Below, piece by piece: positions 1 to 56,645 of a DNA stretch of 56,645 bases; position 1 is the first letter of the stretch, and every line of letters begins with the position of its first letter. The stretch is from a virus. The stretch is taken from positions 1 through 56,645 of the IMG/VR virus record IMGVR_UViG_3300024302_000397; one strand, 5' to 3'. The position numbers were made by a program, and so were the translations under genes. The notes under the pieces are model-generated. The model made no database searches. It worked only from the letters and a program-made list of their open reading frames with translations, and was not told the origin of the DNA.

Positions 1-49
1 CATCCATATAAGCATTTACATATGCCTTTAGTTCATCATTCATCTTCAT
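1..49 (-). CDS. Partial leftward hypothetical gene (5' end only)
   Basis: The first 16 codons of a leftward gene that runs off the left edge are visible, beginning MKMNDELKAYVNAYMD. An ATG at 49 is preceded by AAGAG, and a second in-frame ATG lies two codons later. Nothing can be said about function. Two short hairpins with three-base loops lie 50-85 bases upstream. The start is supported only by orientation, spacing and an open frame. Confidence 0.45.
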   Translation of the reverse strand, partial: MKMNDELKAYVNAYMD

Positions 50-97
50 TCTCTTGTTTTATTTGGTGAGAGTTGGGTAGTTATCTTTTACAAACAC

Positions 98-133
98 CAG
101 CAGTGCTGATAATTAGTTAAAGCCCTTGTAGGG
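98..133 (-). promoter_or_regulatory. Two short 3-base-loop hairpins upstream of a leftward gene
   Basis: Two perfect small inverted repeats occur here. CAGC-AGT-GCTG spans 98-108 and CCCT-TGT-AGGG spans 123-133. Each has a four-base stem and a three-base loop with a central G on the plus strand, which would be the template for leftward transcription. N4 virion RNA polymerase promoters are hairpins with three-base loops and a central purine, but their stems are 5-7 bp, so these are the weakest members of the set in this window. Confidence 0.3.
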
Positions 134-153
134 TACCCTCGAATCCCTTTTAT

Positions 154-672
154 TTAACCCTCTAATTCAGGTAAATCGATAGGTGGCCAGTCAGGTACTT
201 TTGTTTTTAATTGTAAATTAAGGTCAGTTAATACTTCTTTAATTTCGTTTAATGAGTTACGACCTAAGTTAGGCGTTCTCAATAAATCTCGCTCAGATTT
301 TTGAATTAAATCACCAACAAAGAAAATCTCCTCTGCCCTCAAACAATTAGCAGTTCTAGAGGATAGCTCTAAACCATAATACGTCTGTATTAGATAGCTC
401 TCCGGAAAATCTTTAACTGTTTTTATAACGATTGGTTCAGCTCCGTCTGTTAAAGATTCACCTTCTTTGTTTAAGTTACTATATGGGATAGTCAATTCAA
501 ATTCTTGAGCATCTCTAGTAAAGTAGTGAGTTAATTTGCAGTAACTGTTTTTATAGTTCGCAACACCACTTATTGTGGATACTACAATGAAATCATCATC
601 CATCTCAATAGTTAACGTACCGTTACGTTCAGCATGTGCATGCATATTGATAAAATTTAATAAATCAGTCAT
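154..672 (-). CDS. Phage protein with an RNA polymerase alpha C-terminal domain
   Basis: This 172-aa protein has an unrecognised N-terminal half (residues 1-96). Residues 100-167 match the C-terminal domain of bacterial RpoA closely: [14 protein letters not shown] corresponds to E. coli LELTVRSANCLKAE, and [16 protein letters not shown] to TPNLGKKSLTEIKDVL, followed by the D/N-WPP end. Of the E. coli residues that contact UP-element DNA, R265, N268, C269, G296, S299 and E302 are kept (R106, N109, C110, G137, S140, E143); K298 is Asn139. E261, used for activator and sigma contacts, is kept as E102. There is no alpha N-terminal assembly domain, so it should not form core polymerase in the normal way. 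The ATG at 672 overlaps the upstream stop (ATGA) with GGA eight bases upstream; a GTG at 690 is the alternative. It is the last gene of the helicase operon. Likely roles are binding A-tract DNA, recruiting or blocking host RNA polymerase, or titrating activators. Confidence 0.9.
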
Positions 673-941
673 GACATTAATCCAGGACACTCAGTAGGGT
701 CATCTGCAGTACACTCACGCATAGTAGGACTGTCACCAGTACCATAAGCATCTTTAGTTCGTTCACAGTGCTCACAGTTTTTACAGTATTCACCTTCTTC
801 GTCTACAATTTCCCAGTCACGATAATCATCCTTTTCTTTAGCTTTAATAGCTAATGCATAGTCATCGAAGTCAGGTTCCATATCACGCATAAGTGCATCG
901 TGTTCTTGCTCTTCAAAAAGCATTCGTTTAACTTGTCCCAT
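669..941 (-). CDS. Small acidic protein with cysteine-rich C-terminus
   Basis: This 90-aa protein is unrecognised. The N-terminal half is acidic and charged. The C-terminal third has a cysteine cluster, [17 protein letters not shown] followed by two further cysteines (MREC...TEC), which could bind zinc. It sits in a tight leftward operon and its stop overlaps the ATG of the alpha-CTD-like gene, so the two are probably translationally coupled. A good ribosome binding site (GGAGACCCTC before the ATG at 941) supports the start. Confidence 0.7.
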
Positions 942-954
942 GAGGGTCTCCTTA

Positions 955-1314
955 TTATAATTCTGCTGTGAAGTTACAGTAGTCGTCTGGGTTAGCCATA
1001 AAATATTTAAGTATTCGCATACCTATATCTAATCTAGCAAACCATTCATACATTTCTGTTTGTTTTTCTTCACTTAATTTCTGCCAATCAGGGTTATCTT
1101 TTATATCCCCTCGATAGGCTAGATCAAATAAATAAATCAAGTCGCCTAAAGCGTCTTTACATTTATCGATTCCTGTGAGAACTGTATCTACATCGTCTAC
1201 ACAATAGTTTATGAAATCTTGTTCTTCTCTAGCTCCGAAGAATTCAGCATCTGTAGAGTTTTGGCAACCGAACCAGAACTTACCTTCAATATCTCCTTGA
1301 TAATATCTACCCAT
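955..1314 (-). CDS. Conserved hypothetical phage protein
   Basis: This 119-aa protein starts MGRYYQGDIEGKFWFGCQNS, an opening I associate with a conserved phage protein of unknown role, though I cannot name a family. The rest is acidic and probably helical. The ATG at 1314 overlaps the 3' end of the upstream gene by eight bases; a TTG one codon earlier is unlikely. It lies in the leftward operon between two small cysteine-containing proteins. Confidence 0.7.
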   Translation of the reverse strand: MGRYYQGDIEGKFWFGCQNSTDAEFFGAREEQDFINYCVDDVDTVLTGIDKCKDALGDLIYLFDLAYRGDIKDNPDWQKLSEEKQTEMYEWFARLDIGMRILKYFMANPDDYCNFTAEL

Positions 1315-1528
1315 CAATCACCTTGCCTTCTAATAATAGATGAGTAGCGTATTCTTTAAGTTCAGGTAAGCATCCACACATAGGTGCGTAGTTAGTTACG
1401 TTATCTTTAAAGGCTGTGTTTATAAATACTGATAAAGGTAGTTTGTACATGTGACACTTGTTATCACTATTATATTTACAACTTAATTCACAATGCTCTG
1501 TGTTAAAGTAATTTTTAACCCCTTCCAT
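1307..1528 (-). CDS. Small cysteine-containing hypothetical protein
   Basis: This 73-aa protein starts at the ATG at 1528 (MEGVKNYFNTEHCELSCKYN) with GGAG upstream; a GTG at 1543 would add five residues. Cysteines occur as CELSC, NKC and MCGC, a layout that could bind metal. It overlaps both neighbours, as expected for a compact phage operon. No family is recognised. Confidence 0.6.
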   Translation of the reverse strand: MEGVKNYFNTEHCELSCKYNSDNKCHMYKLPLSVFINTAFKDNVTNYAPMCGCLPELKEYATHLLLEGKVIDG

Positions 1529-1721
1529 ACTGGTAATCTCCACGGTTTCTTTTTAGGGGTTTGTCCACAAACTTGTCATCACGTCTACTATACGTATCAA
1601 CCTGCTCTTTCCAGCCGTCTAAATCGTCTAGTAAGGTATCGAGAGTATCTGTGATATTGGCAAAGCCTGCTTTGTCCTCGTTACTACAGTAGGTCATGAA
1701 TTGATTAGTTTTGTTGCTCAT
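1515..1721 (-). CDS. Small hypothetical protein
   Basis: This 68-aa protein is unrecognised. It has a helical acidic centre (residues 20-45, rich in Asp and Leu) and a basic tail ending KRNRGDYQYGRG. It begins with ATG at 1721, overlapping the upstream gene by 17 bases, and ends inside the next gene. Its presence in a tight same-strand operon is the main support for it being real. Confidence 0.6.
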   Translation of the reverse strand: MSNKTNQFMTYCSNEDKAGFANITDTLDTLLDDLDGWKEQVDTYSRRDDKFVDKPLKRNRGDYQYGRG

Positions 1722-1914
1722 GGTTTAATCCTCCAAAGATTATGTCAGCAATACGAGTATCGTAAGCTGATAGGTGATTCCACCACGTTAGCGGTGCATT
1801 AGTTATGTTGCCTAATTTATTATTAGTCACATCATCAATGTTTCCGTTAGGGCTCATAGCATAGATATTACCTGAAATATCAACATATTGATTAACGCTC
1901 TTTAATAGATGCAT
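1705..1914 (-). CDS. Small hypothetical protein
   Basis: This 69-aa protein starts at the ATG at 1914 with a strong CAGGAG site seven bases upstream. The text MSPNGNIDDVTNNKLGNIT suggests a compact soluble protein. No family is recognised. It overlaps the microprotein gene upstream and the next gene downstream. Confidence 0.6.
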   Translation of the reverse strand: MHLLKSVNQYVDISGNIYAMSPNGNIDDVTNNKLGNITNAPLTWWNHLSAYDTRIADIIFGGLNHEQQN

Positions 1915-2014
1915 TTACATTCTCCTGTTTATTTAGTTTAGCAAAGCTAATTATTTGTCTTAACATTAGAGCTAAAAAAATGAATAGCGCTACTTGTATA
2001 AAGGTGATGGTCAT
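1892..2014 (-). CDS. 40-aa single-pass membrane microprotein
   Basis: The ATG at 2014-2012 overlaps the stop codon of the upstream gene (TAATG) and follows the strong site GAGGAG. The product begins MTITFIQVALFIFLALMLRQ, a single hydrophobic helix, and ends with a charged tail (KLNKQENVNASIKER). The neighbouring 63-aa protein also has one membrane helix, so the two may be a pair in the inner membrane. Function unknown. Confidence 0.6.
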   Translation of the reverse strand: MTITFIQVALFIFLALMLRQIISFAKLNKQENVNASIKER

Positions 2015-2205
2015 TAGGACTCCTCTTGTTGTTTAGATTCTTGTTCACACCCATCAATAAAACCTTGGTCGTATGCAGACTGTATAATATCTGAGCGAAT
2101 ATGTAGACTTATTTCTCTATTCCTTTTCCGAGTGTAGAGAACTCCTTGAATATATCCTACGAAGCCTACAATAGCTGAAATGATAATAACGTCAGTGTCA
2201 CTCAT
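2014..2205 (-). CDS. Small single-pass membrane protein
   Basis: This 63-aa protein has an N-terminal hydrophobic segment (VIIISAIVGFVGYIQGVLY, about residues 6-24), then basic residues (TRKRNR) and a polar acidic tail ending KQQEES. The arrangement suggests an inner-membrane protein with a cytoplasmic tail. The ATG at 2205 has AAGGA upstream. It is directly coupled to the following membrane microprotein. No family recognised. Confidence 0.65.
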   Translation of the reverse strand: MSDTDVIIISAIVGFVGYIQGVLYTRKRNREISLHIRSDIIQSAYDQGFIDGCEQESKQQEES

Positions 2206-2220
2206 AATATTCCTTAAATT

Positions 2221-2481
2221 TTAGGTGTTATAGTCGGTAATATCTACATTACCTTCTAGTAGTATAAATGTATTATTGACAGCGTTGTCTAAAAAGATTT
2301 CTGTGAAATCGCTTTCATAAAAATAAAAACCCTTTTCACAATAGATAGTCAATCTGCCAGGATGCCCAGCAGAGGTATGACTTACGGTGTGTCTGGATAA
2401 GTCATTCGGTATATTCTTTAAATTTACTAGAATTGACATACCCGCTTTAATTTTATCAAAGCTAATAGGTATTAACTCCAT
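2221..2481 (-). CDS. Hypothetical protein coupled to the helicase
   Basis: This 86-aa protein begins MELIPISFDKIKAGMSILVN. Its ATG at 2481 overlaps the helicase stop codon (TGATG), so translation is probably coupled to the helicase. It is rich in predicted beta strand with a Gly-His stretch (SHTSAGHPGRLTIYCEKG) in the middle. No family recognised; a role alongside the helicase is only inferred from coupling. Confidence 0.65.
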   Translation of the reverse strand: MELIPISFDKIKAGMSILVNLKNIPNDLSRHTVSHTSAGHPGRLTIYCEKGFYFYESDFTEIFLDNAVNNTFILLEGNVDITDYNT

Positions 2482-3869
2482 CACCTAACGAAGGTTAGTG
2501 TTTTCAGTGCTCTGGTACACGCAACATAATATAAATTATCTTCTTGTTGCTTTTCCCATTCAATATTTGTTTTAGTTTTAAAATATGCACAGGTATCAGG
2601 GTCTAAGAAGAATACATGTTCTGCTTCAAGTCCTTTAGCAGCATGAATAGTTATAAGCTTGCGCTCACTCCCACTGACTGTATGAAGACGCATATTAGAG
2701 ATAAATGCTTTAATTCCTTTGATACTTGTACAATTCTTTGCAATTGTAATAAGACCTTTGTATCTATCAACTAGATTTGCCGTATTCCACCCCATTTGCA
2801 TGTATCTATTTAACTCATCGTTATACTTTTGTTCAAGTAAGTCCCTTACTTCTTCAATAGTACTACTCGCAGCTAACACTGGATTTATTCGTGCTGTTAA
2901 TGCATTCACGAAGAGAGCACTAATTGCAAAGTGTTCATTCTTACTAATTAGTTTATGTGCTAATCTAATAAGACTGGCGTTTGTTCTGCTTGTTACAAAG
3001 CAGCTATCTGGATATATTACTGCAGATTTAGGTATCGTGTGTACGCTTCCTCCTGACTTATTACTTGTAATCTGAGGCACAATATCCTTTACTTCATTAA
3101 GTATCTCTATAGGACACCTGAAGCTCTCAGGCATAGGATATTCCGTAGGAGAGTATTGTTTTTTAACCATTTCTACAGCGAATGGATCACTCCCTCTAAA
3201 ACCATAGATAGCTTGGTTTAAATCTCCTACAAATATAATTCTATTCGTAGGAATACAGCTTAAAAATTTAATCTGTTGTGGGTTTAGGTCTTGGCATTCG
3301 TCAACTAAGACAATGTCATAGTGCTCACTTCGCCATCCATTTTGAATAGGGTATTCTAGCATTTCATCACCACTAACTAAGTTTTGTAGGGCCATGCCTT
3401 GCTTTAATATGTGTTTAGCATCTTCAATATGTGCAGTTGAGATAGTAAAACGTCTACATGTCTCTTCCCATGAAGCAGTAGTAGCGTCTCCTGCAAGTAT
3501 CATATGTTTCTGTGCCAGATGTGTAGCCTCCCCCTTACCGAATAAGGTAGAGTATTTAGTAAAATCTACCTTAATTTTAGGTATGTTTTGGTAAACCATA
3601 TGTAGCCCAAAGGCATTAAATGTTTTGCAACTCCATCCTAGTGGTAATTTAGGAATTACGTCTTTAACAATAGCTTTGTTGAATGCTAAATATAATCCGT
3701 TGTTGTACTTCTTAGCTATCTCCATAAGTACAGAGGTTTTACCACTACCTGCTACTGCATTAACTAATACGCATTCTTCAGTACTATCAATAATAGTTTG
3801 CTGTTCAGTAGTAAAAGATAGGTGTGATGGGTTTGTGAGGGTTGTAAACCACGGTGATGAATTAGTCAT
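2481..3869 (-). CDS. UvrD/Rep-like superfamily 1 DNA helicase
   Basis: This 462-aa protein is an ATP-dependent DNA helicase of superfamily 1A. The motifs are in order: a Q-motif-like TTEQQTIIDS near residue 20, Walker A AGSGKT (40-45), Walker B VDECQD (189-194), motif III GDLNQAIYGFRG (215-226), the SFRCP segment, motif V-like TIHAAKGLEAEHV, and motif VI-like YYVACTRA near the C-terminus. It is shorter than UvrD or Rep (about 670-720 aa), so the accessory subdomains are reduced, as in many phage helicases. It probably unwinds DNA in replication or recombination. It lies in the leftward middle operon downstream of the T7-like RNA polymerase. Confidence 0.93.
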   Translation of the reverse strand: MTNSSPWFTTLTNPSHLSFTTEQQTIIDSTEECVLVNAVAGSGKTSVLMEIAKKYNNGLYLAFNKAIVKDVIPKLPLGWSCKTFNAFGLHMVYQNIPKIKVDFTKYSTLFGKGEATHLAQKHMILAGDATTASWEETCRRFTISTAHIEDAKHILKQGMALQNLVSGDEMLEYPIQNGWRSEHYDIVLVDECQDLNPQQIKFLSCIPTNRIIFVGDLNQAIYGFRGSDPFAVEMVKKQYSPTEYPMPESFRCPIEILNEVKDIVPQITSNKSGGSVHTIPKSAVIYPDSCFVTSRTNASLIRLAHKLISKNEHFAISALFVNALTARINPVLAASSTIEEVRDLLEQKYNDELNRYMQMGWNTANLVDRYKGLITIAKNCTSIKGIKAFISNMRLHTVSGSERKLITIHAAKGLEAEHVFFLDPDTCAYFKTKTNIEWEKQQEDNLYYVACTRALKTLTFVR

Positions 3870-4068
3870 TATATAACAGTCCTTCTGTCTTGTATAAGTC
3901 TACTTGGCGTCTTGCGATACACAGCTTAGGTGTGTGTAGATGCTCTGCATGTTGTGCATACTTCTTAAATTCCAGCCCATCTAGCCAACAAGTTTTGTTG
4001 ACCATATTCACGCATCCCTTGTGGGAACACGTTCCTATTTGGAAGTTCAGGTAATGTTTAGAGTTCAT
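3862..4068 (-). CDS. Small cysteine/histidine-containing protein
   Basis: This 68-aa protein contains CSHKGCVNMVNKTC, a possible metal-binding cluster, followed by HAEHLHTPKLC. The ATG at 4068 follows AAAGGCGAG. It overlaps the start of the helicase gene by eight bases and so belongs to that operon. No named family is recognised. Confidence 0.6.
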   Translation of the reverse strand: MNSKHYLNFQIGTCSHKGCVNMVNKTCWLDGLEFKKYAQHAEHLHTPKLCIARRQVDLYKTEGLLYND

Positions 4069-4125
4069 CTCGCCTTTTGTAGGTTAGTTGGTATAGTTAG
4101 TCTTGCGCTTTGATACTTTGAGTGG

Positions 4126-4257
4126 TTACTTAAAGTCTACAGATTGGAAGACAATTTCAGCTTGTTCAGCTGTTATTGGTATATCTAATTGTTCGCAGAT
4201 TTGTCGCCATATTCCCTCTACAAAATCATCTCGATATAAGTTTAAAAAGTGTTTCAT
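4126..4257 (-). CDS. 43-aa hypothetical protein, first gene of the helicase operon
   Basis: A short open frame encodes MKHFLNLYRDDFVEGIWRQI and continues with an acidic helical end (...ITAEQAEIVFQSVDFK). The ATG at 4257 has AAGAG ten bases upstream. A hairpin resembling an N4 virion polymerase promoter lies 33 bases upstream, which would make this the first gene of the leftward operon. The opposite-strand open frame over the same bases has no such support. Confidence 0.55.
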   Translation of the reverse strand: MKHFLNLYRDDFVEGIWRQICEQLDIPITAEQAEIVFQSVDFK

Positions 4258-4289
4258 TTTATCATCTCTTATAGTTATTTTTCAAAGCA

Positions 4290-4304
4290 GTGGACGGAGT
4301 CCAC
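4290..4304 (-). promoter_or_regulatory. Candidate virion RNA polymerase hairpin promoter (GGA loop)
   Basis: The plus strand reads GTGGAC-GGA-GTCCAC, a perfect six-base stem with a three-base loop. N4 virion RNA polymerase promoters are template-strand hairpins with a 5-7 bp stem and a three-base loop with a central purine; the N4 P2 loop, as I recall it, is also GGA. With the plus strand as template, transcription would run left into the helicase and alpha-CTD operon. The base 11 positions from the loop centre (4286) is A, not the C expected at +1 from N4; the nearest C is two bases away. Confidence 0.5.
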
Positions 4305-4312
4305 ATAAGACA

Positions 4313-4350
4313 TAATAAAAAAATAAACCCCCACGCCATAAGGCGTAGGG
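4313..4350 (-). terminator. Rho-independent terminator after the T7-like RNA polymerase gene
   Basis: Read leftward, CCCTACGCC-TTAT-GGCGTGGGG forms a nine-base stem (one G-T pair) with a four-base loop. It is followed by a T-rich tract (TTTATTTTTTTATTATG). It begins seven bases past the polymerase stop codon, so it separates that transcription unit from the helicase operon. Confidence 0.85.
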
Positions 4351-4356
4351 ATTATA

Positions 4357-6138
4357 TTAACTTAACATGTATTCACTTTTAGCTATCTCTGCAGACAGCG
4401 TATTAGTTAGCTTATTTACTTCTATGTACTCACCTCTAATCTCACTGAGAATGTCGCTTAATAGATTACTATCAGCTATTTCAACCATAATTAGTCTATA
4501 CAGCTGTGAAACATCTTGCATGTATTCTGGTGAGAATACAAAACAATCATGGATATGAACTAAATCAAAGGTACTTCTACGTACCATCTCTCTAGCTATA
4601 TACCCATCAACAGAGTGAATGATGTTAGCTACAAGACTCTTAAAGTTTGTAGATGGTTGTTGCTTAGCATATCTGTATGTAAACGTTCTATGCTCTAGTT
4701 CATCTACTTCGATTCTAGTATCTGCCATCTCTACTACAGGTACTCTAGCTACATGTCCATCAGGCAGTGTCCAGGTATGCACATCAGTATCATAATTCCA
4801 GAATGAATTGACAGTCTCCATCAGTGCTTCAGCTCCCTCAAATGCATTATCTAAGACTTTATAAAACACATCTAACTGTGCTTCATTAAAAGCTTCTGCA
4901 GGTACAACCTTAGAGTTATAGTAATGCGTCATGATAGGTTGCTTAACCAGCTTTCTATCAACATAGTCAACTAATGATAATTTAGTATTCATCTCATCAG
5001 ATATCATAGTATACAAGTCTTCACGCTTACCTGTATTAATCATATTACATGCTCTAGCAGTCTTGATACACCCAGTAAGTGCAGACATAATTTGTAATCC
5101 ACTGGCTGTAGCATCTAAAGACATTACATACCCAGTAGACTCTCCATTAATAGTATCTTGATAAGCATTAATAGCTTTCCTACCTAGGATAGGTTCGTCC
5201 CAGTCTGCAGTCTCAAATTGGTCATTCTGTTTATCAAACCAATCAATTCTATCACTCCATGTCATTTTGTCATGACCTGCATGATTAGCTATAGCTATCT
5301 TAAGATTATCAACGTTAGTTACATGAACTTGGTTGCTTAATGAAAGTAAAGCTTTGCCATACTCATTAGATTGAATATTTAGGTCATAACCAGATGAATA
5401 GCTTCTACCACGCTTATCATATCTCCATACAAAGTAGAAATCAGAACCAATATACTCACTAGCAATAGTAAGAAATTGCTCTTGATTCATATTTGTATTT
5501 GTGTCCTTTTCGTTGATTAGTACATCAGCGTCAATAGTCCAAGGAACTGATTGCAAGGCGTTTAAAGCGTCTAAAGCTTGGTATCCTTCATGATGGTTAC
5601 CGTTGCCTAGAAGTACGCTCTTATGTTCAAATAGCCACCCTCCAGTGGTGTTATTTATCCAGTCTTGTGGTTGTTCCTTACAAGGTGGTAGGAATTGTAA
5701 AGTATTTAGCTTATTACGAGTACTATCTTCAATAATTAGCTTAGGTTTAATCTCTGTACCATCTGAATACATTAGTATATCAAATAGGTTAGTATCTGCA
5801 GTAACAGCAAGCAATTCAGCTCCCGTTTTAACCGCGTCAACAGGATTATCCATACCTACAGCAAACCCAATAGCAGTTGCAGGGTCTTGTATAGGACGTT
5901 GTCTATCAGTTAGTAGAATATTACAGAATATAGCTCTTATTATCTTTTCAGTAGTAGCAAGTTTAGTAATACGTACCCTCTTAGAGTTATAGTACTCCCC
6001 CGTACGGTATTTAGTTATAGCAGTATTAATATCCATATACATTTGTAATGGTAACGCGCTGTTTAGGTCATCCATGATGATGCTGTTAGTGTTAGTCTTA
6101 CTATAAAACTTTTCTGTTTGTAATTGATTCATTTCCAT
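4357..6138 (-). CDS. Single-chain T7-family RNA polymerase (N4 RNAPII equivalent)
   Basis: This 593-aa protein is a single-subunit DNA-dependent RNA polymerase. Visible motifs are DKRGRSYSSG (residues 241-250, T7 DWRGR), motif A LDATASGLQIMSAL with catalytic D342, motif B VKQPIMTHYYNS with K399 and Y407, and motif C VHIHDCFV with H530 and catalytic D531. It is shorter than T7 polymerase (883 aa). N4 carries this enzyme as two proteins of about 269 and 404 aa; here one chain covers both. The glycine following the motif B tyrosine in T7 is Asn408. The start chosen is ATG 6138, with GAGGA seven bases upstream; ATG 6177 would add 13 residues and lacks a site. It should transcribe middle genes. 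Confidence 0.93.
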   Translation of the reverse strand: MEMNQLQTEKFYSKTNTNSIIMDDLNSALPLQMYMDINTAITKYRTGEYYNSKRVRITKLATTEKIIRAIFCNILLTDRQRPIQDPATAIGFAVGMDNPVDAVKTGAELLAVTADTNLFDILMYSDGTEIKPKLIIEDSTRNKLNTLQFLPPCKEQPQDWINNTTGGWLFEHKSVLLGNGNHHEGYQALDALNALQSVPWTIDADVLINEKDTNTNMNQEQFLTIASEYIGSDFYFVWRYDKRGRSYSSGYDLNIQSNEYGKALLSLSNQVHVTNVDNLKIAIANHAGHDKMTWSDRIDWFDKQNDQFETADWDEPILGRKAINAYQDTINGESTGYVMSLDATASGLQIMSALTGCIKTARACNMINTGKREDLYTMISDEMNTKLSLVDYVDRKLVKQPIMTHYYNSKVVPAEAFNEAQLDVFYKVLDNAFEGAEALMETVNSFWNYDTDVHTWTLPDGHVARVPVVEMADTRIEVDELEHRTFTYRYAKQQPSTNFKSLVANIIHSVDGYIAREMVRRSTFDLVHIHDCFVFSPEYMQDVSQLYRLIMVEIADSNLLSDILSEIRGEYIEVNKLTNTLSAEIAKSEYMLS

Positions 6139-6140
6139 TT

Positions 6141-6148
6141 TACTATCC
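6141..6148 (-). promoter_or_regulatory. GGATAGTA motif, copy 1
   Basis: The leftward octamer GGATAGTA lies directly upstream of the RNA polymerase start and overlaps its ribosome binding site (GAGGATAGTAAAATG). The same octamer recurs at 6413-6420 and 6968-6975, with a one-base variant at 7042-7049. Part of the motif doubles as a Shine-Dalgarno sequence, so it may be translational rather than a promoter. Confidence 0.3.
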
Positions 6149-6177
6149 TCATATTTAATAAAAAAACACACAATCAT

Positions 6178-6324
6178 ATCTCAACTAGTATTGATATGAA
6201 AGTGCATTAGTGGTGTTAGCTAATGCTAACTCGTTGTGTGTTGGTGTCCCATCAATATATGACTGATTGTCTAGTATCAGTTGCTTCGATAAAGGGACTA
6301 ACTGTGTTTAGCTATAGGTACAAA
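6178..6324 (-). other. RNA polymerase leader region with inverted repeats
   Basis: I see no convincing gene between the 23-aa microprotein and the RNA polymerase. The stretch contains GCATTAG...CTAATGC (6204-6226) and the overlapping GTTAGC-TAAT-GCTAAC (6215-6230). These could form alternative hairpins in the leader of the leftward RNA polymerase message. Function is unknown. Confidence 0.35.
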
Positions 6325-6396
6325 CTAAGTGATGATTATTGATTGCCAGGTGTAGTAGTACCACCATAAGTCTAAGTGGATTGCGTAGTCAATCAT
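6325..6396 (-). CDS. 23-aa aromatic microprotein
   Basis: A very short leftward open frame, MIDYAIHLDLWWYYYTWQSI plus three more residues, is preceded by the strong site AAAAGGAG seven bases before the ATG at 6396. The aromatic run WWYYYTW suggests membrane-interface binding. A GGATAGTA motif lies just upstream. It could be a leader peptide for the RNA polymerase gene or a genuine toxic microprotein. The main evidence is the ribosome binding site and spacing. Confidence 0.4.
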   Translation of the reverse strand: MIDYAIHLDLWWYYYTWQSIIIT

Positions 6397-6412
6397 AGAT
6401 ATCTCCTTTTAG

Positions 6413-6420
6413 TACTATCC
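6413..6420 (-). promoter_or_regulatory. GGATAGTA motif, copy 2
   Basis: An exact second copy of the leftward octamer, in the context GAGGATAGTACTAAAAGGAG, lies 17 bases upstream of the microprotein start. Like copies 1 and 3 it sits immediately before a leftward gene. It is a candidate element for the second phage RNA polymerase or for translation. Confidence 0.3.
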
Positions 6421-6430
6421 TCTTGTGAGC

Positions 6431-6470
6431 AATAGAAAAATAAAACTCTAACAGCTAATGCCATTAGAGT
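6431..6470 (-). terminator. Rho-independent terminator after the 154-aa early gene
   Basis: Read leftward, ACTCTAA and TTAGAGT pair in a seven-base stem around a 12-base loop and are followed by TTTATTTTTCTATT. The structure starts 11 bases after the stop of the 6481-6945 gene, the expected place for its terminator. Confidence 0.7.
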
Positions 6471-6480
6471 TTATATAGAT

Positions 6481-6945
6481 TTACAGTACAGATACTATTT
6501 GTGTAGCGTCATCAGTAGTGATGTGCTTGCTTACTTGTTCAGGTGTAAGCGTAGATAGTTCTTCTCTAAGATGCTTGATAGCTTCAGTACGTTCAACTTC
6601 AGAAGAAGCTTCAGTAAGAGAGTTAGTATAGTAGTTAATGAAACCAGCAGAGACATATTTGTCTTTGTGTTCACCAGCTGTAGGCATTACTTTAACGTTA
6701 AAGTTAGTAAAGGTCTTGTTGCCTTTCTTATACGCCTTAGTAGTTGTAAACAGTACATCGTTAGTAAGCCGGTTAGTAACAATTTTGAATACAGTGTCTG
6801 CATTTAATGCACCAGCCATAGCTTTACTTGATGGCGTGAATACACAGTTGTCATCAGCAGAATAGTAGAGGTTATAGTATTCTTGGTCTGTGTTGTTAGT
6901 GTTGCTCTTGCGAGGTGATTGTGTGTTGATTAGCTTTGTAGCCAT
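6481..6945 (-). CDS. Hypothetical early protein
   Basis: This 154-aa protein begins MATKLINTQSPRKSNTNNTD and has no recognised domain. The N-terminal 20 residues are polar and likely disordered. The rest looks like a small soluble mixed alpha/beta fold with a helical C-terminus (residues 110-150). The ATG at 6945 has CGGAG eight bases upstream. It has its own terminator downstream and a three-base-loop hairpin 53 bases upstream, so it is probably a single-gene early transcript. Confidence 0.75.
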   Translation of the reverse strand: MATKLINTQSPRKSNTNNTDQEYYNLYYSADDNCVFTPSSKAMAGALNADTVFKIVTNRLTNDVLFTTTKAYKKGNKTFTNFNVKVMPTAGEHKDKYVSAGFINYYTNSLTEASSEVERTEAIKHLREELSTLTPEQVSKHITTDDATQIVSVL

Positions 6946-6967
6946 ATTGAACTCCGTTTATTATTTT

Positions 6968-6975
6968 TACTATCC
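6968..6975 (-). promoter_or_regulatory. GGATAGTA motif, copy 3
   Basis: A third exact copy, in the context TTGGATAGTAAAAATAATAAAC, lies 23 bases upstream of the 154-aa gene. A near copy (AGATAGTA) is at 7042-7049. Unlike copy 1, this one is separate from the ribosome binding site, which argues that the motif has a role besides translation. Confidence 0.35.
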
Positions 6976-6997
6976 AAGATTAAATAAGATACAGCGG

Positions 6998-7010
6998 ATA
7001 GTATTACTAT
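6998..7010 (-). promoter_or_regulatory. Short 3-base-loop hairpin upstream of an early gene
   Basis: ATAGT-ATT-ACTAT is a perfect five-base stem with a three-base loop, 53 bases upstream of the ATG at 6945. Its stem is AT-rich, unlike the others, so by itself it is weak. The distance matches the hairpins before the two other early genes. Confidence 0.3.
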
Positions 7011-7176
7011 ATCTTATGGGGTTAAAGCAATACTTTCTAGGTACTATCTTCGGTAAAAAAACTATATAACTACACAGCTTTAGAGGCTACTACTAGGTAT
7101 ATAGAATTAGATATTGTTTACATCTTATCCATGATGATTTAGGCACGCCTAAGTGCTAAATGAGGTTTACTTCTTT

Positions 7177-7440
7177 TTAATTTGTTTTAGATTTCTTAGG
7201 TTGGGTATCGTGGTACGTGATTACACCATTTGAATCGACTGATGCGTTATGCTCTTTTAAGAAGTCTATTAGTTCTTGTTTGGACTCTACTCGGTTCATT
7301 ACAAGTGACTGTTTTAGAGACTCGTTGACGATAGCGAATGTTGTGGGTACTGCAGTCCTTAGACCAGGTTGTCCTACGATGTCATCTATAAGACCTAGTA
7401 GGTTTACGATTGAATTACTTAAATGTTTCCATATTTTCAT
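7177..7440 (-). CDS. Hypothetical early protein
   Basis: This 87-aa protein begins MKIWKHLSNSIVNLLGLIDD. The ATG at 7440 with GGAG eight bases upstream is preferred over a TTG at 7491. The N-terminal 25 residues form a hydrophobic or amphipathic helix, and the C-terminal part has an acidic helix (KQELIDFLKEHNA) followed by a short beta-like end (SNGVITYHD). It has its own upstream hairpin. No family recognised; small early proteins of N4-like phages often act on host functions. Confidence 0.7.
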   Translation of the reverse strand: MKIWKHLSNSIVNLLGLIDDIVGQPGLRTAVPTTFAIVNESLKQSLVMNRVESKQELIDFLKEHNASVDSNGVITYHDTQPKKSKTN

Positions 7441-7492
7441 GTTATTGCTCCAGATAGTAAAGGGATATAGCCTATTAATATAATAAGCCAAT

Positions 7493-7507
7493 CCGTCCGT
7501 AGGACGG
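7493..7507 (-). promoter_or_regulatory. Candidate virion RNA polymerase hairpin promoter (GTA loop)
   Basis: CCGTCC-GTA-GGACGG forms a perfect six-base stem with a three-base loop, 53 bases upstream of the ATG at 7440. The 13-base core CGTCCGTAGGACG is repeated exactly at 7915-7927. The base 11 positions from the loop centre on the plus strand is C (7489), matching the N4 geometry for a leftward start with G at +1. The central loop base on that strand is T rather than the purine of N4; on the other strand it is A. No T-run follows, so it is not a terminator. Confidence 0.5.
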
Positions 7508-7587
7508 TTGTATGTAGTTAGACGTGCTATCAGATAGTGTGCTAGGTGTGTGCTATCGTACTGTGTTGTGTGTTAAGTGTTGTGTGT

Positions 7588-7616
7588 AAAAAAAGGGTAG
7601 CTCCCGTTAGGGAGCT
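7588..7616 (-). terminator. Rho-independent terminator after the 80-aa early gene
   Basis: Read leftward, AGCTCCC-TAAC-GGGAGCT is a perfect seven-base stem with a four-base loop, followed by ACCC and seven T residues. It starts eight bases past the stop of the 7624-7866 gene, making that gene a single-gene transcription unit. Confidence 0.9.
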
Positions 7617-7623
7617 TAGACTG

Positions 7624-7866
7624 TTAGAACGCAGTCTCTTCTTTCGAAGCTTTCTTACCACCCAGTAGCTGAGCGTTGAGACCTGTAGCAGTTGCCTTAG
7701 GTTTCCACTGTTGAACCTCTACCTTGCTTGCGCCTTGTAACATTTCGATGAAGATATCGAATGGAAAGTCAGCACGCTCCGTAGAGAAGTGAACACTCTT
7801 GATAACCTCTGGGTTACCAGTAGCTGAGTCAGTAATGATGATGTCGTAGTTGTTATATGTAGCCAT
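7624..7866 (-). CDS. Hypothetical early protein with its own promoter and terminator
   Basis: This 80-aa protein begins MATYNNYDIIITDSATGNPE. The ATG at 7866 has AGGA eight bases upstream; an upstream TTG-type start at 7896 is less likely. The N-terminal half appears beta-rich, and the C-terminus is basic and flexible (QLLGGKKASKEETAF). It is the first gene of the leftward arm, flanked by a GTA-loop hairpin and a strong terminator, the layout of a highly expressed immediate-early gene. No family recognised. Confidence 0.75.
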   Translation of the reverse strand: MATYNNYDIIITDSATGNPEVIKSVHFSTERADFPFDIFIEMLQGASKVEVQQWKPKATATGLNAQLLGGKKASKEETAF

Positions 7867-7914
7867 GATATTTATCCTATTAAGTAAGAAGTACAAGCAT
7901 AATTGCTTGCAATA

Positions 7915-7927
7915 CGTCCGTAGGACG
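7915..7927 (-). promoter_or_regulatory. Candidate virion RNA polymerase hairpin promoter (GTA loop)
   Basis: CGTCC-GTA-GGACG repeats the 13-base core of the hairpin at 7493-7507. It lies 49 bases upstream of the ATG at 7866. The plus-strand base 11 positions from the loop centre is C (7910), consistent with a leftward transcript beginning with G under the N4 rule. Confidence 0.5.
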
Positions 7928-8120
7928 AAAAAAGATAGTTAATTTAGAATACAGGGGGGGGTACCTTTGAAAATCTATTGCCCCACAGTAAGTTACTAAG
8001 CTGGAACTATTATATGAATTTTCTCTACTGCTACATTATGGTTTGCTAATACAGTGTAGCTTGTGTAGCTTATGTACCCTTTTCGGGTTTTATTTTCAAA
8101 TGAAGTTTAGTTAGAGTAAT

Positions 8121-8142
8121 CCTCCCCCCTGTTAGGGGGAGG
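8121..8142. repeat. C/G-rich inverted repeat
   Basis: CCTCCCCC and GGGGGAGG form an eight-base stem around a six-base loop. Such a GC-rich block stands out in AT-rich DNA. There is no adjacent T-run in either direction, so it is not a standard terminator. It may be a processing, packaging or replication element. Confidence 0.5.
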
Positions 8143-8152
8143 GGGGCTTGTA

Positions 8153-8165
8153 ACCCCGTAGGGGT
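8153..8165. promoter_or_regulatory. Third GTA-loop hairpin
   Basis: ACCCC-GTA-GGGGT has a five-base stem and the same GTA loop as the hairpins at 7493 and 7915, with a different stem sequence. Conservation of loop but not stem is what a promoter hairpin read by its loop would show. It is not near a leftward start, so its direction of use is unclear. Confidence 0.35.
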
Positions 8166-8224
8166 GGAAAGCAACCCTCCTTCTTTTATATACTATATAT
8201 GATATCTTTTTAGTTCAAAAGAGG

Positions 8225-8246
8225 TGGGGGTCCTAACGTTCCCCCA
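8225..8246. repeat. GGGGG/CCCCC inverted repeat
   Basis: TGGGGG and CCCCCA flank a ten-base loop that itself includes AACGTT. Together with the hairpins at 8121 and 8153 it makes an unusually structured stretch in the divergent region. No T-run follows. Role unknown. Confidence 0.45.
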
Positions 8247-8307
8247 AACCCCCTTATAGATATAAGATAGGGCGTTGTTGTCACTGTGCGGGTTTCAGAT
8301 ACCCTAA

Positions 8308-8349
8308 GTTACCGGCTGGAGGTAAGATGTGTTACCGTCTGGAGGTAAC
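8308..8349. repeat. Tandem repeat of a GTTACC...GGTAA palindrome
   Basis: GTTACCGGCTGGAGGTAA (8308-8325) and GTTACCGTCTGGAGGTAAC (8331-8349) differ at one internal base and are 23 bases apart. The second is a perfect GTTACC/GGTAAC inverted repeat around a seven-base centre. Paired operators spaced about two helical turns apart and 80-120 bases upstream of a regulator gene suggest a protein binding site, perhaps for the RepL-like protein encoded next. Confidence 0.5.
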
Positions 8350-8429
8350 TTTCCTGCCTACTTTTTAAGCAGTTGCCCCATATCTTACATTATTTAATAT
8401 TATTAGTTCCTTTATTAGGTAATACGGTA

Positions 8430-8435
8430 TATAAT
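8430..8435 (+). promoter_or_regulatory. -10 box (TATAAT) for a possibly leaderless transcript
   Basis: A consensus TATAAT ends six bases before the ATG at 8442. No good TTGACA-like -35 box lies 16-18 bases upstream. If this is used, the transcript would start at or beside the A of the ATG, giving a leaderless message. That fits the absence of any ribosome binding site before this gene. Confidence 0.4.
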
Positions 8436-8441
8436 TCTCTC

Positions 8442-8798
8442 ATGAGCAAACCACACTATTTAATGATGCAAGTAGAACACGGAGTATTCGATGTATTGGT
8501 ACAACTTAATCCTAATGAGATACGCATACTGAAACACTTAGTTGAGAATGTGCACTATGGGAATATTTGTTATGACAGACAGGTAGATATTGTGGAGACA
8601 ACTGGAATTGGTCCTTCGCACATGTCACAATATATATCTCGCTTACGGCAGTTAAATGTAATTCGTAAATATCGGAGAAGTTTGTTTATGATTAATCCTG
8701 AATACTTCTTTGCTGGGTCTTTAGATGAAAAACCTAAATTGCGTGCTGTGTATTCTAAGTTAGATAAGGTGGAGGTGGACGATGCAGAAGATAACTAG
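8442..8798 (+). CDS. RepL-like winged-helix DNA-binding protein
   Basis: This 118-aa protein has a single winged-helix domain. Residues 22-40 (LNPNEIRILKHLVENV) form the first helix, 46-74 the helix-turn-helix (VETTGIGPSHMSQYISRLRQ), and 75-92 the wing, IRKYRRSLFMINPEYFFAGS. The FMINPxYFF ending matches RepL-type plasmid replication and phage regulatory proteins. It is the first late-side gene next to the divergent region, so a transcriptional regulator is more likely than a replication initiator. The ATG at 8442 has no Shine-Dalgarno site but sits directly after a -10 box; ATG 8463 is an alternative. Confidence 0.75.
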   Translation: MSKPHYLMMQVEHGVFDVLVQLNPNEIRILKHLVENVHYGNICYDRQVDIVETTGIGPSHMSQYISRLRQLNVIRKYRRSLFMINPEYFFAGSLDEKPKLRAVYSKLDKVEVDDAEDN

Positions 8799-9195
8799 TT
8801 CTTTGTCTGAGATGTCTCTGTCTGACTTTCGTAGTTACCCTAGTGTGCAGAAGGTGGCAATTAATCATGGGTATATCTATATATTAAAAGACTCCAGCTA
8901 TCCTGGGTACATCAAGGTGGGGATGACACGAGACTTGAAGCGTAGGTATAAAGAATATAATCAACACAAACCTTATAATACTGCTGAGTTCGTAGCTGTC
9001 AGTGATCCGTTTGAGGATGCTGTCAAGGTAGAGAAGAAGATATTAGAGGTTTTAGTTAAAGAGATTCAACCTATCGGTGCTAAGCTTGAGTGGTTTGAAG
9101 ATTTACATGAGGAACGTATGAGAGAAATTATTATAGAGGCAGAGAGTCATTTTCTTGCTTATAACCCTGCGGGAGATATATATGCCACTAACTAG
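8782..9195 (+). CDS. T5orf172/GIY-YIG-like domain protein
   Basis: This 137-aa protein contains GYIYILKDSSYPGYIKVG followed by MTRDLKRRYKEYNQ (about residues 30-61), the signature of the T5orf172 (MUG113) branch of the GIY-YIG nuclease-like fold. The first tyrosines and the R-x3-Y segment are kept. Function in most phages is unknown; a DNA-nicking role is possible. The ATG at 8782 follows GGAGGTGGAC and overlaps the upstream gene by 17 bases. Its position just before terminase might suggest a part in DNA end processing, but freestanding T5orf172 genes occur in many contexts. Confidence 0.75.
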   Translation: MQKITSSLSEMSLSDFRSYPSVQKVAINHGYIYILKDSSYPGYIKVGMTRDLKRRYKEYNQHKPYNTAEFVAVSDPFEDAVKVEKKILEVLVKEIQPIGAKLEWFEDLHEERMREIIIEAESHFLAYNPAGDIYATN

Positions 9196-9928
9196 TAAGA
9201 GCAGCGCTATTGCACAGGTTGATATAGATAGTAAGCTTTCTATATCACAGTTACAAGGGGGCTTGCCTCCACGTATGCGTAAATATGTGACACAAGAGAT
9301 GGTTAATGTTGTTAATGATGTCGAGGATGGGGACTTCAGAGAACACTACCGTAATAATGTGATGAGCTTTACTACTGTGTTAAAGGCAGGTAAGTTTAAA
9401 ACTCTGGACTATGTAAATGCTGTGAAGTTTGTTAGTTACAAGCTACTCGGAGACGGGAACACTCTTGCTTACAGCAAGACGTTCCCTGAGAGATATAAAC
9501 GTTTAGTGGATAATGGGATTACTGGGAAGAACATTGCCTCGTATTCTACGGCGTACAATCGTGGTGATTTAGTTAATAAGATTATGGAGCAATCGTTAGT
9601 TCCTATTCATATTTTAAATATGGATATTCATCAGGAAGCTATCAATATACAAGCTGAGCTTATGCGGGATGCCAAATCAGAAACTGTTAGACAGAAGGCG
9701 GCTGAGTGCTTGATTATGCAACTTAAAGCCCCTGAGTCAGCTAAGATTGAGATTGATGTTAATTACTCTAATGATTCTATTGATGAGCTGCGTGCAACTA
9801 CACGAGCTTTAGCACAACAACAAATGAAGCTTATCGAGAGTGGAGCTGTTACGGCACAAACTGTGGCACATTCTGATATTATTGCTCGGAAGAAACCTGA
9901 AATTGAAACGGAGTATGAAGAGCTATGA
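9182..9928 (+). CDS. Probable terminase small subunit (N4 gp69-like)
   Basis: This 248-aa protein lies upstream of the terminase large subunit, separated from it only by three small genes. It has a helical central part with segments such as NGITGKNIASYSTAYNRGDL and a C-terminal helical region (SIDELRATTRALAQQQMKLI), which fits a DNA-recognition plus oligomerisation protein. I do not see a decisive helix-turn-helix signature. The ATG at 9182 follows GGGAG; the upstream TTG at 9155 is unlikely. Assignment rests mainly on position and size (N4 gp69 is similar in size). Confidence 0.55.
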   Translation: MPLTSKSSAIAQVDIDSKLSISQLQGGLPPRMRKYVTQEMVNVVNDVEDGDFREHYRNNVMSFTTVLKAGKFKTLDYVNAVKFVSYKLLGDGNTLAYSKTFPERYKRLVDNGITGKNIASYSTAYNRGDLVNKIMEQSLVPIHILNMDIHQEAINIQAELMRDAKSETVRQKAAECLIMQLKAPESAKIEIDVNYSNDSIDELRATTRALAQQQMKLIESGAVTAQTVAHSDIIARKKPEIETEYEEL

Positions 9929-10014
9929 TGGATATTATGTTAGGTGTGCTGGGTATGGGCGCTATGGGTGCTATGTTTTATATTGTAAGTAAATGGCTTA
10001 ATGAAAAATGGTAG
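9925..10014 (+). CDS. 29-aa membrane microprotein
   Basis: The ATG overlaps the stop of the preceding gene (ATGA). The product begins MMDIMLGVLGMGAMGAMFYI and ends VSKWLNEKW: one small-residue-rich hydrophobic helix with a charged end. It is followed at once by a second microprotein of the same design. Small paired hydrophobic proteins can act in lysis or membrane association; none of this is shown here. Confidence 0.5.
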   Translation: MMDIMLGVLGMGAMGAMFYIVSKWLNEKW

Positions 10015-10091
10015 AACTAATAATGTTAGGATTACTTTTGGGATTGGGGTTAGGCCTGATAATCGTTATAGATAATTTATGGAGGAGATAG
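10008..10091 (+). CDS. 27-aa membrane microprotein
   Basis: This open frame overlaps the previous one by seven bases and encodes MVELIMLGLLLGLGLGLIIV plus IDNLWRR, a single Leu/Gly-rich membrane helix with a basic end. The next gene starts one base after its stop. The LG repeat resembles helix-packing motifs. It could be a small holin-like or virion-membrane protein; no family recognised. Confidence 0.5.
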   Translation: MVELIMLGLLLGLGLGLIIVIDNLWRR

Positions 10092-10295
10092 ATGATTCAT
10101 TGTATGGCAGATTGTTTAGGTAAATTGAGAGCTATTAAACTAATGGCACAGGCGGGGATTAATGAATCAACTGACCAACGGGAAAGAAATAGGTTTGAGC
10201 AGATCTCTATGGAGGTAAGCTACTTATTAGTAGAAGCTGAGTCAGACGCTAATTCTGGGGATAGCTTTCTACGTAACCGTTCTGAAGAGGAGTAG
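10092..10295 (+). CDS. Small helical protein before terminase
   Basis: This 67-aa protein is probably all-helical (MADCLGKLRAIKLMAQAG, then FEQISMEVSYLLVEAES). The ATG at 10092 follows a GGAGGAGATAG sequence directly, and its stop abuts the terminase ATG. It may be a small accessory protein of packaging, inferred only from position. Confidence 0.65.
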   Translation: MIHCMADCLGKLRAIKLMAQAGINESTDQRERNRFEQISMEVSYLLVEAESDANSGDSFLRNRSEEE

Positions 10296-11888
10296 ATGTC
10301 TGAGCTAATTAAAAAGGATGTAGATGAGTGGCTTAATGATATAAGTTATGAAGAGGACCCTACATATACGCCTAGTGAGTTTTCACTAGAGTTTATTAGC
10401 TTTATTAAGCTAGTTAACGGTGAGGATGGTGAGGAGCACAAGTCTCCTGTGATTCATTACAGAATGTTAGACAATGTTGGTGGTATGAAGGAGAATATCG
10501 CTAATATGTGTTCTCGTGGTTTAGCTAAGACTACAGTACTGGGTGAGTATTTATTCTTGTACATAGCTACGTATGGCAACATACCTGGGTTTGGTAAGGT
10601 AAATCTAGCTATATATGTGTCTGATAGCATGGAGAACGGTGTTAAGAACATGCGTAAGAACGTTGAGTACCGCTACCATAACAGTGACTTCTTGCAAAAA
10701 TACATACCTAAGATTAGATTTACTGATGCTAGAATGGAATTTGAGAATGCACAAGGTAAACAGTTTGTTGTTAAGATGTATGGTGCTAAAACTGGTGTTC
10801 GTGGTGCGAAAGAGATGGGACAACGTCCTACATTAGCTGTGTTAGATGACTTAATCAGTGATGATGACGCTAGATCGCCTACGGTTATTGCCAGTATTGA
10901 GGATACTGTGTACAAAGCTGTAGATTACGCACTACATCCTACTAAAAAGAAGACTATTTGGTCTGGAACTCCCTTTAATGCTAAAGACCCTTTGTATAAA
11001 GCAGTAGAATCAGGCGCATGGCACGTCAACGTGTACCCAGTGTGTGAAAAGTTTCCTTGTGCAGAGGATGAGTTTAAAGGTGCTTGGGGTGATAGATTCG
11101 ATTACAGGTATGTTACGGCCCAATATGAGAAGGCTAAGAAGACTGGTAAGCTAGATGGCTTCAACCAGGAGCTTATGCTACGTATTATGTCTGAAGAGGA
11201 ACGTCTAATTAAGGACAGTGACATGATATGGTACAAACATGCTAATGTTAAGACGAACCTGGGGGCGTTTAACTTCTATATTACTACTGACTTCGCTACA
11301 TCTGAGAAGGAAAGTGCTGACTTTAGTACGATTAACGTGTGGGCGTACAACAATAACGGGGATTGGTTGTGGGTAGATGGGTTTTGTAAGAAGGCCTTGA
11401 TGAATGAATCTATAGATGAGCTGTTTAGATTAGCTCAGAAGTATCATCCTCAAGAGGTGGGGGTGGAAGTTACTGGTCAGCAGGGGGGTTTCATTGCTTG
11501 GATACAGAATGAGATGATGAATCGTAATAACTACTTTACTTTAGCTTCAGGCCGTGGGAAGACCTCTCCAGGAATACGTCCTAATAAGGACAAGATGAGC
11601 CGATTCCAGCAAACTGCGGTACCACTATTCAAAAGCGGTAAGATATGGTTTCCTGAGGAGCTGAGGGACTCTGCTGAGCTATCTGAGATGATAGATGAGC
11701 TGTCATTAGCAACTATCAAGGGATTTAAGTCTAAGCATGATGACCAGATAGACAATATCTCTATGTTAAGTGAGTTTAATGCGTGGAAGCCTAGTGAAGT
11801 CTCAACAGATGAGCATAGTAAAGATGGTAGTATGTTATGGGATGATGAGGAGCCTGATAACGGAGGAGACAGTTCTTATTTTGTATAA
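10296..11888 (+). CDS. terL: Terminase large subunit (DNA packaging motor)
   Basis: This 530-aa protein packages DNA into the prohead. The ATPase part has a deviant Walker A SRGLAKTT (residues 73-80), Walker B TLAVLDD (179-185) and a coupling-motif-like SGTP (223-226). The RNase-H-like nuclease domain has TTDFATS with D332, a second acidic position near D342, and the C-terminal SKHDDQIDNISM motif. Length matches N4 gp68-type terminases. GAGGAG lies directly upstream of the ATG. N4-like phages package concatemers with direct terminal repeats. Confidence 0.95.
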   Translation: MSELIKKDVDEWLNDISYEEDPTYTPSEFSLEFISFIKLVNGEDGEEHKSPVIHYRMLDNVGGMKENIANMCSRGLAKTTVLGEYLFLYIATYGNIPGFGKVNLAIYVSDSMENGVKNMRKNVEYRYHNSDFLQKYIPKIRFTDARMEFENAQGKQFVVKMYGAKTGVRGAKEMGQRPTLAVLDDLISDDDARSPTVIASIEDTVYKAVDYALHPTKKKTIWSGTPFNAKDPLYKAVESGAWHVNVYPVCEKFPCAEDEFKGAWGDRFDYRYVTAQYEKAKKTGKLDGFNQELMLRIMSEEERLIKDSDMIWYKHANVKTNLGAFNFYITTDFATSEKESADFSTINVWAYNNNGDWLWVDGFCKKALMNESIDELFRLAQKYHPQEVGVEVTGQQGGFIAWIQNEMMNRNNYFTLASGRGKTSPGIRPNKDKMSRFQQTAVPLFKSGKIWFPEELRDSAELSEMIDELSLATIKGFKSKHDDQIDNISMLSEFNAWKPSEVSTDEHSKDGSMLWDDEEPDNGGDSSYFV

Positions 11889-11914
11889 AGTAACTACTCA
11901 ACTACACAACGTGG

Positions 11915-11920
11915 TATGAT
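11915..11920 (+). promoter_or_regulatory. -10-like TATGAT box
   Basis: TATGATAAATACC lies in the 65-base gap between terminase and the adaptor gene and is part of the imperfect hairpin GGTAT-GATAA-ATACC. Similar TATGATA strings occur before the portal gene (30715, 30753). No good -35 box is visible, so at most this is a factor-dependent late promoter. Confidence 0.3.
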
Positions 11921-11953
11921 AAATACCATAAGTATTTATTTAGGGGAAACCTT

Positions 11954-12622
11954 TTGAAAGTTTACGAGTATATGGACTTCTTAGTTAATGGTGAGATTAG
12001 CCAGTTAGCTACATCAGATGTTGGCGACTTAACTCCTGGAGCAGCCGCTCCTACTACAGTGCAGGCTAAAAATAGAGACAAGCTTCGCTCGTTTATTAAC
12101 TTAGCTAACATCGAGTTGCATAAGAAGTTCAACATACTACAAAAAGATATGGAATTAGACTTCGCACTTAACGGTGAAGAGTTTAATCTGCCAGATGACT
12201 TCTTGCATGCTACTAGTTGTAGCTTCACAGATGGCGAAGAGATTGCTATTAACAATGATAAAAAGCGTCTAGTAAATGAAGTGGATGTAAACGTATCTGT
12301 AATATTCAAAGACCCATCTAAGCTAGTTATTAAAGGTACAGATGAGGACGGTAGGAAAGATATGCTCGTTACGTATACTGCTTCACCTAAATTAGCTAAG
12401 AGTATCACAGTAAACTTACAACTACCTCAGATATACACAGAGGCGTTGCTTAACTATGTAGCTTACAAGGCGCATGCTACGATTAGTGGTGACATGAAGG
12501 CTGAGAACAACACATATTACTTACGTTATAACGAAAGCTGTAAACAGATCAACTTATTAGGACTACGTAACCCGGATAACTTAGATGCTAATACTAAATT
12601 AGAAGATAATGGCTTTATCTAA
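11954..12622 (+). CDS. Probable head-tail adaptor protein
   Basis: This 222-aa protein resembles phage adaptor proteins of the DUF6682 kind. It has an N-terminal helical part with KLRSFINLANIELHKKFNIL, then a beta part containing the typical phrase NLPDDFLHATS, and ends with a helical ALLNYVAYKAHATI segment. Such proteins bridge portal and tail. It starts with TTG at 11954, supported by AGGGGAAACC six bases upstream; the next ATG (11972) has no such site. It directly follows terminase, as expected of connector genes. Confidence 0.55.
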   Translation: MKVYEYMDFLVNGEISQLATSDVGDLTPGAAAPTTVQAKNRDKLRSFINLANIELHKKFNILQKDMELDFALNGEEFNLPDDFLHATSCSFTDGEEIAINNDKKRLVNEVDVNVSVIFKDPSKLVIKGTDEDGRKDMLVTYTASPKLAKSITVNLQLPQIYTEALLNYVAYKAHATISGDMKAENNTYYLRYNESCKQINLLGLRNPDNLDANTKLEDNGFI

Positions 12623-12633
12623 GAAACTAGTGT

Positions 12634-12639
12634 TATAAT
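12634..12639 (+). promoter_or_regulatory. -10-like TATAAT box before the fibre genes
   Basis: A perfect TATAAT followed by AAAGAC lies 57 bases upstream of the BppU-like gene. The expected -35 position (about 12611) reads GGCTTT, a poor match. It could be a late promoter read by host RNA polymerase with an activator. Confidence 0.35.
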
Positions 12640-12696
12640 AAAGACAAATTTATTGCATGCCAAATGCTGAGAACAACCTCCAGGAGGAGTTAAATA

Positions 12697-13074
12697 ATGG
12701 CTTATTACGATACAATCAACCTTGTTGCGGGTGATGACAAACCAGAGCTTAACTTTACGTTAAGAGACTCAAACACCGCTGCGACAGGTGCAACCCTTGA
12801 TGAAGATGATGCCACTACGTGGGCACCTATCGACCTTACAGGGCAAACCGTAAGAGTACATTTTCGCCTCCTAGGAAGTTCTGCAGTTTTGGATACTATT
12901 ACTTGTGGGTTAACTGCACCGTACACTTCAGGTAAGTGTTTCATGCAGTGGAATCCCACAACTTTAGATGTTGATGCTGGTACTTACGAAGGCGAGATTG
13001 AGGCAGAAGACTCAACTGGGCGTAAGCAAACCATCTTTGATAAACTAAAGTTTAAGGTAAGAGCAGACTTCTAG
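12697..13074 (+). CDS. BppU-like baseplate/tail attachment domain protein
   Basis: This 125-aa protein is a compact beta domain: YDTINLVAGDDKPELNFTLR at the N-terminus, PIDLTGQTVRVHFRLLG in the middle, and DAGTYEGEIEAEDSTG then KLKFKVRADF at the end. This is the pattern of the BppU N-terminal domain, which anchors receptor-binding parts to the tail. AGGAGGAG precedes the ATG. It is the first of a run of fibre genes. Confidence 0.75.
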   Translation: MAYYDTINLVAGDDKPELNFTLRDSNTAATGATLDEDDATTWAPIDLTGQTVRVHFRLLGSSAVLDTITCGLTAPYTSGKCFMQWNPTTLDVDAGTYEGEIEAEDSTGRKQTIFDKLKFKVRADF

Positions 13075-13078
13075 TACA

Positions 13079-14719
13079 GTGGCTATACGCGCCTCAATAT
13101 CCTACGCATCACTGCAAGCTAGTGTATCGTCAGCTAAACCAGCTGCGAGTATTACATATGAGTTAGCTAACGCTACAGGTATATGGACTGACCCAGACTC
13201 TAAGAATAGAGTGCTTAAGGATGAGTTTCCTTTATCAGACGTACGCTTCAACCTTGTAGAAAAGAATTTAACAGATAGTGTACCTCTAGTAGATGTTAGC
13301 GCCTATGACTTCGCTGCATTAAAAGCAGATAGCTTTACCTTTGCTGATACCTTCGCAAGGGTTGTAGCATACCACCGTAGCTTCACTGACGCCTTCACTC
13401 TAGACGACCTAAGCCAAATTGATAAAGACTTCTATGGTAACAAGGGCAACATCTTTGCTTTCACAGACATCATAGGGCTAACTTACAATAAAGTCTTCAC
13501 AGACAGCTATACGGTAGGTGATGTAGTTTCAGTGGTTAACACCTTCAAACGTGAATTTACTGATAGCGTAGTTCCAGGGGATACCTCGTATTTAGACATC
13601 TCTAAAATATCAGATGATGACTTCGTGTTCGCTGATTCACAGGCTAAAGCATCTAGCAAAGCTACTACAGATATCTTTAGCTTTAGTGACATCCCCTCTG
13701 TAGGAACATACTTACCGAAATCAGATGACTTTAGCTTATCTGAGATGTACTTAACCGCAATTACTAAGCACGTTACAGATGCTTTTGTTCTAGACGATGC
13801 TACACAGGTAAACAAGGATTACTCAGGTAACAAAGGAAACCTCGTAGCGTTTACAGATGTATTAAGCAGAGTACTGCAGTACAAGCGTGCCTTTTCAGAA
13901 ACACTAACCTTTACTGATGTACCGGCGTTAGGCCTGCAAAAGAAAGTTAGTGACATGTTTAGTGTCTACGATGAGAAGTCAAACCCTCTAAATGCTAGCA
14001 CATTAAATGCACAATCGTTTAACGCACAAGAGAACCCTGTACTAATTACCACAGGGATAGGTAGTAGTGACGGTGTAGGCTTTACCGAAGTAGCAGCAGT
14101 TACCCAAAGTAAGGCACTAACCGACTCCACTGTAGTCGATGACACAAATGCGATATTAGTAAGCAAGCCTAAGACCGATTCCTTCGGTGTGTCGGATGAC
14201 AGCTATGTTAGTAGCGGGGTTAACCCTTCGGACAGCATTTCGTTCGGGGACTCGTACGAAAGGGTACTAAGTAAAGTATTAAGTGACGCCTTTGTTTTAG
14301 ATGACGCAGCGCTAATAAACAAGAACTATCTTGGTAACAAGGGCAACCTAATTGGGTTATCAGAGTTGGTATCGTTAGTTACTACATACAAGAGAACTAT
14401 AAGCGACTCCGTTGCTTTTAACGAAACCCTTGATACAGTATTCAACAAAAACGAAACAGAAAACATCACACTAAATGAGTTAACAGGAGTTACCTCTAGT
14501 AAAACACTAGGTGAAAACTTCACATTTAATGATGGTTATGGTTTACAATTAGCGAAACACGTTACTGACGCCTTCACACTAGATGATGCTGCGTTAGTGG
14601 ACAAAAACTATATTGGAAACAAAGGTAACATAATGAGTTTAAGCGACCTAGTTGAGGTTAATCTCATACGTAGTAATCAACTAGGAACGAGAAACTTAAA
14701 CACAATGCCATTTAACTAG
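13079..14719 (+). CDS. Tail protein built of SDxFxLDD-type repeats
   Basis: This 546-aa protein is made almost wholly of short repeats of about 20-25 residues with the pattern (S/T)D-x-F-x-(F/L)-x-D. A longer unit, TDAFxLDDxxxxxKxYxGNKGN, occurs four times (near 13387, 13768, 14284 and 14563), each ending in a ...LS-(D/E)-L/FTD-like strand. Such repeats are usual in fibrous tail proteins. It starts with GTG at 13079, four bases after the previous stop, without a clear ribosome binding site, so it may depend on coupled translation. It probably forms a shaft or spacer. Confidence 0.7.
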   Translation: MAIRASISYASLQASVSSAKPAASITYELANATGIWTDPDSKNRVLKDEFPLSDVRFNLVEKNLTDSVPLVDVSAYDFAALKADSFTFADTFARVVAYHRSFTDAFTLDDLSQIDKDFYGNKGNIFAFTDIIGLTYNKVFTDSYTVGDVVSVVNTFKREFTDSVVPGDTSYLDISKISDDDFVFADSQAKASSKATTDIFSFSDIPSVGTYLPKSDDFSLSEMYLTAITKHVTDAFVLDDATQVNKDYSGNKGNLVAFTDVLSRVLQYKRAFSETLTFTDVPALGLQKKVSDMFSVYDEKSNPLNASTLNAQSFNAQENPVLITTGIGSSDGVGFTEVAAVTQSKALTDSTVVDDTNAILVSKPKTDSFGVSDDSYVSSGVNPSDSISFGDSYERVLSKVLSDAFVLDDAALINKNYLGNKGNLIGLSELVSLVTTYKRTISDSVAFNETLDTVFNKNETENITLNELTGVTSSKTLGENFTFNDGYGLQLAKHVTDAFTLDDAALVDKNYIGNKGNIMSLSDLVEVNLIRSNQLGTRNLNTMPFN

Positions 14720-14730
14720 GAGAAAGACAA

Positions 14731-15201
14731 ATGATTAACGATAACTTTGCACTAACAGGTGCTTTAACAATCGCAGTAAATAACGAAGTAGTACAGAAGA
14801 CTGAGAACTTAGTAGTCTTAGTAGGTAAGAAGTGGGTTGCTAACCGTCTTAAGGACACAGGCACATCACCTACACACACGATTAAGTCAGAAATGTCACA
14901 CATGGCTATCGGTAAAGATACAACACCTAACTCAGGCGCTACAATTGTAAACGCAGCTAACACAACCCTTGTGGACGAAGTAGACAGAAACACACTTACT
15001 GTTGATGGTGGTACTGTTACTGATAACACTATTGAGTATGCTTGTACTTGGGCAGCAGGCGATGGCACAGCAGCTATTACTGAAGCAGGTATCTTTAATG
15101 CTTCTACAGCTGGCGACATGTTTGCACGTACTAAGTTTGCAGTAGTGAATAAAGGCGCAGCTGACTCTATGACTATTACTTGGACTATCACAGTATCTTA
15201 A
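14731..15201 (+). CDS. Tail/virion surface protein
   Basis: This 156-aa protein is beta-rich: MINDNFALTGALTIAVNNEV, then LVVLVGKKWVANRLKD, SEMSHMAIGKDTT, and ITEAGIFNAST near the end. This series of phrases is widespread in small phage structural proteins near fibre genes. AGGAG precedes the ATG at 14731. It lies between two fibre genes, so a fibre-associated or adaptor role is likely. I cannot name the family. Confidence 0.65.
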   Translation: MINDNFALTGALTIAVNNEVVQKTENLVVLVGKKWVANRLKDTGTSPTHTIKSEMSHMAIGKDTTPNSGATIVNAANTTLVDEVDRNTLTVDGGTVTDNTIEYACTWAAGDGTAAITEAGIFNASTAGDMFARTKFAVVNKGAADSMTITWTITVS

Positions 15202-15227
15202 TAGCTATCTAATACAGGAGGACAGCT

Positions 15228-17717
15228 ATGGCTGTTAAGTTTAGTAACAATGCGGTCACTACACTGTCCGCCGATATATCGGCAGGAGCTACAAGTTTTA
15301 CAGTAGCATCCGCTTCCACATTCCCAACACTAGGCGCTAGTGATTGGACTTATGTATCCCTAACTTCTGAAGTTGTTAAAGTAACAGCTATCAGTGGAAC
15401 TACATTTACTTGTGATGCTACATCAGGCGCTCATTCTAGCGGTGCTACCGTTGAACTACGCATGACATCTGAGCTATTGAATGACGTTGCTTTAGGTGAC
15501 GATGAAAGTTTAGACGCTATTAGTAATGCCTCAGCCATCACAGGTAACGCAGTAGATGTATTCATTTATGATACCTCGAATGACTCAGATGGTGGTGCTT
15601 GGAGAAAACGCACACAGGCTACCTCTTGGTACAATGAAACTTTAAACACATCTACTCGTGGCTCTCGTAAAGAGTTCCCTAGTGTTGCTGTGATTGTAGC
15701 TGAAGCTAACAAAGTAACTATCTATGATGGTGATACACCTGACTTAGATATGTGGATGGTGTTTGTAAAGACTACCCCAATTTTCGGACGATCTAATGCT
15801 TGGGGAAATATAAGTAGCTGTAGTATGCTAAACGGAACGCTAGTATTTGGCAATTCTTCAAGTTCCGCAGAAGCAGTGTTAAAGGTCAACTTTATAAGTG
15901 ATAATGGTTTTTTGTATCCTATTACTTCATATAGTTCATATGGCGGAGCTTATACTTCGGATATAGCATCAAGGGCAAATTCATATAGTTACGGCACTTC
16001 TGGTACAACAGTGGTAGTAGACGCCCCCATCAACGACGTAGCAATGACAGTCCTACCCAACGCCCCTATAGATGCGGCTACGGGTTTGCCAGTGCCTACT
16101 ATTGCAGTTGCAACGAATGGTGGTGTGAGTGTTATTAAGGATGATGGTACGGTTGTTGATTTAGTATCGGCTACTGACCAGTTTGGTGAGGTACATTTCA
16201 TTAATAATAAATTAGTTGTCCAGTGGAAGAACGGCGACATATTTCAAGTAGGTGATATTCCTTCGGCTGATGTCTCTACTGGGAACTTAATATCGTGGCA
16301 AACAGAGTATTATAGAACAGACATATCAATTACTGATGTTGATTTAGCATTATTAGGAAATAATGTAAGTTCGGGCGTAGGTGGCGAATCGTTATTTCAC
16401 GCAGCTGCGGAAGGTTTAACATTGCTAAAGCGCAATACAACAACCCCATCAGAAGGCTCAGTAGCCTACCTAACCTCAACCTACAACAGCGGATATATGA
16501 CTGGTGATATTAAAGGTGCTTGGCTATCTGATACTGATACTACGAATGTAGTTGGTGGTGAGTTGGTTAGTAATGGTACTTTTGATACTGATACTACTGG
16601 GTGGACTAATTTGGCAGTGGGTACTGTTACGGTTACTAGCGGAGTTGTTAGAGTTACAAGGGCTGGCAACCAAGACCCTACCATATATCAAGCGTTCAGC
16701 ACAGTTGTAGGAGAAACCTACACTGTATCAAGTCAGCACGTAAGCACTACAGCGGTATCAACGACACGTATTTTGTCTGGTACTGGCTCAGGTACAATAC
16801 TAGCTGACTCTGGTTTTACATCTGTGGCAGGGATTAAATCAGTAACATTCGTTGCCACAACAACAACTACCTCAATTCTTTTGATATGTGGCACATCTGT
16901 TGATGGACAATACGCTGAGTGGGACAACATCTCAGTCAAACTAGCAGACGCAGACCGCTCAGTAAACAACAACGGTCTTCAAGTCAACGGTACAATCACT
17001 AAGACTGCTGTAGCAACGGGTGCAGACCTTGTAGCTTATAGTGGCTTTAGTGCATCTAATTATCTTGAACAGCCTTACAACAGTGATTTAGACTTTGGTA
17101 CTGGTGACTTTAGTGTTATGGGTTGGGTTAAATCTAGTACCACAGGATATGTTTTTAACAGGAACGATGCAGAGAGTGCAGCACCTATTTTTGATATTTA
17201 CTTATCCAGCACTACCGTCAGGTACAGACTTGGTAGTGTAATTAATACAGACATAGCTCACTCATTCTCAGAATGGACATTTGTATGCTTTACTAGAACA
17301 TCAAATGCGGTAGGTATGTATGTAAATGGGCAACTTAAAGCAAGTTCAACTGCTACCACAAATCTAACAAATGTAGGTGCTACCACCTTCTTTGGTAGGC
17401 GAAATGGCGGAGGTGCTGAATTAACAGGTGGCTCTCTAGCCCTACTTCGCATCTCAGCAACAGCTCCAACAGCTGCTCAAATCAAAGAGATATACGAAGC
17501 AGAGAAGCCTCTATTCCAAGAGAACGCTAAGGCTACTCTAAACGGAACGTCAGACGCAGTACAGTGTCTAGCATACGATGACTCAACTGAGCTACTCCAC
17601 GTAGGAACTTCAGGTGGTCGTTCAACATTCCAAGGTTTACGTAGAGTAGATGAAACAGCAACTAACACAACAGAGATTTCTGCCCAAGGTGGAATGATTA
17701 TCGAGGAGACAGCATAA
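15228..17717 (+). CDS. Tail fibre with carbohydrate-binding and LamG-like domains
   Basis: This 829-aa protein has an N-terminal virion-attachment-like part (ATSFTVASASTFPTLG). A middle beta-propeller-like stretch covers about residues 120-420. Next is a CBM-like jelly roll beginning GGELVSNGTFDTDTTGWT (about residue 443), and then a LamG/concanavalin-like domain (FGTGDFSVMGWVKSS, YVNGQLKASST, about residues 620-760). The end, EISAQGGMIIEETA, follows a short repeat-like tail. It probably binds host surface sugars. GGAGGACAGCT precedes the ATG. The modular glycan-binding layout is typical of exchangeable fibre genes. Confidence 0.8.
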   Translation: MAVKFSNNAVTTLSADISAGATSFTVASASTFPTLGASDWTYVSLTSEVVKVTAISGTTFTCDATSGAHSSGATVELRMTSELLNDVALGDDESLDAISNASAITGNAVDVFIYDTSNDSDGGAWRKRTQATSWYNETLNTSTRGSRKEFPSVAVIVAEANKVTIYDGDTPDLDMWMVFVKTTPIFGRSNAWGNISSCSMLNGTLVFGNSSSSAEAVLKVNFISDNGFLYPITSYSSYGGAYTSDIASRANSYSYGTSGTTVVVDAPINDVAMTVLPNAPIDAATGLPVPTIAVATNGGVSVIKDDGTVVDLVSATDQFGEVHFINNKLVVQWKNGDIFQVGDIPSADVSTGNLISWQTEYYRTDISITDVDLALLGNNVSSGVGGESLFHAAAEGLTLLKRNTTTPSEGSVAYLTSTYNSGYMTGDIKGAWLSDTDTTNVVGGELVSNGTFDTDTTGWTNLAVGTVTVTSGVVRVTRAGNQDPTIYQAFSTVVGETYTVSSQHVSTTAVSTTRILSGTGSGTILADSGFTSVAGIKSVTFVATTTTTSILLICGTSVDGQYAEWDNISVKLADADRSVNNNGLQVNGTITKTAVATGADLVAYSGFSASNYLEQPYNSDLDFGTGDFSVMGWVKSSTTGYVFNRNDAESAAPIFDIYLSSTTVRYRLGSVINTDIAHSFSEWTFVCFTRTSNAVGMYVNGQLKASSTATTNLTNVGATTFFGRRNGGGAELTGGSLALLRISATAPTAAQIKEIYEAEKPLFQENAKATLNGTSDAVQCLAYDDSTELLHVGTSGGRSTFQGLRRVDETATNTTEISAQGGMIIEETA

Positions 17718-18772
17718 TGGCTATTAACGTAACAAAACCTAGTGTCAATCTTCGTGAGAAGCTGAATGAACTGGAGACTAACAAAGGTCTAAAAGGTAAT
17801 GAGATACTACAAGCTGAAACCGCTCAGGAAGTAAGAAGCCTTATCGGTGCAGGTAGAAAGAACCTGATTATTAATGGTGATATGCAAGTTAGTCAACGTG
17901 GTAATTATACTACTGCCACTACTCTTGCTACTGGCTCATATTTTCTAGATAGATTTAAATTAGCTGCGGCTGTGGTTACAGCTCAAGTATCTAACCCTGA
18001 GGTTACACTTCCAAATGGAGATGTAACTAAGTCTGCAAAAGTAAGTGCAACCTCAGCAGGAACTGGTTTTATCGGAATTCGGCACACCTTAGAAGGTTAC
18101 AAGTCACTGACAGATAAGACAGTAACAGTCTCTTGTTGGATGCGCTCTAATTCTGCATACGCAGGTATAAGACAGGATAGTTTAACGGACAGGAGCATAA
18201 AGCATAGTGGTAACGGTGAGTGGGAGTACATAACAACAACTTGGAAGTATGGCACTCTAACTGCGGATAATAATAGCTCTACAGGAACTACTGTAGCATT
18301 TATAACCTATAATAACGCTAATGTATCTATAGCTGTTGGTGATTATATTGAAATCGCTCAAGTCCAACTAGAACTAGGCTCAGTAGCCACAGACTTTGAA
18401 CACCGTAGTTATGGTGAGGAACTGGCACTTTGTCAGAGGTATTTTCAGAAGAGTTATACAGATGGCATTTATGCTGGTACAAATACAACTGTAGGAATTG
18501 TGATTGTAAACGGCTCAACAGAGGGTGGTTCTAGTTCATATCAGTACTATACATACCCAGTACCTATGCGTGCAGCAGCCTCAATAACCTTTTATAATAG
18601 CTCAGGGGCATCAGGTGTTTGGCAAGGTAATTCCTCACCATCTAGTTCAGCAACAAGAACTGTAGCGTTAGACTATTCTGGAACTGCTGGGTTTTACTTT
18701 CACGTTGGTCTAGTAAATACGTGGGTAGTATGTCAGGTTTATGGGCATTTCACAGCAGATGCAGAACTTTAA
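17717..18772 (+). CDS. Tail fibre protein
   Basis: This 351-aa protein contains NLIINGDMQVSQRG (near residue 49), a jelly-roll carbohydrate-binding-like domain, and the phrase FEHRSYGEELALCQRYFQKS (near residue 227), a combination common in phage tail fibres. The C-terminal 100 residues are likely the trimeric tip. Its ATG overlaps the previous stop (TAATG), so it is coupled to the LamG fibre gene. Confidence 0.85.
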   Translation: MAINVTKPSVNLREKLNELETNKGLKGNEILQAETAQEVRSLIGAGRKNLIINGDMQVSQRGNYTTATTLATGSYFLDRFKLAAAVVTAQVSNPEVTLPNGDVTKSAKVSATSAGTGFIGIRHTLEGYKSLTDKTVTVSCWMRSNSAYAGIRQDSLTDRSIKHSGNGEWEYITTTWKYGTLTADNNSSTGTTVAFITYNNANVSIAVGDYIEIAQVQLELGSVATDFEHRSYGEELALCQRYFQKSYTDGIYAGTNTTVGIVIVNGSTEGGSSSYQYYTYPVPMRAAASITFYNSSGASGVWQGNSSPSSSATRTVALDYSGTAGFYFHVGLVNTWVVCQVYGHFTADAEL

Positions 18773-18784
18773 CAGGAGATTATT

Positions 18785-19480
18785 ATGTATAAACTAAACG
18801 AAAATGGAATACAAAGATTATCTGATAATGCTTCTATTCCACAGGCTGAAGGCAACAGAGATTACCAACAGTTCCTACAAGACGTTAAAGTCAATGGATT
18901 AACTATCGTAGAAGGTGCTGATGTTATCGAACCTGATTATGTAGCACTAAGAACTGGTGTGGACGGCTATGCCTCTACAGGTGAACAGTTCGGTATGCAA
19001 ACAGACGGTACTTGGGATGCTCACGTAGCAGACGTTAAGACTAGATTCCCTAAGACTATTACAGGTGGCACAACTATTGCTGATGTACCTGCTTGGGTGC
19101 AAGAAGAAGTTGCCAAGGTGTTATTCGCAGAGCAACTACAAGCATACACAACTGCTACTGCTAGATTATCTAAATACATCTTAGCTGATGGTAGACCTGA
19201 ACTTACTGAGATGCAAGACACTACAGAATACGTAGTTGATGCTGAAGGTATGCTTGTGCTAACTGATGGCGAGCCTACATTCATTCAGGAAGAGGTTATT
19301 GTTCAGACTGCTATTGAGCCTTTAGAAGCTACAGTAGAAGTTACAACATACCCTGAAGATATTGATGCAGAGCCTGTAACTACTATTATCGAGAACCCTG
19401 AGATTACTCAGGATAACTTAGAAAGAGCAGAAGCACAGGCTGTAGTTGATGCTACACCTGCCGAAGTTAAAGCAGCATAA
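18785..19480 (+). CDS. Tail-fibre-associated protein, possible assembly chaperone
   Basis: This 231-aa protein opens MYKLNENGIQRLSDNASIPQ, followed by DYQQFLQDVKVNGLTI, a layout shared with proteins encoded just after phage fibre genes. The second half is acidic and repetitive (many Val, Glu, Thr), probably flexible. AGGAG precedes the ATG. It may help fold or attach the preceding fibre, or be a virion protein itself. Confidence 0.55.
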   Translation: MYKLNENGIQRLSDNASIPQAEGNRDYQQFLQDVKVNGLTIVEGADVIEPDYVALRTGVDGYASTGEQFGMQTDGTWDAHVADVKTRFPKTITGGTTIADVPAWVQEEVAKVLFAEQLQAYTTATARLSKYILADGRPELTEMQDTTEYVVDAEGMLVLTDGEPTFIQEEVIVQTAIEPLEATVEVTTYPEDIDAEPVTTIIENPEITQDNLERAEAQAVVDATPAEVKAA

Positions 19481-19531
19481 AACAATTAGGGGTGAAATGC
19501 CCCGCACTCATTAAATAAACTTGAAGGAACT

Positions 19532-19789
19532 ATGGAATATTCAGACATAATCTTAACACTGGTAGGAATGGTAACAACAGGGACTATCTTTGTTATCAAG
19601 AATATCATGACTGATATTAAAGAGTTAGAGCATACGATGAATACTTGTCAATCTAACATGCCTAGAGACTATGTACTTAAATCAGACTACAAGACTGAAG
19701 CAAGTGAGATTAAGGCTATGATTATTGAACAGTCTAAGAAGATTGACCAGATATGGAAACACATGAGGATAGGTAATGGCAAGGACTAA
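19532..19789 (+). CDS. Small membrane protein with coiled coil, lysis-cluster candidate
   Basis: This 85-aa protein has an N-terminal membrane helix (IILTLVGMVTTGTIFVI, about residues 6-22) followed by a long charged helix with heptads and a predicted second helix (SEIKAMIIEQSKKIDQIWKH). The design suits a spanin, haemolysin XhlA-like or holin-accessory protein. It is encoded upstream of a holin-like protein and coupled through a small basic protein. Exact role uncertain. Confidence 0.6.
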   Translation: MEYSDIILTLVGMVTTGTIFVIKNIMTDIKELEHTMNTCQSNMPRDYVLKSDYKTEASEIKAMIIEQSKKIDQIWKHMRIGNGKD

Positions 19790-19910
19790 TCAAAAAGTAA
19801 GAGACAGCAAGGGGCGCTACATTAAGTTGACAGTGCTTAACAAAGCTAAGAGCTTCTGTGGAGTAGTAGCAGGTAAGCTAGATAAGTGGCTTAAGAGTAT
19901 AGACAAATGA
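19776..19910 (+). CDS. 44-aa basic protein in the lysis-like cluster
   Basis: This short open frame overlaps both neighbours (14 bases and ATGA) and has GAGGA upstream. The product, starting MARTNQKVRDSKGRYIKLTV, is strongly basic, with lysines through to KLDKWLKSIDK. It might bind membrane or nucleic acid. Overlap on both sides supports expression. Confidence 0.5.
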   Translation: MARTNQKVRDSKGRYIKLTVLNKAKSFCGVVAGKLDKWLKSIDK

Positions 19911-20338
19911 TGGGACTGCTAACAAGTATAGCACCTATATTGGCAGGTTTTGCAATGAAGCTGTTTGCGCTCAATCAACAGGCTAAGCAAGAGCAACACT
20001 CACAGATGCTAGATGCGTTTGCTGCAAGGTCTCAGAATATGCAAGATGCTAGAGATACTGCGAGTAAAGAGTCACCTATGGCAGCACTGAATCGTAGAGT
20101 TATTATCTTTGTTATCTTAGCATTAGTTGTATTCACTCAGATAGCACCTGTAATATGGAATGTAGAAACAGTCGTACCAACGGTAAGAGAAGGCTTTTCA
20201 CTACTAGGTATTCAAGTCACAGCAGATGAAGTTGAGTATGTAACAGTTAAAGGTATGCTCAAATTGAATGAGGTGTTTGAATGGGCTACACTTATCATTG
20301 AGTTTTACTTTGGCGCTCAGTTGGCAAAAGGTAAATGA
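19907..20338 (+). CDS. Probable holin
   Basis: This 143-aa protein has three hydrophobic segments: an N-terminal one (LLTSIAPILAGFAMKLFAL), a strong central one (VIIFVILALVVFTQIAPVIW, about residues 64-83) and a C-terminal one (WATLIIEFYFGAQLAK). A double arginine (NRR) precedes the central helix. This matches three-helix phage holin-type proteins that permeabilise the inner membrane. The ATG overlaps the upstream stop. No endolysin gene is recognised next to it. Confidence 0.55.
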   Translation: MMGLLTSIAPILAGFAMKLFALNQQAKQEQHSQMLDAFAARSQNMQDARDTASKESPMAALNRRVIIFVILALVVFTQIAPVIWNVETVVPTVREGFSLLGIQVTADEVEYVTVKGMLKLNEVFEWATLIIEFYFGAQLAKGK

Positions 20339-20433
20339 TGATTAACTTTGGTACTGAACAAGTACCTGTATGGCGTTATGTTCATCATCTAATGAAATCG
20401 AACAGGTCAAGTAAGCAATGTTCAGAAAAGTAA
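20335..20433 (+). CDS. 32-aa hypothetical microprotein
   Basis: The ATG overlaps the holin stop (ATGATG). The product begins MMINFGTEQVPVWRYVHHLM and ends with a basic, Ser-rich tail (KSNRSSKQCSEK). It is linked head-to-tail by overlaps to the genes on both sides. No function can be assigned. Confidence 0.4.
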   Translation: MMINFGTEQVPVWRYVHHLMKSNRSSKQCSEK

Positions 20434-20501
20434 TGAATGTATATACATCAAGGGTTGTAGAGAATATGATGTTAAGTAATAAAAACAAGGAAGGGAAGTA
20501 A
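20433..20501 (+). CDS. 22-aa hypothetical microprotein
   Basis: A very short open frame, MNVYTSRVVENMMLSNKNKE then GK, fits exactly between TAATG overlaps on both sides. It may simply be a bridge that carries ribosomes to the next gene. Evidence is only the perfect overlap pattern. Confidence 0.3.
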   Translation: MNVYTSRVVENMMLSNKNKEGK

Positions 20502-20650
20502 TGAATAATTCTGAAAGAACTAAATGTGAAATATGGACTAGAGTTATGGGCTACCACAGACCCGTAAGTAGCTTTAATATCGGCAAGAAGGCTGAACACG
20601 CTGAGAGAGTATTCTTTAGGGAGACTACCAAGAATGATAGACAAGATTAG
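20501..20650 (+). CDS. NrdD C-terminal-tail-like mini-protein
   Basis: This 49-aa protein begins MNNSERTKCEIWTRVMGYHR and goes on PVSSFNIGKKAEHAERVFF. The segment RVMGYHRPVSSFNIGKKxEHxERVFF closely resembles the C-terminal part of anaerobic ribonucleotide reductase NrdD, where it follows the zinc-binding cysteines and typically ends GK..EF..R. Here there is a single cysteine, no glycyl-radical motif and no NrdD body. AGGGA precedes the ATG. It may be a decoy or binding partner for host NrdD, or the peptide may have been reused for another purpose. Confidence 0.65.
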   Translation: MNNSERTKCEIWTRVMGYHRPVSSFNIGKKAEHAERVFFRETTKNDRQD

Positions 20651-20813
20651 TAAATGTACAATGATATTTTTAGCAGGAATGGTAACCAGTTTAACTGCTG
20701 CTGCATTCTTTAACCAGTTCATGCAAATGCCACAACAAGCAATGATGATGGGTAGTACAATGATGCAAGGACAAGATAAGCCTTGTAACTGTCAGTGCCC
20801 ACAACGTAACTAA
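20634..20813 (+). CDS. 59-aa exported or membrane-anchored protein with Cys tail
   Basis: This protein begins MIDKISKCTMIFLAGMVTSL with a hydrophobic segment at residues 9-25. It continues with a Met/Gln-rich stretch (MPQQAMMMGSTMMQGQ) and ends CNCQCPQRN. The N-terminus looks like a signal anchor; there is no lipobox. It overlaps the previous gene by 17 bases. It could be part of a spanin or a virion protein. No family recognised. Confidence 0.5.
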   Translation: MIDKISKCTMIFLAGMVTSLTAAAFFNQFMQMPQQAMMMGSTMMQGQDKPCNCQCPQRN

Positions 20814-20832
20814 CCCCACCGGAGATAATATA

Positions 20833-21240
20833 ATGGCTAACCCTACACTACAACAATACATAGAACAACAGAACAACCCTTGGACTAAAGACAACCCAAC
20901 TAATTCTGACTACTTTCAGATGATTACTCAACAAAACATGAGAGACGGTATGCCTCAAGGTGTAGCAGAATCTAATGCTGTACAAGAAATGCAAGTCTAC
21001 ATGCGAGAAGGTATCGACCCTATGGGCCCTATCAACGGCAGAGAAGCTGGATATAATGAATCTCAAGGTGCTAGTCAGGCTAATCAGATGCAACAAGGCG
21101 CACAAGCTCAAGATATTGCAGATAAACAGTCACAAAAGGACATAATAGAAAGTTTAGACCGGTGGCGTACGCAACAAAACTTAGCTCCTGTAGACATGCA
21201 ATCTCTACGCAACTTAGAAAATCCTACATTTAAACGATAG
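20833..21240 (+). CDS. Gln/Asn-rich hypothetical virion protein
   Basis: This 135-aa protein is rich in Gln, Asn and Met (MANPTLQQYIEQQNNPWTKD; GASQANQMQQGAQAQDIADK), with little hydrophobic content, so it is probably extended or helical. CGGAG precedes the ATG. It lies between the lysis-like cluster and large tail genes. Similar Gln-rich proteins occur among podovirus virion proteins, but no family is recognised. Confidence 0.6.
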   Translation: MANPTLQQYIEQQNNPWTKDNPTNSDYFQMITQQNMRDGMPQGVAESNAVQEMQVYMREGIDPMGPINGREAGYNESQGASQANQMQQGAQAQDIADKQSQKDIIESLDRWRTQQNLAPVDMQSLRNLENPTFKR

Positions 21241-21249
21241 GAGTAGCTT

Positions 21250-21534
21250 ATGAAACCTTTAGCAGGAACATTAGTAACACCAGATAACACCCCTATTGCT
21301 AATGCATCTGTTAGGCTTATAGCTACTAATAACACAACAGATGGTGCTTTAAAAGGCACTATGTTTGTATTTAGTACAACGTCAACTGGCACTTATGCAG
21401 TAAACGTATTACCGGGTAGTTACAAAATAGAGTTTAAGAACCCAGGTAAGGCTAAATATATTACATTAGGTCATGTCACGATTGCTGGCACAGACACCAC
21501 TAGTCAACCTCTAGAGGATATTGGGATTAGCTAA
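21250..21534 (+). CDS. Carboxypeptidase-regulatory-like beta domain protein (tail)
   Basis: This 94-aa protein is a single prealbumin-like beta sandwich: GTLVTPDNTPIANASVRLIA, then TSTGTYAVNVLPGSYKIEF, the pattern of the carboxypeptidase regulatory-like domain used in fibre and tail proteins. It is paralogous to the first 90 residues of the next gene. Its stop overlaps that gene's ATG. It probably belongs to the tail tip complex. Confidence 0.75.
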   Translation: MKPLAGTLVTPDNTPIANASVRLIATNNTTDGALKGTMFVFSTTSTGTYAVNVLPGSYKIEFKNPGKAKYITLGHVTIAGTDTTSQPLEDIGIS

Positions 21535-24500
21535 TGGCTATAATAGTTCAAGGTACATTAAGATTTCCGGATAACACACCTATTGTAGGAGCTTCGATTA
21601 AATTCGTAGCCAGTAAATTCATACAAAGTGGTGTTCCTATTGGTGCTTCCCTAATAATTACTACTAATAGTAGTGGAGGGTACAACCAAAGTATTCTAGA
21701 GGGTAGTTATCATATATTCATTAAGCAGTCAGGCCAAGAGCTATACACACATTTAATAGATGCGCATTTAGCAGATGGTATTGGTAATGTTGCTATTGGT
21801 GACCCTATTACACTTGAAGAGATTATAGGTACTGGCCCAGGGGATACTCCTGTCTACGAAGGTTGTAGTGTTATACCTGCTCCAACTAACTTTACTGTTT
21901 CTGGAGGCTTTACCACTATAATTTTAAGTTGGTCAATACCTGCCTACATATGTCATGCCGTTACTGAAATATGGGTGAGCACAACAGATGAATTCACTAA
22001 TAAAGCCTTACTAACTACTACAGAAGCTTCTGTCTATAGTCATGCTATCGGACATGATGCTACAGAGTATTACTGGATTAGATTTAGAAATCTAAATGGG
22101 GACTATGGTAATTGGTATAGTGCGACTAGTGTTACTGGGCAGACTTCACAAAACCCCGGTGAGGTATTAGCTGATCTACAACAAGACGTATATAACTCTA
22201 CGTTATTTAATGCTCTACGTACAAATATTAACTCTAGTTTTTATCAAGCATTAGCTCCTACAACTAAACTCAATGGTGATAGCTTAGCAAGTGGTGATAC
22301 CTGGATTGACTCAGATGATAACCAAAGACATGTATGGGATACTTCACAGGTACCTCCTGCATGGTTAGCTGTTACTGATCAAGCTACGGTATCCGCTATT
22401 GCTTCATTAGTAGGTAAACAAGAAACTTCCGATGGTGTAGTTAAAGGTTTTTTCCAGACAACAGAGCCTCTATACGCAGAATCAGCATTCGGTGATATTT
22501 GGATAGACACCTCACAACCAAAGCCACTAACCTTTACAGCTATACACAGATTCCAGGATGCGGATTCAACAAATTCAGGAAGCCTATCTTGGATGACTAC
22601 AGACTCCCAGAATAATGCACTAGGTTTAACCTATATTACAGCGTATAACGCTGATGCAGAAATCACAAACATCTTAACTGGTGAGACAGATTTAGATAAT
22701 GCTGTGATTGGTGGCACTAATTTAGTTAGTTACATCTCTGGTGTTGTGGGTACTGGTACTGACAACATGGTGCGCATTTACTCAGGGTCAGATAGAACAA
22801 CACAAACTGGGATGGATACAGGTGACCTGTATAACGAAACAGATTCAAACGGTATTCTAACTACATACCAATACTCAGGCACAGGTTGGGTAGAAGTACA
22901 AGGTGCCTCTAACATGGCACAGTTGGGTGACCTCACAGATGGTAAACGTTCCATATACACTACAGAGGGTGTACCCGTAGACTCAGATGCACAAGGTGAT
23001 TTAGTCATTTCTATCAATGACTTATGGATACCTCCTTCAGATTTAACTACTACTGACGGGACTTACGCAGAAGGTCAGATTTATAGATGTACAAGTGTGT
23101 CTCCTATAACCTTCGTCAAGGCAACTAAGTATCATGACATAATTGATAATCTCAATGCCTCACTAACTAATGCAATAGATGCTAAATTGCAAACATACGC
23201 TGCAGATACAGCACCATATACTGATGTTGTGAATATCGCAACAGATGCTACTGTGTATGCCACCCATCAAGCACGTGTTAATGATTTATGGTTATGCACA
23301 AGTACTGCAGGTATTTATGTATCAGGTAACTACTACGAGTACACACGCACAGCGAATGGCACTAACACAAGTAACTATGACTATACTTGGGAAGTTAAAG
23401 CAGACATCACAGCTAGTATGTCTTTGTTGGTAGATAACAAACGTACAATTTATGGAGATACCACACCACCAGCAGGCACAACACATTCGTTACTAGATAA
23501 TGACTTATGGATTCCCCCAGTAGATATTGTAGGACCTCCTGAGTACTTTCAAGGCGAGATGTATGTGCATGACTCCACAGCAACCCCAGTTTGGAGAGTA
23601 GCTTCAAGATACTCTGGAGACATTGCATCAGCTAATTCCCAATTTGCTAATTATGTAACTACAAGTGCATATGGCACTGACCAAGTAGCAATACAAAACC
23701 AGTTAGATGGTAATATCACTACATGGTTTAAAGATGAAGCACCTACATTAAGTAACGTACCAGCTTCAGATTGGCAGACGATAGACACAGCTAATAATGA
23801 TGATAATGAGAAGATAAAGCATATAGGTGATTTATACTATGACAAAGTCACTGGGTATGCTTACAGATTTGCACATGAAGACAACACAGTAGATGGCGTA
23901 GATAACCCTATCTATAGTTGGATTATAATTACAGACACAGATGTTACACTAGCTCTATATAACGCAAGTGTGGCGCAAGATACTGCAGATGAAAAACGTA
24001 GGATATTTGTAGCAAAACCTAACACGGTCACCTCAGCCTATGAACCGGGTGATATGTGGGTAATGGATAATGATGCTGACCATGCTACTTTCAGTGCAGG
24101 TGATTTACTCCGTTGTGAAACTGGCCGCGCTAAGAACTTAGCTTCTAATACTGTTGATGCGTATGATGACGATGATTGGATAGCAGCAAGTAGGTATACA
24201 GATGACACTGCCGTAGATGGTGTTGTAGATGGAACTACCTCGTTAATAAACGCTAAGTTGGGTGATATACTCATTACAGAGTATGTTAATACCACTGTAG
24301 ACACAGCTACTGATAATATGGTCAATGTGTACAGTGGTAGTGACAGAAGTACTCAAACAGGTATGTCAGGTGGTGACTTATTCATTGAGACAGACAGTGC
24401 TGATGTAACGACTACTTATAGATACTCAGAAGTAACACCAGCTACAACACCTATAACATACGTCTGGGTAGAGATAGAAGGTACTACTAACGTAGCTAAA

Positions 24501-26540
24501 CTAGCTGACTTAACTGATAGTAAACGCGCTATATTCAGTACTCCTGGGATTCCTACAGATACTGATGCAGGAACTTATGACACGGTCCATATAAATGACC
24601 TGTGGATACCTCCAACAACGTTTACAGATACAACGGTTACCCCAAATATTACCTATGCAGGTGGTGAAATATACAGATGTACTATTGTAACCCCAGCAAT
24701 TGTATTTACTAAAGCCACGAAATACCATGACTTGATTGAAACGTTAAATGAAAACTTAACAGCTACAATCGATGCCAAGATACAGACTTATGCACAAGCT
24801 ACAGTGCCATACGTTAATGTATTGAATGTAGTAACTAATAGTGCCTCATATCTCACACAAGAGAAGCTAGTAGGTGACTTATGGTTATGCTCTACTACAG
24901 CATCCCCGTATACTGCTGGAAAGTATTATGAATACACCAAGACAGCTAATGGAACAACAGCTGCTAACTCAGACTACACATGGACAGTAACTGTGGACAT
25001 AACAGCAGACTTAGCTGTATTAGTTGAGAATAAACGTACTATTTATGGTGGAAGTAGCACCCCTTCAGGAACTACATCACACCCTCTAGAAGTTAATGAC
25101 TTATGGATACCTAGTACAACGGTTGACACCTACCTACAGGGTGAAATGTACACTTGGACTGGTGCTATTTGGGATACAGCATCAAGATACTCTGCAGATA
25201 TCTTAGAGCTAAGCAACCGCACTATTAACGTATTCTACCAACCTGGTAATAAGGATAGTAACGGTGTATATACTACGCCTCCTGGGTCAGCTATATGGGA
25301 CATTACAGGTACACCTGCCACGTGTACTGTGTTAGGAGTAATAGATACAACTATAACTACAGAAGATTTATGTGAAGCGCCTATACAACCTGAAATAAAT
25401 GATATGTGGGCTGTGTTAGATGATGGAGATACTCTATATAAGTACGATGGTACAAGCTGGGTATTATTATCAATAGCCACCTTGGCTAATGTGGATACAC
25501 AGATTGTTGAACAAGTAGGTTACTGTGAACGAACTGTGACCATCACAGGTGCTACAAACAGAACAGGGGAGTATACCACTAAGACTTTGTGTGAGGCAGC
25601 GGCTGTTACAGGTGAAACATTTGCTTGGAGAGACACAGGAGCATTCGCAGCGTTAACAGATGTAATCAGTTCAACAGTAGATAGTAACACTAGTACCATA
25701 CAGATACAAGCCACCTCTATTAACGGTCTAGAGTCAGAGTACTCTGTCAAACTAGATAATAATGGCAATGTAAGTGGTTTTGGGTTATCAAGTGGAGCGC
25801 CAGGTTGTCTAGTTGATGGGGTGTTAGATGCTAGTATTACACAAGCAGCTTGTACAGGCACAGGTAAGGAGTGGGTAACAGACTCCAGTACTTTCCTAGT
25901 AGCAGCAGATACCTTTGCAGTAACAGGTACTGATGAGACCCCTGTCATACCTTTTGTAATTAGAACTGGAGATGTTAACGGTACTTGTTATGTAGATGGT
26001 GTGGTAAACGCAGCAGCAACTCAAGCAGCTTGTGAAGCTATCGCTGGGGGTTCTTGGGCAGCACCAGATACTAGTGTTGTGGGAATACAAGGTAGTCTAG
26101 TATTAGACGGTACGATGAGCGCCACTACAATAAAATCAGGAACTATTACAGGTGACCTCATAGCAGGTACTACTATTACAGGCACTAATATTGATGGTGG
26201 TACTATCACAGGAAATAAAATAAGCGCTACAACTAAAATTGTTGCAGGTACAGGTAATAATGTTGGTGTCCTGTCAGGTGTTCCTGCTTCTTGTTCTGAT
26301 GGCGTTTCAACAACTGAAGCCGCTTGTATTGCAGCGGGTGCTGTTTGGGATGATTATCGCATTTATGCTGGTCATGCTACTCCTGCTTCAGCTCCTTTTA
26401 GAGTTAAGCAAGATGGTACAGTAATTATTGAGAAGAGTACAAGCACTGGAAAGATGGTAATAGAAGGTGATGTGATTAAGGTCTACACTACCGCTGGAGG
26501 AGTGGATACTCTAAGAGTTAAGTTAGGTAACCTAGCATGA
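21534..26540 (+). CDS. Giant lambda gpJ-like tail tip/host-recognition protein
   Basis: This 1668-aa protein starts with a carboxypeptidase-regulatory-like beta domain (residues 1-90), then a fibronectin type III domain (about 118-208). A long middle part consists of NDLWIPP-type units, with a duplicated block of roughly 300 residues (22741-23623 and 24294-25202). The C-terminal part has DUF1983-like sequence: SEYSVKLDNNGNVSGFGLSS followed by FLVAADTFAV, as in lambda host-specificity protein J. The end (SGTITGDLIAGTTITGTNID) is a triple-beta-helix-like stretch. Cys-paired motifs (C-x-DGV-x-C-x-G-x-W) are inserted near the end. It probably contacts the host receptor. A gpJ-type protein is notable in an N4-like podovirus. 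Confidence 0.8.
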   Translation: MAIIVQGTLRFPDNTPIVGASIKFVASKFIQSGVPIGASLIITTNSSGGYNQSILEGSYHIFIKQSGQELYTHLIDAHLADGIGNVAIGDPITLEEIIGTGPGDTPVYEGCSVIPAPTNFTVSGGFTTIILSWSIPAYICHAVTEIWVSTTDEFTNKALLTTTEASVYSHAIGHDATEYYWIRFRNLNGDYGNWYSATSVTGQTSQNPGEVLADLQQDVYNSTLFNALRTNINSSFYQALAPTTKLNGDSLASGDTWIDSDDNQRHVWDTSQVPPAWLAVTDQATVSAIASLVGKQETSDGVVKGFFQTTEPLYAESAFGDIWIDTSQPKPLTFTAIHRFQDADSTNSGSLSWMTTDSQNNALGLTYITAYNADAEITNILTGETDLDNAVIGGTNLVSYISGVVGTGTDNMVRIYSGSDRTTQTGMDTGDLYNETDSNGILTTYQYSGTGWVEVQGASNMAQLGDLTDGKRSIYTTEGVPVDSDAQGDLVISINDLWIPPSDLTTTDGTYAEGQIYRCTSVSPITFVKATKYHDIIDNLNASLTNAIDAKLQTYAADTAPYTDVVNIATDATVYATHQARVNDLWLCTSTAGIYVSGNYYEYTRTANGTNTSNYDYTWEVKADITASMSLLVDNKRTIYGDTTPPAGTTHSLLDNDLWIPPVDIVGPPEYFQGEMYVHDSTATPVWRVASRYSGDIASANSQFANYVTTSAYGTDQVAIQNQLDGNITTWFKDEAPTLSNVPASDWQTIDTANNDDNEKIKHIGDLYYDKVTGYAYRFAHEDNTVDGVDNPIYSWIIITDTDVTLALYNASVAQDTADEKRRIFVAKPNTVTSAYEPGDMWVMDNDADHATFSAGDLLRCETGRAKNLASNTVDAYDDDDWIAASRYTDDTAVDGVVDGTTSLINAKLGDILITEYVNTTVDTATDNMVNVYSGSDRSTQTGMSGGDLFIETDSADVTTTYRYSEVTPATTPITYVWVEIEGTTNVAKLADLTDSKRAIFSTPGIPTDTDAGTYDTVHINDLWIPPTTFTDTTVTPNITYAGGEIYRCTIVTPAIVFTKATKYHDLIETLNENLTATIDAKIQTYAQATVPYVNVLNVVTNSASYLTQEKLVGDLWLCSTTASPYTAGKYYEYTKTANGTTAANSDYTWTVTVDITADLAVLVENKRTIYGGSSTPSGTTSHPLEVNDLWIPSTTVDTYLQGEMYTWTGAIWDTASRYSADILELSNRTINVFYQPGNKDSNGVYTTPPGSAIWDITGTPATCTVLGVIDTTITTEDLCEAPIQPEINDMWAVLDDGDTLYKYDGTSWVLLSIATLANVDTQIVEQVGYCERTVTITGATNRTGEYTTKTLCEAAAVTGETFAWRDTGAFAALTDVISSTVDSNTSTIQIQATSINGLESEYSVKLDNNGNVSGFGLSSGAPGCLVDGVLDASITQAACTGTGKEWVTDSSTFLVAADTFAVTGTDETPVIPFVIRTGDVNGTCYVDGVVNAAATQAACEAIAGGSWAAPDTSVVGIQGSLVLDGTMSATTIKSGTITGDLIAGTTITGTNIDGGTITGNKISATTKIVAGTGNNVGVLSGVPASCSDGVSTTEAACIAAGAVWDDYRIYAGHATPASAPFRVKQDGTVIIEKSTSTGKMVIEGDVIKVYTTAGGVDTLRVKLGNLA
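22741..25202 (+). repeat. Internal duplication in the giant tail protein
   Basis: Copy 1 spans about 22741-23623 and copy 2 about 24294-25202, roughly 1.55-1.58 kb apart. Aligned landmarks are TDNMVRIYSGSDRTTQTGM / TDNMVNVYSGSDRSTQTGM, ATKYHDIIDNLNASL / ATKYHDLIETLNENL, NDLWLCTSTAGIYVSG / GDLWLCSTTASPYTAG and NKRTIYGDTTPPAGTT / NKRTIYGGSSTPSGTT. The copies have diverged, so the duplication is old. Limits are approximate. Confidence 0.8.
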
Positions 26541-27001
26541 GTTATGGTTTAGAAATCTTTAAGAGTGGTGATGACTCCTGTGTAGGCCCGACATCTAATG
26601 TGTGTGTAAAAGACGGTGTGCACTTAACTGCGCACACTAATGCAGTATCTTGTATTAACACTGGTGCAGGTGATTGGGTAGCCCCATTCAACACAGCATC
26701 TTGTGCGTTTGTGGGGGGCACTTGGTCAAGCCCTTTAGTTTACTCGTCTAATGATGTTACATGGAATCAGGTAGATAGTTTTGTAGCTAGCGCTGGGGTC
26801 ACGGTTAGTAAAAACTATTCTTCATTAACTGCTGAAGGGGTAACTGAGTTTATAACAGTACAATTTATGGTACATACCTTGCAACCTGACACTGCAGCAA
26901 AGACACACACAGTAGCAGTGTCGGGTACTAGTGTTACAGCTACTCCCGCAGGAACACAACACACGTATAGTGACACTTATGTGGTGGTGTTAGGAAGATG
27001 A
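26537..27001 (+). CDS. Tail-tip-associated protein with Cys motif
   Basis: This 154-aa protein begins MSYGLEIFKSGDDSC. It carries two cysteine motifs (VCVKDGVHLT...SCINTGAGDWVAP and SCAFVGGTWSSP) of the type seen at the end of the giant gene just upstream, then a beta-rich region (residues 75-154). Its ATG overlaps the upstream stop (ATGA). The MSYG start is shared with the next gene, pointing to a small family of tail-surface proteins. Confidence 0.65.
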   Translation: MSYGLEIFKSGDDSCVGPTSNVCVKDGVHLTAHTNAVSCINTGAGDWVAPFNTASCAFVGGTWSSPLVYSSNDVTWNQVDSFVASAGVTVSKNYSSLTAEGVTEFITVQFMVHTLQPDTAAKTHTVAVSGTSVTATPAGTQHTYSDTYVVVLGR

Positions 27002-27918
27002 GTTACGGTTTCAGTGCAAAAAATAATAATAACCAAGTACTTATAAGCAGTGAGATGCAGAACTACCATTTGCATTCTAAACTCACAACTATAGACAGTG
27101 TACTGGGATATCATGATTCATATGGCGGTATGTGGAATTACCGCTTCATAGTAACCATCGGGTCAGACAATCCTCCTATGGTATTTATAGAGCCTCAGTG
27201 TGAACAGATACAGGCTATGCTCGGTATGGATGTAATACAGGATTTGGGTGGTGGCAACAAAAAGTGGGCGATTGATGTAGCTGTTGCAGGAACAACTTCA
27301 AGTTCTGCTGCGCACCCACACTTACATATTTTTACTAAACCGGGTGCTATCACCAACCCTTCTGGGCAGGACTGGGGTTTGCAGGTATTTAATAGCAATA
27401 ATGATGTGGCGTTTGATAGTAGGAAAGCCCCCTTAGTAATTTTAGGGGGTGGTACAATAACCCCCCCGTCCACTATTATCACAAGTTCACAGAACTTAAA
27501 TCCAAATCCTAACCACTGGGTTGAGAAAAGTTTAAATGGTTTATCTTCTTCAGATATTATGTTCTGCGCACCTTCACTGGCCCAGGCAGAACGTGAATAC
27601 ACAACAACACAACACTCGGATTCTTGTACAGGTTTAGACGTATGTGGCGCATGTCTTGGTTGGGAAGAAGTGTGGGACCGATCAGATACTTGGTGGGCGT
27701 TTTATCGAAACGGCTTTCAAGTTAAAGATAATAAATTTAAATCAGGGTGGTTAACCTTTAATGTCGGACATCTCTTCCATGAATCAGAATCGGATAGTTT
27801 CATAGGTATTAGGTTCGATGGTGGTAGTGGTAGTGGTGGACAACAGGCTATTAACAACGGGCAAATAAATATGAACAACAACGCGTATTTGTTCTCTAAA
27901 CCGAGCCTATACTCATGA
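26998..27918 (+). CDS. Tail-surface protein of the MSYGF family
   Basis: This 306-aa protein begins MSYGFSAKNNNNQVLISSEM, an opening seen in tail-associated proteins of marine-type phages (DUF6453-like; family name uncertain). The middle is beta-rich with a Gly/Pro stretch, followed by SCTGLDVCGACLGWEEVWD and a Gly/Ser-rich part near the end. It overlaps both neighbours by a few bases. Probably part of the distal tail or a decoration of the fibre. Confidence 0.6.
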   Translation: MSYGFSAKNNNNQVLISSEMQNYHLHSKLTTIDSVLGYHDSYGGMWNYRFIVTIGSDNPPMVFIEPQCEQIQAMLGMDVIQDLGGGNKKWAIDVAVAGTTSSSAAHPHLHIFTKPGAITNPSGQDWGLQVFNSNNDVAFDSRKAPLVILGGGTITPPSTIITSSQNLNPNPNHWVEKSLNGLSSSDIMFCAPSLAQAEREYTTTQHSDSCTGLDVCGACLGWEEVWDRSDTWWAFYRNGFQVKDNKFKSGWLTFNVGHLFHESESDSFIGIRFDGGSGSGGQQAINNGQINMNNNAYLFSKPSLYS

Positions 27919-28100
27919 TTGATTTAATACAGACTACCTTTACAATTAAAGATAATATTGCTACAGTAAGTGTAGTTAATATTGTGCAATTAGACGCTAC
28001 CAATAAATTTAAAACTACTAATACACATTTAGTAGAAATACCTGAAGGGGTGAAGCCAACACGTGAGTACATACTAGGATACCTATATGCCAACAAATAG
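27915..28100 (+). CDS. Small hypothetical protein
   Basis: This 61-aa protein begins MIDLIQTTFTIKDNIATVSV and is beta-rich at first, then helical (KPTREYILGYLYANK). It overlaps the tail protein gene (ATGA) and the next gene by 14 bases. It is at the join between the tail genes and the lipid cassette. No family recognised. Confidence 0.6.
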   Translation: MIDLIQTTFTIKDNIATVSVVNIVQLDATNKFKTTNTHLVEIPEGVKPTREYILGYLYANK

Positions 28101-28671
28101 AGAACTAATTGAACGGATGATGCAAGATTATGAGAGTAAAACTTTACTTTACCCCCCATTCACATCGTCTAAACTAAGACGAGGACATAAGGGCTTCCTA
28201 GGTGCCTTATTTTGTGCTGTAGGGCTGTTTACTAATCATCACAGGATAAGACGTAGTTCTGCGGATAAGTTTTTTAGAGAAGGTATGAAAGCGTACATTG
28301 ATGGGTACAGGCGCGTGTTACGGGGTGAGAATAAGCCTTGGGTAGTCAGTAGTAGTTTTGACTCTGAATATGTGGAAAACATTACAGGCGGTGTTTTTAA
28401 AATAGCCCGTATTGCAGAATCGGCCACATTGCCAGTATTAGTAGTAGTAGACTTCACGCCAGACAGCAAAGTGCTCAGTTATTACACTGAAGAGACTGAG
28501 TCTATCTTTAGGTTTGACAGTTTATTTGGCTTGTACGACCCAGCTGAGGATATGTTGTATTTTTTTGTTGAACCTTATAATTTTGAAATCCCCGCCAATG
28601 ACCCCACTATTAATAAGATATCACTATATGAGCTAATTCTTACTGACAAAGGTAAAAGTTATGCAGAGTAA
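28087..28671 (+). CDS. Hypothetical protein upstream of the acyl carrier protein
   Basis: This 194-aa protein is unrecognised. Residues 20-60 contain a short hydrophobic patch (GFLGALFCAVGLFTN) beside basic residues (HHRIRRSS). The C-terminal 100 residues alternate strands and short helices (LPVLVVVDFTPDSKVLSYYT). It overlaps both neighbours, so it may belong to the same unit as the lipid-type genes 250 bases downstream. No acyltransferase or endolysin signature is visible. Confidence 0.6.
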   Translation: MPTNRELIERMMQDYESKTLLYPPFTSSKLRRGHKGFLGALFCAVGLFTNHHRIRRSSADKFFREGMKAYIDGYRRVLRGENKPWVVSSSFDSEYVENITGGVFKIARIAESATLPVLVVVDFTPDSKVLSYYTEETESIFRFDSLFGLYDPAEDMLYFFVEPYNFEIPANDPTINKISLYELILTDKGKSYAE

Positions 28672-28909
28672 AGACCCTCACGGTGAATTCAGCTTTGCTG
28701 GTGTATCGATATACCCACTAACCTTTACCGATTTTTGGGTAAACCCCACAAATGGGGAAACTAAAAGGTCTGAAGAGATTAACTGGATAAATATTAATTG
28801 TAGACCTATTGACTTACAAAGATTTGTTATAATTGATGGGGAATTACAGGATTATCGTGATGTAGTAAACATTAGACAAGTAAACGCAATACCGTTATTT
28901 CACACCTAG
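28661..28909 (+). CDS. Small hypothetical protein
   Basis: This 82-aa protein begins MQSKDPHGEFSFAGVSIYPL and is aromatic- and Asp-rich, probably a small beta domain (FTDFWVNPTNGETK; RFVIIDGELQDYRDV). It overlaps the preceding gene by 11 bases and ends 10 bases before the acyl carrier protein gene, so it is probably co-transcribed with it. No family recognised. Confidence 0.6.
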   Translation: MQSKDPHGEFSFAGVSIYPLTFTDFWVNPTNGETKRSEEINWININCRPIDLQRFVIIDGELQDYRDVVNIRQVNAIPLFHT

Positions 28910-28919
28910 GGAGGGTACG

Positions 28920-29183
28920 ATGACATTAGAGGAAACACTAAACATATTAAATAACGCAGTCACAGCATCTGTAATGGATGCCACTGAGTATACTCTGTGT
29001 ACCAAAAGCACAGATACATTAAAAGACATCGGGTTGGATAGTTTAGACTGGAGTATTGTATTAATTTACATAGAAGATGAAGTATTATTGAGCGAAGAAG
29101 TCATTACTGAATTAGGTGAAATAATAAATACTGGAGGGACTGTTCAAGAAATGATGGAGTTCTTCAATAGTCATGGATTATAG
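28920..29183 (+). CDS. Acyl carrier protein
   Basis: This 87-aa acidic protein has the acyl carrier fold. The key motif is DIGLDSLDWSIVLIYIEDE, with Ser41 in the DSL site that receives 4'-phosphopantetheine from a host transferase; the last helix region (GTVQEMMEFFNSHGL) also fits. Length matches bacterial AcpP (about 78 aa) plus a small extension. It would carry acyl chains as thioesters for the synthase encoded two genes downstream. GGAGGGTACG precedes the ATG at 28920, the best ribosome binding site in this cluster. Its stop overlaps the GTG of the membrane protein gene (TAGTG). Confidence 0.88.
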   Translation: MTLEETLNILNNAVTASVMDATEYTLCTKSTDTLKDIGLDSLDWSIVLIYIEDEVLLSEEVITELGEIINTGGTVQEMMEFFNSHGL

Positions 29184-29626
29184 TGTTCTTATTAGTTAAG
29201 ACACTACATGTATTTTCAATAGCGATGTTCCTAGGTAATATGTTAGTTACAAATACCTGGAAAGGTAGGAGCAAGCATTGCACTGTAGCAGTACGCACTT
29301 ACACCAATAAACTAACTAGACGTACAGATTCTATCTTCGTAGAGTTCTATGGTCTATTGTCTCTGGCTTCTGGACTACTACTAGTGTATTTGCACCCGGT
29401 GTATACCTACACAACTACATTCATTATGTGGGCGCTTATACTTTGGACGTTATCCCTAGTGTTCTGGGGGGTATCAATTCCGTATCTGCGTAAACAGCAC
29501 ATTGATTTAGTTATGAACAAAGGCGAGAAGTACAACTATTATGATCGTAGATGGTGGTGGTGGGGACTAGCTGCAACTATCGCGGATGTAGCTATTTTGC
29601 CTTTAATGATATGGAAACCCTTATGA
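29183..29626 (+). CDS. DUF2269-like integral membrane protein
   Basis: This 147-aa protein has about four membrane helices: near residues 3-22 (LVKTLHVFSIAMFLGNML), 53-70 (LLSLASGLLLVYLHPV), 74-96 (TTTFIMWALILWTLSLVFWG) and 124-145 (WWGLAATIADVAILPLMIWK). The N-terminal LLVKTLHV and the ending in PLMIWKP are typical of DUF2269 proteins, whose function is unknown. It begins with GTG at 29183, overlapping the acyl carrier stop, and its stop overlaps the synthase ATG. The coupling suggests it works with the two enzymes, perhaps as their membrane platform or as exporter or acceptor of the product. Confidence 0.72.
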   Translation: MFLLVKTLHVFSIAMFLGNMLVTNTWKGRSKHCTVAVRTYTNKLTRRTDSIFVEFYGLLSLASGLLLVYLHPVYTYTTTFIMWALILWTLSLVFWGVSIPYLRKQHIDLVMNKGEKYNYYDRRWWWWGLAATIADVAILPLMIWKPL

Positions 29627-30690
29627 ATATTTCGTTAATAGACTCAGTGTCTACACAAGAACTGACAGCCTTACATTCCGTTAGCTACCCGTCTAACGCC
29701 CATGCTGTTGTTACGACAGCACACCCTAAGATTCAATCAGGATACGCAATTATTGCGCACCTATTAATTGATCAACTTGTAGCCAGGAATAAAGAGGTAC
29801 TACAATCAGAAGCTTCTACAGGCAAATCGGGGTTAATATTAGCAAGTGGAAATACCTACTGGTCAGGTTATGATTTAAATCGGAAGCGCCCTGCTAATTT
29901 TCCAGTACTTAAACCTCTAGCCTTGGCAACAACTAATATATACGCAGGCAGAGTTGCTCAACATATTGGTTATACAGATTATGTCTCTACGGATAGCACA
30001 TCATGTGTATGCGCATATAACGCCACTTTTTTAGCTAAAGCGTTATTAGATTCTAATACGTTAGATAGGGTGTTAATAATCGCTGTAGAGGATGCCACAA
30101 GCGGTGATACTATTGAGTTCTTCAGTAAGTATGGTGGTAATATCAGTTTAGCTGATGAAGAAGCTGGAAAGTTACCTAGTGCGTTTGATGGCACTAACAC
30201 AGGCTTTAGGGTGGGCAATGGTGCAGGGATGTTCTTGTTAGATAACAAAGACAATGGTATTGCACAAATTGACCAAGTATCTATGGCTGCTGAGAAGTGG
30301 AGTAGCCCTATAGGGCAAGACCCTGCAGGGACAGGTTATCTTAAAGCGCTATCACGTATTGATACAAAAGGTGTGCGTATCATTAAAACACATGGTACAG
30401 GTACCCCAAGTAATAATATTGCTGAGAAGGTAGCTATTGAGAGTACCTTTGACGATTTCATAGCTACATCTTATAAGCCCCTGATAGGTCATACTATGGG
30501 CGCTAACGGGGCTATCGAACTAGACTTATTAGTCAAGGACTTGCATAGGGGTGTGCTCACAGGTATACACAACCGTACAGTAAAAGACACACGATTCATC
30601 TCTGAAGATACTAAGATAAAAGATAAAACAGCTATATGTTTAGGTAGTAGTATGGGGAATGGTTACGCAGCGTTAAAAGTATCTATTTAA
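29623..30690 (+). CDS. Beta-ketoacyl-ACP synthase (thiolase-fold condensing enzyme)
   Basis: This 355-aa protein belongs to the KAS I/II (FabB/FabF) superfamily. It joins an acyl chain to a malonyl-ACP-derived unit. The nucleophile region is STDSTSCVCAYNATFLAK with C128 as predicted nucleophile (C130 nearby). The first histidine lies in KTHGTGTPSNN (H257) and the second in KPLIGHTMGANGAIE (K285, H290). The end, GSSMGNGYAALKV, fits the C-terminal glycine loop. All catalytic residues are present, although it is about 55 residues shorter than FabF. The start chosen is ATG 29623, overlapping the upstream stop (ATGA); ATG 29611 is possible. Its partner is presumably the acyl carrier protein at 28920. 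No ketoreductase, dehydratase or acyltransferase is seen nearby, so the host must supply other steps. Confidence 0.88.
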   Translation: MNISLIDSVSTQELTALHSVSYPSNAHAVVTTAHPKIQSGYAIIAHLLIDQLVARNKEVLQSEASTGKSGLILASGNTYWSGYDLNRKRPANFPVLKPLALATTNIYAGRVAQHIGYTDYVSTDSTSCVCAYNATFLAKALLDSNTLDRVLIIAVEDATSGDTIEFFSKYGGNISLADEEAGKLPSAFDGTNTGFRVGNGAGMFLLDNKDNGIAQIDQVSMAAEKWSSPIGQDPAGTGYLKALSRIDTKGVRIIKTHGTGTPSNNIAEKVAIESTFDDFIATSYKPLIGHTMGANGAIELDLLVKDLHRGVLTGIHNRTVKDTRFISEDTKIKDKTAICLGSSMGNGYAALKVSI

Positions 30691-30714
30691 CATATAGGTA
30701 AGCAGGTTAAAAAT

Positions 30715-30758
30715 TATGATAAAATCACGAAAAAGCCTTTGTACCCCCAGAATATGAT
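30715..30758 (+). promoter_or_regulatory. Two TATGATA boxes before the portal gene
   Basis: TATGATAAAATC (30715) and TATGATAGGATA (30753) lie in the 80-base gap between the ketoacyl synthase and the portal gene. They resemble the box at 11915. Good -35 boxes are missing. They are candidate factor-dependent late promoters for the head genes. Confidence 0.3.
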
Positions 30759-30770
30759 AGGATACGCACT

Positions 30771-32942
30771 ATGAAGAATAATATATCAGATTTAGATATT
30801 GATGCGACTGAACTAGATACTTTAGTTGATTGGGAAAACCCACCTAAAATTGAAGACCTGAAGCAAGACTTAACAGAAGCACAGTCTGCTCATTCAGATC
30901 ATATCATCGATGTCGAGAACTGGTTAGACGCTCTAAACGGCAAACAGAAGCTTAGCACTAAACCTGGTCGTTCTAAGATTGTTCCTAAACTTATTCGTAA
31001 GCAAGCTGAGTGGCGTTACGCTGCATTAAGTGAACCTTTCCTATCTACCGATGACTTGTTCAATACAGCACCGGCTACCTTCGAAGATAAGAAGGCTGCT
31101 GAGCAGAATGGTCAAGTACTTAACTACCAAATTAACTGCAAGATTGATAAGACTAAGTTTATCGATGAATACGTACGTACATGTGTGGATGAAGGTACAT
31201 CTATTATTAAGTTAGGTTGGGACTACAAAGAGGAGACTGTTGAAGTTGAAGTACCTGACTTTGATTTCCAACCTACACAAGAAGCAAACCAAATACACCA
31301 ACAGTTACATGCAATGATGCAAGAAGACCCTGAGAGATTTCAACAAGAAATCCCACCAGAGATGCAACAAGCACATGAAATGTCTATGCAAGGTGGTACA
31401 GCAGTTATGCCTGTACAGGTCGGGTCTCATACTGAGGAACAAGTTAAGGTTATTAAGAACCAGCCTACTATTGAAGTGTGTAACTACGCAAACGTAATAG
31501 TTGACCCTACATGTGAAGGTGACATAGATACCGCTGAGTTTATAATCTATAGCTTTGAGACATCAATGTCTCAGCTAAAGAAAGATGGTAGATATAAGAA
31601 CCTAGACGCAGTCAGCTTAGATAGTGGTAGTGTGCTGTCAACTCCAGATCACTCTGTTGATGATGACTCTAGCTTTACTTTCAAGGACAAACCACGTAAG
31701 AAGATTGTAGGATATGAATACTGGGGATTCTGGGATATCAACGGTACAGGTGAAGTAGAACCTTTCGTAGCTACCTGGGTAGGTGACACTCTGATTAGAT
31801 TAGAAGAGAATCCGTTCCCTGACAAGAAGTTACCATTTGTAATCGTACAGTACTTACCTAAGCGTAAGGCCGTGTATGGTGAACCTGATGGGTTACTGAT
31901 TGAAGACAACCAGAAGATTATCGGAGCTGTAACTAGAGGTATGATTGATGTTATCGGTCGTAGTGCTAACGGACAGATGGGTACACGTAAGGATGCATTA
32001 GACGTTTCTAACTACCGTAAGTTTGAACGTGGTGAAGACTTTAAGTTCAACTCTAACGTAGACCCTAGACAAGCTTTCCATATGGAGACTTACCCAGAGA
32101 TTCCTGGTAGTGCACTAAATATGCTTACGTTACAAAATAACGAAGCTGAGTCGCTTACAGGAGTTAAAGCATTTAGTTCAGGTATCACAGGACAAGCATT
32201 AGGTACAACTGCTACAGGTATTAGGTCAGCACTAGATGCTACATCTAAACGTGAGTTAGGTATCCTTAGACGTCTAGCTAATGGTATTAACCAGATGGGG
32301 CGTAAGATTATATCTATGAACGCTGAGTTCTTAGGTGATGAAGAAATCATCAGAGTAACTAATGAAGAGTTTGTAGCTATCAACCGTGAAGACTTAGGTG
32401 GTATGTATGACATTAAACTAAACATATCTACAGCAGAAGCTGACACTGAGAAAGCTCAGGAGTTATCATTCATGCTTCAGACTATGGGTAACAACATGCC
32501 TCCAGAGATGTCACAGATGGTACTAGCAGATATTGCTAAGTTACGTAAAATGCCTGAGTTGTCTAAGCGTATTCAAGAATACAAGCCACAACCTGACCCT
32601 ATGGCTCAACAGATGAAGGAACTTGAAATGCAGCTGTTACAAGCACAGATTGCTAATGAGCAAGCTAAGGCACAAGAGAACCAGGTTGATGTAGGTCTGA
32701 AGCAAGCTAAGACACAGACAGAACAAGCTAAAGCTAGAGGACTACATAGTACCTCTGACTTGAATGACCTAGACTTTGTTAATAAAGAATCAGGTGTACC
32801 TGATGCAAACAAAGAGGAGCAGATGAAGTTAGCTCATGGTCAAGAGATGCAAAAGAAAGAGTTTGATAGATTATCAAATTTAGACAGTAAGGTGATAGAT
32901 GGTATGATGCAGGGAGCTAATACTAACTATCCGGGACTTTAA
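30771..32942 (+). CDS. Portal protein (N4 gp59-like)
   Basis: This 723-aa protein is the probable dodecameric portal through which DNA enters and leaves the head. It has the N-terminal acidic start, a TKPGRSKIVPKLIRKQAEWR segment (near residue 62), VDEGTSIIKLGWDY, a central VCNYANVIVDPTCEGDID, and LTGVKAFSSGITGQALGTTA (near residue 463). A long C-terminal coiled coil rich in Gln and Lys follows (QQMKELEMQLLQAQIANEQA). Length is close to N4 gp59 (about 763 aa). It is directly upstream of scaffold-like and capsid genes, as in N4. Confidence 0.85.
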   Translation: MKNNISDLDIDATELDTLVDWENPPKIEDLKQDLTEAQSAHSDHIIDVENWLDALNGKQKLSTKPGRSKIVPKLIRKQAEWRYAALSEPFLSTDDLFNTAPATFEDKKAAEQNGQVLNYQINCKIDKTKFIDEYVRTCVDEGTSIIKLGWDYKEETVEVEVPDFDFQPTQEANQIHQQLHAMMQEDPERFQQEIPPEMQQAHEMSMQGGTAVMPVQVGSHTEEQVKVIKNQPTIEVCNYANVIVDPTCEGDIDTAEFIIYSFETSMSQLKKDGRYKNLDAVSLDSGSVLSTPDHSVDDDSSFTFKDKPRKKIVGYEYWGFWDINGTGEVEPFVATWVGDTLIRLEENPFPDKKLPFVIVQYLPKRKAVYGEPDGLLIEDNQKIIGAVTRGMIDVIGRSANGQMGTRKDALDVSNYRKFERGEDFKFNSNVDPRQAFHMETYPEIPGSALNMLTLQNNEAESLTGVKAFSSGITGQALGTTATGIRSALDATSKRELGILRRLANGINQMGRKIISMNAEFLGDEEIIRVTNEEFVAINREDLGGMYDIKLNISTAEADTEKAQELSFMLQTMGNNMPPEMSQMVLADIAKLRKMPELSKRIQEYKPQPDPMAQQMKELEMQLLQAQIANEQAKAQENQVDVGLKQAKTQTEQAKARGLHSTSDLNDLDFVNKESGVPDANKEEQMKLAHGQEMQKKEFDRLSNLDSKVIDGMMQGANTNYPGL

Positions 32943-32960
32943 CAATATGAGGGTAATAAC

Positions 32961-33299
32961 ATGACACAAGAGGAACAGTTAGACAGCTTAGAATTTAGTA
33001 TGGATGAGGCTAAACACTTTATCAGTGTGAAAAACAGTATGCTGAAACTACAAAATAATCGCGATTTTAAAAAGGTGATTACAGAGTACTACTTCAAAGA
33101 AGAGGCTGCTAGGTTAGTTATGGCTAAAAGCTCTAACCTTAATGTAGAACAGCAGCTACTAGTTGATAAAATGATTTATGGTGTGGGATCACTTGCTAAG
33201 TTCTTAGATAGCGTAATCTCTAGAGGCACTCAAGCAGAGCAAGCTCTAGCAGAAGACGAAGATACAAAAGCTAGTATCCTTCAGGAGGGTTTAGTATAA
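32961..33299 (+). CDS. Small conserved head-assembly protein
   Basis: This 112-aa protein is helical and charged (SLEFSMDEAKHFISVKNSML; YYFKEEAARLVMAKS), ending LAEDEDTKASILQEGLV. It sits between portal and scaffold-like genes, where N4-like phages carry a small protein of unknown role. Its stop overlaps the next ATG (TAATG). Confidence 0.6.
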   Translation: MTQEEQLDSLEFSMDEAKHFISVKNSMLKLQNNRDFKKVITEYYFKEEAARLVMAKSSNLNVEQQLLVDKMIYGVGSLAKFLDSVISRGTQAEQALAEDEDTKASILQEGLV

Positions 33300-34453
33300 T
33301 GACTACAAACAATGACGCATTAGGAATGTCAGACGAAGATTTCTTGAAAAAAGACTTCGGAGACTTCGAAGAAACACCAGCAGTAGAAACTGCTGAACTA
33401 GACACTGAAGTGACAGAAGAGCAAACTTCTGAAGCTGATGTAGAGACTCAAGTGATTGAGACTCAAGATAACGCCCAGGAGCAACCTGAGCCGGAACCGT
33501 TAGATGATGTAGATAGCCAACCATTTGAGGATACTCAAAAGGAGCAGGAACCTTCAGCTAAAAGTACTGAGCCAGCGTCTCTTGATACAGAAGTCAAAGT
33601 AGATGACACAGATGGGGATACCCAAGAAACATCAACTGTAGACTTCCAAGGAGCATATGAGAAGATTTTCTCACCCTTTAAGGCCAATGGCAGTGACATG
33701 CAGGTGGACACGGTTGACGATGTAATGTCATTAATGAAGATGGGAGCTAACTACCAGAAGAAAATGGCAACGTTAGCACCTAATCTGAAGTTAGTGAAAA
33801 TGCTTGAGAATAATAACTTACTAGATGCTAGTAAGCTAAACAACTTAATCGACATCTCTAAGAAGAACCCTGCTGCAATTGCTAAGCTTATAAAAGATAG
33901 TGGGATAGACCCTCTCGATATTGATACTGATGAAGAGGTGAAGTACACCCCTAATGACTACAATGTATCAGACAAAGAGTACAAGTTAGATGAAGCACTA
34001 GAAGGCATCAAAGATAGTAAGACTTTCAATGACACTATTGACGTTTTAAGTAATCAATGGGACACTGCGAGTAAAAAAATAATTGCTGAGAATCCTCAGA
34101 TTATAGGTATTATCGATGGACATATGCAGAATGGTGTGTATGCTGAAGTGAAGAAGCTAGTTTCAAAGGAGCGCGCCTTAGGTAGATTAGAAGGTGTCTC
34201 TGATGTAGCAGCTTATCAACAGGCAGCAAACTACTTAGCTAGTATTGGCGTGCTGAACAACGGAGACACTAATAAGGTGGCTACACCACCTACGTCAGAT
34301 GTATCAAGTAAGACAAAAGCAAAGGATGATGCTCAGTTAACGAATAAACGTAAAGCTGCAGCATCTACAAAGACAAGTAGCAAACCTACGACTTCTCAAC
34401 CAGACTTCTTAAAGATGACGGATGATGAGTTTATGAAGATGGCTGCTGTCTAA
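33299..34453 (+). CDS. Probable scaffolding protein
   Basis: This 384-aa protein has a very acidic, low-complexity N-terminal 115 residues (EETPAVETAELDTEVTEEQT). A helical middle part follows (NLKLVKMLENNNLLDASKLN; SKKNPAAIAKLIKDSGIDPL), then a basic Lys/Thr-rich linker, and a short C-terminal helix TSQPDFLKMTDDEFMKMA, the usual capsid-binding end of scaffolds. Position immediately before the major capsid gene supports this. It should be lost or cleaved on head maturation. Confidence 0.7.
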   Translation: MTTNNDALGMSDEDFLKKDFGDFEETPAVETAELDTEVTEEQTSEADVETQVIETQDNAQEQPEPEPLDDVDSQPFEDTQKEQEPSAKSTEPASLDTEVKVDDTDGDTQETSTVDFQGAYEKIFSPFKANGSDMQVDTVDDVMSLMKMGANYQKKMATLAPNLKLVKMLENNNLLDASKLNNLIDISKKNPAAIAKLIKDSGIDPLDIDTDEEVKYTPNDYNVSDKEYKLDEALEGIKDSKTFNDTIDVLSNQWDTASKKIIAENPQIIGIIDGHMQNGVYAEVKKLVSKERALGRLEGVSDVAAYQQAANYLASIGVLNNGDTNKVATPPTSDVSSKTKAKDDAQLTNKRKAAASTKTSSKPTTSQPDFLKMTDDEFMKMAAV

Positions 34454-34480
34454 TTTTATGAAGCTTTATAGGAGAATATA

Positions 34481-35710
34481 ATGGCTCAAGTATACGGTGA
34501 CGGTACTAATTCAACAGTAGGTGCACAGGCACGTACTGATTTTTATAACAAAAAGGCGCTAATTGCAGTACGTGATAAGCAGTACTTCATGCCTTTGGCT
34601 AACGTTCAGGCTATGCCTAAACATCACGGTAAGACAATTAAACAAGACGTTTACTTACCTTTACTAGATGATTTGAACATCAACGACCAAGGTATTGACG
34701 CTTCTGGCGCAACTATCGACAGTACTAAGTTTTCAGCTTGGACTAAAGCTGGTGCTTTAATTGGTGCTGCATACACAACAGCAGCTTTAGCTGCTGCTGC
34801 AACTGGTGCTGCTGTAGTTCAACAGAACTCTGGTAACTTATACGGTTCAGGTAAGGACATCGGTTTAATCGCTGCTAAACTTCCTGCATTGACTGAGAAC
34901 GGTGGACGTGTTAACCGTGTAGGCTTTAAGCGTACACAGATTACTGGTTCAATCGTTAAGCAAGGTTTCTTTACTGAGTACACTCAGGAGTCTTTGGACT
35001 TTGATTCTGATTCTGAACTACTTTCTCATATTACTGAGGAAATGGTACAGGGCGCTACTGAATTAACTGAAGCGGCTTTACAGTCTGACTTGATTAATTC
35101 TGCGACTACTACAGGTACAGCTTACTTTAAAGGCGGTACTACTAAAGCTACAGTATCAGGTGTTGTTACTTACACTGACTTAATGAACTTGTCTATCGCT
35201 CTAGATAACAACAAGACACCTAAGCAGACTAAAGTAATCTCTGGTTCTCGTTTAGTTGATACTAAAACTATCAATGGTGGCCGTATCATGTATGTAGGTT
35301 CAGAGATGATTCCTGCTTTACGTGCTATGACGGACTTACACAGTGCTCCAGCATTTGTGTCAGTAGAGAAGTATGCTGATGCAGGCAACACAGTAAACGG
35401 TGAGATTGGTTCTATTGACCAGTTCCGCATCGTTGTTGTTCCTGAGATGCAGTACTCTGCTAAAGGCGGCGCGGCTGGTGTAGACATCTACCCGATGTTA
35501 GTTGTTGGTGATGGTTCATTTACTACTATTGGTTTCCAAACTGATGGTAAGACTGTGAAGTTCACTACTACGCACAAGAAGCCTGGTAAAGACGTAGCAG
35601 ACCTTAACGACCCTTACGGCGAGAAAGGTTTCTACTCAATCAAGTGGTACTACGGATTCATGGCACTACGTGCTGAGCGTCTAGGTATCATCTGGACTAA
35701 AGCTGCTTAA
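34481..35710 (+). CDS. Major capsid protein (N4 gp56 family)
   Basis: This 409-aa protein forms the icosahedral head. It has the N4 gp56 features: [20 protein letters not shown] followed by [20 protein letters not shown], the basic [18 protein letters not shown], and [20 protein letters not shown], ending in a beta-rich domain ([20 protein letters not shown]). Length agrees with the family (about 400 aa). AGGAG precedes the ATG. A large hairpin directly downstream may protect or end part of its message. Confidence 0.92.
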
Positions 35711-35726
35711 GTAGAGCTTTAACCTT

Positions 35727-35763
35727 GGTAGGCTGTTAGCACGCAAGTGCGGTGCAGCCTACC
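35727..35763 (+). terminator. Long hairpin after the major capsid gene
   Basis: GGTAGGCTG (35727-35735) pairs perfectly with CAGCCTACC (35755-35763), and an inner GCAC-GCAA-GTGC forms a second stem. It begins 17 bases after the capsid stop. No T-run follows, so it is more likely an mRNA-stabilising or attenuating structure than a full terminator. The next gene's ribosome binding site (GGGAGGA) lies just after it. Confidence 0.6.
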
Positions 35764-35784
35764 TCATTAATTCCGGGAGGAACC

Positions 35785-36354
35785 ATGAACATAGAAAATT
35801 TGACATCTAAACAGATAAGCGATAAGCTAGCCGAACACGGTATTAAGATGCATTTTAATTCAAACAGAAAAAAGCTTGAGGAAGCTTTACTTACTATTAC
35901 TACTCATGAGGATGATATTATGGAAACAGCAACAGCAGATGTAATTGAACTAGCACCAGGTACTACACACACAGCAGAAGGTATTGAACTTGAGGGAAAA
36001 GTATCTTCAGAAGCTATGAAGCTAATTAGAATTATTGTTAGACCTAACGACCCACTAAAGCGTGAGTCTGAAGGTGACATCTTTACAGCAGGTAGCGACT
36101 TAGTTGATCGTGGCAGAGCTGTTAAGAAGTATGTACCTTACAATAATGAAGAAGGCTGGCACGTTCCTAATATTATTTATCAGAACATGAAAGAAGCTGA
36201 GTGTCAAATCTTTAAAAAGGTTAGACGTAATGGTGAAGACATGATGGAAACACAGATGATTAAAGCGTACAATATTGAGATATTACCACAACTTACTCAA
36301 GCTGAGTTAGATACCTTAGCTAGCACGCAGAAGGCGCATAACACACTAGGATAG
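35785..36354 (+). CDS. Virion protein with SAP/HeH-like N-terminus
   Basis: This 189-aa protein begins MNIENLTSKQISDKLAEHGI followed by KMHFNSNRKKLEEALLTI, a small helix-extended-loop-helix (SAP/HeH) fold often found in head-associated proteins. The rest (KLIRIIVRPNDPLKRESEGD; KKYVPYNNEEGWHVPNIIY) is a beta-rich domain. Start at ATG 35785 has GGGAGGAACC directly upstream. Position after the capsid gene corresponds to N4 gp55. Confidence 0.65.
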   Translation: MNIENLTSKQISDKLAEHGIKMHFNSNRKKLEEALLTITTHEDDIMETATADVIELAPGTTHTAEGIELEGKVSSEAMKLIRIIVRPNDPLKRESEGDIFTAGSDLVDRGRAVKKYVPYNNEEGWHVPNIIYQNMKEAECQIFKKVRRNGEDMMETQMIKAYNIEILPQLTQAELDTLASTQKAHNTLG

Positions 36355-36358
36355 AACT

Positions 36359-37468
36359 ATGGCATCAATAAGTACTTCAGATTTAACACAGGCAAGTGGT
36401 GTAACCACCAGTACTGACGGAAAATACACTGTTACAGGTACTGGAGTATTTGATGACCTTATGGAGGCGGTGAATGCTCACCTAGATGCTCAGTTTAATT
36501 TAGGTAGACTAACAGGTGCAGATTATGCAACTGTCTACCTAGGGGCAGTACAGAGCTCTATGCAGCAATCAGTTGCTTTTATCTTAGGTAAACAGCAAGC
36601 TGATAAACAAGCTGACCTGATAGATAAACAAATCCTGACAGAGGTGAAGAAGACTTTAGATGTTACGTCTACAACCACTGTCAGAGATGCCCAATCTGCT
36701 AAAGATTTACTCGTTAAAACGGCACAGGTTACCTCGATGACTAAGGAAGACGTAGTCAAGACAAACCAAGCCCTAGATGTACTATCACAGACATCAGTTA
36801 GGAACGCCCAATCTGCTAAAGATGCAGTGCTGAAGGATGCTCAGACGCTTGATATTCATGACCAAGCTGTACTACGTACACAAGCTAGTGATGCAGATTT
36901 ATCTATCAAACGTCAACAGATTATCAATGAAGCGTTTACTAATGGTATGGAAGTGAATGAGTACATCTGGGAGATTGAGTATAAGCTTAATCTAGGTGAG
37001 ACTTACACCTTCGTAACTATTGAGAACTTAACGGATAATGATGTAGTGGCACTTATGACTGCTGACCCACATGACCCTAGATACCCTGAAGTTAATGCCG
37101 TAACACTAAGTATGTCTAAAGTTATACAACATGCTGGTAAGTCTACTGCTGCAACTATCATTGCTAAAACGCAAGAAGAGGTTGACTTACTTAAACAGAA
37201 GCGTATTACTGAACATGCGCAGACGTTGACAGAGACTATCGGTTCTACTATTGTTACAAGCAGTGTTATGGGTAAGCAGGCTGAGTTATTTACTCAGCAA
37301 GCTGTTGGTTTTGAGAATGATGCTAAGAACGCCTTCAATAAGAACATGGCTGATATTCTCAAGATGCAAATCAACACACAAGGTGACTTTAGCTCAAGTA
37401 AGTTCATCACTGTAGAGCATTTACTAGATCTCTATCCGGATGATGATAATGTAGTTGCAGCTACATAA
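36359..37468 (+). CDS. Virion protein (N4 gp54-like)
   Basis: This 369-aa protein starts MASISTSDLTQASGVTTSTD and continues with FDDLMEAVNAHLDAQFNLGR and a YATVYLGAVQSSMQQSVAFI segment. It is then mainly helical with heptad-like repeats (RDAQSAKDLL / RNAQSAKDAV). Position fits N4 gp54, a virion component. It may be a tail or inner-core protein. No enzyme motif. Confidence 0.65.
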   Translation: MASISTSDLTQASGVTTSTDGKYTVTGTGVFDDLMEAVNAHLDAQFNLGRLTGADYATVYLGAVQSSMQQSVAFILGKQQADKQADLIDKQILTEVKKTLDVTSTTTVRDAQSAKDLLVKTAQVTSMTKEDVVKTNQALDVLSQTSVRNAQSAKDAVLKDAQTLDIHDQAVLRTQASDADLSIKRQQIINEAFTNGMEVNEYIWEIEYKLNLGETYTFVTIENLTDNDVVALMTADPHDPRYPEVNAVTLSMSKVIQHAGKSTAATIIAKTQEEVDLLKQKRITEHAQTLTETIGSTIVTSSVMGKQAELFTQQAVGFENDAKNAFNKNMADILKMQINTQGDFSSSKFITVEHLLDLYPDDDNVVAAT

Positions 37469-37477
37469 AGTGACAGT

Positions 37478-39730
37478 ATGGGCTGGAATCCATTCAAGAA
37501 GACCCGGACCTACCAATACTGGAATGTAGCTACAACACCTTTATTAGATGATGCTCTACCTGATGGGTTCCATGAGTTCGCTATCATTAATGATGTTGTT
37601 AATGGTATTGACTACTTTAAGAGCTTAGACTATTTAAATTACAGTGCAGGTGCACGTACTAGGTTTAGACAGCTAAACACTAAGTTTAAAACTAAAGACT
37701 ACTTTGGTGGGTATGGTGACGTAGACATAGGTAACAACTATGTCCCTGCTAGTTTAGTTAAAGCTAGGATAAACCCTAGCAACCCTACTTATGTAACTAT
37801 TACCAATAGTTCAGTTGTTGCACTAAACTACGCTAACTGGGTATCTGGCTACTTAGTTGATACCTTTAATCTTAATACTGTTACAAACATATTTGTAAGG
37901 GATGGAGTCTCGTATACCGTAGACTTTAATACTGCAGACAGTGTAGATAACAGTGTTGACTACATGAATAACACTACACTATTATCCTACACACTAGACC
38001 TACCTCCAGAACCTGTGGGCAAGTCATATAATGTTAGTTACACAATAACTACCCCTGGTGTGTCAGGACAACCCTCTACTACTTCTCCTGTACGAACATG
38101 GACGTATGAAATAGGAACAGGACTGTATCCTGAGCTAGATGTAAATACTAGATTACCTGAGAATGACCCAACGGTCTTCCAGCTAATGCCTCCGATAGAT
38201 ATACGCAGAAACGGTGGGTACATCCACTCCAGTGCTTCTAGACATGCTGACTATGATGACTACGCTAAGAATTTAGGTATCAATCCTAAAGATATAGCAG
38301 ATGCTTTTGCTGGGCAGTCTGATATGGATAAGTTAGACCATATAGCTGTAAGTCAAGGTGTAGATTTACAAGCTAAAGACAAGCACAGTTTAAAGTACTG
38401 TATAGATTTCGTTACTAAACTGAAGGCGCTAGCCGATACCCATACTATGGGCTATAACGTTAACGGAGCTAATGATAATGTTAACCTAGGTTTTAATACA
38501 CAAGCACCTTTGGGGCTTAACCAAGATGGTACTGTCTTTGGTACTGAACATAGGTACACCCCTCAAGAGCTTGTAGACGTTCCTGGCGTAGATTTGATTG
38601 TATCCTTTGATAGTTCTTCATATGGTCTTAAGTACTCTCATATCGAGATACAGCAACATACAGCTGCTGAAGTGGAGGCTAACTCTGTTCTTAAGTCTTT
38701 AAGGGATACTGCTATCGATGTTGGGGAACATGGGCGTGTACAAGGTACTCATAGGTATAAGTCTGTGGTAAATCATGACTTCAGCTTAACAGCGACTATG
38801 ACAGGTGTCACCCTAGATGGAGGAATTTGGGGGTATTTGTCAGGAATAATAGCAAATCTCAACACAGCCAATTTAGGCACGATTACATATTACAAAATAA
38901 GTAATATAGATGGGAGTATGAGCAGTCACATGATTGTAGCTCCCGTAATATCCCATTATGTTCGTGATGCACAATCAGGCCAACATAGGCTAGTGCACTT
39001 AAACTTAAGCTCAACAGACGCTGATTTATACTTCCCTTTAGATTGGAGGATAGTTAACAGTTATAGCAATCAGGAGCTGACTTCATTAACTGCAAGCAGT
39101 ATGCATCTAAGTATGTACTATGCTTACTGGGAGCAGAAAGAAGTATGGAACTGGTCGCTCATAATAATCGTAGTAGCTGTTATTGTGTTTGTCTATACTG
39201 GGTATGACGTTAGCGCTGCTCTAGCAGAGACAGCCACTTCACTATCAGTAGCTTTAGGTGTGTCTTTGTCAACAGCATACCTAATTATGGCTGTTTCCTA
39301 CTTAGCCTCTATGGGAGTGTTTGGTGAAGACTATATCATATTAGGTCAGGTAATGACACTAGCTATAAGCATGGGCACTAGCACAGTAGCTATAGGCGCT
39401 AACATGACTACTGCTAACTATGCGTTACAGGTTATGAATATGATGAACTCATACAAGATGAGACACATCGTAGATGAAATGGAAGAGATACAGAATTTAG
39501 CTGATGCACAGCTTGTTTTACAAGATGAAATACGTGAAGAAATAGACCAAGCCTTTGAAGACATGGGGTACTATTACAACCTTAGAAAAAGACAATATAT
39601 AGCACAAGCGTTAGTCAACATTAAAAAGGTAGACCACTTTGAAGCGATGCCTTCAGCAGTGTACTTTCAGAAGATAAAGAAAACAGTATCACCAGAGTAT
39701 ACTTATAAGTTACAATACAAATACATATAA
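37478..39730 (+). CDS. Large virion protein with C-terminal membrane segments (N4 gp53-like)
   Basis: This 750-aa protein begins MGWNPFKKTRTYQYWNVATT. The first 550 residues are soluble and beta-rich, with many Asn, Tyr and Asp. Residues about 558-640 contain hydrophobic stretches (LIIIVVAVIVFVYTGY; LIMAVSYLASMGVFG; LGQVMTLAISMGTSTVAIGA), followed by a long charged helix. An ejected internal protein that inserts in the host envelope would look like this. It is in the run of internal virion genes before the virion RNA polymerase. Confidence 0.65.
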   Translation: MGWNPFKKTRTYQYWNVATTPLLDDALPDGFHEFAIINDVVNGIDYFKSLDYLNYSAGARTRFRQLNTKFKTKDYFGGYGDVDIGNNYVPASLVKARINPSNPTYVTITNSSVVALNYANWVSGYLVDTFNLNTVTNIFVRDGVSYTVDFNTADSVDNSVDYMNNTTLLSYTLDLPPEPVGKSYNVSYTITTPGVSGQPSTTSPVRTWTYEIGTGLYPELDVNTRLPENDPTVFQLMPPIDIRRNGGYIHSSASRHADYDDYAKNLGINPKDIADAFAGQSDMDKLDHIAVSQGVDLQAKDKHSLKYCIDFVTKLKALADTHTMGYNVNGANDNVNLGFNTQAPLGLNQDGTVFGTEHRYTPQELVDVPGVDLIVSFDSSSYGLKYSHIEIQQHTAAEVEANSVLKSLRDTAIDVGEHGRVQGTHRYKSVVNHDFSLTATMTGVTLDGGIWGYLSGIIANLNTANLGTITYYKISNIDGSMSSHMIVAPVISHYVRDAQSGQHRLVHLNLSSTDADLYFPLDWRIVNSYSNQELTSLTASSMHLSMYYAYWEQKEVWNWSLIIIVVAVIVFVYTGYDVSAALAETATSLSVALGVSLSTAYLIMAVSYLASMGVFGEDYIILGQVMTLAISMGTSTVAIGANMTTANYALQVMNMMNSYKMRHIVDEMEEIQNLADAQLVLQDEIREEIDQAFEDMGYYYNLRKRQYIAQALVNIKKVDHFEAMPSAVYFQKIKKTVSPEYTYKLQYKYI

Positions 39731-39750
39731 AAGAATTACGGAGAAATAAT

Positions 39751-40188
39751 ATGAGTTATCCAAAATTTAATAACTACTGGGGTGGACAGAACCCTAACCC
39801 ACTGCAAACAGCTAATAGGTCACACCTTATGGGCTTACAGCCAACAGACCAAAACAAATTCATAGAAGATACGTTTGGTGATAATAATAATTTAGACCAA
39901 GAGTTTGACCTAGGTTTGAATATGGGTACGCTACAGCTAGGTACTGCTGCTCTTGGTGCATGGAATGGGTTTACGGCGAATAAACGAGCTAAAGAGGCTA
40001 ATCAGATAGCTAGAAATCAACTTAACCAGAATGCTGAAGCATTTAACATTAATACAGGTATGCAAGTAGCTACACTGAATGATGAGATTGGCAGATACAA
40101 TGCACATGTTGGTGGTTTCTTAGATGAGAGCCAACGTAGAGACACGTTTGATCCAGATCAGTTTGGTAAGTTATCCACATACAGTTAA
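39751..40188 (+). CDS. Small internal virion protein
   Basis: This 145-aa protein has a Pro/Asn-rich start (NNYWGGQNPNPLQTANRSHL), a short hydrophobic helix (MGTLQLGTAALGAWNGFTA) and then a helical polar region (RAKEANQIARNQLNQNAEAF). The layout resembles T7 gp14-like ejected proteins that enter the outer membrane; this likeness is of design, not proven homology. GGAGAAATAAT precedes the ATG. Confidence 0.55.
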   Translation: MSYPKFNNYWGGQNPNPLQTANRSHLMGLQPTDQNKFIEDTFGDNNNLDQEFDLGLNMGTLQLGTAALGAWNGFTANKRAKEANQIARNQLNQNAEAFNINTGMQVATLNDEIGRYNAHVGGFLDESQRRDTFDPDQFGKLSTYS

Positions 40189-40197
40189 GGAGTTAAC

Positions 40198-42399
40198 ATG
40201 TTAAATTGGAAGAATGTACAGTATGCAAATGGTTCAGGTCTTGTAAACGCTATTAGGGGTAACAATGCTCAGATTAATGAAAATAACAAACAGGTTGTTG
40301 ATTCTATTTCCCAATTTGGTGATGATTACTCTAAGACACAGACTGATGCAGCAATTGCAAGATTAGCTGGTTCTACTGATCCTCAGCAAGCTCAAGATAT
40401 CCTAAGAAGTTATGCACAGGGTGGTAATGGTTTTGTAGATCAAGGTCTATTAGCAGACAGCTACCGTGACCAGACTCAAGAGTTCAGAGATAATGCAGCA
40501 CATGCAGATACATTACTGACAAATAAATCATCGCGTGCAGTGAATGAATATAAGTTATCTCCAGAGTACCAAAAGTTAGAGCAAGATAAGATAAATGCGC
40601 AGATAGCAGGGTATGCTGCGCAAACTGCAGGCTATGATGCTCAACTAGAAAATTATAAGAATCAAGCTGATGCTATCAATATGAAGAATAATATTTTAAG
40701 AGGAGCCTTCCCTCAATACTTTCCAGACTCCACAAATACAAGTGTTCCTCCTAATAACTCACAAGTTACTGGAGATTTGACAAGTAATTCTAATACTTCT
40801 ACTAATGCTCCCTCAATTGTAAACTCTGCAACAGCGAGTATTCTAAATAGTACTATGCCGGGTATGGGAGACGTACTAACTTCACAGAATAATGATAGGA
40901 ATTCAACATACTTGTTAACTAAGTATGCTAAAAATTTATCTGGTGCTAATACACACGCAGCTACTTTTGCATTAAAACAGGAAATGCTACGAGAATTAAA
41001 TGCCGGTGGTGTATCTCCTCAGAACAGTAATCAAACAGTGAACCAAGTATTTGGTACTTTTGGGGTTACTCCTCCTAAGGATATTGAATCAGCTAATTCT
41101 TTAGATAATCTTGCTAGTATACGAGATACTGGAAATGCCTTTACATCCACAGGACAAGTGGGGGATGCTATTAATCTAAATGAATCAGATTTCGTAAAAG
41201 GATTTGGAGACGTAAAAGGTAAAGGTATGTATCAATCTATGCTTGGTACTGCATATACAGACGCGGTAAGTCAAGCAGGCACTCTTGCGTTTAACCCACG
41301 GAATCCCCAAAATCCTTTATCACCGTCAGTAACTACTAGTAGAACTAATGCTACTAACTATAAGAAGTTTCGTGAAACAATCGCTGAGTATCCTACGAAC
41401 GTTCAGGAAAGCGTAACTGCTAGATACGTTGCAGAGAATAAGATTAATGTTGACGAGATTAAAACGTATGAAGATGCGCTTAAATCTGACCAGTCACAGA
41501 TTAAACGTAATATATCTAAAAAGCTATCTAATAATGAATATGACCTTACTGACTTAAATGGTGACTTACAAGAACTGCACGGTATCGATATTAATACACT
41601 GACAGGTATTCATGATTTAGCAGTATCACAAGTAGTGAAATTTATTAGTACAGATAAAGATTCTATGTCATTAGCTGAGACAGCTAGACAAATGCGCCAA
41701 GAGACCTACTCTGAAGTCTACACAGATAAGGAGATAACGCAGGCAACTGTTAATATAGATAATTTCGGGAGTAGATTAAACTCTCTTCTTGATAAGATGT
41801 TACCGGGTTCCTCCACAAATGTTAAAAAGACATTACTAGCTAATCTAAAAACAAGGTTTGGCTTTGAAGATATTCAAGCTAAATTAGATACACGTAAGAA
41901 GACAATTAAGGCTACTTCAGGATATTTTGACTCTTCGCAATTTACACCTTTTAGTATTGGTTCTGTACAGGCTATGATTTCAAATGAGAGAGGAGATAAG
42001 GATAATCCATACACAGGTAATGAGGGAGCTATATTAGAAGAAACAGCCACTAACTTTATAAATAAAGCATTAGCTAAAGCTAAAAAAGAGGCAACTGTTA
42101 TTCCTACTGACTTCCCTAACTATTCTGAGTATAACTTAAAGCGTGTAGCTTACAAAGCGTTTTCAGAAGTCTTCGCAGCAGACGATGAGGGATTAGAAGA
42201 TGATGACTGGATATTTAATTCATCTCCATTAGGGGATGATGAGATTGAAACTACTGGTGTACTGGGTAATAGGCAAATAGATATTGAAGCAGGAACTAAC
42301 CCTAAAGCTTACTCTCTATTTATTAAGAGATATAAATCTTTACTTAAGTCGAGTTCTTCACAACTAAAAGAGCACATTAAAGCAAAAGTAAGCCAATAA
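40198..42399 (+). CDS. Internal virion protein
   Basis: This 733-aa protein begins MLNWKNVQYANGSGLVNAIR and is largely helical and polar, with Gln- and Asn-rich helices (NAQINENNKQVVDSISQFGD; NAQIAGYAAQTAGYDAQLEN). A Ser/Thr/Asn-rich linker near residues 175-215 separates it from a long helical C-terminal part. No catalytic motif is seen. It lies between the small virion protein and the polymerase-linked proteins, so it is probably a core or ejected protein. AAGGAG precedes the ATG. Confidence 0.65.
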   Translation: MLNWKNVQYANGSGLVNAIRGNNAQINENNKQVVDSISQFGDDYSKTQTDAAIARLAGSTDPQQAQDILRSYAQGGNGFVDQGLLADSYRDQTQEFRDNAAHADTLLTNKSSRAVNEYKLSPEYQKLEQDKINAQIAGYAAQTAGYDAQLENYKNQADAINMKNNILRGAFPQYFPDSTNTSVPPNNSQVTGDLTSNSNTSTNAPSIVNSATASILNSTMPGMGDVLTSQNNDRNSTYLLTKYAKNLSGANTHAATFALKQEMLRELNAGGVSPQNSNQTVNQVFGTFGVTPPKDIESANSLDNLASIRDTGNAFTSTGQVGDAINLNESDFVKGFGDVKGKGMYQSMLGTAYTDAVSQAGTLAFNPRNPQNPLSPSVTTSRTNATNYKKFRETIAEYPTNVQESVTARYVAENKINVDEIKTYEDALKSDQSQIKRNISKKLSNNEYDLTDLNGDLQELHGIDINTLTGIHDLAVSQVVKFISTDKDSMSLAETARQMRQETYSEVYTDKEITQATVNIDNFGSRLNSLLDKMLPGSSTNVKKTLLANLKTRFGFEDIQAKLDTRKKTIKATSGYFDSSQFTPFSIGSVQAMISNERGDKDNPYTGNEGAILEETATNFINKALAKAKKEATVIPTDFPNYSEYNLKRVAYKAFSEVFAADDEGLEDDDWIFNSSPLGDDEIETTGVLGNRQIDIEAGTNPKAYSLFIKRYKSLLKSSSSQLKEHIKAKVSQ

Positions 42400-42412
42400 A
42401 TAGGAAATCTGT

Positions 42413-45400
42413 ATGGGTAACTATAGCGTATCGTCAGACATTTTTTCAGACTATGATGACTTATACTTTAAAGACTTAAAGAAGAAAAAGCTAGATGCTG
42501 TTTTAGAGCGTAAGAACGCTGCTATACAATCGTTAAAGGGTGTCCATGATGCTGATACATTTGTATACGAAGACCCTATCACAGGGAATACTTCCAGTAC
42601 ACGAGCTGGAGCTCCTAATAGCACATTAGATACAGCTGAAACCTTTAAAGGGTTTGCTAAGCCATACGCAGAAGGTAGAAATGGTGTTAGAGATACTCAT
42701 GCAAGGGCTTTAGCCTCTGATTTAGGTATGCATCCATCCCAGATAACTGATGATATGCTTAATCAACGTGCGTTGGAATCTAAGGCGTTTGCTCAAGACC
42801 TACTAATGCAGGATCAGCCTAACCCTGAAGACCCACAGACACAAGTTACAGTCCACGGTGAAGATAAATACAATAGACCTATTACTGAATCGGTTAACCC
42901 ATACACAGGCATTAATATTAATAGGGCCCTAAATACTCCTGAGCATAATCTGAACTTCTATTCGAAGTACAACAAGATACCTGATATTAACTATGCTGAA
43001 AAAGGTGATGATAAGATAAAACCTTTTACTGTTATAGGCAATGAAGACGGTACGTATGACCTTACTGTTCGAGGCGGACTTAAATACCCAAATATTCCTA
43101 ATCCTGAGATAGAACGCAAAGAATTCATCCCACATATAATCGACCCTAATACTGGAATGGTTCCACAGTTACTTGGTGAATACAGAGTATCTGATTTCGT
43201 AGGCAAAGCATTATCTGGTAACTTAGAAAGTACTTTAGGTAAGAAAGGTGAGAATGAGACCGTAGGTGGTCGTTATGATAACTTTTCAAGAAAAGGGCTA
43301 AACGAACAAGAGCTTAAGGATTGGATTGAAGCTTTCAATCCTTTCGTAGAATACGAAGGGTACACTGGTTACATTCCTAAAGAGGATTTTAAAGACACTA
43401 CAAGTACTGGCGCAGAGTTTTTAGCTAAGGCAGGTTGGAGTGTAGCTGATGAAATACAGCACTATAACACCAAACTACAAACATTCCTAGAGTCAGATGA
43501 GGGCAAGAAAGCCTCTATGAAAACTAGAGCACAAGAAGCAGATAAGTTATGGAAAAATAGCTTAGTTGTTTTTAGTGACCCTGAAGAAAACTTCAATAGG
43601 GCACAAGCTCAACGTATGGACACTCTCGACTATATCGAGAATATGTATTCAGAGCGTAAAGAAGAATCTTTTGGCAAGTTAGCTGAATCTGCAGCACTAA
43701 TGATAGAGATAACTGCAGGCTTGCCAGGGCAAGCCGTAGCTACTTGGAGTACTCATGATAGGATAGTAGAGGAATTCGAGAAACATGCAGGAAGAGCTCC
43801 TACTAGTTTAGAAGATGGCCAAATCTGGGGACTCGCAACAGTTAGTGTTGCAGGTGAAAAGTTTGCTTTAAAGACTGTATTAGGTAAGAACCCTTTTGTA
43901 AATAAGGCACTAGCAGACTTTACAGCTAATTTCCCGGCCTTTGGAAGGGCACTTGGAACTACATTTGGTTTAGGTGCAGCTGGTCTAATTTCAGAAGGCT
44001 CTTCTGGTGTTATATCAGACACTGCTGAAACTATAGGAGCACATTTAGCTGAGGGGTATGTATTCCCTACGTCCACACAAGCACGAGAATCGTTCTGGAT
44101 GGAAGCTATGCCTGGTTCCTCTATAGGTACCATATCAGGAGCAGCTAAAAGTACTACTACATCTAGTGATACTGCTGCACTGAATGGGTTGATAGCTGAC
44201 TTAGGTAGAGGTGCCCCTACTGTTGAGTTAACTATTGATGAGGAGACTAAACTCAATAAAAAGATTGACGCTCTAGACGATAAACTACGTAGTTCAAGTA
44301 TCTCGGATGCCCATAGAGTTAAGTTAATGTCTAAGAGAGACGAGTTAACTAAACAACGATTGGAGGGCAAGCCTAATAAAGATGCACTCTCTGAAGAGGG
44401 ACGTAAAGATTTAGAGTCTAGTATCCAGACACTACAAAATAAGATCAATGATAAGGCTGCTTCTCCTAAAGGATTAGAGTCTGCAATTAAAAAAGATACT
44501 AAAGCGGTCAATAAACTAAATAAAAATATAGAGAGGCTAGAAGCTTTAGAGCAAACTGATGAAGTAGTACAACTAATACAGGAAGCCAGACAAGAAGTTG
44601 AACTGCTCGAAACTAATATAAAAGATTCTAAGGCATCTTTAGGTATTCTTAATGTAGATGATACTGCCAAAATTAAGCCAGTAGAGGGTGACTCTCTAGA
44701 ACTGCTTAAAACAATCCCAGGTAAATTAGAAAATTCTGATGAGCTATCTATTGAAGAGCTTCAGTCCCTAATTGCGCAATATGAACGTGCTGCTACTGAT
44801 GTAATGCAACGTTTTGTGAAAGGTGAGACAGAGCTTAAAGAAGCACAACAAGAGTCTTTTAGAAGAGTTAATGAGTACATGGAACTCCTTGAGAAGCGTG
44901 TTGACCTAACTGAAGCTAAAAAGACTATTGAGAAGAGTTCTGAGAAAGACCAATATGTATATAGCTTAGACCACACAGATGAGGGTTCTGCGCAGACTCT
45001 TAATGAGATACTAGCACAGGGCACACTTACCCCAATAGAGACTGAAGTAGTCCAGGCTAAGCAAGAAGTTATTGAGGCGAAGCAAGGATTAAGTAATAAT
45101 GCTAAGAATATCGAAGATGTTAATGAAGACATTACAGGAAAAGGCTCTAAAGACTTCATATCTTTCAATCAGCACTTAGATAATGTAGTATCAGGTACAA
45201 ACGCACTAGCTGCTCAATCAGGCCTAGAACAGTTTGCTAAGCATATGCAAGGTAAAGCAGAGACTCTGCGTGCAGCATATGATAAATTCCTACAAGATGG
45301 TAATATTGCAGAAGTTGAGTATAGAGGAGTTACATATGAAATTAATAATTCTACAGAGACTCTACTTGAGTACGTAGAGAGAGAAGCTGCGTATGGACAG

Positions 45401-46309
45401 AAGGTAGTAGCACTCTCTAAGAAAGTATCAGAAGCTACTATAAATAGGGAAGCTGATGTAGAGGTAACTGCAGCTAAATCACAACTAACTCTTAATGAGA
45501 GGTTGCTAGGTAAAGTAGATACATTTAATAAAAAATCTCCACAAGAGACTGTAGACCCTATTAAGAAACCAGAAGAAGTAGTAAAGGTACAGGCTGAAGC
45601 CAAGCCCACTACTCCTGAAGCGCCTAAACAGACGCAGTCTGTGGAGGGCGCTGCTAAATACACAAAAGCAACTAATCAAATAACTAAATTAGTTAAGAGA
45701 GCGGAGAAGCTTGATACCCAAGTATCTGACTTAAACAGTAAAACAGAAGAGAATAGTTTATTCCCTGGCACTCTAGAGATACCCGTAGCTGAAGCCAAAG
45801 CAAAGATAAATACTCAACGTACTAAAATACGTGATAACTTCAATAGGATTGCTACTAGATTTGATTTAGATATAAAAGACGCTGACATCAAGACTGACCA
45901 GCAAGAAGAGATGCTGTATTCATTATTAGATGGAGCAGTAACACTAGGCAGCAAGGAAGTAGAGGATAAGATTAGAGCTATTAGCTCAGACTATGCAAAT
46001 CATAAGACTGAAGTTGTTGTTGAAGAAGCGGTTGATGTTGAGGCGCTACAGAGATTAGATGAGTTACAGAATAAGCCTAATACTGAACAAGCTAAACCTA
46101 AAGCTAAAGAAGAAGTCAAGGTAGAAAAAACTCCTGAGAAGACTCCACAAGAAACCATTAGTCCTGAGATAAGTACTGTACAATTACTTGAATCCGGAGC
46201 GGCCTATGAACAGGGAGGCGTAGCTAAAGTATACGCTGTAGGCCATTACAGTAAAGCTCAGTGGGTCACAATTGCAAAAAAACTAGGAGTATTACCAGAT
46301 GTCTGCTAA
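42413..46309 (+). CDS. Large internal protein, possible separated N-terminal part of the virion RNA polymerase
   Basis: This 1298-aa protein has a soluble N-terminal 400 residues, a Gly/Ala-rich hydrophobic stretch (LAESAALMIEITAGLPGQAV near residue 422; ALGTTFGLGAAGLISEGSSG near 520), and long coiled coils from about residue 600 on. The N-terminal 1000 residues of N4's 3500-aa virion RNA polymerase have the same kind of layout, and the next gene begins close to where the N4 catalytic domain begins. The two genes overlap by 11 bases in different frames. I infer that the large N4 protein is encoded here as two. It should be ejected with the polymerase. No catalytic motif is recognised. Confidence 0.65.
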   Translation: MGNYSVSSDIFSDYDDLYFKDLKKKKLDAVLERKNAAIQSLKGVHDADTFVYEDPITGNTSSTRAGAPNSTLDTAETFKGFAKPYAEGRNGVRDTHARALASDLGMHPSQITDDMLNQRALESKAFAQDLLMQDQPNPEDPQTQVTVHGEDKYNRPITESVNPYTGININRALNTPEHNLNFYSKYNKIPDINYAEKGDDKIKPFTVIGNEDGTYDLTVRGGLKYPNIPNPEIERKEFIPHIIDPNTGMVPQLLGEYRVSDFVGKALSGNLESTLGKKGENETVGGRYDNFSRKGLNEQELKDWIEAFNPFVEYEGYTGYIPKEDFKDTTSTGAEFLAKAGWSVADEIQHYNTKLQTFLESDEGKKASMKTRAQEADKLWKNSLVVFSDPEENFNRAQAQRMDTLDYIENMYSERKEESFGKLAESAALMIEITAGLPGQAVATWSTHDRIVEEFEKHAGRAPTSLEDGQIWGLATVSVAGEKFALKTVLGKNPFVNKALADFTANFPAFGRALGTTFGLGAAGLISEGSSGVISDTAETIGAHLAEGYVFPTSTQARESFWMEAMPGSSIGTISGAAKSTTTSSDTAALNGLIADLGRGAPTVELTIDEETKLNKKIDALDDKLRSSSISDAHRVKLMSKRDELTKQRLEGKPNKDALSEEGRKDLESSIQTLQNKINDKAASPKGLESAIKKDTKAVNKLNKNIERLEALEQTDEVVQLIQEARQEVELLETNIKDSKASLGILNVDDTAKIKPVEGDSLELLKTIPGKLENSDELSIEELQSLIAQYERAATDVMQRFVKGETELKEAQQESFRRVNEYMELLEKRVDLTEAKKTIEKSSEKDQYVYSLDHTDEGSAQTLNEILAQGTLTPIETEVVQAKQEVIEAKQGLSNNAKNIEDVNEDITGKGSKDFISFNQHLDNVVSGTNALAAQSGLEQFAKHMQGKAETLRAAYDKFLQDGNIAEVEYRGVTYEINNSTETLLEYVEREAAYGQKVVALSKKVSEATINREADVEVTAAKSQLTLNERLLGKVDTFNKKSPQETVDPIKKPEEVVKVQAEAKPTTPEAPKQTQSVEGAAKYTKATNQITKLVKRAEKLDTQVSDLNSKTEENSLFPGTLEIPVAEAKAKINTQRTKIRDNFNRIATRFDLDIKDADIKTDQQEEMLYSLLDGAVTLGSKEVEDKIRAISSDYANHKTEVVVEEAVDVEALQRLDELQNKPNTEQAKPKAKEEVKVEKTPEKTPQETISPEISTVQLLESGAAYEQGGVAKVYAVGHYSKAQWVTIAKKLGVLPDVC

Positions 46310-49300
46310 ATGTACTAAGGAACTGATTGTAGAGAGTATTACTAATGCAATAAACACACAACCACAGACAGAAACTGCAAAGGTATTTAAGTCTACTGTC
46401 AATAACTTCGTAGGGTACATAGCAGAGCTTGGTATTAATAACTCTCAAGATTTAAATGTGCATATACCTAAAGCTGACGTGTTTGCCCCTTACCTACATA
46501 AGATAGGGGAAGTGCTAAATGAAGGCAATAAATTATTCTTAGTTAAAAATAGAGACACAAAGTCTTCTACTTTCCTAGAGCCATCTACCTACAAGAATTC
46601 TGATGAGTTAGTAAGTATTTTTATGGAAGCTGGGTTAACCCCAGAGCTATCAACTCAACTAGTAAAACTATTCAAGGCATTTACAACTAAAGTAAATCAA
46701 GAATTGAAAAGCAGTAATACTGTCTATGAAAATGACGTGTTACCCCTACTATATGGAGCTAACAAAATAGAAGGACGTGATACTACGTATCACTTACCTG
46801 CGCCTGTATTGTTCAGTGCCTCTACTTCATTACTAAGATGGTTTGCTACAGATGGTGCGCGTACATTAAACACTTTCACAGACACACAAATACAACTAAT
46901 AGTTGGAGCTGAACGTACTTCTGATATCTTAGATGAGACATTAACTGCTTTCCGTAATTTAGATCACGGTGGAATGTTGAGGGGTGAGGCTGCAAGGTCT
47001 TTAGGCTCATTGATATTTGACTCACTAAATATTAAAAGCAACTTAGCTACATCATCAACAATATTAGATGACATTCTGGCACATCAATTAGGAGCTTTAG
47101 CTCTAGAGATTGGCGTTAAGATGGGACTTATTAAGTCTGCTGAAGTAGTCTATAAGGTCAATCAAAATGGGAAGTTAGTCACTAAGAAGTTTGCACATTA
47201 TTACATTACACAAAAAACTATTGATGTTAATAATATAGATATAAAAAAGATTACAGACCATTCAAAACACTTAGACAGTTTCTTTGGGGTTAACCAGTCA
47301 TTTAATGCACCGTCTGCTACCCCTTTACCTAACGTTTCAAAGAATGTTAGAGGCTCGTTAGGCTCAGTTAGCCCACAAGCACACCAAGTAATCAATAAAT
47401 TAGTTAATACTGAGTGGACAGTCAATAGTGCTTATCATTTATATATGATAGGCAGTGACACTGCTAACGCACCTCTACAAGCTAAAGCAGTAAAGCTTAG
47501 AAAAGTATTAGCTGGTGTAACCTTTTTAAATCCTAGTGATGCTCTTAACGTGCATGTTGATTTAGAAGAAGGTATTAAAGCTAAAGATAGACAACTATTA
47601 GACCAAATTAAAGTAATTAAGAAGTATTCAGATAATAATCTAATAAATAGCTTCTACTTACAGTGGAAATTTATGGCTCAGCATCGTATGATGATTGAGG
47701 GTGAGCTAGACCCTATGTCTGCTAAGAATGTAGCACGCTTTTTACTTAAGCCTGCAAAATCTAAGAGTATTATTGTAGACCCTGCCACTAAGGACTCTAA
47801 AGCTGTTATCTCCTTTAAGGTTGCTGTAGCTCAGCATTTTGATTTAAGTGTTGATAAAACAGACGTACAAGGTTCTCTAGAGCTATTTGACAGTGTATTC
47901 AGTGATATGGAGAATGAGCAGTCTGCTTTAAGTAGAGCAGTTCAATCTGTTATTCAACTCAGTATTAAGCCTAATGAAGTTACGGAAGAGAACTACTTAG
48001 ATGCTATGCTAGAGTTACACACTAAGTACCCTGGAGCTAACACTGCGTTAATTATGGCAGTGAATGCTTTAGCACAATACCAATCAGCTCTAGAAGAAGA
48101 TACTACGTTTACCACAGACATCATCGCTGAAGCTGATGCTGTTACTAGTGGTTTTGGAATTGGTTTAATGCTGTTCCCAAGTAACAACATGGACGACATG
48201 ATGAGGGAGCTCAATCGTGTAGGTATGATTTTTGAGGGACAAGTACCTTATTCTGAACAAGTAAAGAATGCGAATGGTGCAACTCCTGATGGGTATCTAA
48301 ATTTTGCTAATGCTTTATTTGATAAGTTTGAGAATTTACCAAGCTACTTAGATACTAATGGTGAACATGTAGACCCTAAGGTGGCTGAGAGTCGATTTAA
48401 GGCGTTTAATACTATATTTGCTCCACTAGTTACTAATAGACGTAATGCTGGCAAGCCACCATTTATGGTACTAAACTATGAAGGTGGCGCTGCTAAGGTA
48501 GCTAAAGAATTATCTGTTAGCTTAGTGGATTCTTTATTTGAATACATCACAGAAGCTCAAGGAAGATATACGAATGGTAGCCCAGAAGTAAAAGCAGAGA
48601 TATACAAAGAGCTTGCTACTATGTTTAAATCTATGAGAGTGCTTACGAAGAGTAAAGCAGGTAAAGAATATCTACCTGGAGGACTTACATCAGGGGTATT
48701 AAAAACTCTATTAGCTACGAATGAATTACATAGATATAGCTTTAATGAGCCTCTGTATAGAGGGTCTCCTATTAAATACAGAGACTATTTAATCTCTAAA
48801 CTAGGACAGGCGTTAACTCCTGCCATTAAAGTAGCTGCTGCTGAGACGATAGTGAACTCTGAGATAAAGTCTGACTTTATTAAAGCAGGAGAGCTTCAAT
48901 ACTTTATTTTCAAAGTCAAGTATAACAATCTAGTTAAAGAAGTAGCTGGACGCTCAGAAGGTAAGTTATTCCCATCACAGCGTAAAGAATTAGCTAGGGA
49001 GTTAATTGATTTCTATCCTAGAATTGCACTTAAACACCAAGACGGTACAGAGTCATTTATTGATTTAGTTAAGTCGACTCAGATACAGCACTCTACTAAA
49101 TTTGAGCTAAAATTAAACAGTGGAAATGTTAGTACTAGAATGCTGACGTACTCGTTTGCTCCTCCAGGAGTTTCTACAGTAGTACGCTCTATTCAAGGTA
49201 CAGATGCTGTGAAATTGCAAGATTCAATTAGTATTCCTAATGTTGAGAATACAGAAATTCCTTTGTTACCTCTGCATGATGCTGTTATGGAAGTGATAGG

Positions 49301-52300
49301 GCAACTGCCTACTACTAAGGGAGTGTATAACTCAGGTTTTAAGAGTTTAGCTAGTGATACAGGATTTGATTTATTCACCCAAGTAAATGAGCTACTAACC
49401 TCATCATGGAATATGCTTACACCTGCAGAACAGCACGCAGTTAGAGAAGCTTACCTTAAGCATTCATACTTAAATCGTAATGAAGACAGTGAAGTCTCAT
49501 TTGATAGTGTAATGGGCACAGTTCAACGTACTGCTAAGGAAGTCCAGCAGAACAGAGGTGAATTAGCTAAAATGTTAGAGACAGCTACAAGTGAACATAT
49601 GTATATTGCATCACCTGAGTCAACTGAAAATGTAGATTTTTCAGCTGAAGCAGAAGCACTTAAACAGTCATTAGAAGAGAACAGTAAGGATTATCAACGT
49701 TCTAGCCAGTACAAGCTACTTAAAGACAATAGAGAGTTATTCCGAGTATTAACTAATCGACTGACTGAGATGTTCCCTAATATCACGCTAGAAGAGCGTG
49801 ATACATTAGTAGACATACATGGTGAACAGGTATTGGGTAATGCTATAGGCACTGCTATTCAGTACTCAAACAGCAAAGGAGCTCTTGATACAGTTCCTCA
49901 TGAGTATGCTCATGTGTACTTAAATCTATTAGAGCACACTACCATTATCAGTAAGCAGATTTCTACAATCCAAGCAGTTCACAATGTGAACAGAAAGGAA
50001 GCTAAAGAGATTTTAGCTAATGAGATGGGAAGAATCTTTACAGATAAGGTGCTTGAAGGCAAAGGCAAGAAGACTCAAAGTATTGTTAGAAGAGTATGGG
50101 AGTTTATTAAAGAAGTATTTAAACCTCTATATCTATCAACAGAGAAAATGCGAGCTGAGTATATCTACCGTGAGTTGGCATGGAAACTAATTAATGGTAT
50201 TTCAGGTGAATCACTTACAACTACACCTAAGAAAGGCTATACCTTACAAAAGTTTGACACTATCCTAAAGAACAACAAGTGGGGAGCTGAGGTTATCGAT
50301 ACTGTAATAAGTAAGATGCTTCCAGAAGCTCTTCTTGTAGGTAGTCTTGCGTTAACTGCAGCAGGTAATGTATATCGTAAAGGAGTAGGTAGTCTGCATG
50401 ATATCGACTTTGCTATGCCTCTTACGTCATTCAAGCCGGGGAGAGGACTGAAAGGCAATATCAAGACTTACTTTCCAGGAGCACAGCTGTTATATGAATA
50501 TGATAATGCTACAGATATTGACAAAGCCACTGAGAAGGTGCTTACCTACGTAGTTCCTCCTACGGGGACACAAATAGCTAATGTACAGAGGTTTGATGAA
50601 TCAGAGTTTGGAAGAGTTATTGCATGGGATGTTGTGGATTCAAAGAATCCTTCTAAAATTCTAGGTACTTACAGGGCTGAGGCAACGAAAGACTTAAGCG
50701 CTCCTGAGTGGTCAGTTAGGTCTAAATTAGTTAGTGAAACTTCTACCGGGGTAGAGGCTGTATTAGTAGATTTTCTAACTGATATAGGAGTTGCCCCAGC
50801 TACCAGTGTATATAGTACATATCTAGGTAAGATGGTTAAAGTTGCGAGTCCTAAGTCAGTGTTCACAGCTAAGAATAGCATTACTAAGGAAGATATTCCT
50901 CGAGATAAAGATGTGATGGACTTTAATTTATTTGCCCCAGATAAGGACGGTGTTACGCCTCCTGATCTATTCGGAGAAGTGATTAAAGGAAGTAGTTTTG
51001 CAGAGTTGCTAGAGAGTTCGACTACATGGCATAATAATGCTCCGTTGTCTTCATCTGCTCTAGTCATCTTTGATGGATTAGGTAAGCAGGACCTACACTA
51101 CGATTCTGCACATGCAGAGCATTTACAAAATATCTTACATACGCTTGTGCTAGAGCACATGGCTAACGTAGAAGATGTAGTAGTTCAGACAGCGTTCATA
51201 AAGGGAAAGACCAGGGGAGGGTTTAGTGAGGACTTGAGAAAGGTTATAGTTCAACTAAATAAAAATGCTCCTATTACCTATGCTGAGCAAAGCCCACAAG
51301 AAGTTTTTGTACACGAAATACTTCATGCAGTGATAGACCATGTATTAGCTGCTAACCCTCGTTTACAGGTAGAGTTAAGTAAGCTACATAGAGAAGCTAT
51401 CAAACACATATCTGTAGATGATTTCCTAATTGATGGTATTAAATCAGATGAAGTAGCAGAAAGGGCAATTGCTACACAGCAATATGAATATGTTTATAGA
51501 GATTCTACAGAATTCCTAATTTATACATTAACTAACAAAGGGTTACTTGCAAAGATGCAGACTACTGCCCCACCACGCTCTACAAAATTGTGGGAAGGTG
51601 CAGAATTCTCGGATAAGATAATTAATTTAATTCAACATATGATTAACGCTTTTAATACAAAAGTGCGACATAAGAAACTTACTACCTCACAATACCAAGA
51701 TTTCTTTAACTTAGGTTTAAAAATAGCGACTATTAACTCAAAACATGAGAAATCCCTAACAGTTTTAGCTAAGAAATTTCATATAGAAGCATTAGTTGAA
51801 CAAGGGATGGATAAGGTAGCAGATGTTATGGTTAAGTCTACTGTTAGGACAGGACAGTTCTTATTTAAAAATACGGAAATAGGCAAGACTATTGGGCATA
51901 TTAAAGAATTGCCTGATTCTATTAGAAAAGTCGCAACTGAAAGTGCGTTCCTTAAAGCATTTGCTGCGCTGAATGATATTGAGCAGGTAGAGTCCTTATC
52001 TTTATTAGTTAAAGATTTGATAGTAGGTACAGGAAGTATGGATATTATGGACCTTGTACTTAAAGCTAAAGGTTTAATTGATTCTACGCGTATACACAGA
52101 GCTAAATCATTAGTTAAAAAGCTGAGAGCTCACACTAAATCTAAAAAGGCTATTGATGGTAGTGAGCAGACTGCTGTAACTAAAGTTTTTATAAAGACTG
52201 ATATACAATCCCTATTAAAATCGGGACGCTTTGATATTGCTGAGATTATTAAATTAATTAAGTACCCTCAGCTACTTCATAATAAGATAGCTGAATATGA

Positions 52301-54422
52301 AACTAGAGTGGGAACGTCTACTAATAATTTTTATAGCCAGCAGGTAGAGGGTTTAGCTAGCTTTATGGTCCGTACAAGCTCTGTAAGTGCTTTACAAGGA
52401 TTAAATGCATCTAGGATATATCAATTGCACCAACAGCTATATGGTGAAGAGGTACTTAAGGATGCAGGCATCATACAAGAACTCGATATATTAATTAGTT
52501 TAACAGCTTTGCAGAATGTTCCTGAATCTACGAAGACTAAAGCTCTTAGAGTGGCAGAAGAAGAGATGTCTTTAGATAATAAATCTAATCTAATCACTAC
52601 TCTTATAGAACAGCATAAAGTATTGGTTGGGGAAAATCTAGAGCATAACTTTAACAATAGTCCGTATGCAATGATTAAGGGCTACACACGTAACTCTTAC
52701 AACTCTAATATTGAGATTGTTAGTGCTCCTTTAGATGATAAGAAACAGATGCACAAAGATGGATATGTATTCTCACATGAATTACCTTATATCCCTGGCG
52801 TAAACAAAACCAGATTTGGGTTATTTGTAAATCCTTATAATCCTGAAGCAGGAAGAACAACAGGTGTTATCCCTTACAGTGGACAAAAGTCCAAGGGTAC
52901 TACTTTATTCGAGATTCTATCTAATGATGAAGCTTATCAAAAGCAAGACCCTACAACAGGGAATATGGTGGGTGATATTAAACTAATTAGACCTGTTATT
53001 GATAGATATATTGACAAGCAAATAGAGCTTCTAACTGCTCAGGTGACGAGTGGTAAGATGGGTAGCAATACACAGTTAATTCCTTTGATTAATGAAGCAG
53101 GCGAGATTTATGATTTCCGTGTGATGATGTCTACATCTATGCAAGAGAGTTTGTTAGACCCTGATATGACATACGAAAACGTTATGTCACAGCTATCAAT
53201 TCATTATATTGATAGAAAAATGACTGGGGAGATTGAAAAATCAAGTATGGAATATCTTGTTCAGGTTATGAATACTGAGTACAAGGGGAGCAGAGATAAA
53301 AGCTTTATTAATATTTTAGATGGGAAGTACCGTGAAAAGTATTTCCTACCTCTTTCCGCGACTTTTAAAGCAAGGGTGAAGGCTAACTCAATAAAAACGG
53401 ATGCTGGAGATGTTTTCCCAATTAAAAAAGAGGAATTGCATATCTTATTTGGTGCTAAGGACATGTCTGTCCGCGACCTTCCTTATTATGATTCGTATCC
53501 TGCACCTCTTAAGAGGTCTTTACTCAGAGTAAATGCTACTACGCTTGCAGTAATTAGGATAGCAGTTACTAACATTATTTTAAAAATGCCTGAAGTAATC
53601 ACAGACAACATAGTTAGTAACACTATTATCTTATTGTTAAATGGTGTTAATCCTGTTAAAGCTGTACAGGGACAACTACAAGTAGTTAAAGATTTAAGGG
53701 AATGGAAGAATACATCTGCAGAAATGATAGATTTGTATTACACCTATCATGGCAGTGATATTAAGAATAGGAATTTATTACTTCGAATAGAAGCACTAGG
53801 AAACTCTTTGAAAAAGAGTCCTATCTTTGAGCTAATGGATATGCAACTATTTACTTCTATGGTAGAAGAGATTAACTTGAAAGAGAGTTCTGCTGCGGAT
53901 AGATGGGCAAACAGTGTAGAAGCTAAATTAGGTAAGTATGGTGCAGCACCTGTAATGGGTGCTGCTAAATTGCTTTATATGACTAAATCTACAGCATTAT
54001 ATCAAGGGATGCAGGAAGCATTCCAGATGTCTGACTTCTTAGCTAGGGTTGTATTAAACGACCACTTGAAGAAGACAGGTATGTCAGACAATGAACGTAA
54101 ACGTACTATATACGAGACGTTTGTACTATATGACGTACCGGGCACTTCTAGATTAGCCACTTTCATAAATAAGACCGGTTTTACATTCTTCTGGTCGTAT
54201 TTTATTAAACTACAACGTGCTATCTTTAGAACTACTAAGAGACGTACTAAAAGTGTGTTGTTCCTACTAGGAATGCAAGAAGCAACTAATGTCGATGTAC
54301 CTGACATATTTGATTCAGCGATAGTTACAGGTAACTTTGCTCCACCTTTATCTAATCCAGTAGAAGCACTAGAGCATGTAATCAAGTTACCTGGCGTAGA
54401 ATTTATAGACGACCTACTTTAG
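46299..54422 (+). CDS. Virion RNA polymerase (N4 gp50-like) with extra enzyme-like domains
   Basis: This 2707-aa protein contains a T7-family RNA polymerase of the N4 virion type. It has a TxxGR-equivalent segment MAQHRMMIEGELDPMSAKN (R463), motif A IAEADAVTSGFGIGLMLF (D613), motif B RRNAGKPPFMVLNYEGG (R715, K719, Y727) and motif C LLPLHDAVMEV (H993, D994). The C-terminal segment KSTALYQGMQEAFQMSDFLA followed by the aromatic FFWSYFIKLQRAIF matches the N4 protein's end. In between are HEYAH (1201-1205), a nucleotidyltransferase-like VGSLAL...LHDIDF (S1349, D1368, D1370) and HEILHAVIDH (1672-1681). It is packaged, ejected and transcribes early genes. ATG 46299 has GGAG nine bases upstream and overlaps the preceding gene; a stop at 46284 closes the frame upstream. 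Confidence 0.9.
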   Translation: MSAKCTKELIVESITNAINTQPQTETAKVFKSTVNNFVGYIAELGINNSQDLNVHIPKADVFAPYLHKIGEVLNEGNKLFLVKNRDTKSSTFLEPSTYKNSDELVSIFMEAGLTPELSTQLVKLFKAFTTKVNQELKSSNTVYENDVLPLLYGANKIEGRDTTYHLPAPVLFSASTSLLRWFATDGARTLNTFTDTQIQLIVGAERTSDILDETLTAFRNLDHGGMLRGEAARSLGSLIFDSLNIKSNLATSSTILDDILAHQLGALALEIGVKMGLIKSAEVVYKVNQNGKLVTKKFAHYYITQKTIDVNNIDIKKITDHSKHLDSFFGVNQSFNAPSATPLPNVSKNVRGSLGSVSPQAHQVINKLVNTEWTVNSAYHLYMIGSDTANAPLQAKAVKLRKVLAGVTFLNPSDALNVHVDLEEGIKAKDRQLLDQIKVIKKYSDNNLINSFYLQWKFMAQHRMMIEGELDPMSAKNVARFLLKPAKSKSIIVDPATKDSKAVISFKVAVAQHFDLSVDKTDVQGSLELFDSVFSDMENEQSALSRAVQSVIQLSIKPNEVTEENYLDAMLELHTKYPGANTALIMAVNALAQYQSALEEDTTFTTDIIAEADAVTSGFGIGLMLFPSNNMDDMMRELNRVGMIFEGQVPYSEQVKNANGATPDGYLNFANALFDKFENLPSYLDTNGEHVDPKVAESRFKAFNTIFAPLVTNRRNAGKPPFMVLNYEGGAAKVAKELSVSLVDSLFEYITEAQGRYTNGSPEVKAEIYKELATMFKSMRVLTKSKAGKEYLPGGLTSGVLKTLLATNELHRYSFNEPLYRGSPIKYRDYLISKLGQALTPAIKVAAAETIVNSEIKSDFIKAGELQYFIFKVKYNNLVKEVAGRSEGKLFPSQRKELARELIDFYPRIALKHQDGTESFIDLVKSTQIQHSTKFELKLNSGNVSTRMLTYSFAPPGVSTVVRSIQGTDAVKLQDSISIPNVENTEIPLLPLHDAVMEVIGQLPTTKGVYNSGFKSLASDTGFDLFTQVNELLTSSWNMLTPAEQHAVREAYLKHSYLNRNEDSEVSFDSVMGTVQRTAKEVQQNRGELAKMLETATSEHMYIASPESTENVDFSAEAEALKQSLEENSKDYQRSSQYKLLKDNRELFRVLTNRLTEMFPNITLEERDTLVDIHGEQVLGNAIGTAIQYSNSKGALDTVPHEYAHVYLNLLEHTTIISKQISTIQAVHNVNRKEAKEILANEMGRIFTDKVLEGKGKKTQSIVRRVWEFIKEVFKPLYLSTEKMRAEYIYRELAWKLINGISGESLTTTPKKGYTLQKFDTILKNNKWGAEVIDTVISKMLPEALLVGSLALTAAGNVYRKGVGSLHDIDFAMPLTSFKPGRGLKGNIKTYFPGAQLLYEYDNATDIDKATEKVLTYVVPPTGTQIANVQRFDESEFGRVIAWDVVDSKNPSKILGTYRAEATKDLSAPEWSVRSKLVSETSTGVEAVLVDFLTDIGVAPATSVYSTYLGKMVKVASPKSVFTAKNSITKEDIPRDKDVMDFNLFAPDKDGVTPPDLFGEVIKGSSFAELLESSTTWHNNAPLSSSALVIFDGLGKQDLHYDSAHAEHLQNILHTLVLEHMANVEDVVVQTAFIKGKTRGGFSEDLRKVIVQLNKNAPITYAEQSPQEVFVHEILHAVIDHVLAANPRLQVELSKLHREAIKHISVDDFLIDGIKSDEVAERAIATQQYEYVYRDSTEFLIYTLTNKGLLAKMQTTAPPRSTKLWEGAEFSDKIINLIQHMINAFNTKVRHKKLTTSQYQDFFNLGLKIATINSKHEKSLTVLAKKFHIEALVEQGMDKVADVMVKSTVRTGQFLFKNTEIGKTIGHIKELPDSIRKVATESAFLKAFAALNDIEQVESLSLLVKDLIVGTGSMDIMDLVLKAKGLIDSTRIHRAKSLVKKLRAHTKSKKAIDGSEQTAVTKVFIKTDIQSLLKSGRFDIAEIIKLIKYPQLLHNKIAEYETRVGTSTNNFYSQQVEGLASFMVRTSSVSALQGLNASRIYQLHQQLYGEEVLKDAGIIQELDILISLTALQNVPESTKTKALRVAEEEMSLDNKSNLITTLIEQHKVLVGENLEHNFNNSPYAMIKGYTRNSYNSNIEIVSAPLDDKKQMHKDGYVFSHELPYIPGVNKTRFGLFVNPYNPEAGRTTGVIPYSGQKSKGTTLFEILSNDEAYQKQDPTTGNMVGDIKLIRPVIDRYIDKQIELLTAQVTSGKMGSNTQLIPLINEAGEIYDFRVMMSTSMQESLLDPDMTYENVMSQLSIHYIDRKMTGEIEKSSMEYLVQVMNTEYKGSRDKSFINILDGKYREKYFLPLSATFKARVKANSIKTDAGDVFPIKKEELHILFGAKDMSVRDLPYYDSYPAPLKRSLLRVNATTLAVIRIAVTNIILKMPEVITDNIVSNTIILLLNGVNPVKAVQGQLQVVKDLREWKNTSAEMIDLYYTYHGSDIKNRNLLLRIEALGNSLKKSPIFELMDMQLFTSMVEEINLKESSAADRWANSVEAKLGKYGAAPVMGAAKLLYMTKSTALYQGMQEAFQMSDFLARVVLNDHLKKTGMSDNERKRTIYETFVLYDVPGTSRLATFINKTGFTFFWSYFIKLQRAIFRTTKRRTKSVLFLLGMQEATNVDVPDIFDSAIVTGNFAPPLSNPVEALEHVIKLPGVEFIDDLL

Positions 54423-54584
54423 CTAGTCATCTACATCAGTGTTTAATACACGTAGGGTGACATAGATAACTAAAGTTACCCCTATACCAATAAGGATAGG
54501 GGCAATAACTAAACTAGCTATGATTGCGCCTATAGCTACTATAGATGCGCCTAAAGCATAGAGAGCAGTTTTTACGTTGCCCAC
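54423..54584 (-). CDS. 53-aa two-helix membrane protein
   Basis: A leftward open frame encodes MGNVKTALYALGASIVAIGA followed by further hydrophobic residues (IIASLVIAPILIGIGVTLVI), two membrane segments, and ends with an acidic tail (NTDVDD). It starts with GTG at 54584, overlapping the upstream coiled-coil gene. Its stop codon directly abuts the stop of the virion polymerase gene on the other strand (54422/54423). Function unknown. Confidence 0.55.
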   Translation of the reverse strand: MGNVKTALYALGASIVAIGAIIASLVIAPILIGIGVTLVIYVTLRVLNTDVDD

Positions 54585-54847
54585 GGGGAGCCTAAGGCTG
54601 CGAGTTTCTCACCTGTAGTATCTATATCAGAGTATGTATTCTCTATCTGGTCACTTAAATCTTTAACAGCATCTTTAGCAACTACAGCTACCTCTTTCTC
54701 AAGTTGTTTAACTTTGCGCTTCATCTTAGATTTAGGCTTTGAGGATGTGATATCTTCCCTTAGAGAGTTAATTACCACTTCAGTGACGTCTAGTCCTTGT
54801 AGTAGAATAACAGCGTTCTCCGGGCTCATTTCAATTGTTAGTTTCAT
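54572..54847 (-). CDS. Small coiled-coil hypothetical protein
   Basis: This 91-aa protein begins MKLTIEMSPENAVILLQGLD and continues with a Lys-rich helix (KPKSKMKRKVKQLEKEVAVV) and an acidic helix, a coiled-coil layout. The ATG at 54847 has AAGGA eight bases upstream; the TTG upstream is unlikely. It follows the probable ssDNA-binding protein gene, so it may belong to the replication unit. No family recognised. Confidence 0.65.
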   Translation of the reverse strand: MKLTIEMSPENAVILLQGLDVTEVVINSLREDITSSKPKSKMKRKVKQLEKEVAVVAKDAVKDLSDQIENTYSDIDTTGEKLAALGSPWAT

Positions 54848-54901
54848 GATAATTCCTTGTATGGATTGCCCCAAATAATTTGAGGCAAAAATAAGAGATA
54901 C

Positions 54902-55630
54902 TTATGCAAACACAGATGCTTTAGCAGAAGTTACAGCTGTAGCAGCAGGTTGAAGATTCTTATTAGTTTTATCAATAGTGGTACCTTTGTTTTTAGCGTC
55001 CCACTCATTCATAAATGTAGCTTCAGCTACACCGTCCGCCATTTCACCGACAGACAGCTTAGTTTCAGCATTCGCGAAGTAACGGATTTCATTTGATTCG
55101 AATACTTCAGCAGTATCTTCATATACTCCAGAAGCGTTAGGCTTCTGTTTGTTACGTTTAAATAACTGTACTGCAATCTGTACAGGCTTCCCAATTAAAC
55201 TAGTTAATACGTACTTCTCAACAGGAATTTCTTTTTTAGCTTCCCATGAGTAGGCATTAATTGTTTTCTTCTCACCAGTAGGCACTACTTCAGTAAGAGG
55301 CTTACCTTCAGTAGCAATACATAAACGATTAGCAGACGTATAGCCTGGTAATGGATGTTTCTTACCTGCTTTGTCTACGTAGAATGTTTTCTGGCCTTTA
55401 GCTTTACCGCTAGTAATCCAGAAAGTATCTCTGATAGGAAATACTTTAGAATCTTTGTCAGTACTCTTAAGTGTGACATTTACAGCAGTAGCACCACCTG
55501 ATGATTCTTCGATAGTTACCATTTCGATAATAGTGTCATACACACCTGATTCCCAAATACGGCTATTACCACCACCGCCTATGGTTTCTTTGTCTTCAAT
55601 TACGTCTTTGTCTAATGTTAAATCTAGCAT
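54902..55630 (-). CDS. Probable single-stranded DNA-binding protein (N4 gp45-like)
   Basis: This 242-aa protein begins MLDLTLDKDVIEDKETIGGG and is beta-rich in residues 25-180 (ESGVYDTIIEMVTIEESSGG; VLTSLIGKPVQIAVQLFKRN), with a less ordered C-terminus. In N4 the ssDNA-binding protein gp45 (about 265 aa) is encoded next to the virion RNA polymerase on the opposite strand. It is needed for replication, recombination and, through host RNA polymerase, late transcription. Position, size and beta content support the call; I cannot confirm it from a unique motif. GAGG precedes the ATG. Confidence 0.5.
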   Translation of the reverse strand: MLDLTLDKDVIEDKETIGGGGNSRIWESGVYDTIIEMVTIEESSGGATAVNVTLKSTDKDSKVFPIRDTFWITSGKAKGQKTFYVDKAGKKHPLPGYTSANRLCIATEGKPLTEVVPTGEKKTINAYSWEAKKEIPVEKYVLTSLIGKPVQIAVQLFKRNKQKPNASGVYEDTAEVFESNEIRYFANAETKLSVGEMADGVAEATFMNEWDAKNKGTTIDKTNKNLQPAATAVTSAKASVFA

Positions 55631-55737
55631 TTTAATTACCTCATGTTGTCTTTTAATTTAAAGAGTCAGTTACACGACAACGTATAAATGTAAATACTCT
55701 GGGATAGGGTACGGAGTACCCCTAAATTTAGATAGCT

Positions 55738-56244
55738 TCACTTAATGTAAGACTTAATATGGTCAGATGTACTATCTAAGAAAGTTTTCCATACACCATC
55801 ATTTTTACGCTGTTCAATAAGTGTATCATCAACAGTTAGCGCACAGATAACTTGATCACTACCAACTATTTTAGTACTTTTCTCAGGTGTGGATAACCAT
55901 ATAGTATCTTCTTCAAAATCATTAAATGTTTTAGACGATGACTGTGTAACCAGAACTTCTGAGTTTCCATGAAGCATCACACCTTTATCTTGTTTTCTAA
56001 TACCAAACATAGAAAAGTCTTTATTAAACCCTACGGTTACACGATCGCGGTCTTCTAAGCCTAATTGCTTAATAATAGGCGCATATAATTTAATATAAAT
56101 ACGCTTATTAGTATCTTGGTCATAATCCTTTACTTGGATTTTGATAGAATTCTCTGACGTTACTTCATCTTCTTCCCAGATTATTTTAGTATCTAACATA
56201 GCTGGGATTGTATTACGTAGGCTTTGGCCTTTTACATGACTCAT
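55738..56244 (-). CDS. Conserved protein of the replication block (N4 gp44-like position)
   Basis: This 168-aa protein starts at the ATG at 56244 (MSHVKGQSLRNTIPAMLDTK) with AGGAGAAATAAG upstream; the longer open frame upstream is not needed. It is a soluble mixed alpha/beta protein with YIKLYAPIIKQLGLEDRDRV in the middle, and a helical C-terminus. Position next to the ssDNA-binding protein resembles N4 gp44, whose role is not settled. No named domain recognised. Confidence 0.6.
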   Translation of the reverse strand: MSHVKGQSLRNTIPAMLDTKIIWEEDEVTSENSIKIQVKDYDQDTNKRIYIKLYAPIIKQLGLEDRDRVTVGFNKDFSMFGIRKQDKGVMLHGNSEVLVTQSSSKTFNDFEEDTIWLSTPEKSTKIVGSDQVICALTVDDTLIEQRKNDGVWKTFLDSTSDHIKSYIK

Positions 56245-56269
56245 CTTATTTCTCCTTTTTAAAATTGTT

Positions 56270-56645
56270 TTAGGTTGATCTATTGAATATTTTCCAGAAC
56301 CCATCAGGGTCAAAGAACATTCGATTTTTTATATTCTCCCTGGCCTTTACACTGTCCTGTCCCATGGGAGTACCTGAAATAACTGGACGTAAGACTCTAG
56401 CAGCATCTAAGCTTTTATGTAACCTAGCTGCGACAGTTTGTTTAGTACAGTTTGTTTCTTTAACTAGTTCAGGTACTGTCCACACAGAGCCATCACTAAG
56501 TGTATATTTTTTAAATATACCTTTACTGTTATTGTTACCCTTAACTAGAGGTCTGGTTAACCATTCTATATCTCTAGATTGTTGTAAGCGTGTTCTAGCA
56601 GTAGGTAAAGCTATTCCAGCTAATTCAGCTAGAGCCTTAGCAGTA
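56270..56645 (-). CDS. Tandem helix-turn-helix DNA-binding protein (5' end beyond window)
   Basis: The leftward frame is open from the right edge to a stop at 56270, giving at least 124 residues. Two similar helix-turn-helix units are visible. The first reads TAKALAELAGIALPTARTRL followed by QQSRDIEWLTRPLVKG; the second reads TVPELVKETNCTKQTVAARL followed by HKSLDAARVLRPVISG. The shared pattern (T-x-ELxxxxxxxxxTxxxRLxxSxD...RP) suggests an internal duplication. The C-terminal 40 residues are basic then aromatic (FFDPDGFWKIF). It probably binds DNA in regulation or replication. The true start lies outside the window. Confidence 0.65.
   Translation of the reverse strand, partial: TAKALAELAGIALPTARTRLQQSRDIEWLTRPLVKGNNNSKGIFKKYTLSDGSVWTVPELVKETNCTKQTVAARLHKSLDAARVLRPVISGTPMGQDSVKARENIKNRMFFDPDGFWKIFNRST

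Follow-up and report, generated by a model that had tools for sequence, protein, structure and literature searches.

What use might a phage have for a condensing enzyme with an acyl carrier of its own, encoded among the genes for its virion? The question is raised by an IMG/VR virus record of 56,645 bases, classed as linear (hereinafter the window, meaning the entire stretch analysed). An earlier note on it had recognised three coupled genes for an acyl carrier protein (ACP), a DUF2269-like membrane protein and a condensing enzyme (ketosynthase, KS), and had proposed that the phage makes or diverts an acyl chain late in infection.

The cassette and its phage

On re-reading, the three open reading frames at 28920-30690, their TAGTG and ATGA overlaps and the residues named for their products were all confirmed, as was their place inside the late structural arm, where a Schitoviridae-type portal gene flanks them (Table 1). 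A strong GGGAGGG ribosome-binding site precedes the ACP gene; the GTG start of the DUF2269 gene has one base in common with the ACP stop (TAGTG) and the KS start overlaps the DUF2269 stop (ATGA), such that the DUF2269 gene belongs to the same translational unit as the other two. The KS start was taken as 29623, which fits the ATGA overlap and yields the 355 aa protein and the numbering C128/H257/H290; a longer reading frame from 29551 was set aside as an upstream extension of the KS. The DUF2269 assignment is borne out by the score against PF10027 (45.1 bits versus a gathering cut-off of 28, E 1.5e-11) and by the four hydrophobic segments, which mark the product as a multi-pass membrane protein.

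Table 1. The cassette, its flanking genes and their positions in the window.
Feature	Position	Strand	Remarks
Orphan 194 aa protein (P0005)	28087-28671	+	Directly upstream; 47% identical protein in the same place in L006
Orphan 82 aa protein	28661-28909	+	Directly upstream; 88 aa counterpart in the same place in L006
Probable ribosome-binding region for the cassette	28906-28919	+	GGGAGGGTACG, 5' of the ATG at 28920; read from sequence
ACP (87 aa)	28920-29183	+	D40-S41-L42-D43; Ser41 in DSLD is the predicted phosphopantetheine site
DUF2269 integral membrane protein (147 aa)	29183-29626	+	PF10027; four hydrophobic segments; GTG start
KS, KAS I/II type (355 aa)	29623-30690	+	C128, H257, K285, H290, E299
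Schitoviridae-type portal	30771-32942	+	At most 56% identical to Schitoviridae portals; fixes the late-arm location

This portal, together with the matches in the window to the phrog_1357 major head protein and the phrog_2166 N4-like RNA polymerase, places the phage, as judged from its gene content, in the Schitoviridae (N4-like phages). A 2707 aa reading frame at 46299-54422 occupies, by position alone, the expected place of the giant virion RNA polymerase. The window probably falls short of a full genome, because a record of 54,351 bases with an identical cassette (G001, locus L005) carries a DNA polymerase A gene that is absent from it. Elsewhere in the window, the 141 aa protein encoded at 8373-8798 matches a RepL-like winged helix (PF05732, E 9.5e-8), which seems unusual for an N4-like phage, and the interval from tail fibre to cassette holds two proteins beginning MSYG (26537-27918), the second of which matches PHROG families 4062, 3370 and 6061, all of unknown function. 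Small membrane proteins encoded at 19532-19789, 19907-20338 and 20634-20813 (in the region 19532-21240) may be lysis genes, and neither PHROG nor Pfam revealed an endolysin among the window reading frames searched. Given these other small membrane proteins, a role for the DUF2269 protein as the phage holin is not favoured.

The genes just upstream of the cassette had been suggested as possible further parts of it. Those at 28087-28909 are conserved in only one other distinct phage, the N4-like sister L006, and the membership of their products in the cassette is uncertain. The 194 aa protein was also considered as a general third partner and dropped, as no homologues of it were found beyond L006.

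A ketosynthase with a conserved catalytic apparatus

Both Pfam KS halves score above cut-off in the window KS, and its C128, H257 and H290 align with C163, H303 and H340 of Escherichia coli FabF, in agreement with the earlier identification of a condensing enzyme from these residues. With K285 and E299, it keeps the active-site cysteine, two histidines, lysine and glutamate of FabF, and all five are invariant across the 62 non-redundant KS sequences. The presence of a thiolase fold and the alignment of C128, on which the earlier reading had been staked, were both checked: the AF2 model (mean pLDDT 87.7) displays the thiolase (KAS) fold with C128 aligned, and superposes on FabF and type II polyketide KSs with Z-scores of 38-39 and an rmsd of 2.4-2.8 over 330-342 residues. 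Its best structural match is the ketosynthase chain of AntDE (6smp_H, Z 39.1), which is tied with FabF. The GFGGTN gating loop of elongating KSs is absent, the corresponding segment reading MGNxYxA in 62/62 KS sequences, and substrate handling must hence differ from that of FabF. Moreover, against the curated FabF equivalog TIGR03150 the window KS scores 68.9 bits, far short of the cut-off of 493.75. With the gating loop missing, we name the protein a KS of the KAS I/II type rather than FabF. The alignments and the predicted structure support its assignment as a condensing enzyme whose catalytic residues are intact and which is supplied with a carrier by the phage itself.

The carrier protein

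Taken alone, the window ACP matched no Pfam model and matched the NCBIfam and PHROG ACP models weakly (E 0.01-0.11, none over cut-off). A profile of its family searched against the PDB has ACPs as all of its best 60 matches (best E 6e-5), and the family was aligned with E. coli AcpP. The phosphopantetheine serine of the DSL motif is invariant in the 54 non-redundant relatives. The assignment as an ACP, with Ser41 the predicted site of modification, is supported by the DSL motif and by family-profile homology, though not by a single-sequence Pfam match, and the window protein is at best a divergent member of the ACPs.

In AcpP numbering, D35, S36 and D38 are kept in all 54 phage ACPs and the position of Glu41 is hydrophobic in every one of them, while that of Glu47 is lost except in two N4-like proteins, the window ACP included. 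In E. coli AcpP, D35 and E47 touch FabG and FabI, and D35 and D38 touch FabB (PMC7966745). Because the position of Glu47, through which AcpP contacts FabG and FabI, is preserved in the window ACP, host enzymes could plausibly carry out reduction in the N4-like variant, whose carrier might be the phage ACP likeliest to be used by host reductases; with this position lost in most other phage ACPs, such use may not hold across the family. The retention of D35 and D38 alongside a hydrophobic residue at Glu41 fits a phage carrier that could still be activated and loaded, but would be tuned to its own KS.

A widespread viral pair

Among 50,697 phage records, tblastn with the window KS recovered one full relative, MW202545.1, with the same ACP-KS order and 36% KS identity, and searches with the window ACP and DUF2269 protein gave no match. 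The 13 other KS matches were discarded as likely host contamination, being partial and in unannotated records named for Listeria, Enterococcus and gut phages. A profile built from the window KS and the MW202545.1 relative found 420 relatives among IMG/VR contigs, and with a second KS profile at least 564 IMG/VR stretches were seen to encode KS relatives. Across 84,980 prokaryote genomes, searched with KS patterns tuned to the viral family that would miss more distant cellular relatives, there was a single KS relative, on a 37.6 kb contig (L089, JAGYJQ010000016.1) binned with a Balneolaceae MAG. This contig has phage-like tail genes, and ACP, KS and GNAT genes in the same order as the phage relatives, such that it is either mis-binned or a hint of the host. 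No KS relatives were found on plasmids, and no cultured phage carrying ACP-KS turned up in our searches.

The ACP gene lies directly upstream of the KS gene, with stop and start codons mostly overlapping, in 128 of the 128 sampled non-redundant loci, a count that comprises those with enough upstream sequence among 130 non-redundant KS loci (the best-scoring part of the family and not a random draw) and includes the N4-like pair, where DUF2269 separates the two. Twelve seemingly ACP-less loci were artefacts of reading-frame starts. The median omega between close, non-independent pairs is 0.050 for the KS (510 pairs) and 0.083 for the ACP (523 pairs), which points to strong purifying selection on each. 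The recurrence of the gene order in an unrelated phage, the unbroken count of loci and the low omega values together argue that the pairing is not due to chance. The DUF2269 gene accompanies it in only two distinct phages, namely the window phage and L006. Thus, the non-random co-occurrence anticipated for the whole set holds for the ACP and KS, which form the constant core, but not for DUF2269, and the three genes are not a general unit. On these sequence comparisons, ACP-KS is a large, old viral gene family represented in hundreds of aquatic phage contigs.

Three genomic settings and a GNAT-fold neighbour

The pair occurs in three settings. In the N4-like setting, ACP, DUF2269 and KS precede the portal; it is seen in the window phage, to which contigs L003 and L005 also belong (their proteins being identical), and in L006, whose KS is 68% and DUF2269 protein 52% identical to those of the window (see Table 1 for the upstream orphans). 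In the late arm of another podovirus group, with a P22-type tail hub, the order is hub, small gene, ACP, KS, a 145 aa protein and a large internal-type protein. In a derived lineage (L116, L132, L137, L151 and L154 (record G018)), ACP-KS is found in the early/replication region, flanked by a helicase-like gene on one side and small early genes on the other. The N4-like pair branches off deeply and separately in the KS tree, and the loci of the early region are nested inside the late-arm group, so that the ACP-KS pair must have moved. With this lineage carrying the pair in the early region, the purely late role envisaged in the earlier note is not general, and a role at the envelope late in infection cannot apply to all relatives. 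In G018, about 18 kb separates ACP-KS from the gene for the 145 aa protein, which has kept its late-arm place.

The 145 aa family (L008:6320-6751 and 31 homologues, alignment A7) comes from the late arm of aquatic podoviruses and has no Pfam or PHROG name. It is predicted with high confidence to adopt the GNAT fold (pLDDT 94.5; against RimI, Z 11.8 and an rmsd of 2.5 over 120 residues), and in the large podovirus group its gene directly follows that of the KS (93 of 123 loci). The R/QxxGxG CoA motif is absent from its beta4-alpha3 loop (NADTARNF) in the aligned sequences, and the 32 sequences share one invariant aspartate but no invariant histidine. An obligate third membership of this gene was ruled out, since the window has no homologue and the family also turns up in contigs, among them one of 50 kb, in which no KS or ACP was matched; we regard the GNAT-fold protein as a lead and not as a defined part of the module. 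An annotated GNAT acetyltransferase of Roseobacter phage CRP-901 (L091:8957-9391) occupies the same slot in the tail-hub group, with no KS annotated beside it.

Potential functions of the pair

With so tightly coupled a pair of genes for a carrier and the enzyme that elongates chains on it, phages with ACP-KS probably produce or redirect an acyl chain for themselves while they infect. As neither a FabG-type SDR nor AcpS was found in 19 phage records, many of them fragments, host enzymes are most likely needed both for activation of the carrier and for completion of the chain. We posit that host AcpS would put phosphopantetheine on Ser41 of the ACP, and that malonyl and acyl groups would be loaded by host FabD or from the host acyl pool. 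An acyl group on C128 of the phage KS might then be condensed with malonyl on the phage ACP via H257, H290 and K285, and host reductases would complete the chain, unless it remains a beta-ketoacyl group. With a carrier separate from host AcpP, the product could be kept apart from the bulk of lipid synthesis in the host. In the N4-like variant, the co-translated DUF2269 protein would probably act late in infection to place or use the product at the inner membrane, resulting in envelope remodelling; the acyl product there probably acts at the membrane, a destination that we infer. The reading that we tentatively prefer is accordingly that of a private condensing unit which, in the N4-like variant, feeds a membrane-directed product, its activity, product and destination being ones that we infer. 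Somewhat less probable is a wider scheme in which a viral family of private carrier-KS pairs, retained over long evolutionary spans by several tailed-phage lineages, would make a phage-specific acyl or beta-ketoacyl product separate from bulk lipid synthesis of the host, bound for the membrane in the DUF2269 variant or to a virion protein in the GNAT-fold variant, constituting a dedicated lipidation or lipid-signal pathway.

The altered carrier could also be read as a drain or decoy, with the pair tying up malonyl or acyl groups, or decarboxylating malonyl-ACP, on a carrier unusable by the host, whose lipid synthesis would be throttled or rerouted with no special product. The changes at Glu41 (54/54) and at Glu47 (nearly all the non-N4 proteins) should weaken contact with host reductases (PMC7966745), the phage records yielded no downstream enzyme, and an early-region pair, as in one lineage, is expected of host takeover. 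Still, we think this unlikely, since a full catalytic pentad with an omega of 0.05 would be needless unless decarboxylation itself is the purpose, the Glu47 position is retained in the window ACP, and both the DUF2269 coupling and the late location of most loci would be left unexplained. Earlier reports describe fabF and acpP of phages as auxiliary metabolic genes (PMC8224337, PMC11705849), and the pair might likewise boost host fatty-acid elongation to supply lipids. However, a booster KS would use the abundant host AcpP, yet a divergent private ACP is always present; the low FabF identity, the lost GFGGTN loop and a family that looks viral, its one relative in the prokaryote genomes being on a contig with phage-like genes, likewise render this improbable.

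A different destination for the chain is suggested by the acylation of lysines in RTX toxins and CdiA, in which GNAT-fold enzymes without CoA-binding elements take acyl-ACP (PMC8339906, PMC8510554): the pair might build acyl-ACP from which an acyltransferase moves the acyl group to an ejection or tail protein, aiding membrane entry. Consistent with this, the frequent GNAT-fold neighbour of the KS lacks the CoA motif, as in that chemical precedent, precedes a large internal-type protein, and stays in the late arm of G018 though ACP-KS moved early. We nevertheless hold virion-protein acylation to be quite unlikely, given a window without a GNAT homologue, a GNAT-fold protein which, unlike the RTX acyltransferases, has no invariant histidine, the occurrence of its family apart from the pair, and the annotated GNAT acetyltransferase in the same slot of CRP-901, with no KS annotated next to it. 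The late-arm place of the genes, between tail and portal or between tail hub and internal-protein genes, might instead mean that the KS and ACP serve as components of the virion or of a scaffold and no longer catalyse, but the invariance of all the catalytic residues and of the ACP serine, and the presence of the pair in the replication region of one lineage, make such an exaptation highly improbable.

Comparison with known systems

Phage fatty-acid genes have so far been treated as occasional captured metabolic genes, whereas ACP-KS appears to be an old viral pair, which one lineage relocated within its genome as a unit. If active, it would represent a module for acyl chains in which the virus encodes even the carrier, offering a defined and testable route to lipid change or protein lipidation. 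We found no description of the ACP-KS family in the literature searched, subscription papers lying outside its scope, and acyl genes go unmentioned in the reviews of N4-like phages searched. Two annotated proteins belong to the same viral KS family, namely UOF78413.1 of MW202545.1 (Caudoviricetes sp., Manatee Spring), annotated as 3-oxoacyl-ACP synthase (36% identity), and UniProt A0A6J7X0R1, labelled FabB, from an uncultured Caudovirales phage (33% identity). In MW202545.1 the ACP partner is annotated merely as a hypothetical protein and no DUF2269 gene adjoins.

Among published phage genes, fabF has been noted in pelagimyophage genomes (PMC7029224), fabG-acpP-fabF in three Rhodobacteraceae (roseobacter) prophages (PMC8224337) and fabF/fabG/fabZ in virome reads (PMC10653327). 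The latter two reports resemble the present case in their phage-borne acpP and fabF, but concern host-like gene order or reads with fabG, in contrast to the divergent, translationally coupled viral family without fabG described here. No tyrosine integrase was matched in 15 records of ACP-KS phages. Stand-alone ACPs are known from Alteromonas Schitoviridae phage R22Y (PP212876, PMC11705849) and Erythrobacter phage R6L (PMC5463345). While R22Y is likewise an N4-like phage with an ACP, the latter (L088:23774-24070) lies about 10 kb from the portal and differs in sequence, with no KS in the first 50 kb; it was hence rejected as a sister of the window ACP. The RTX toxin-activating and CdiC acyltransferases share with the GNAT-fold neighbour a GNAT fold without CoA elements and, in concept, an acyl-ACP donor. 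As the phage protein has no invariant histidine to form their His/Asp dyad and is absent from the window, it is not filed as a member.

Like E. coli FabF, the phage KS has a thiolase fold with the Cys-His-His, lysine and glutamate residues and an ACP gene directly upstream, as in acpP-fabF; it differs in being about 17-20% identical in structural alignments, in its length (355 versus 413 aa), in the MGNxYxA segment in place of GFGGTN, in falling far under the NCBIfam FabF cut-off, and in that no FabG or AcpS was found with it. The minimal type II polyketide synthases (KS-alpha, chain length factor and ACP, as for actinorhodin and AntDEF) differ in turn in that the phage set is without tailoring enzymes and the window has one KS match with no second, Cys-less chain length factor adjoining it; what the phage pair has in common with them is the dedication of a private ACP to a private KS.
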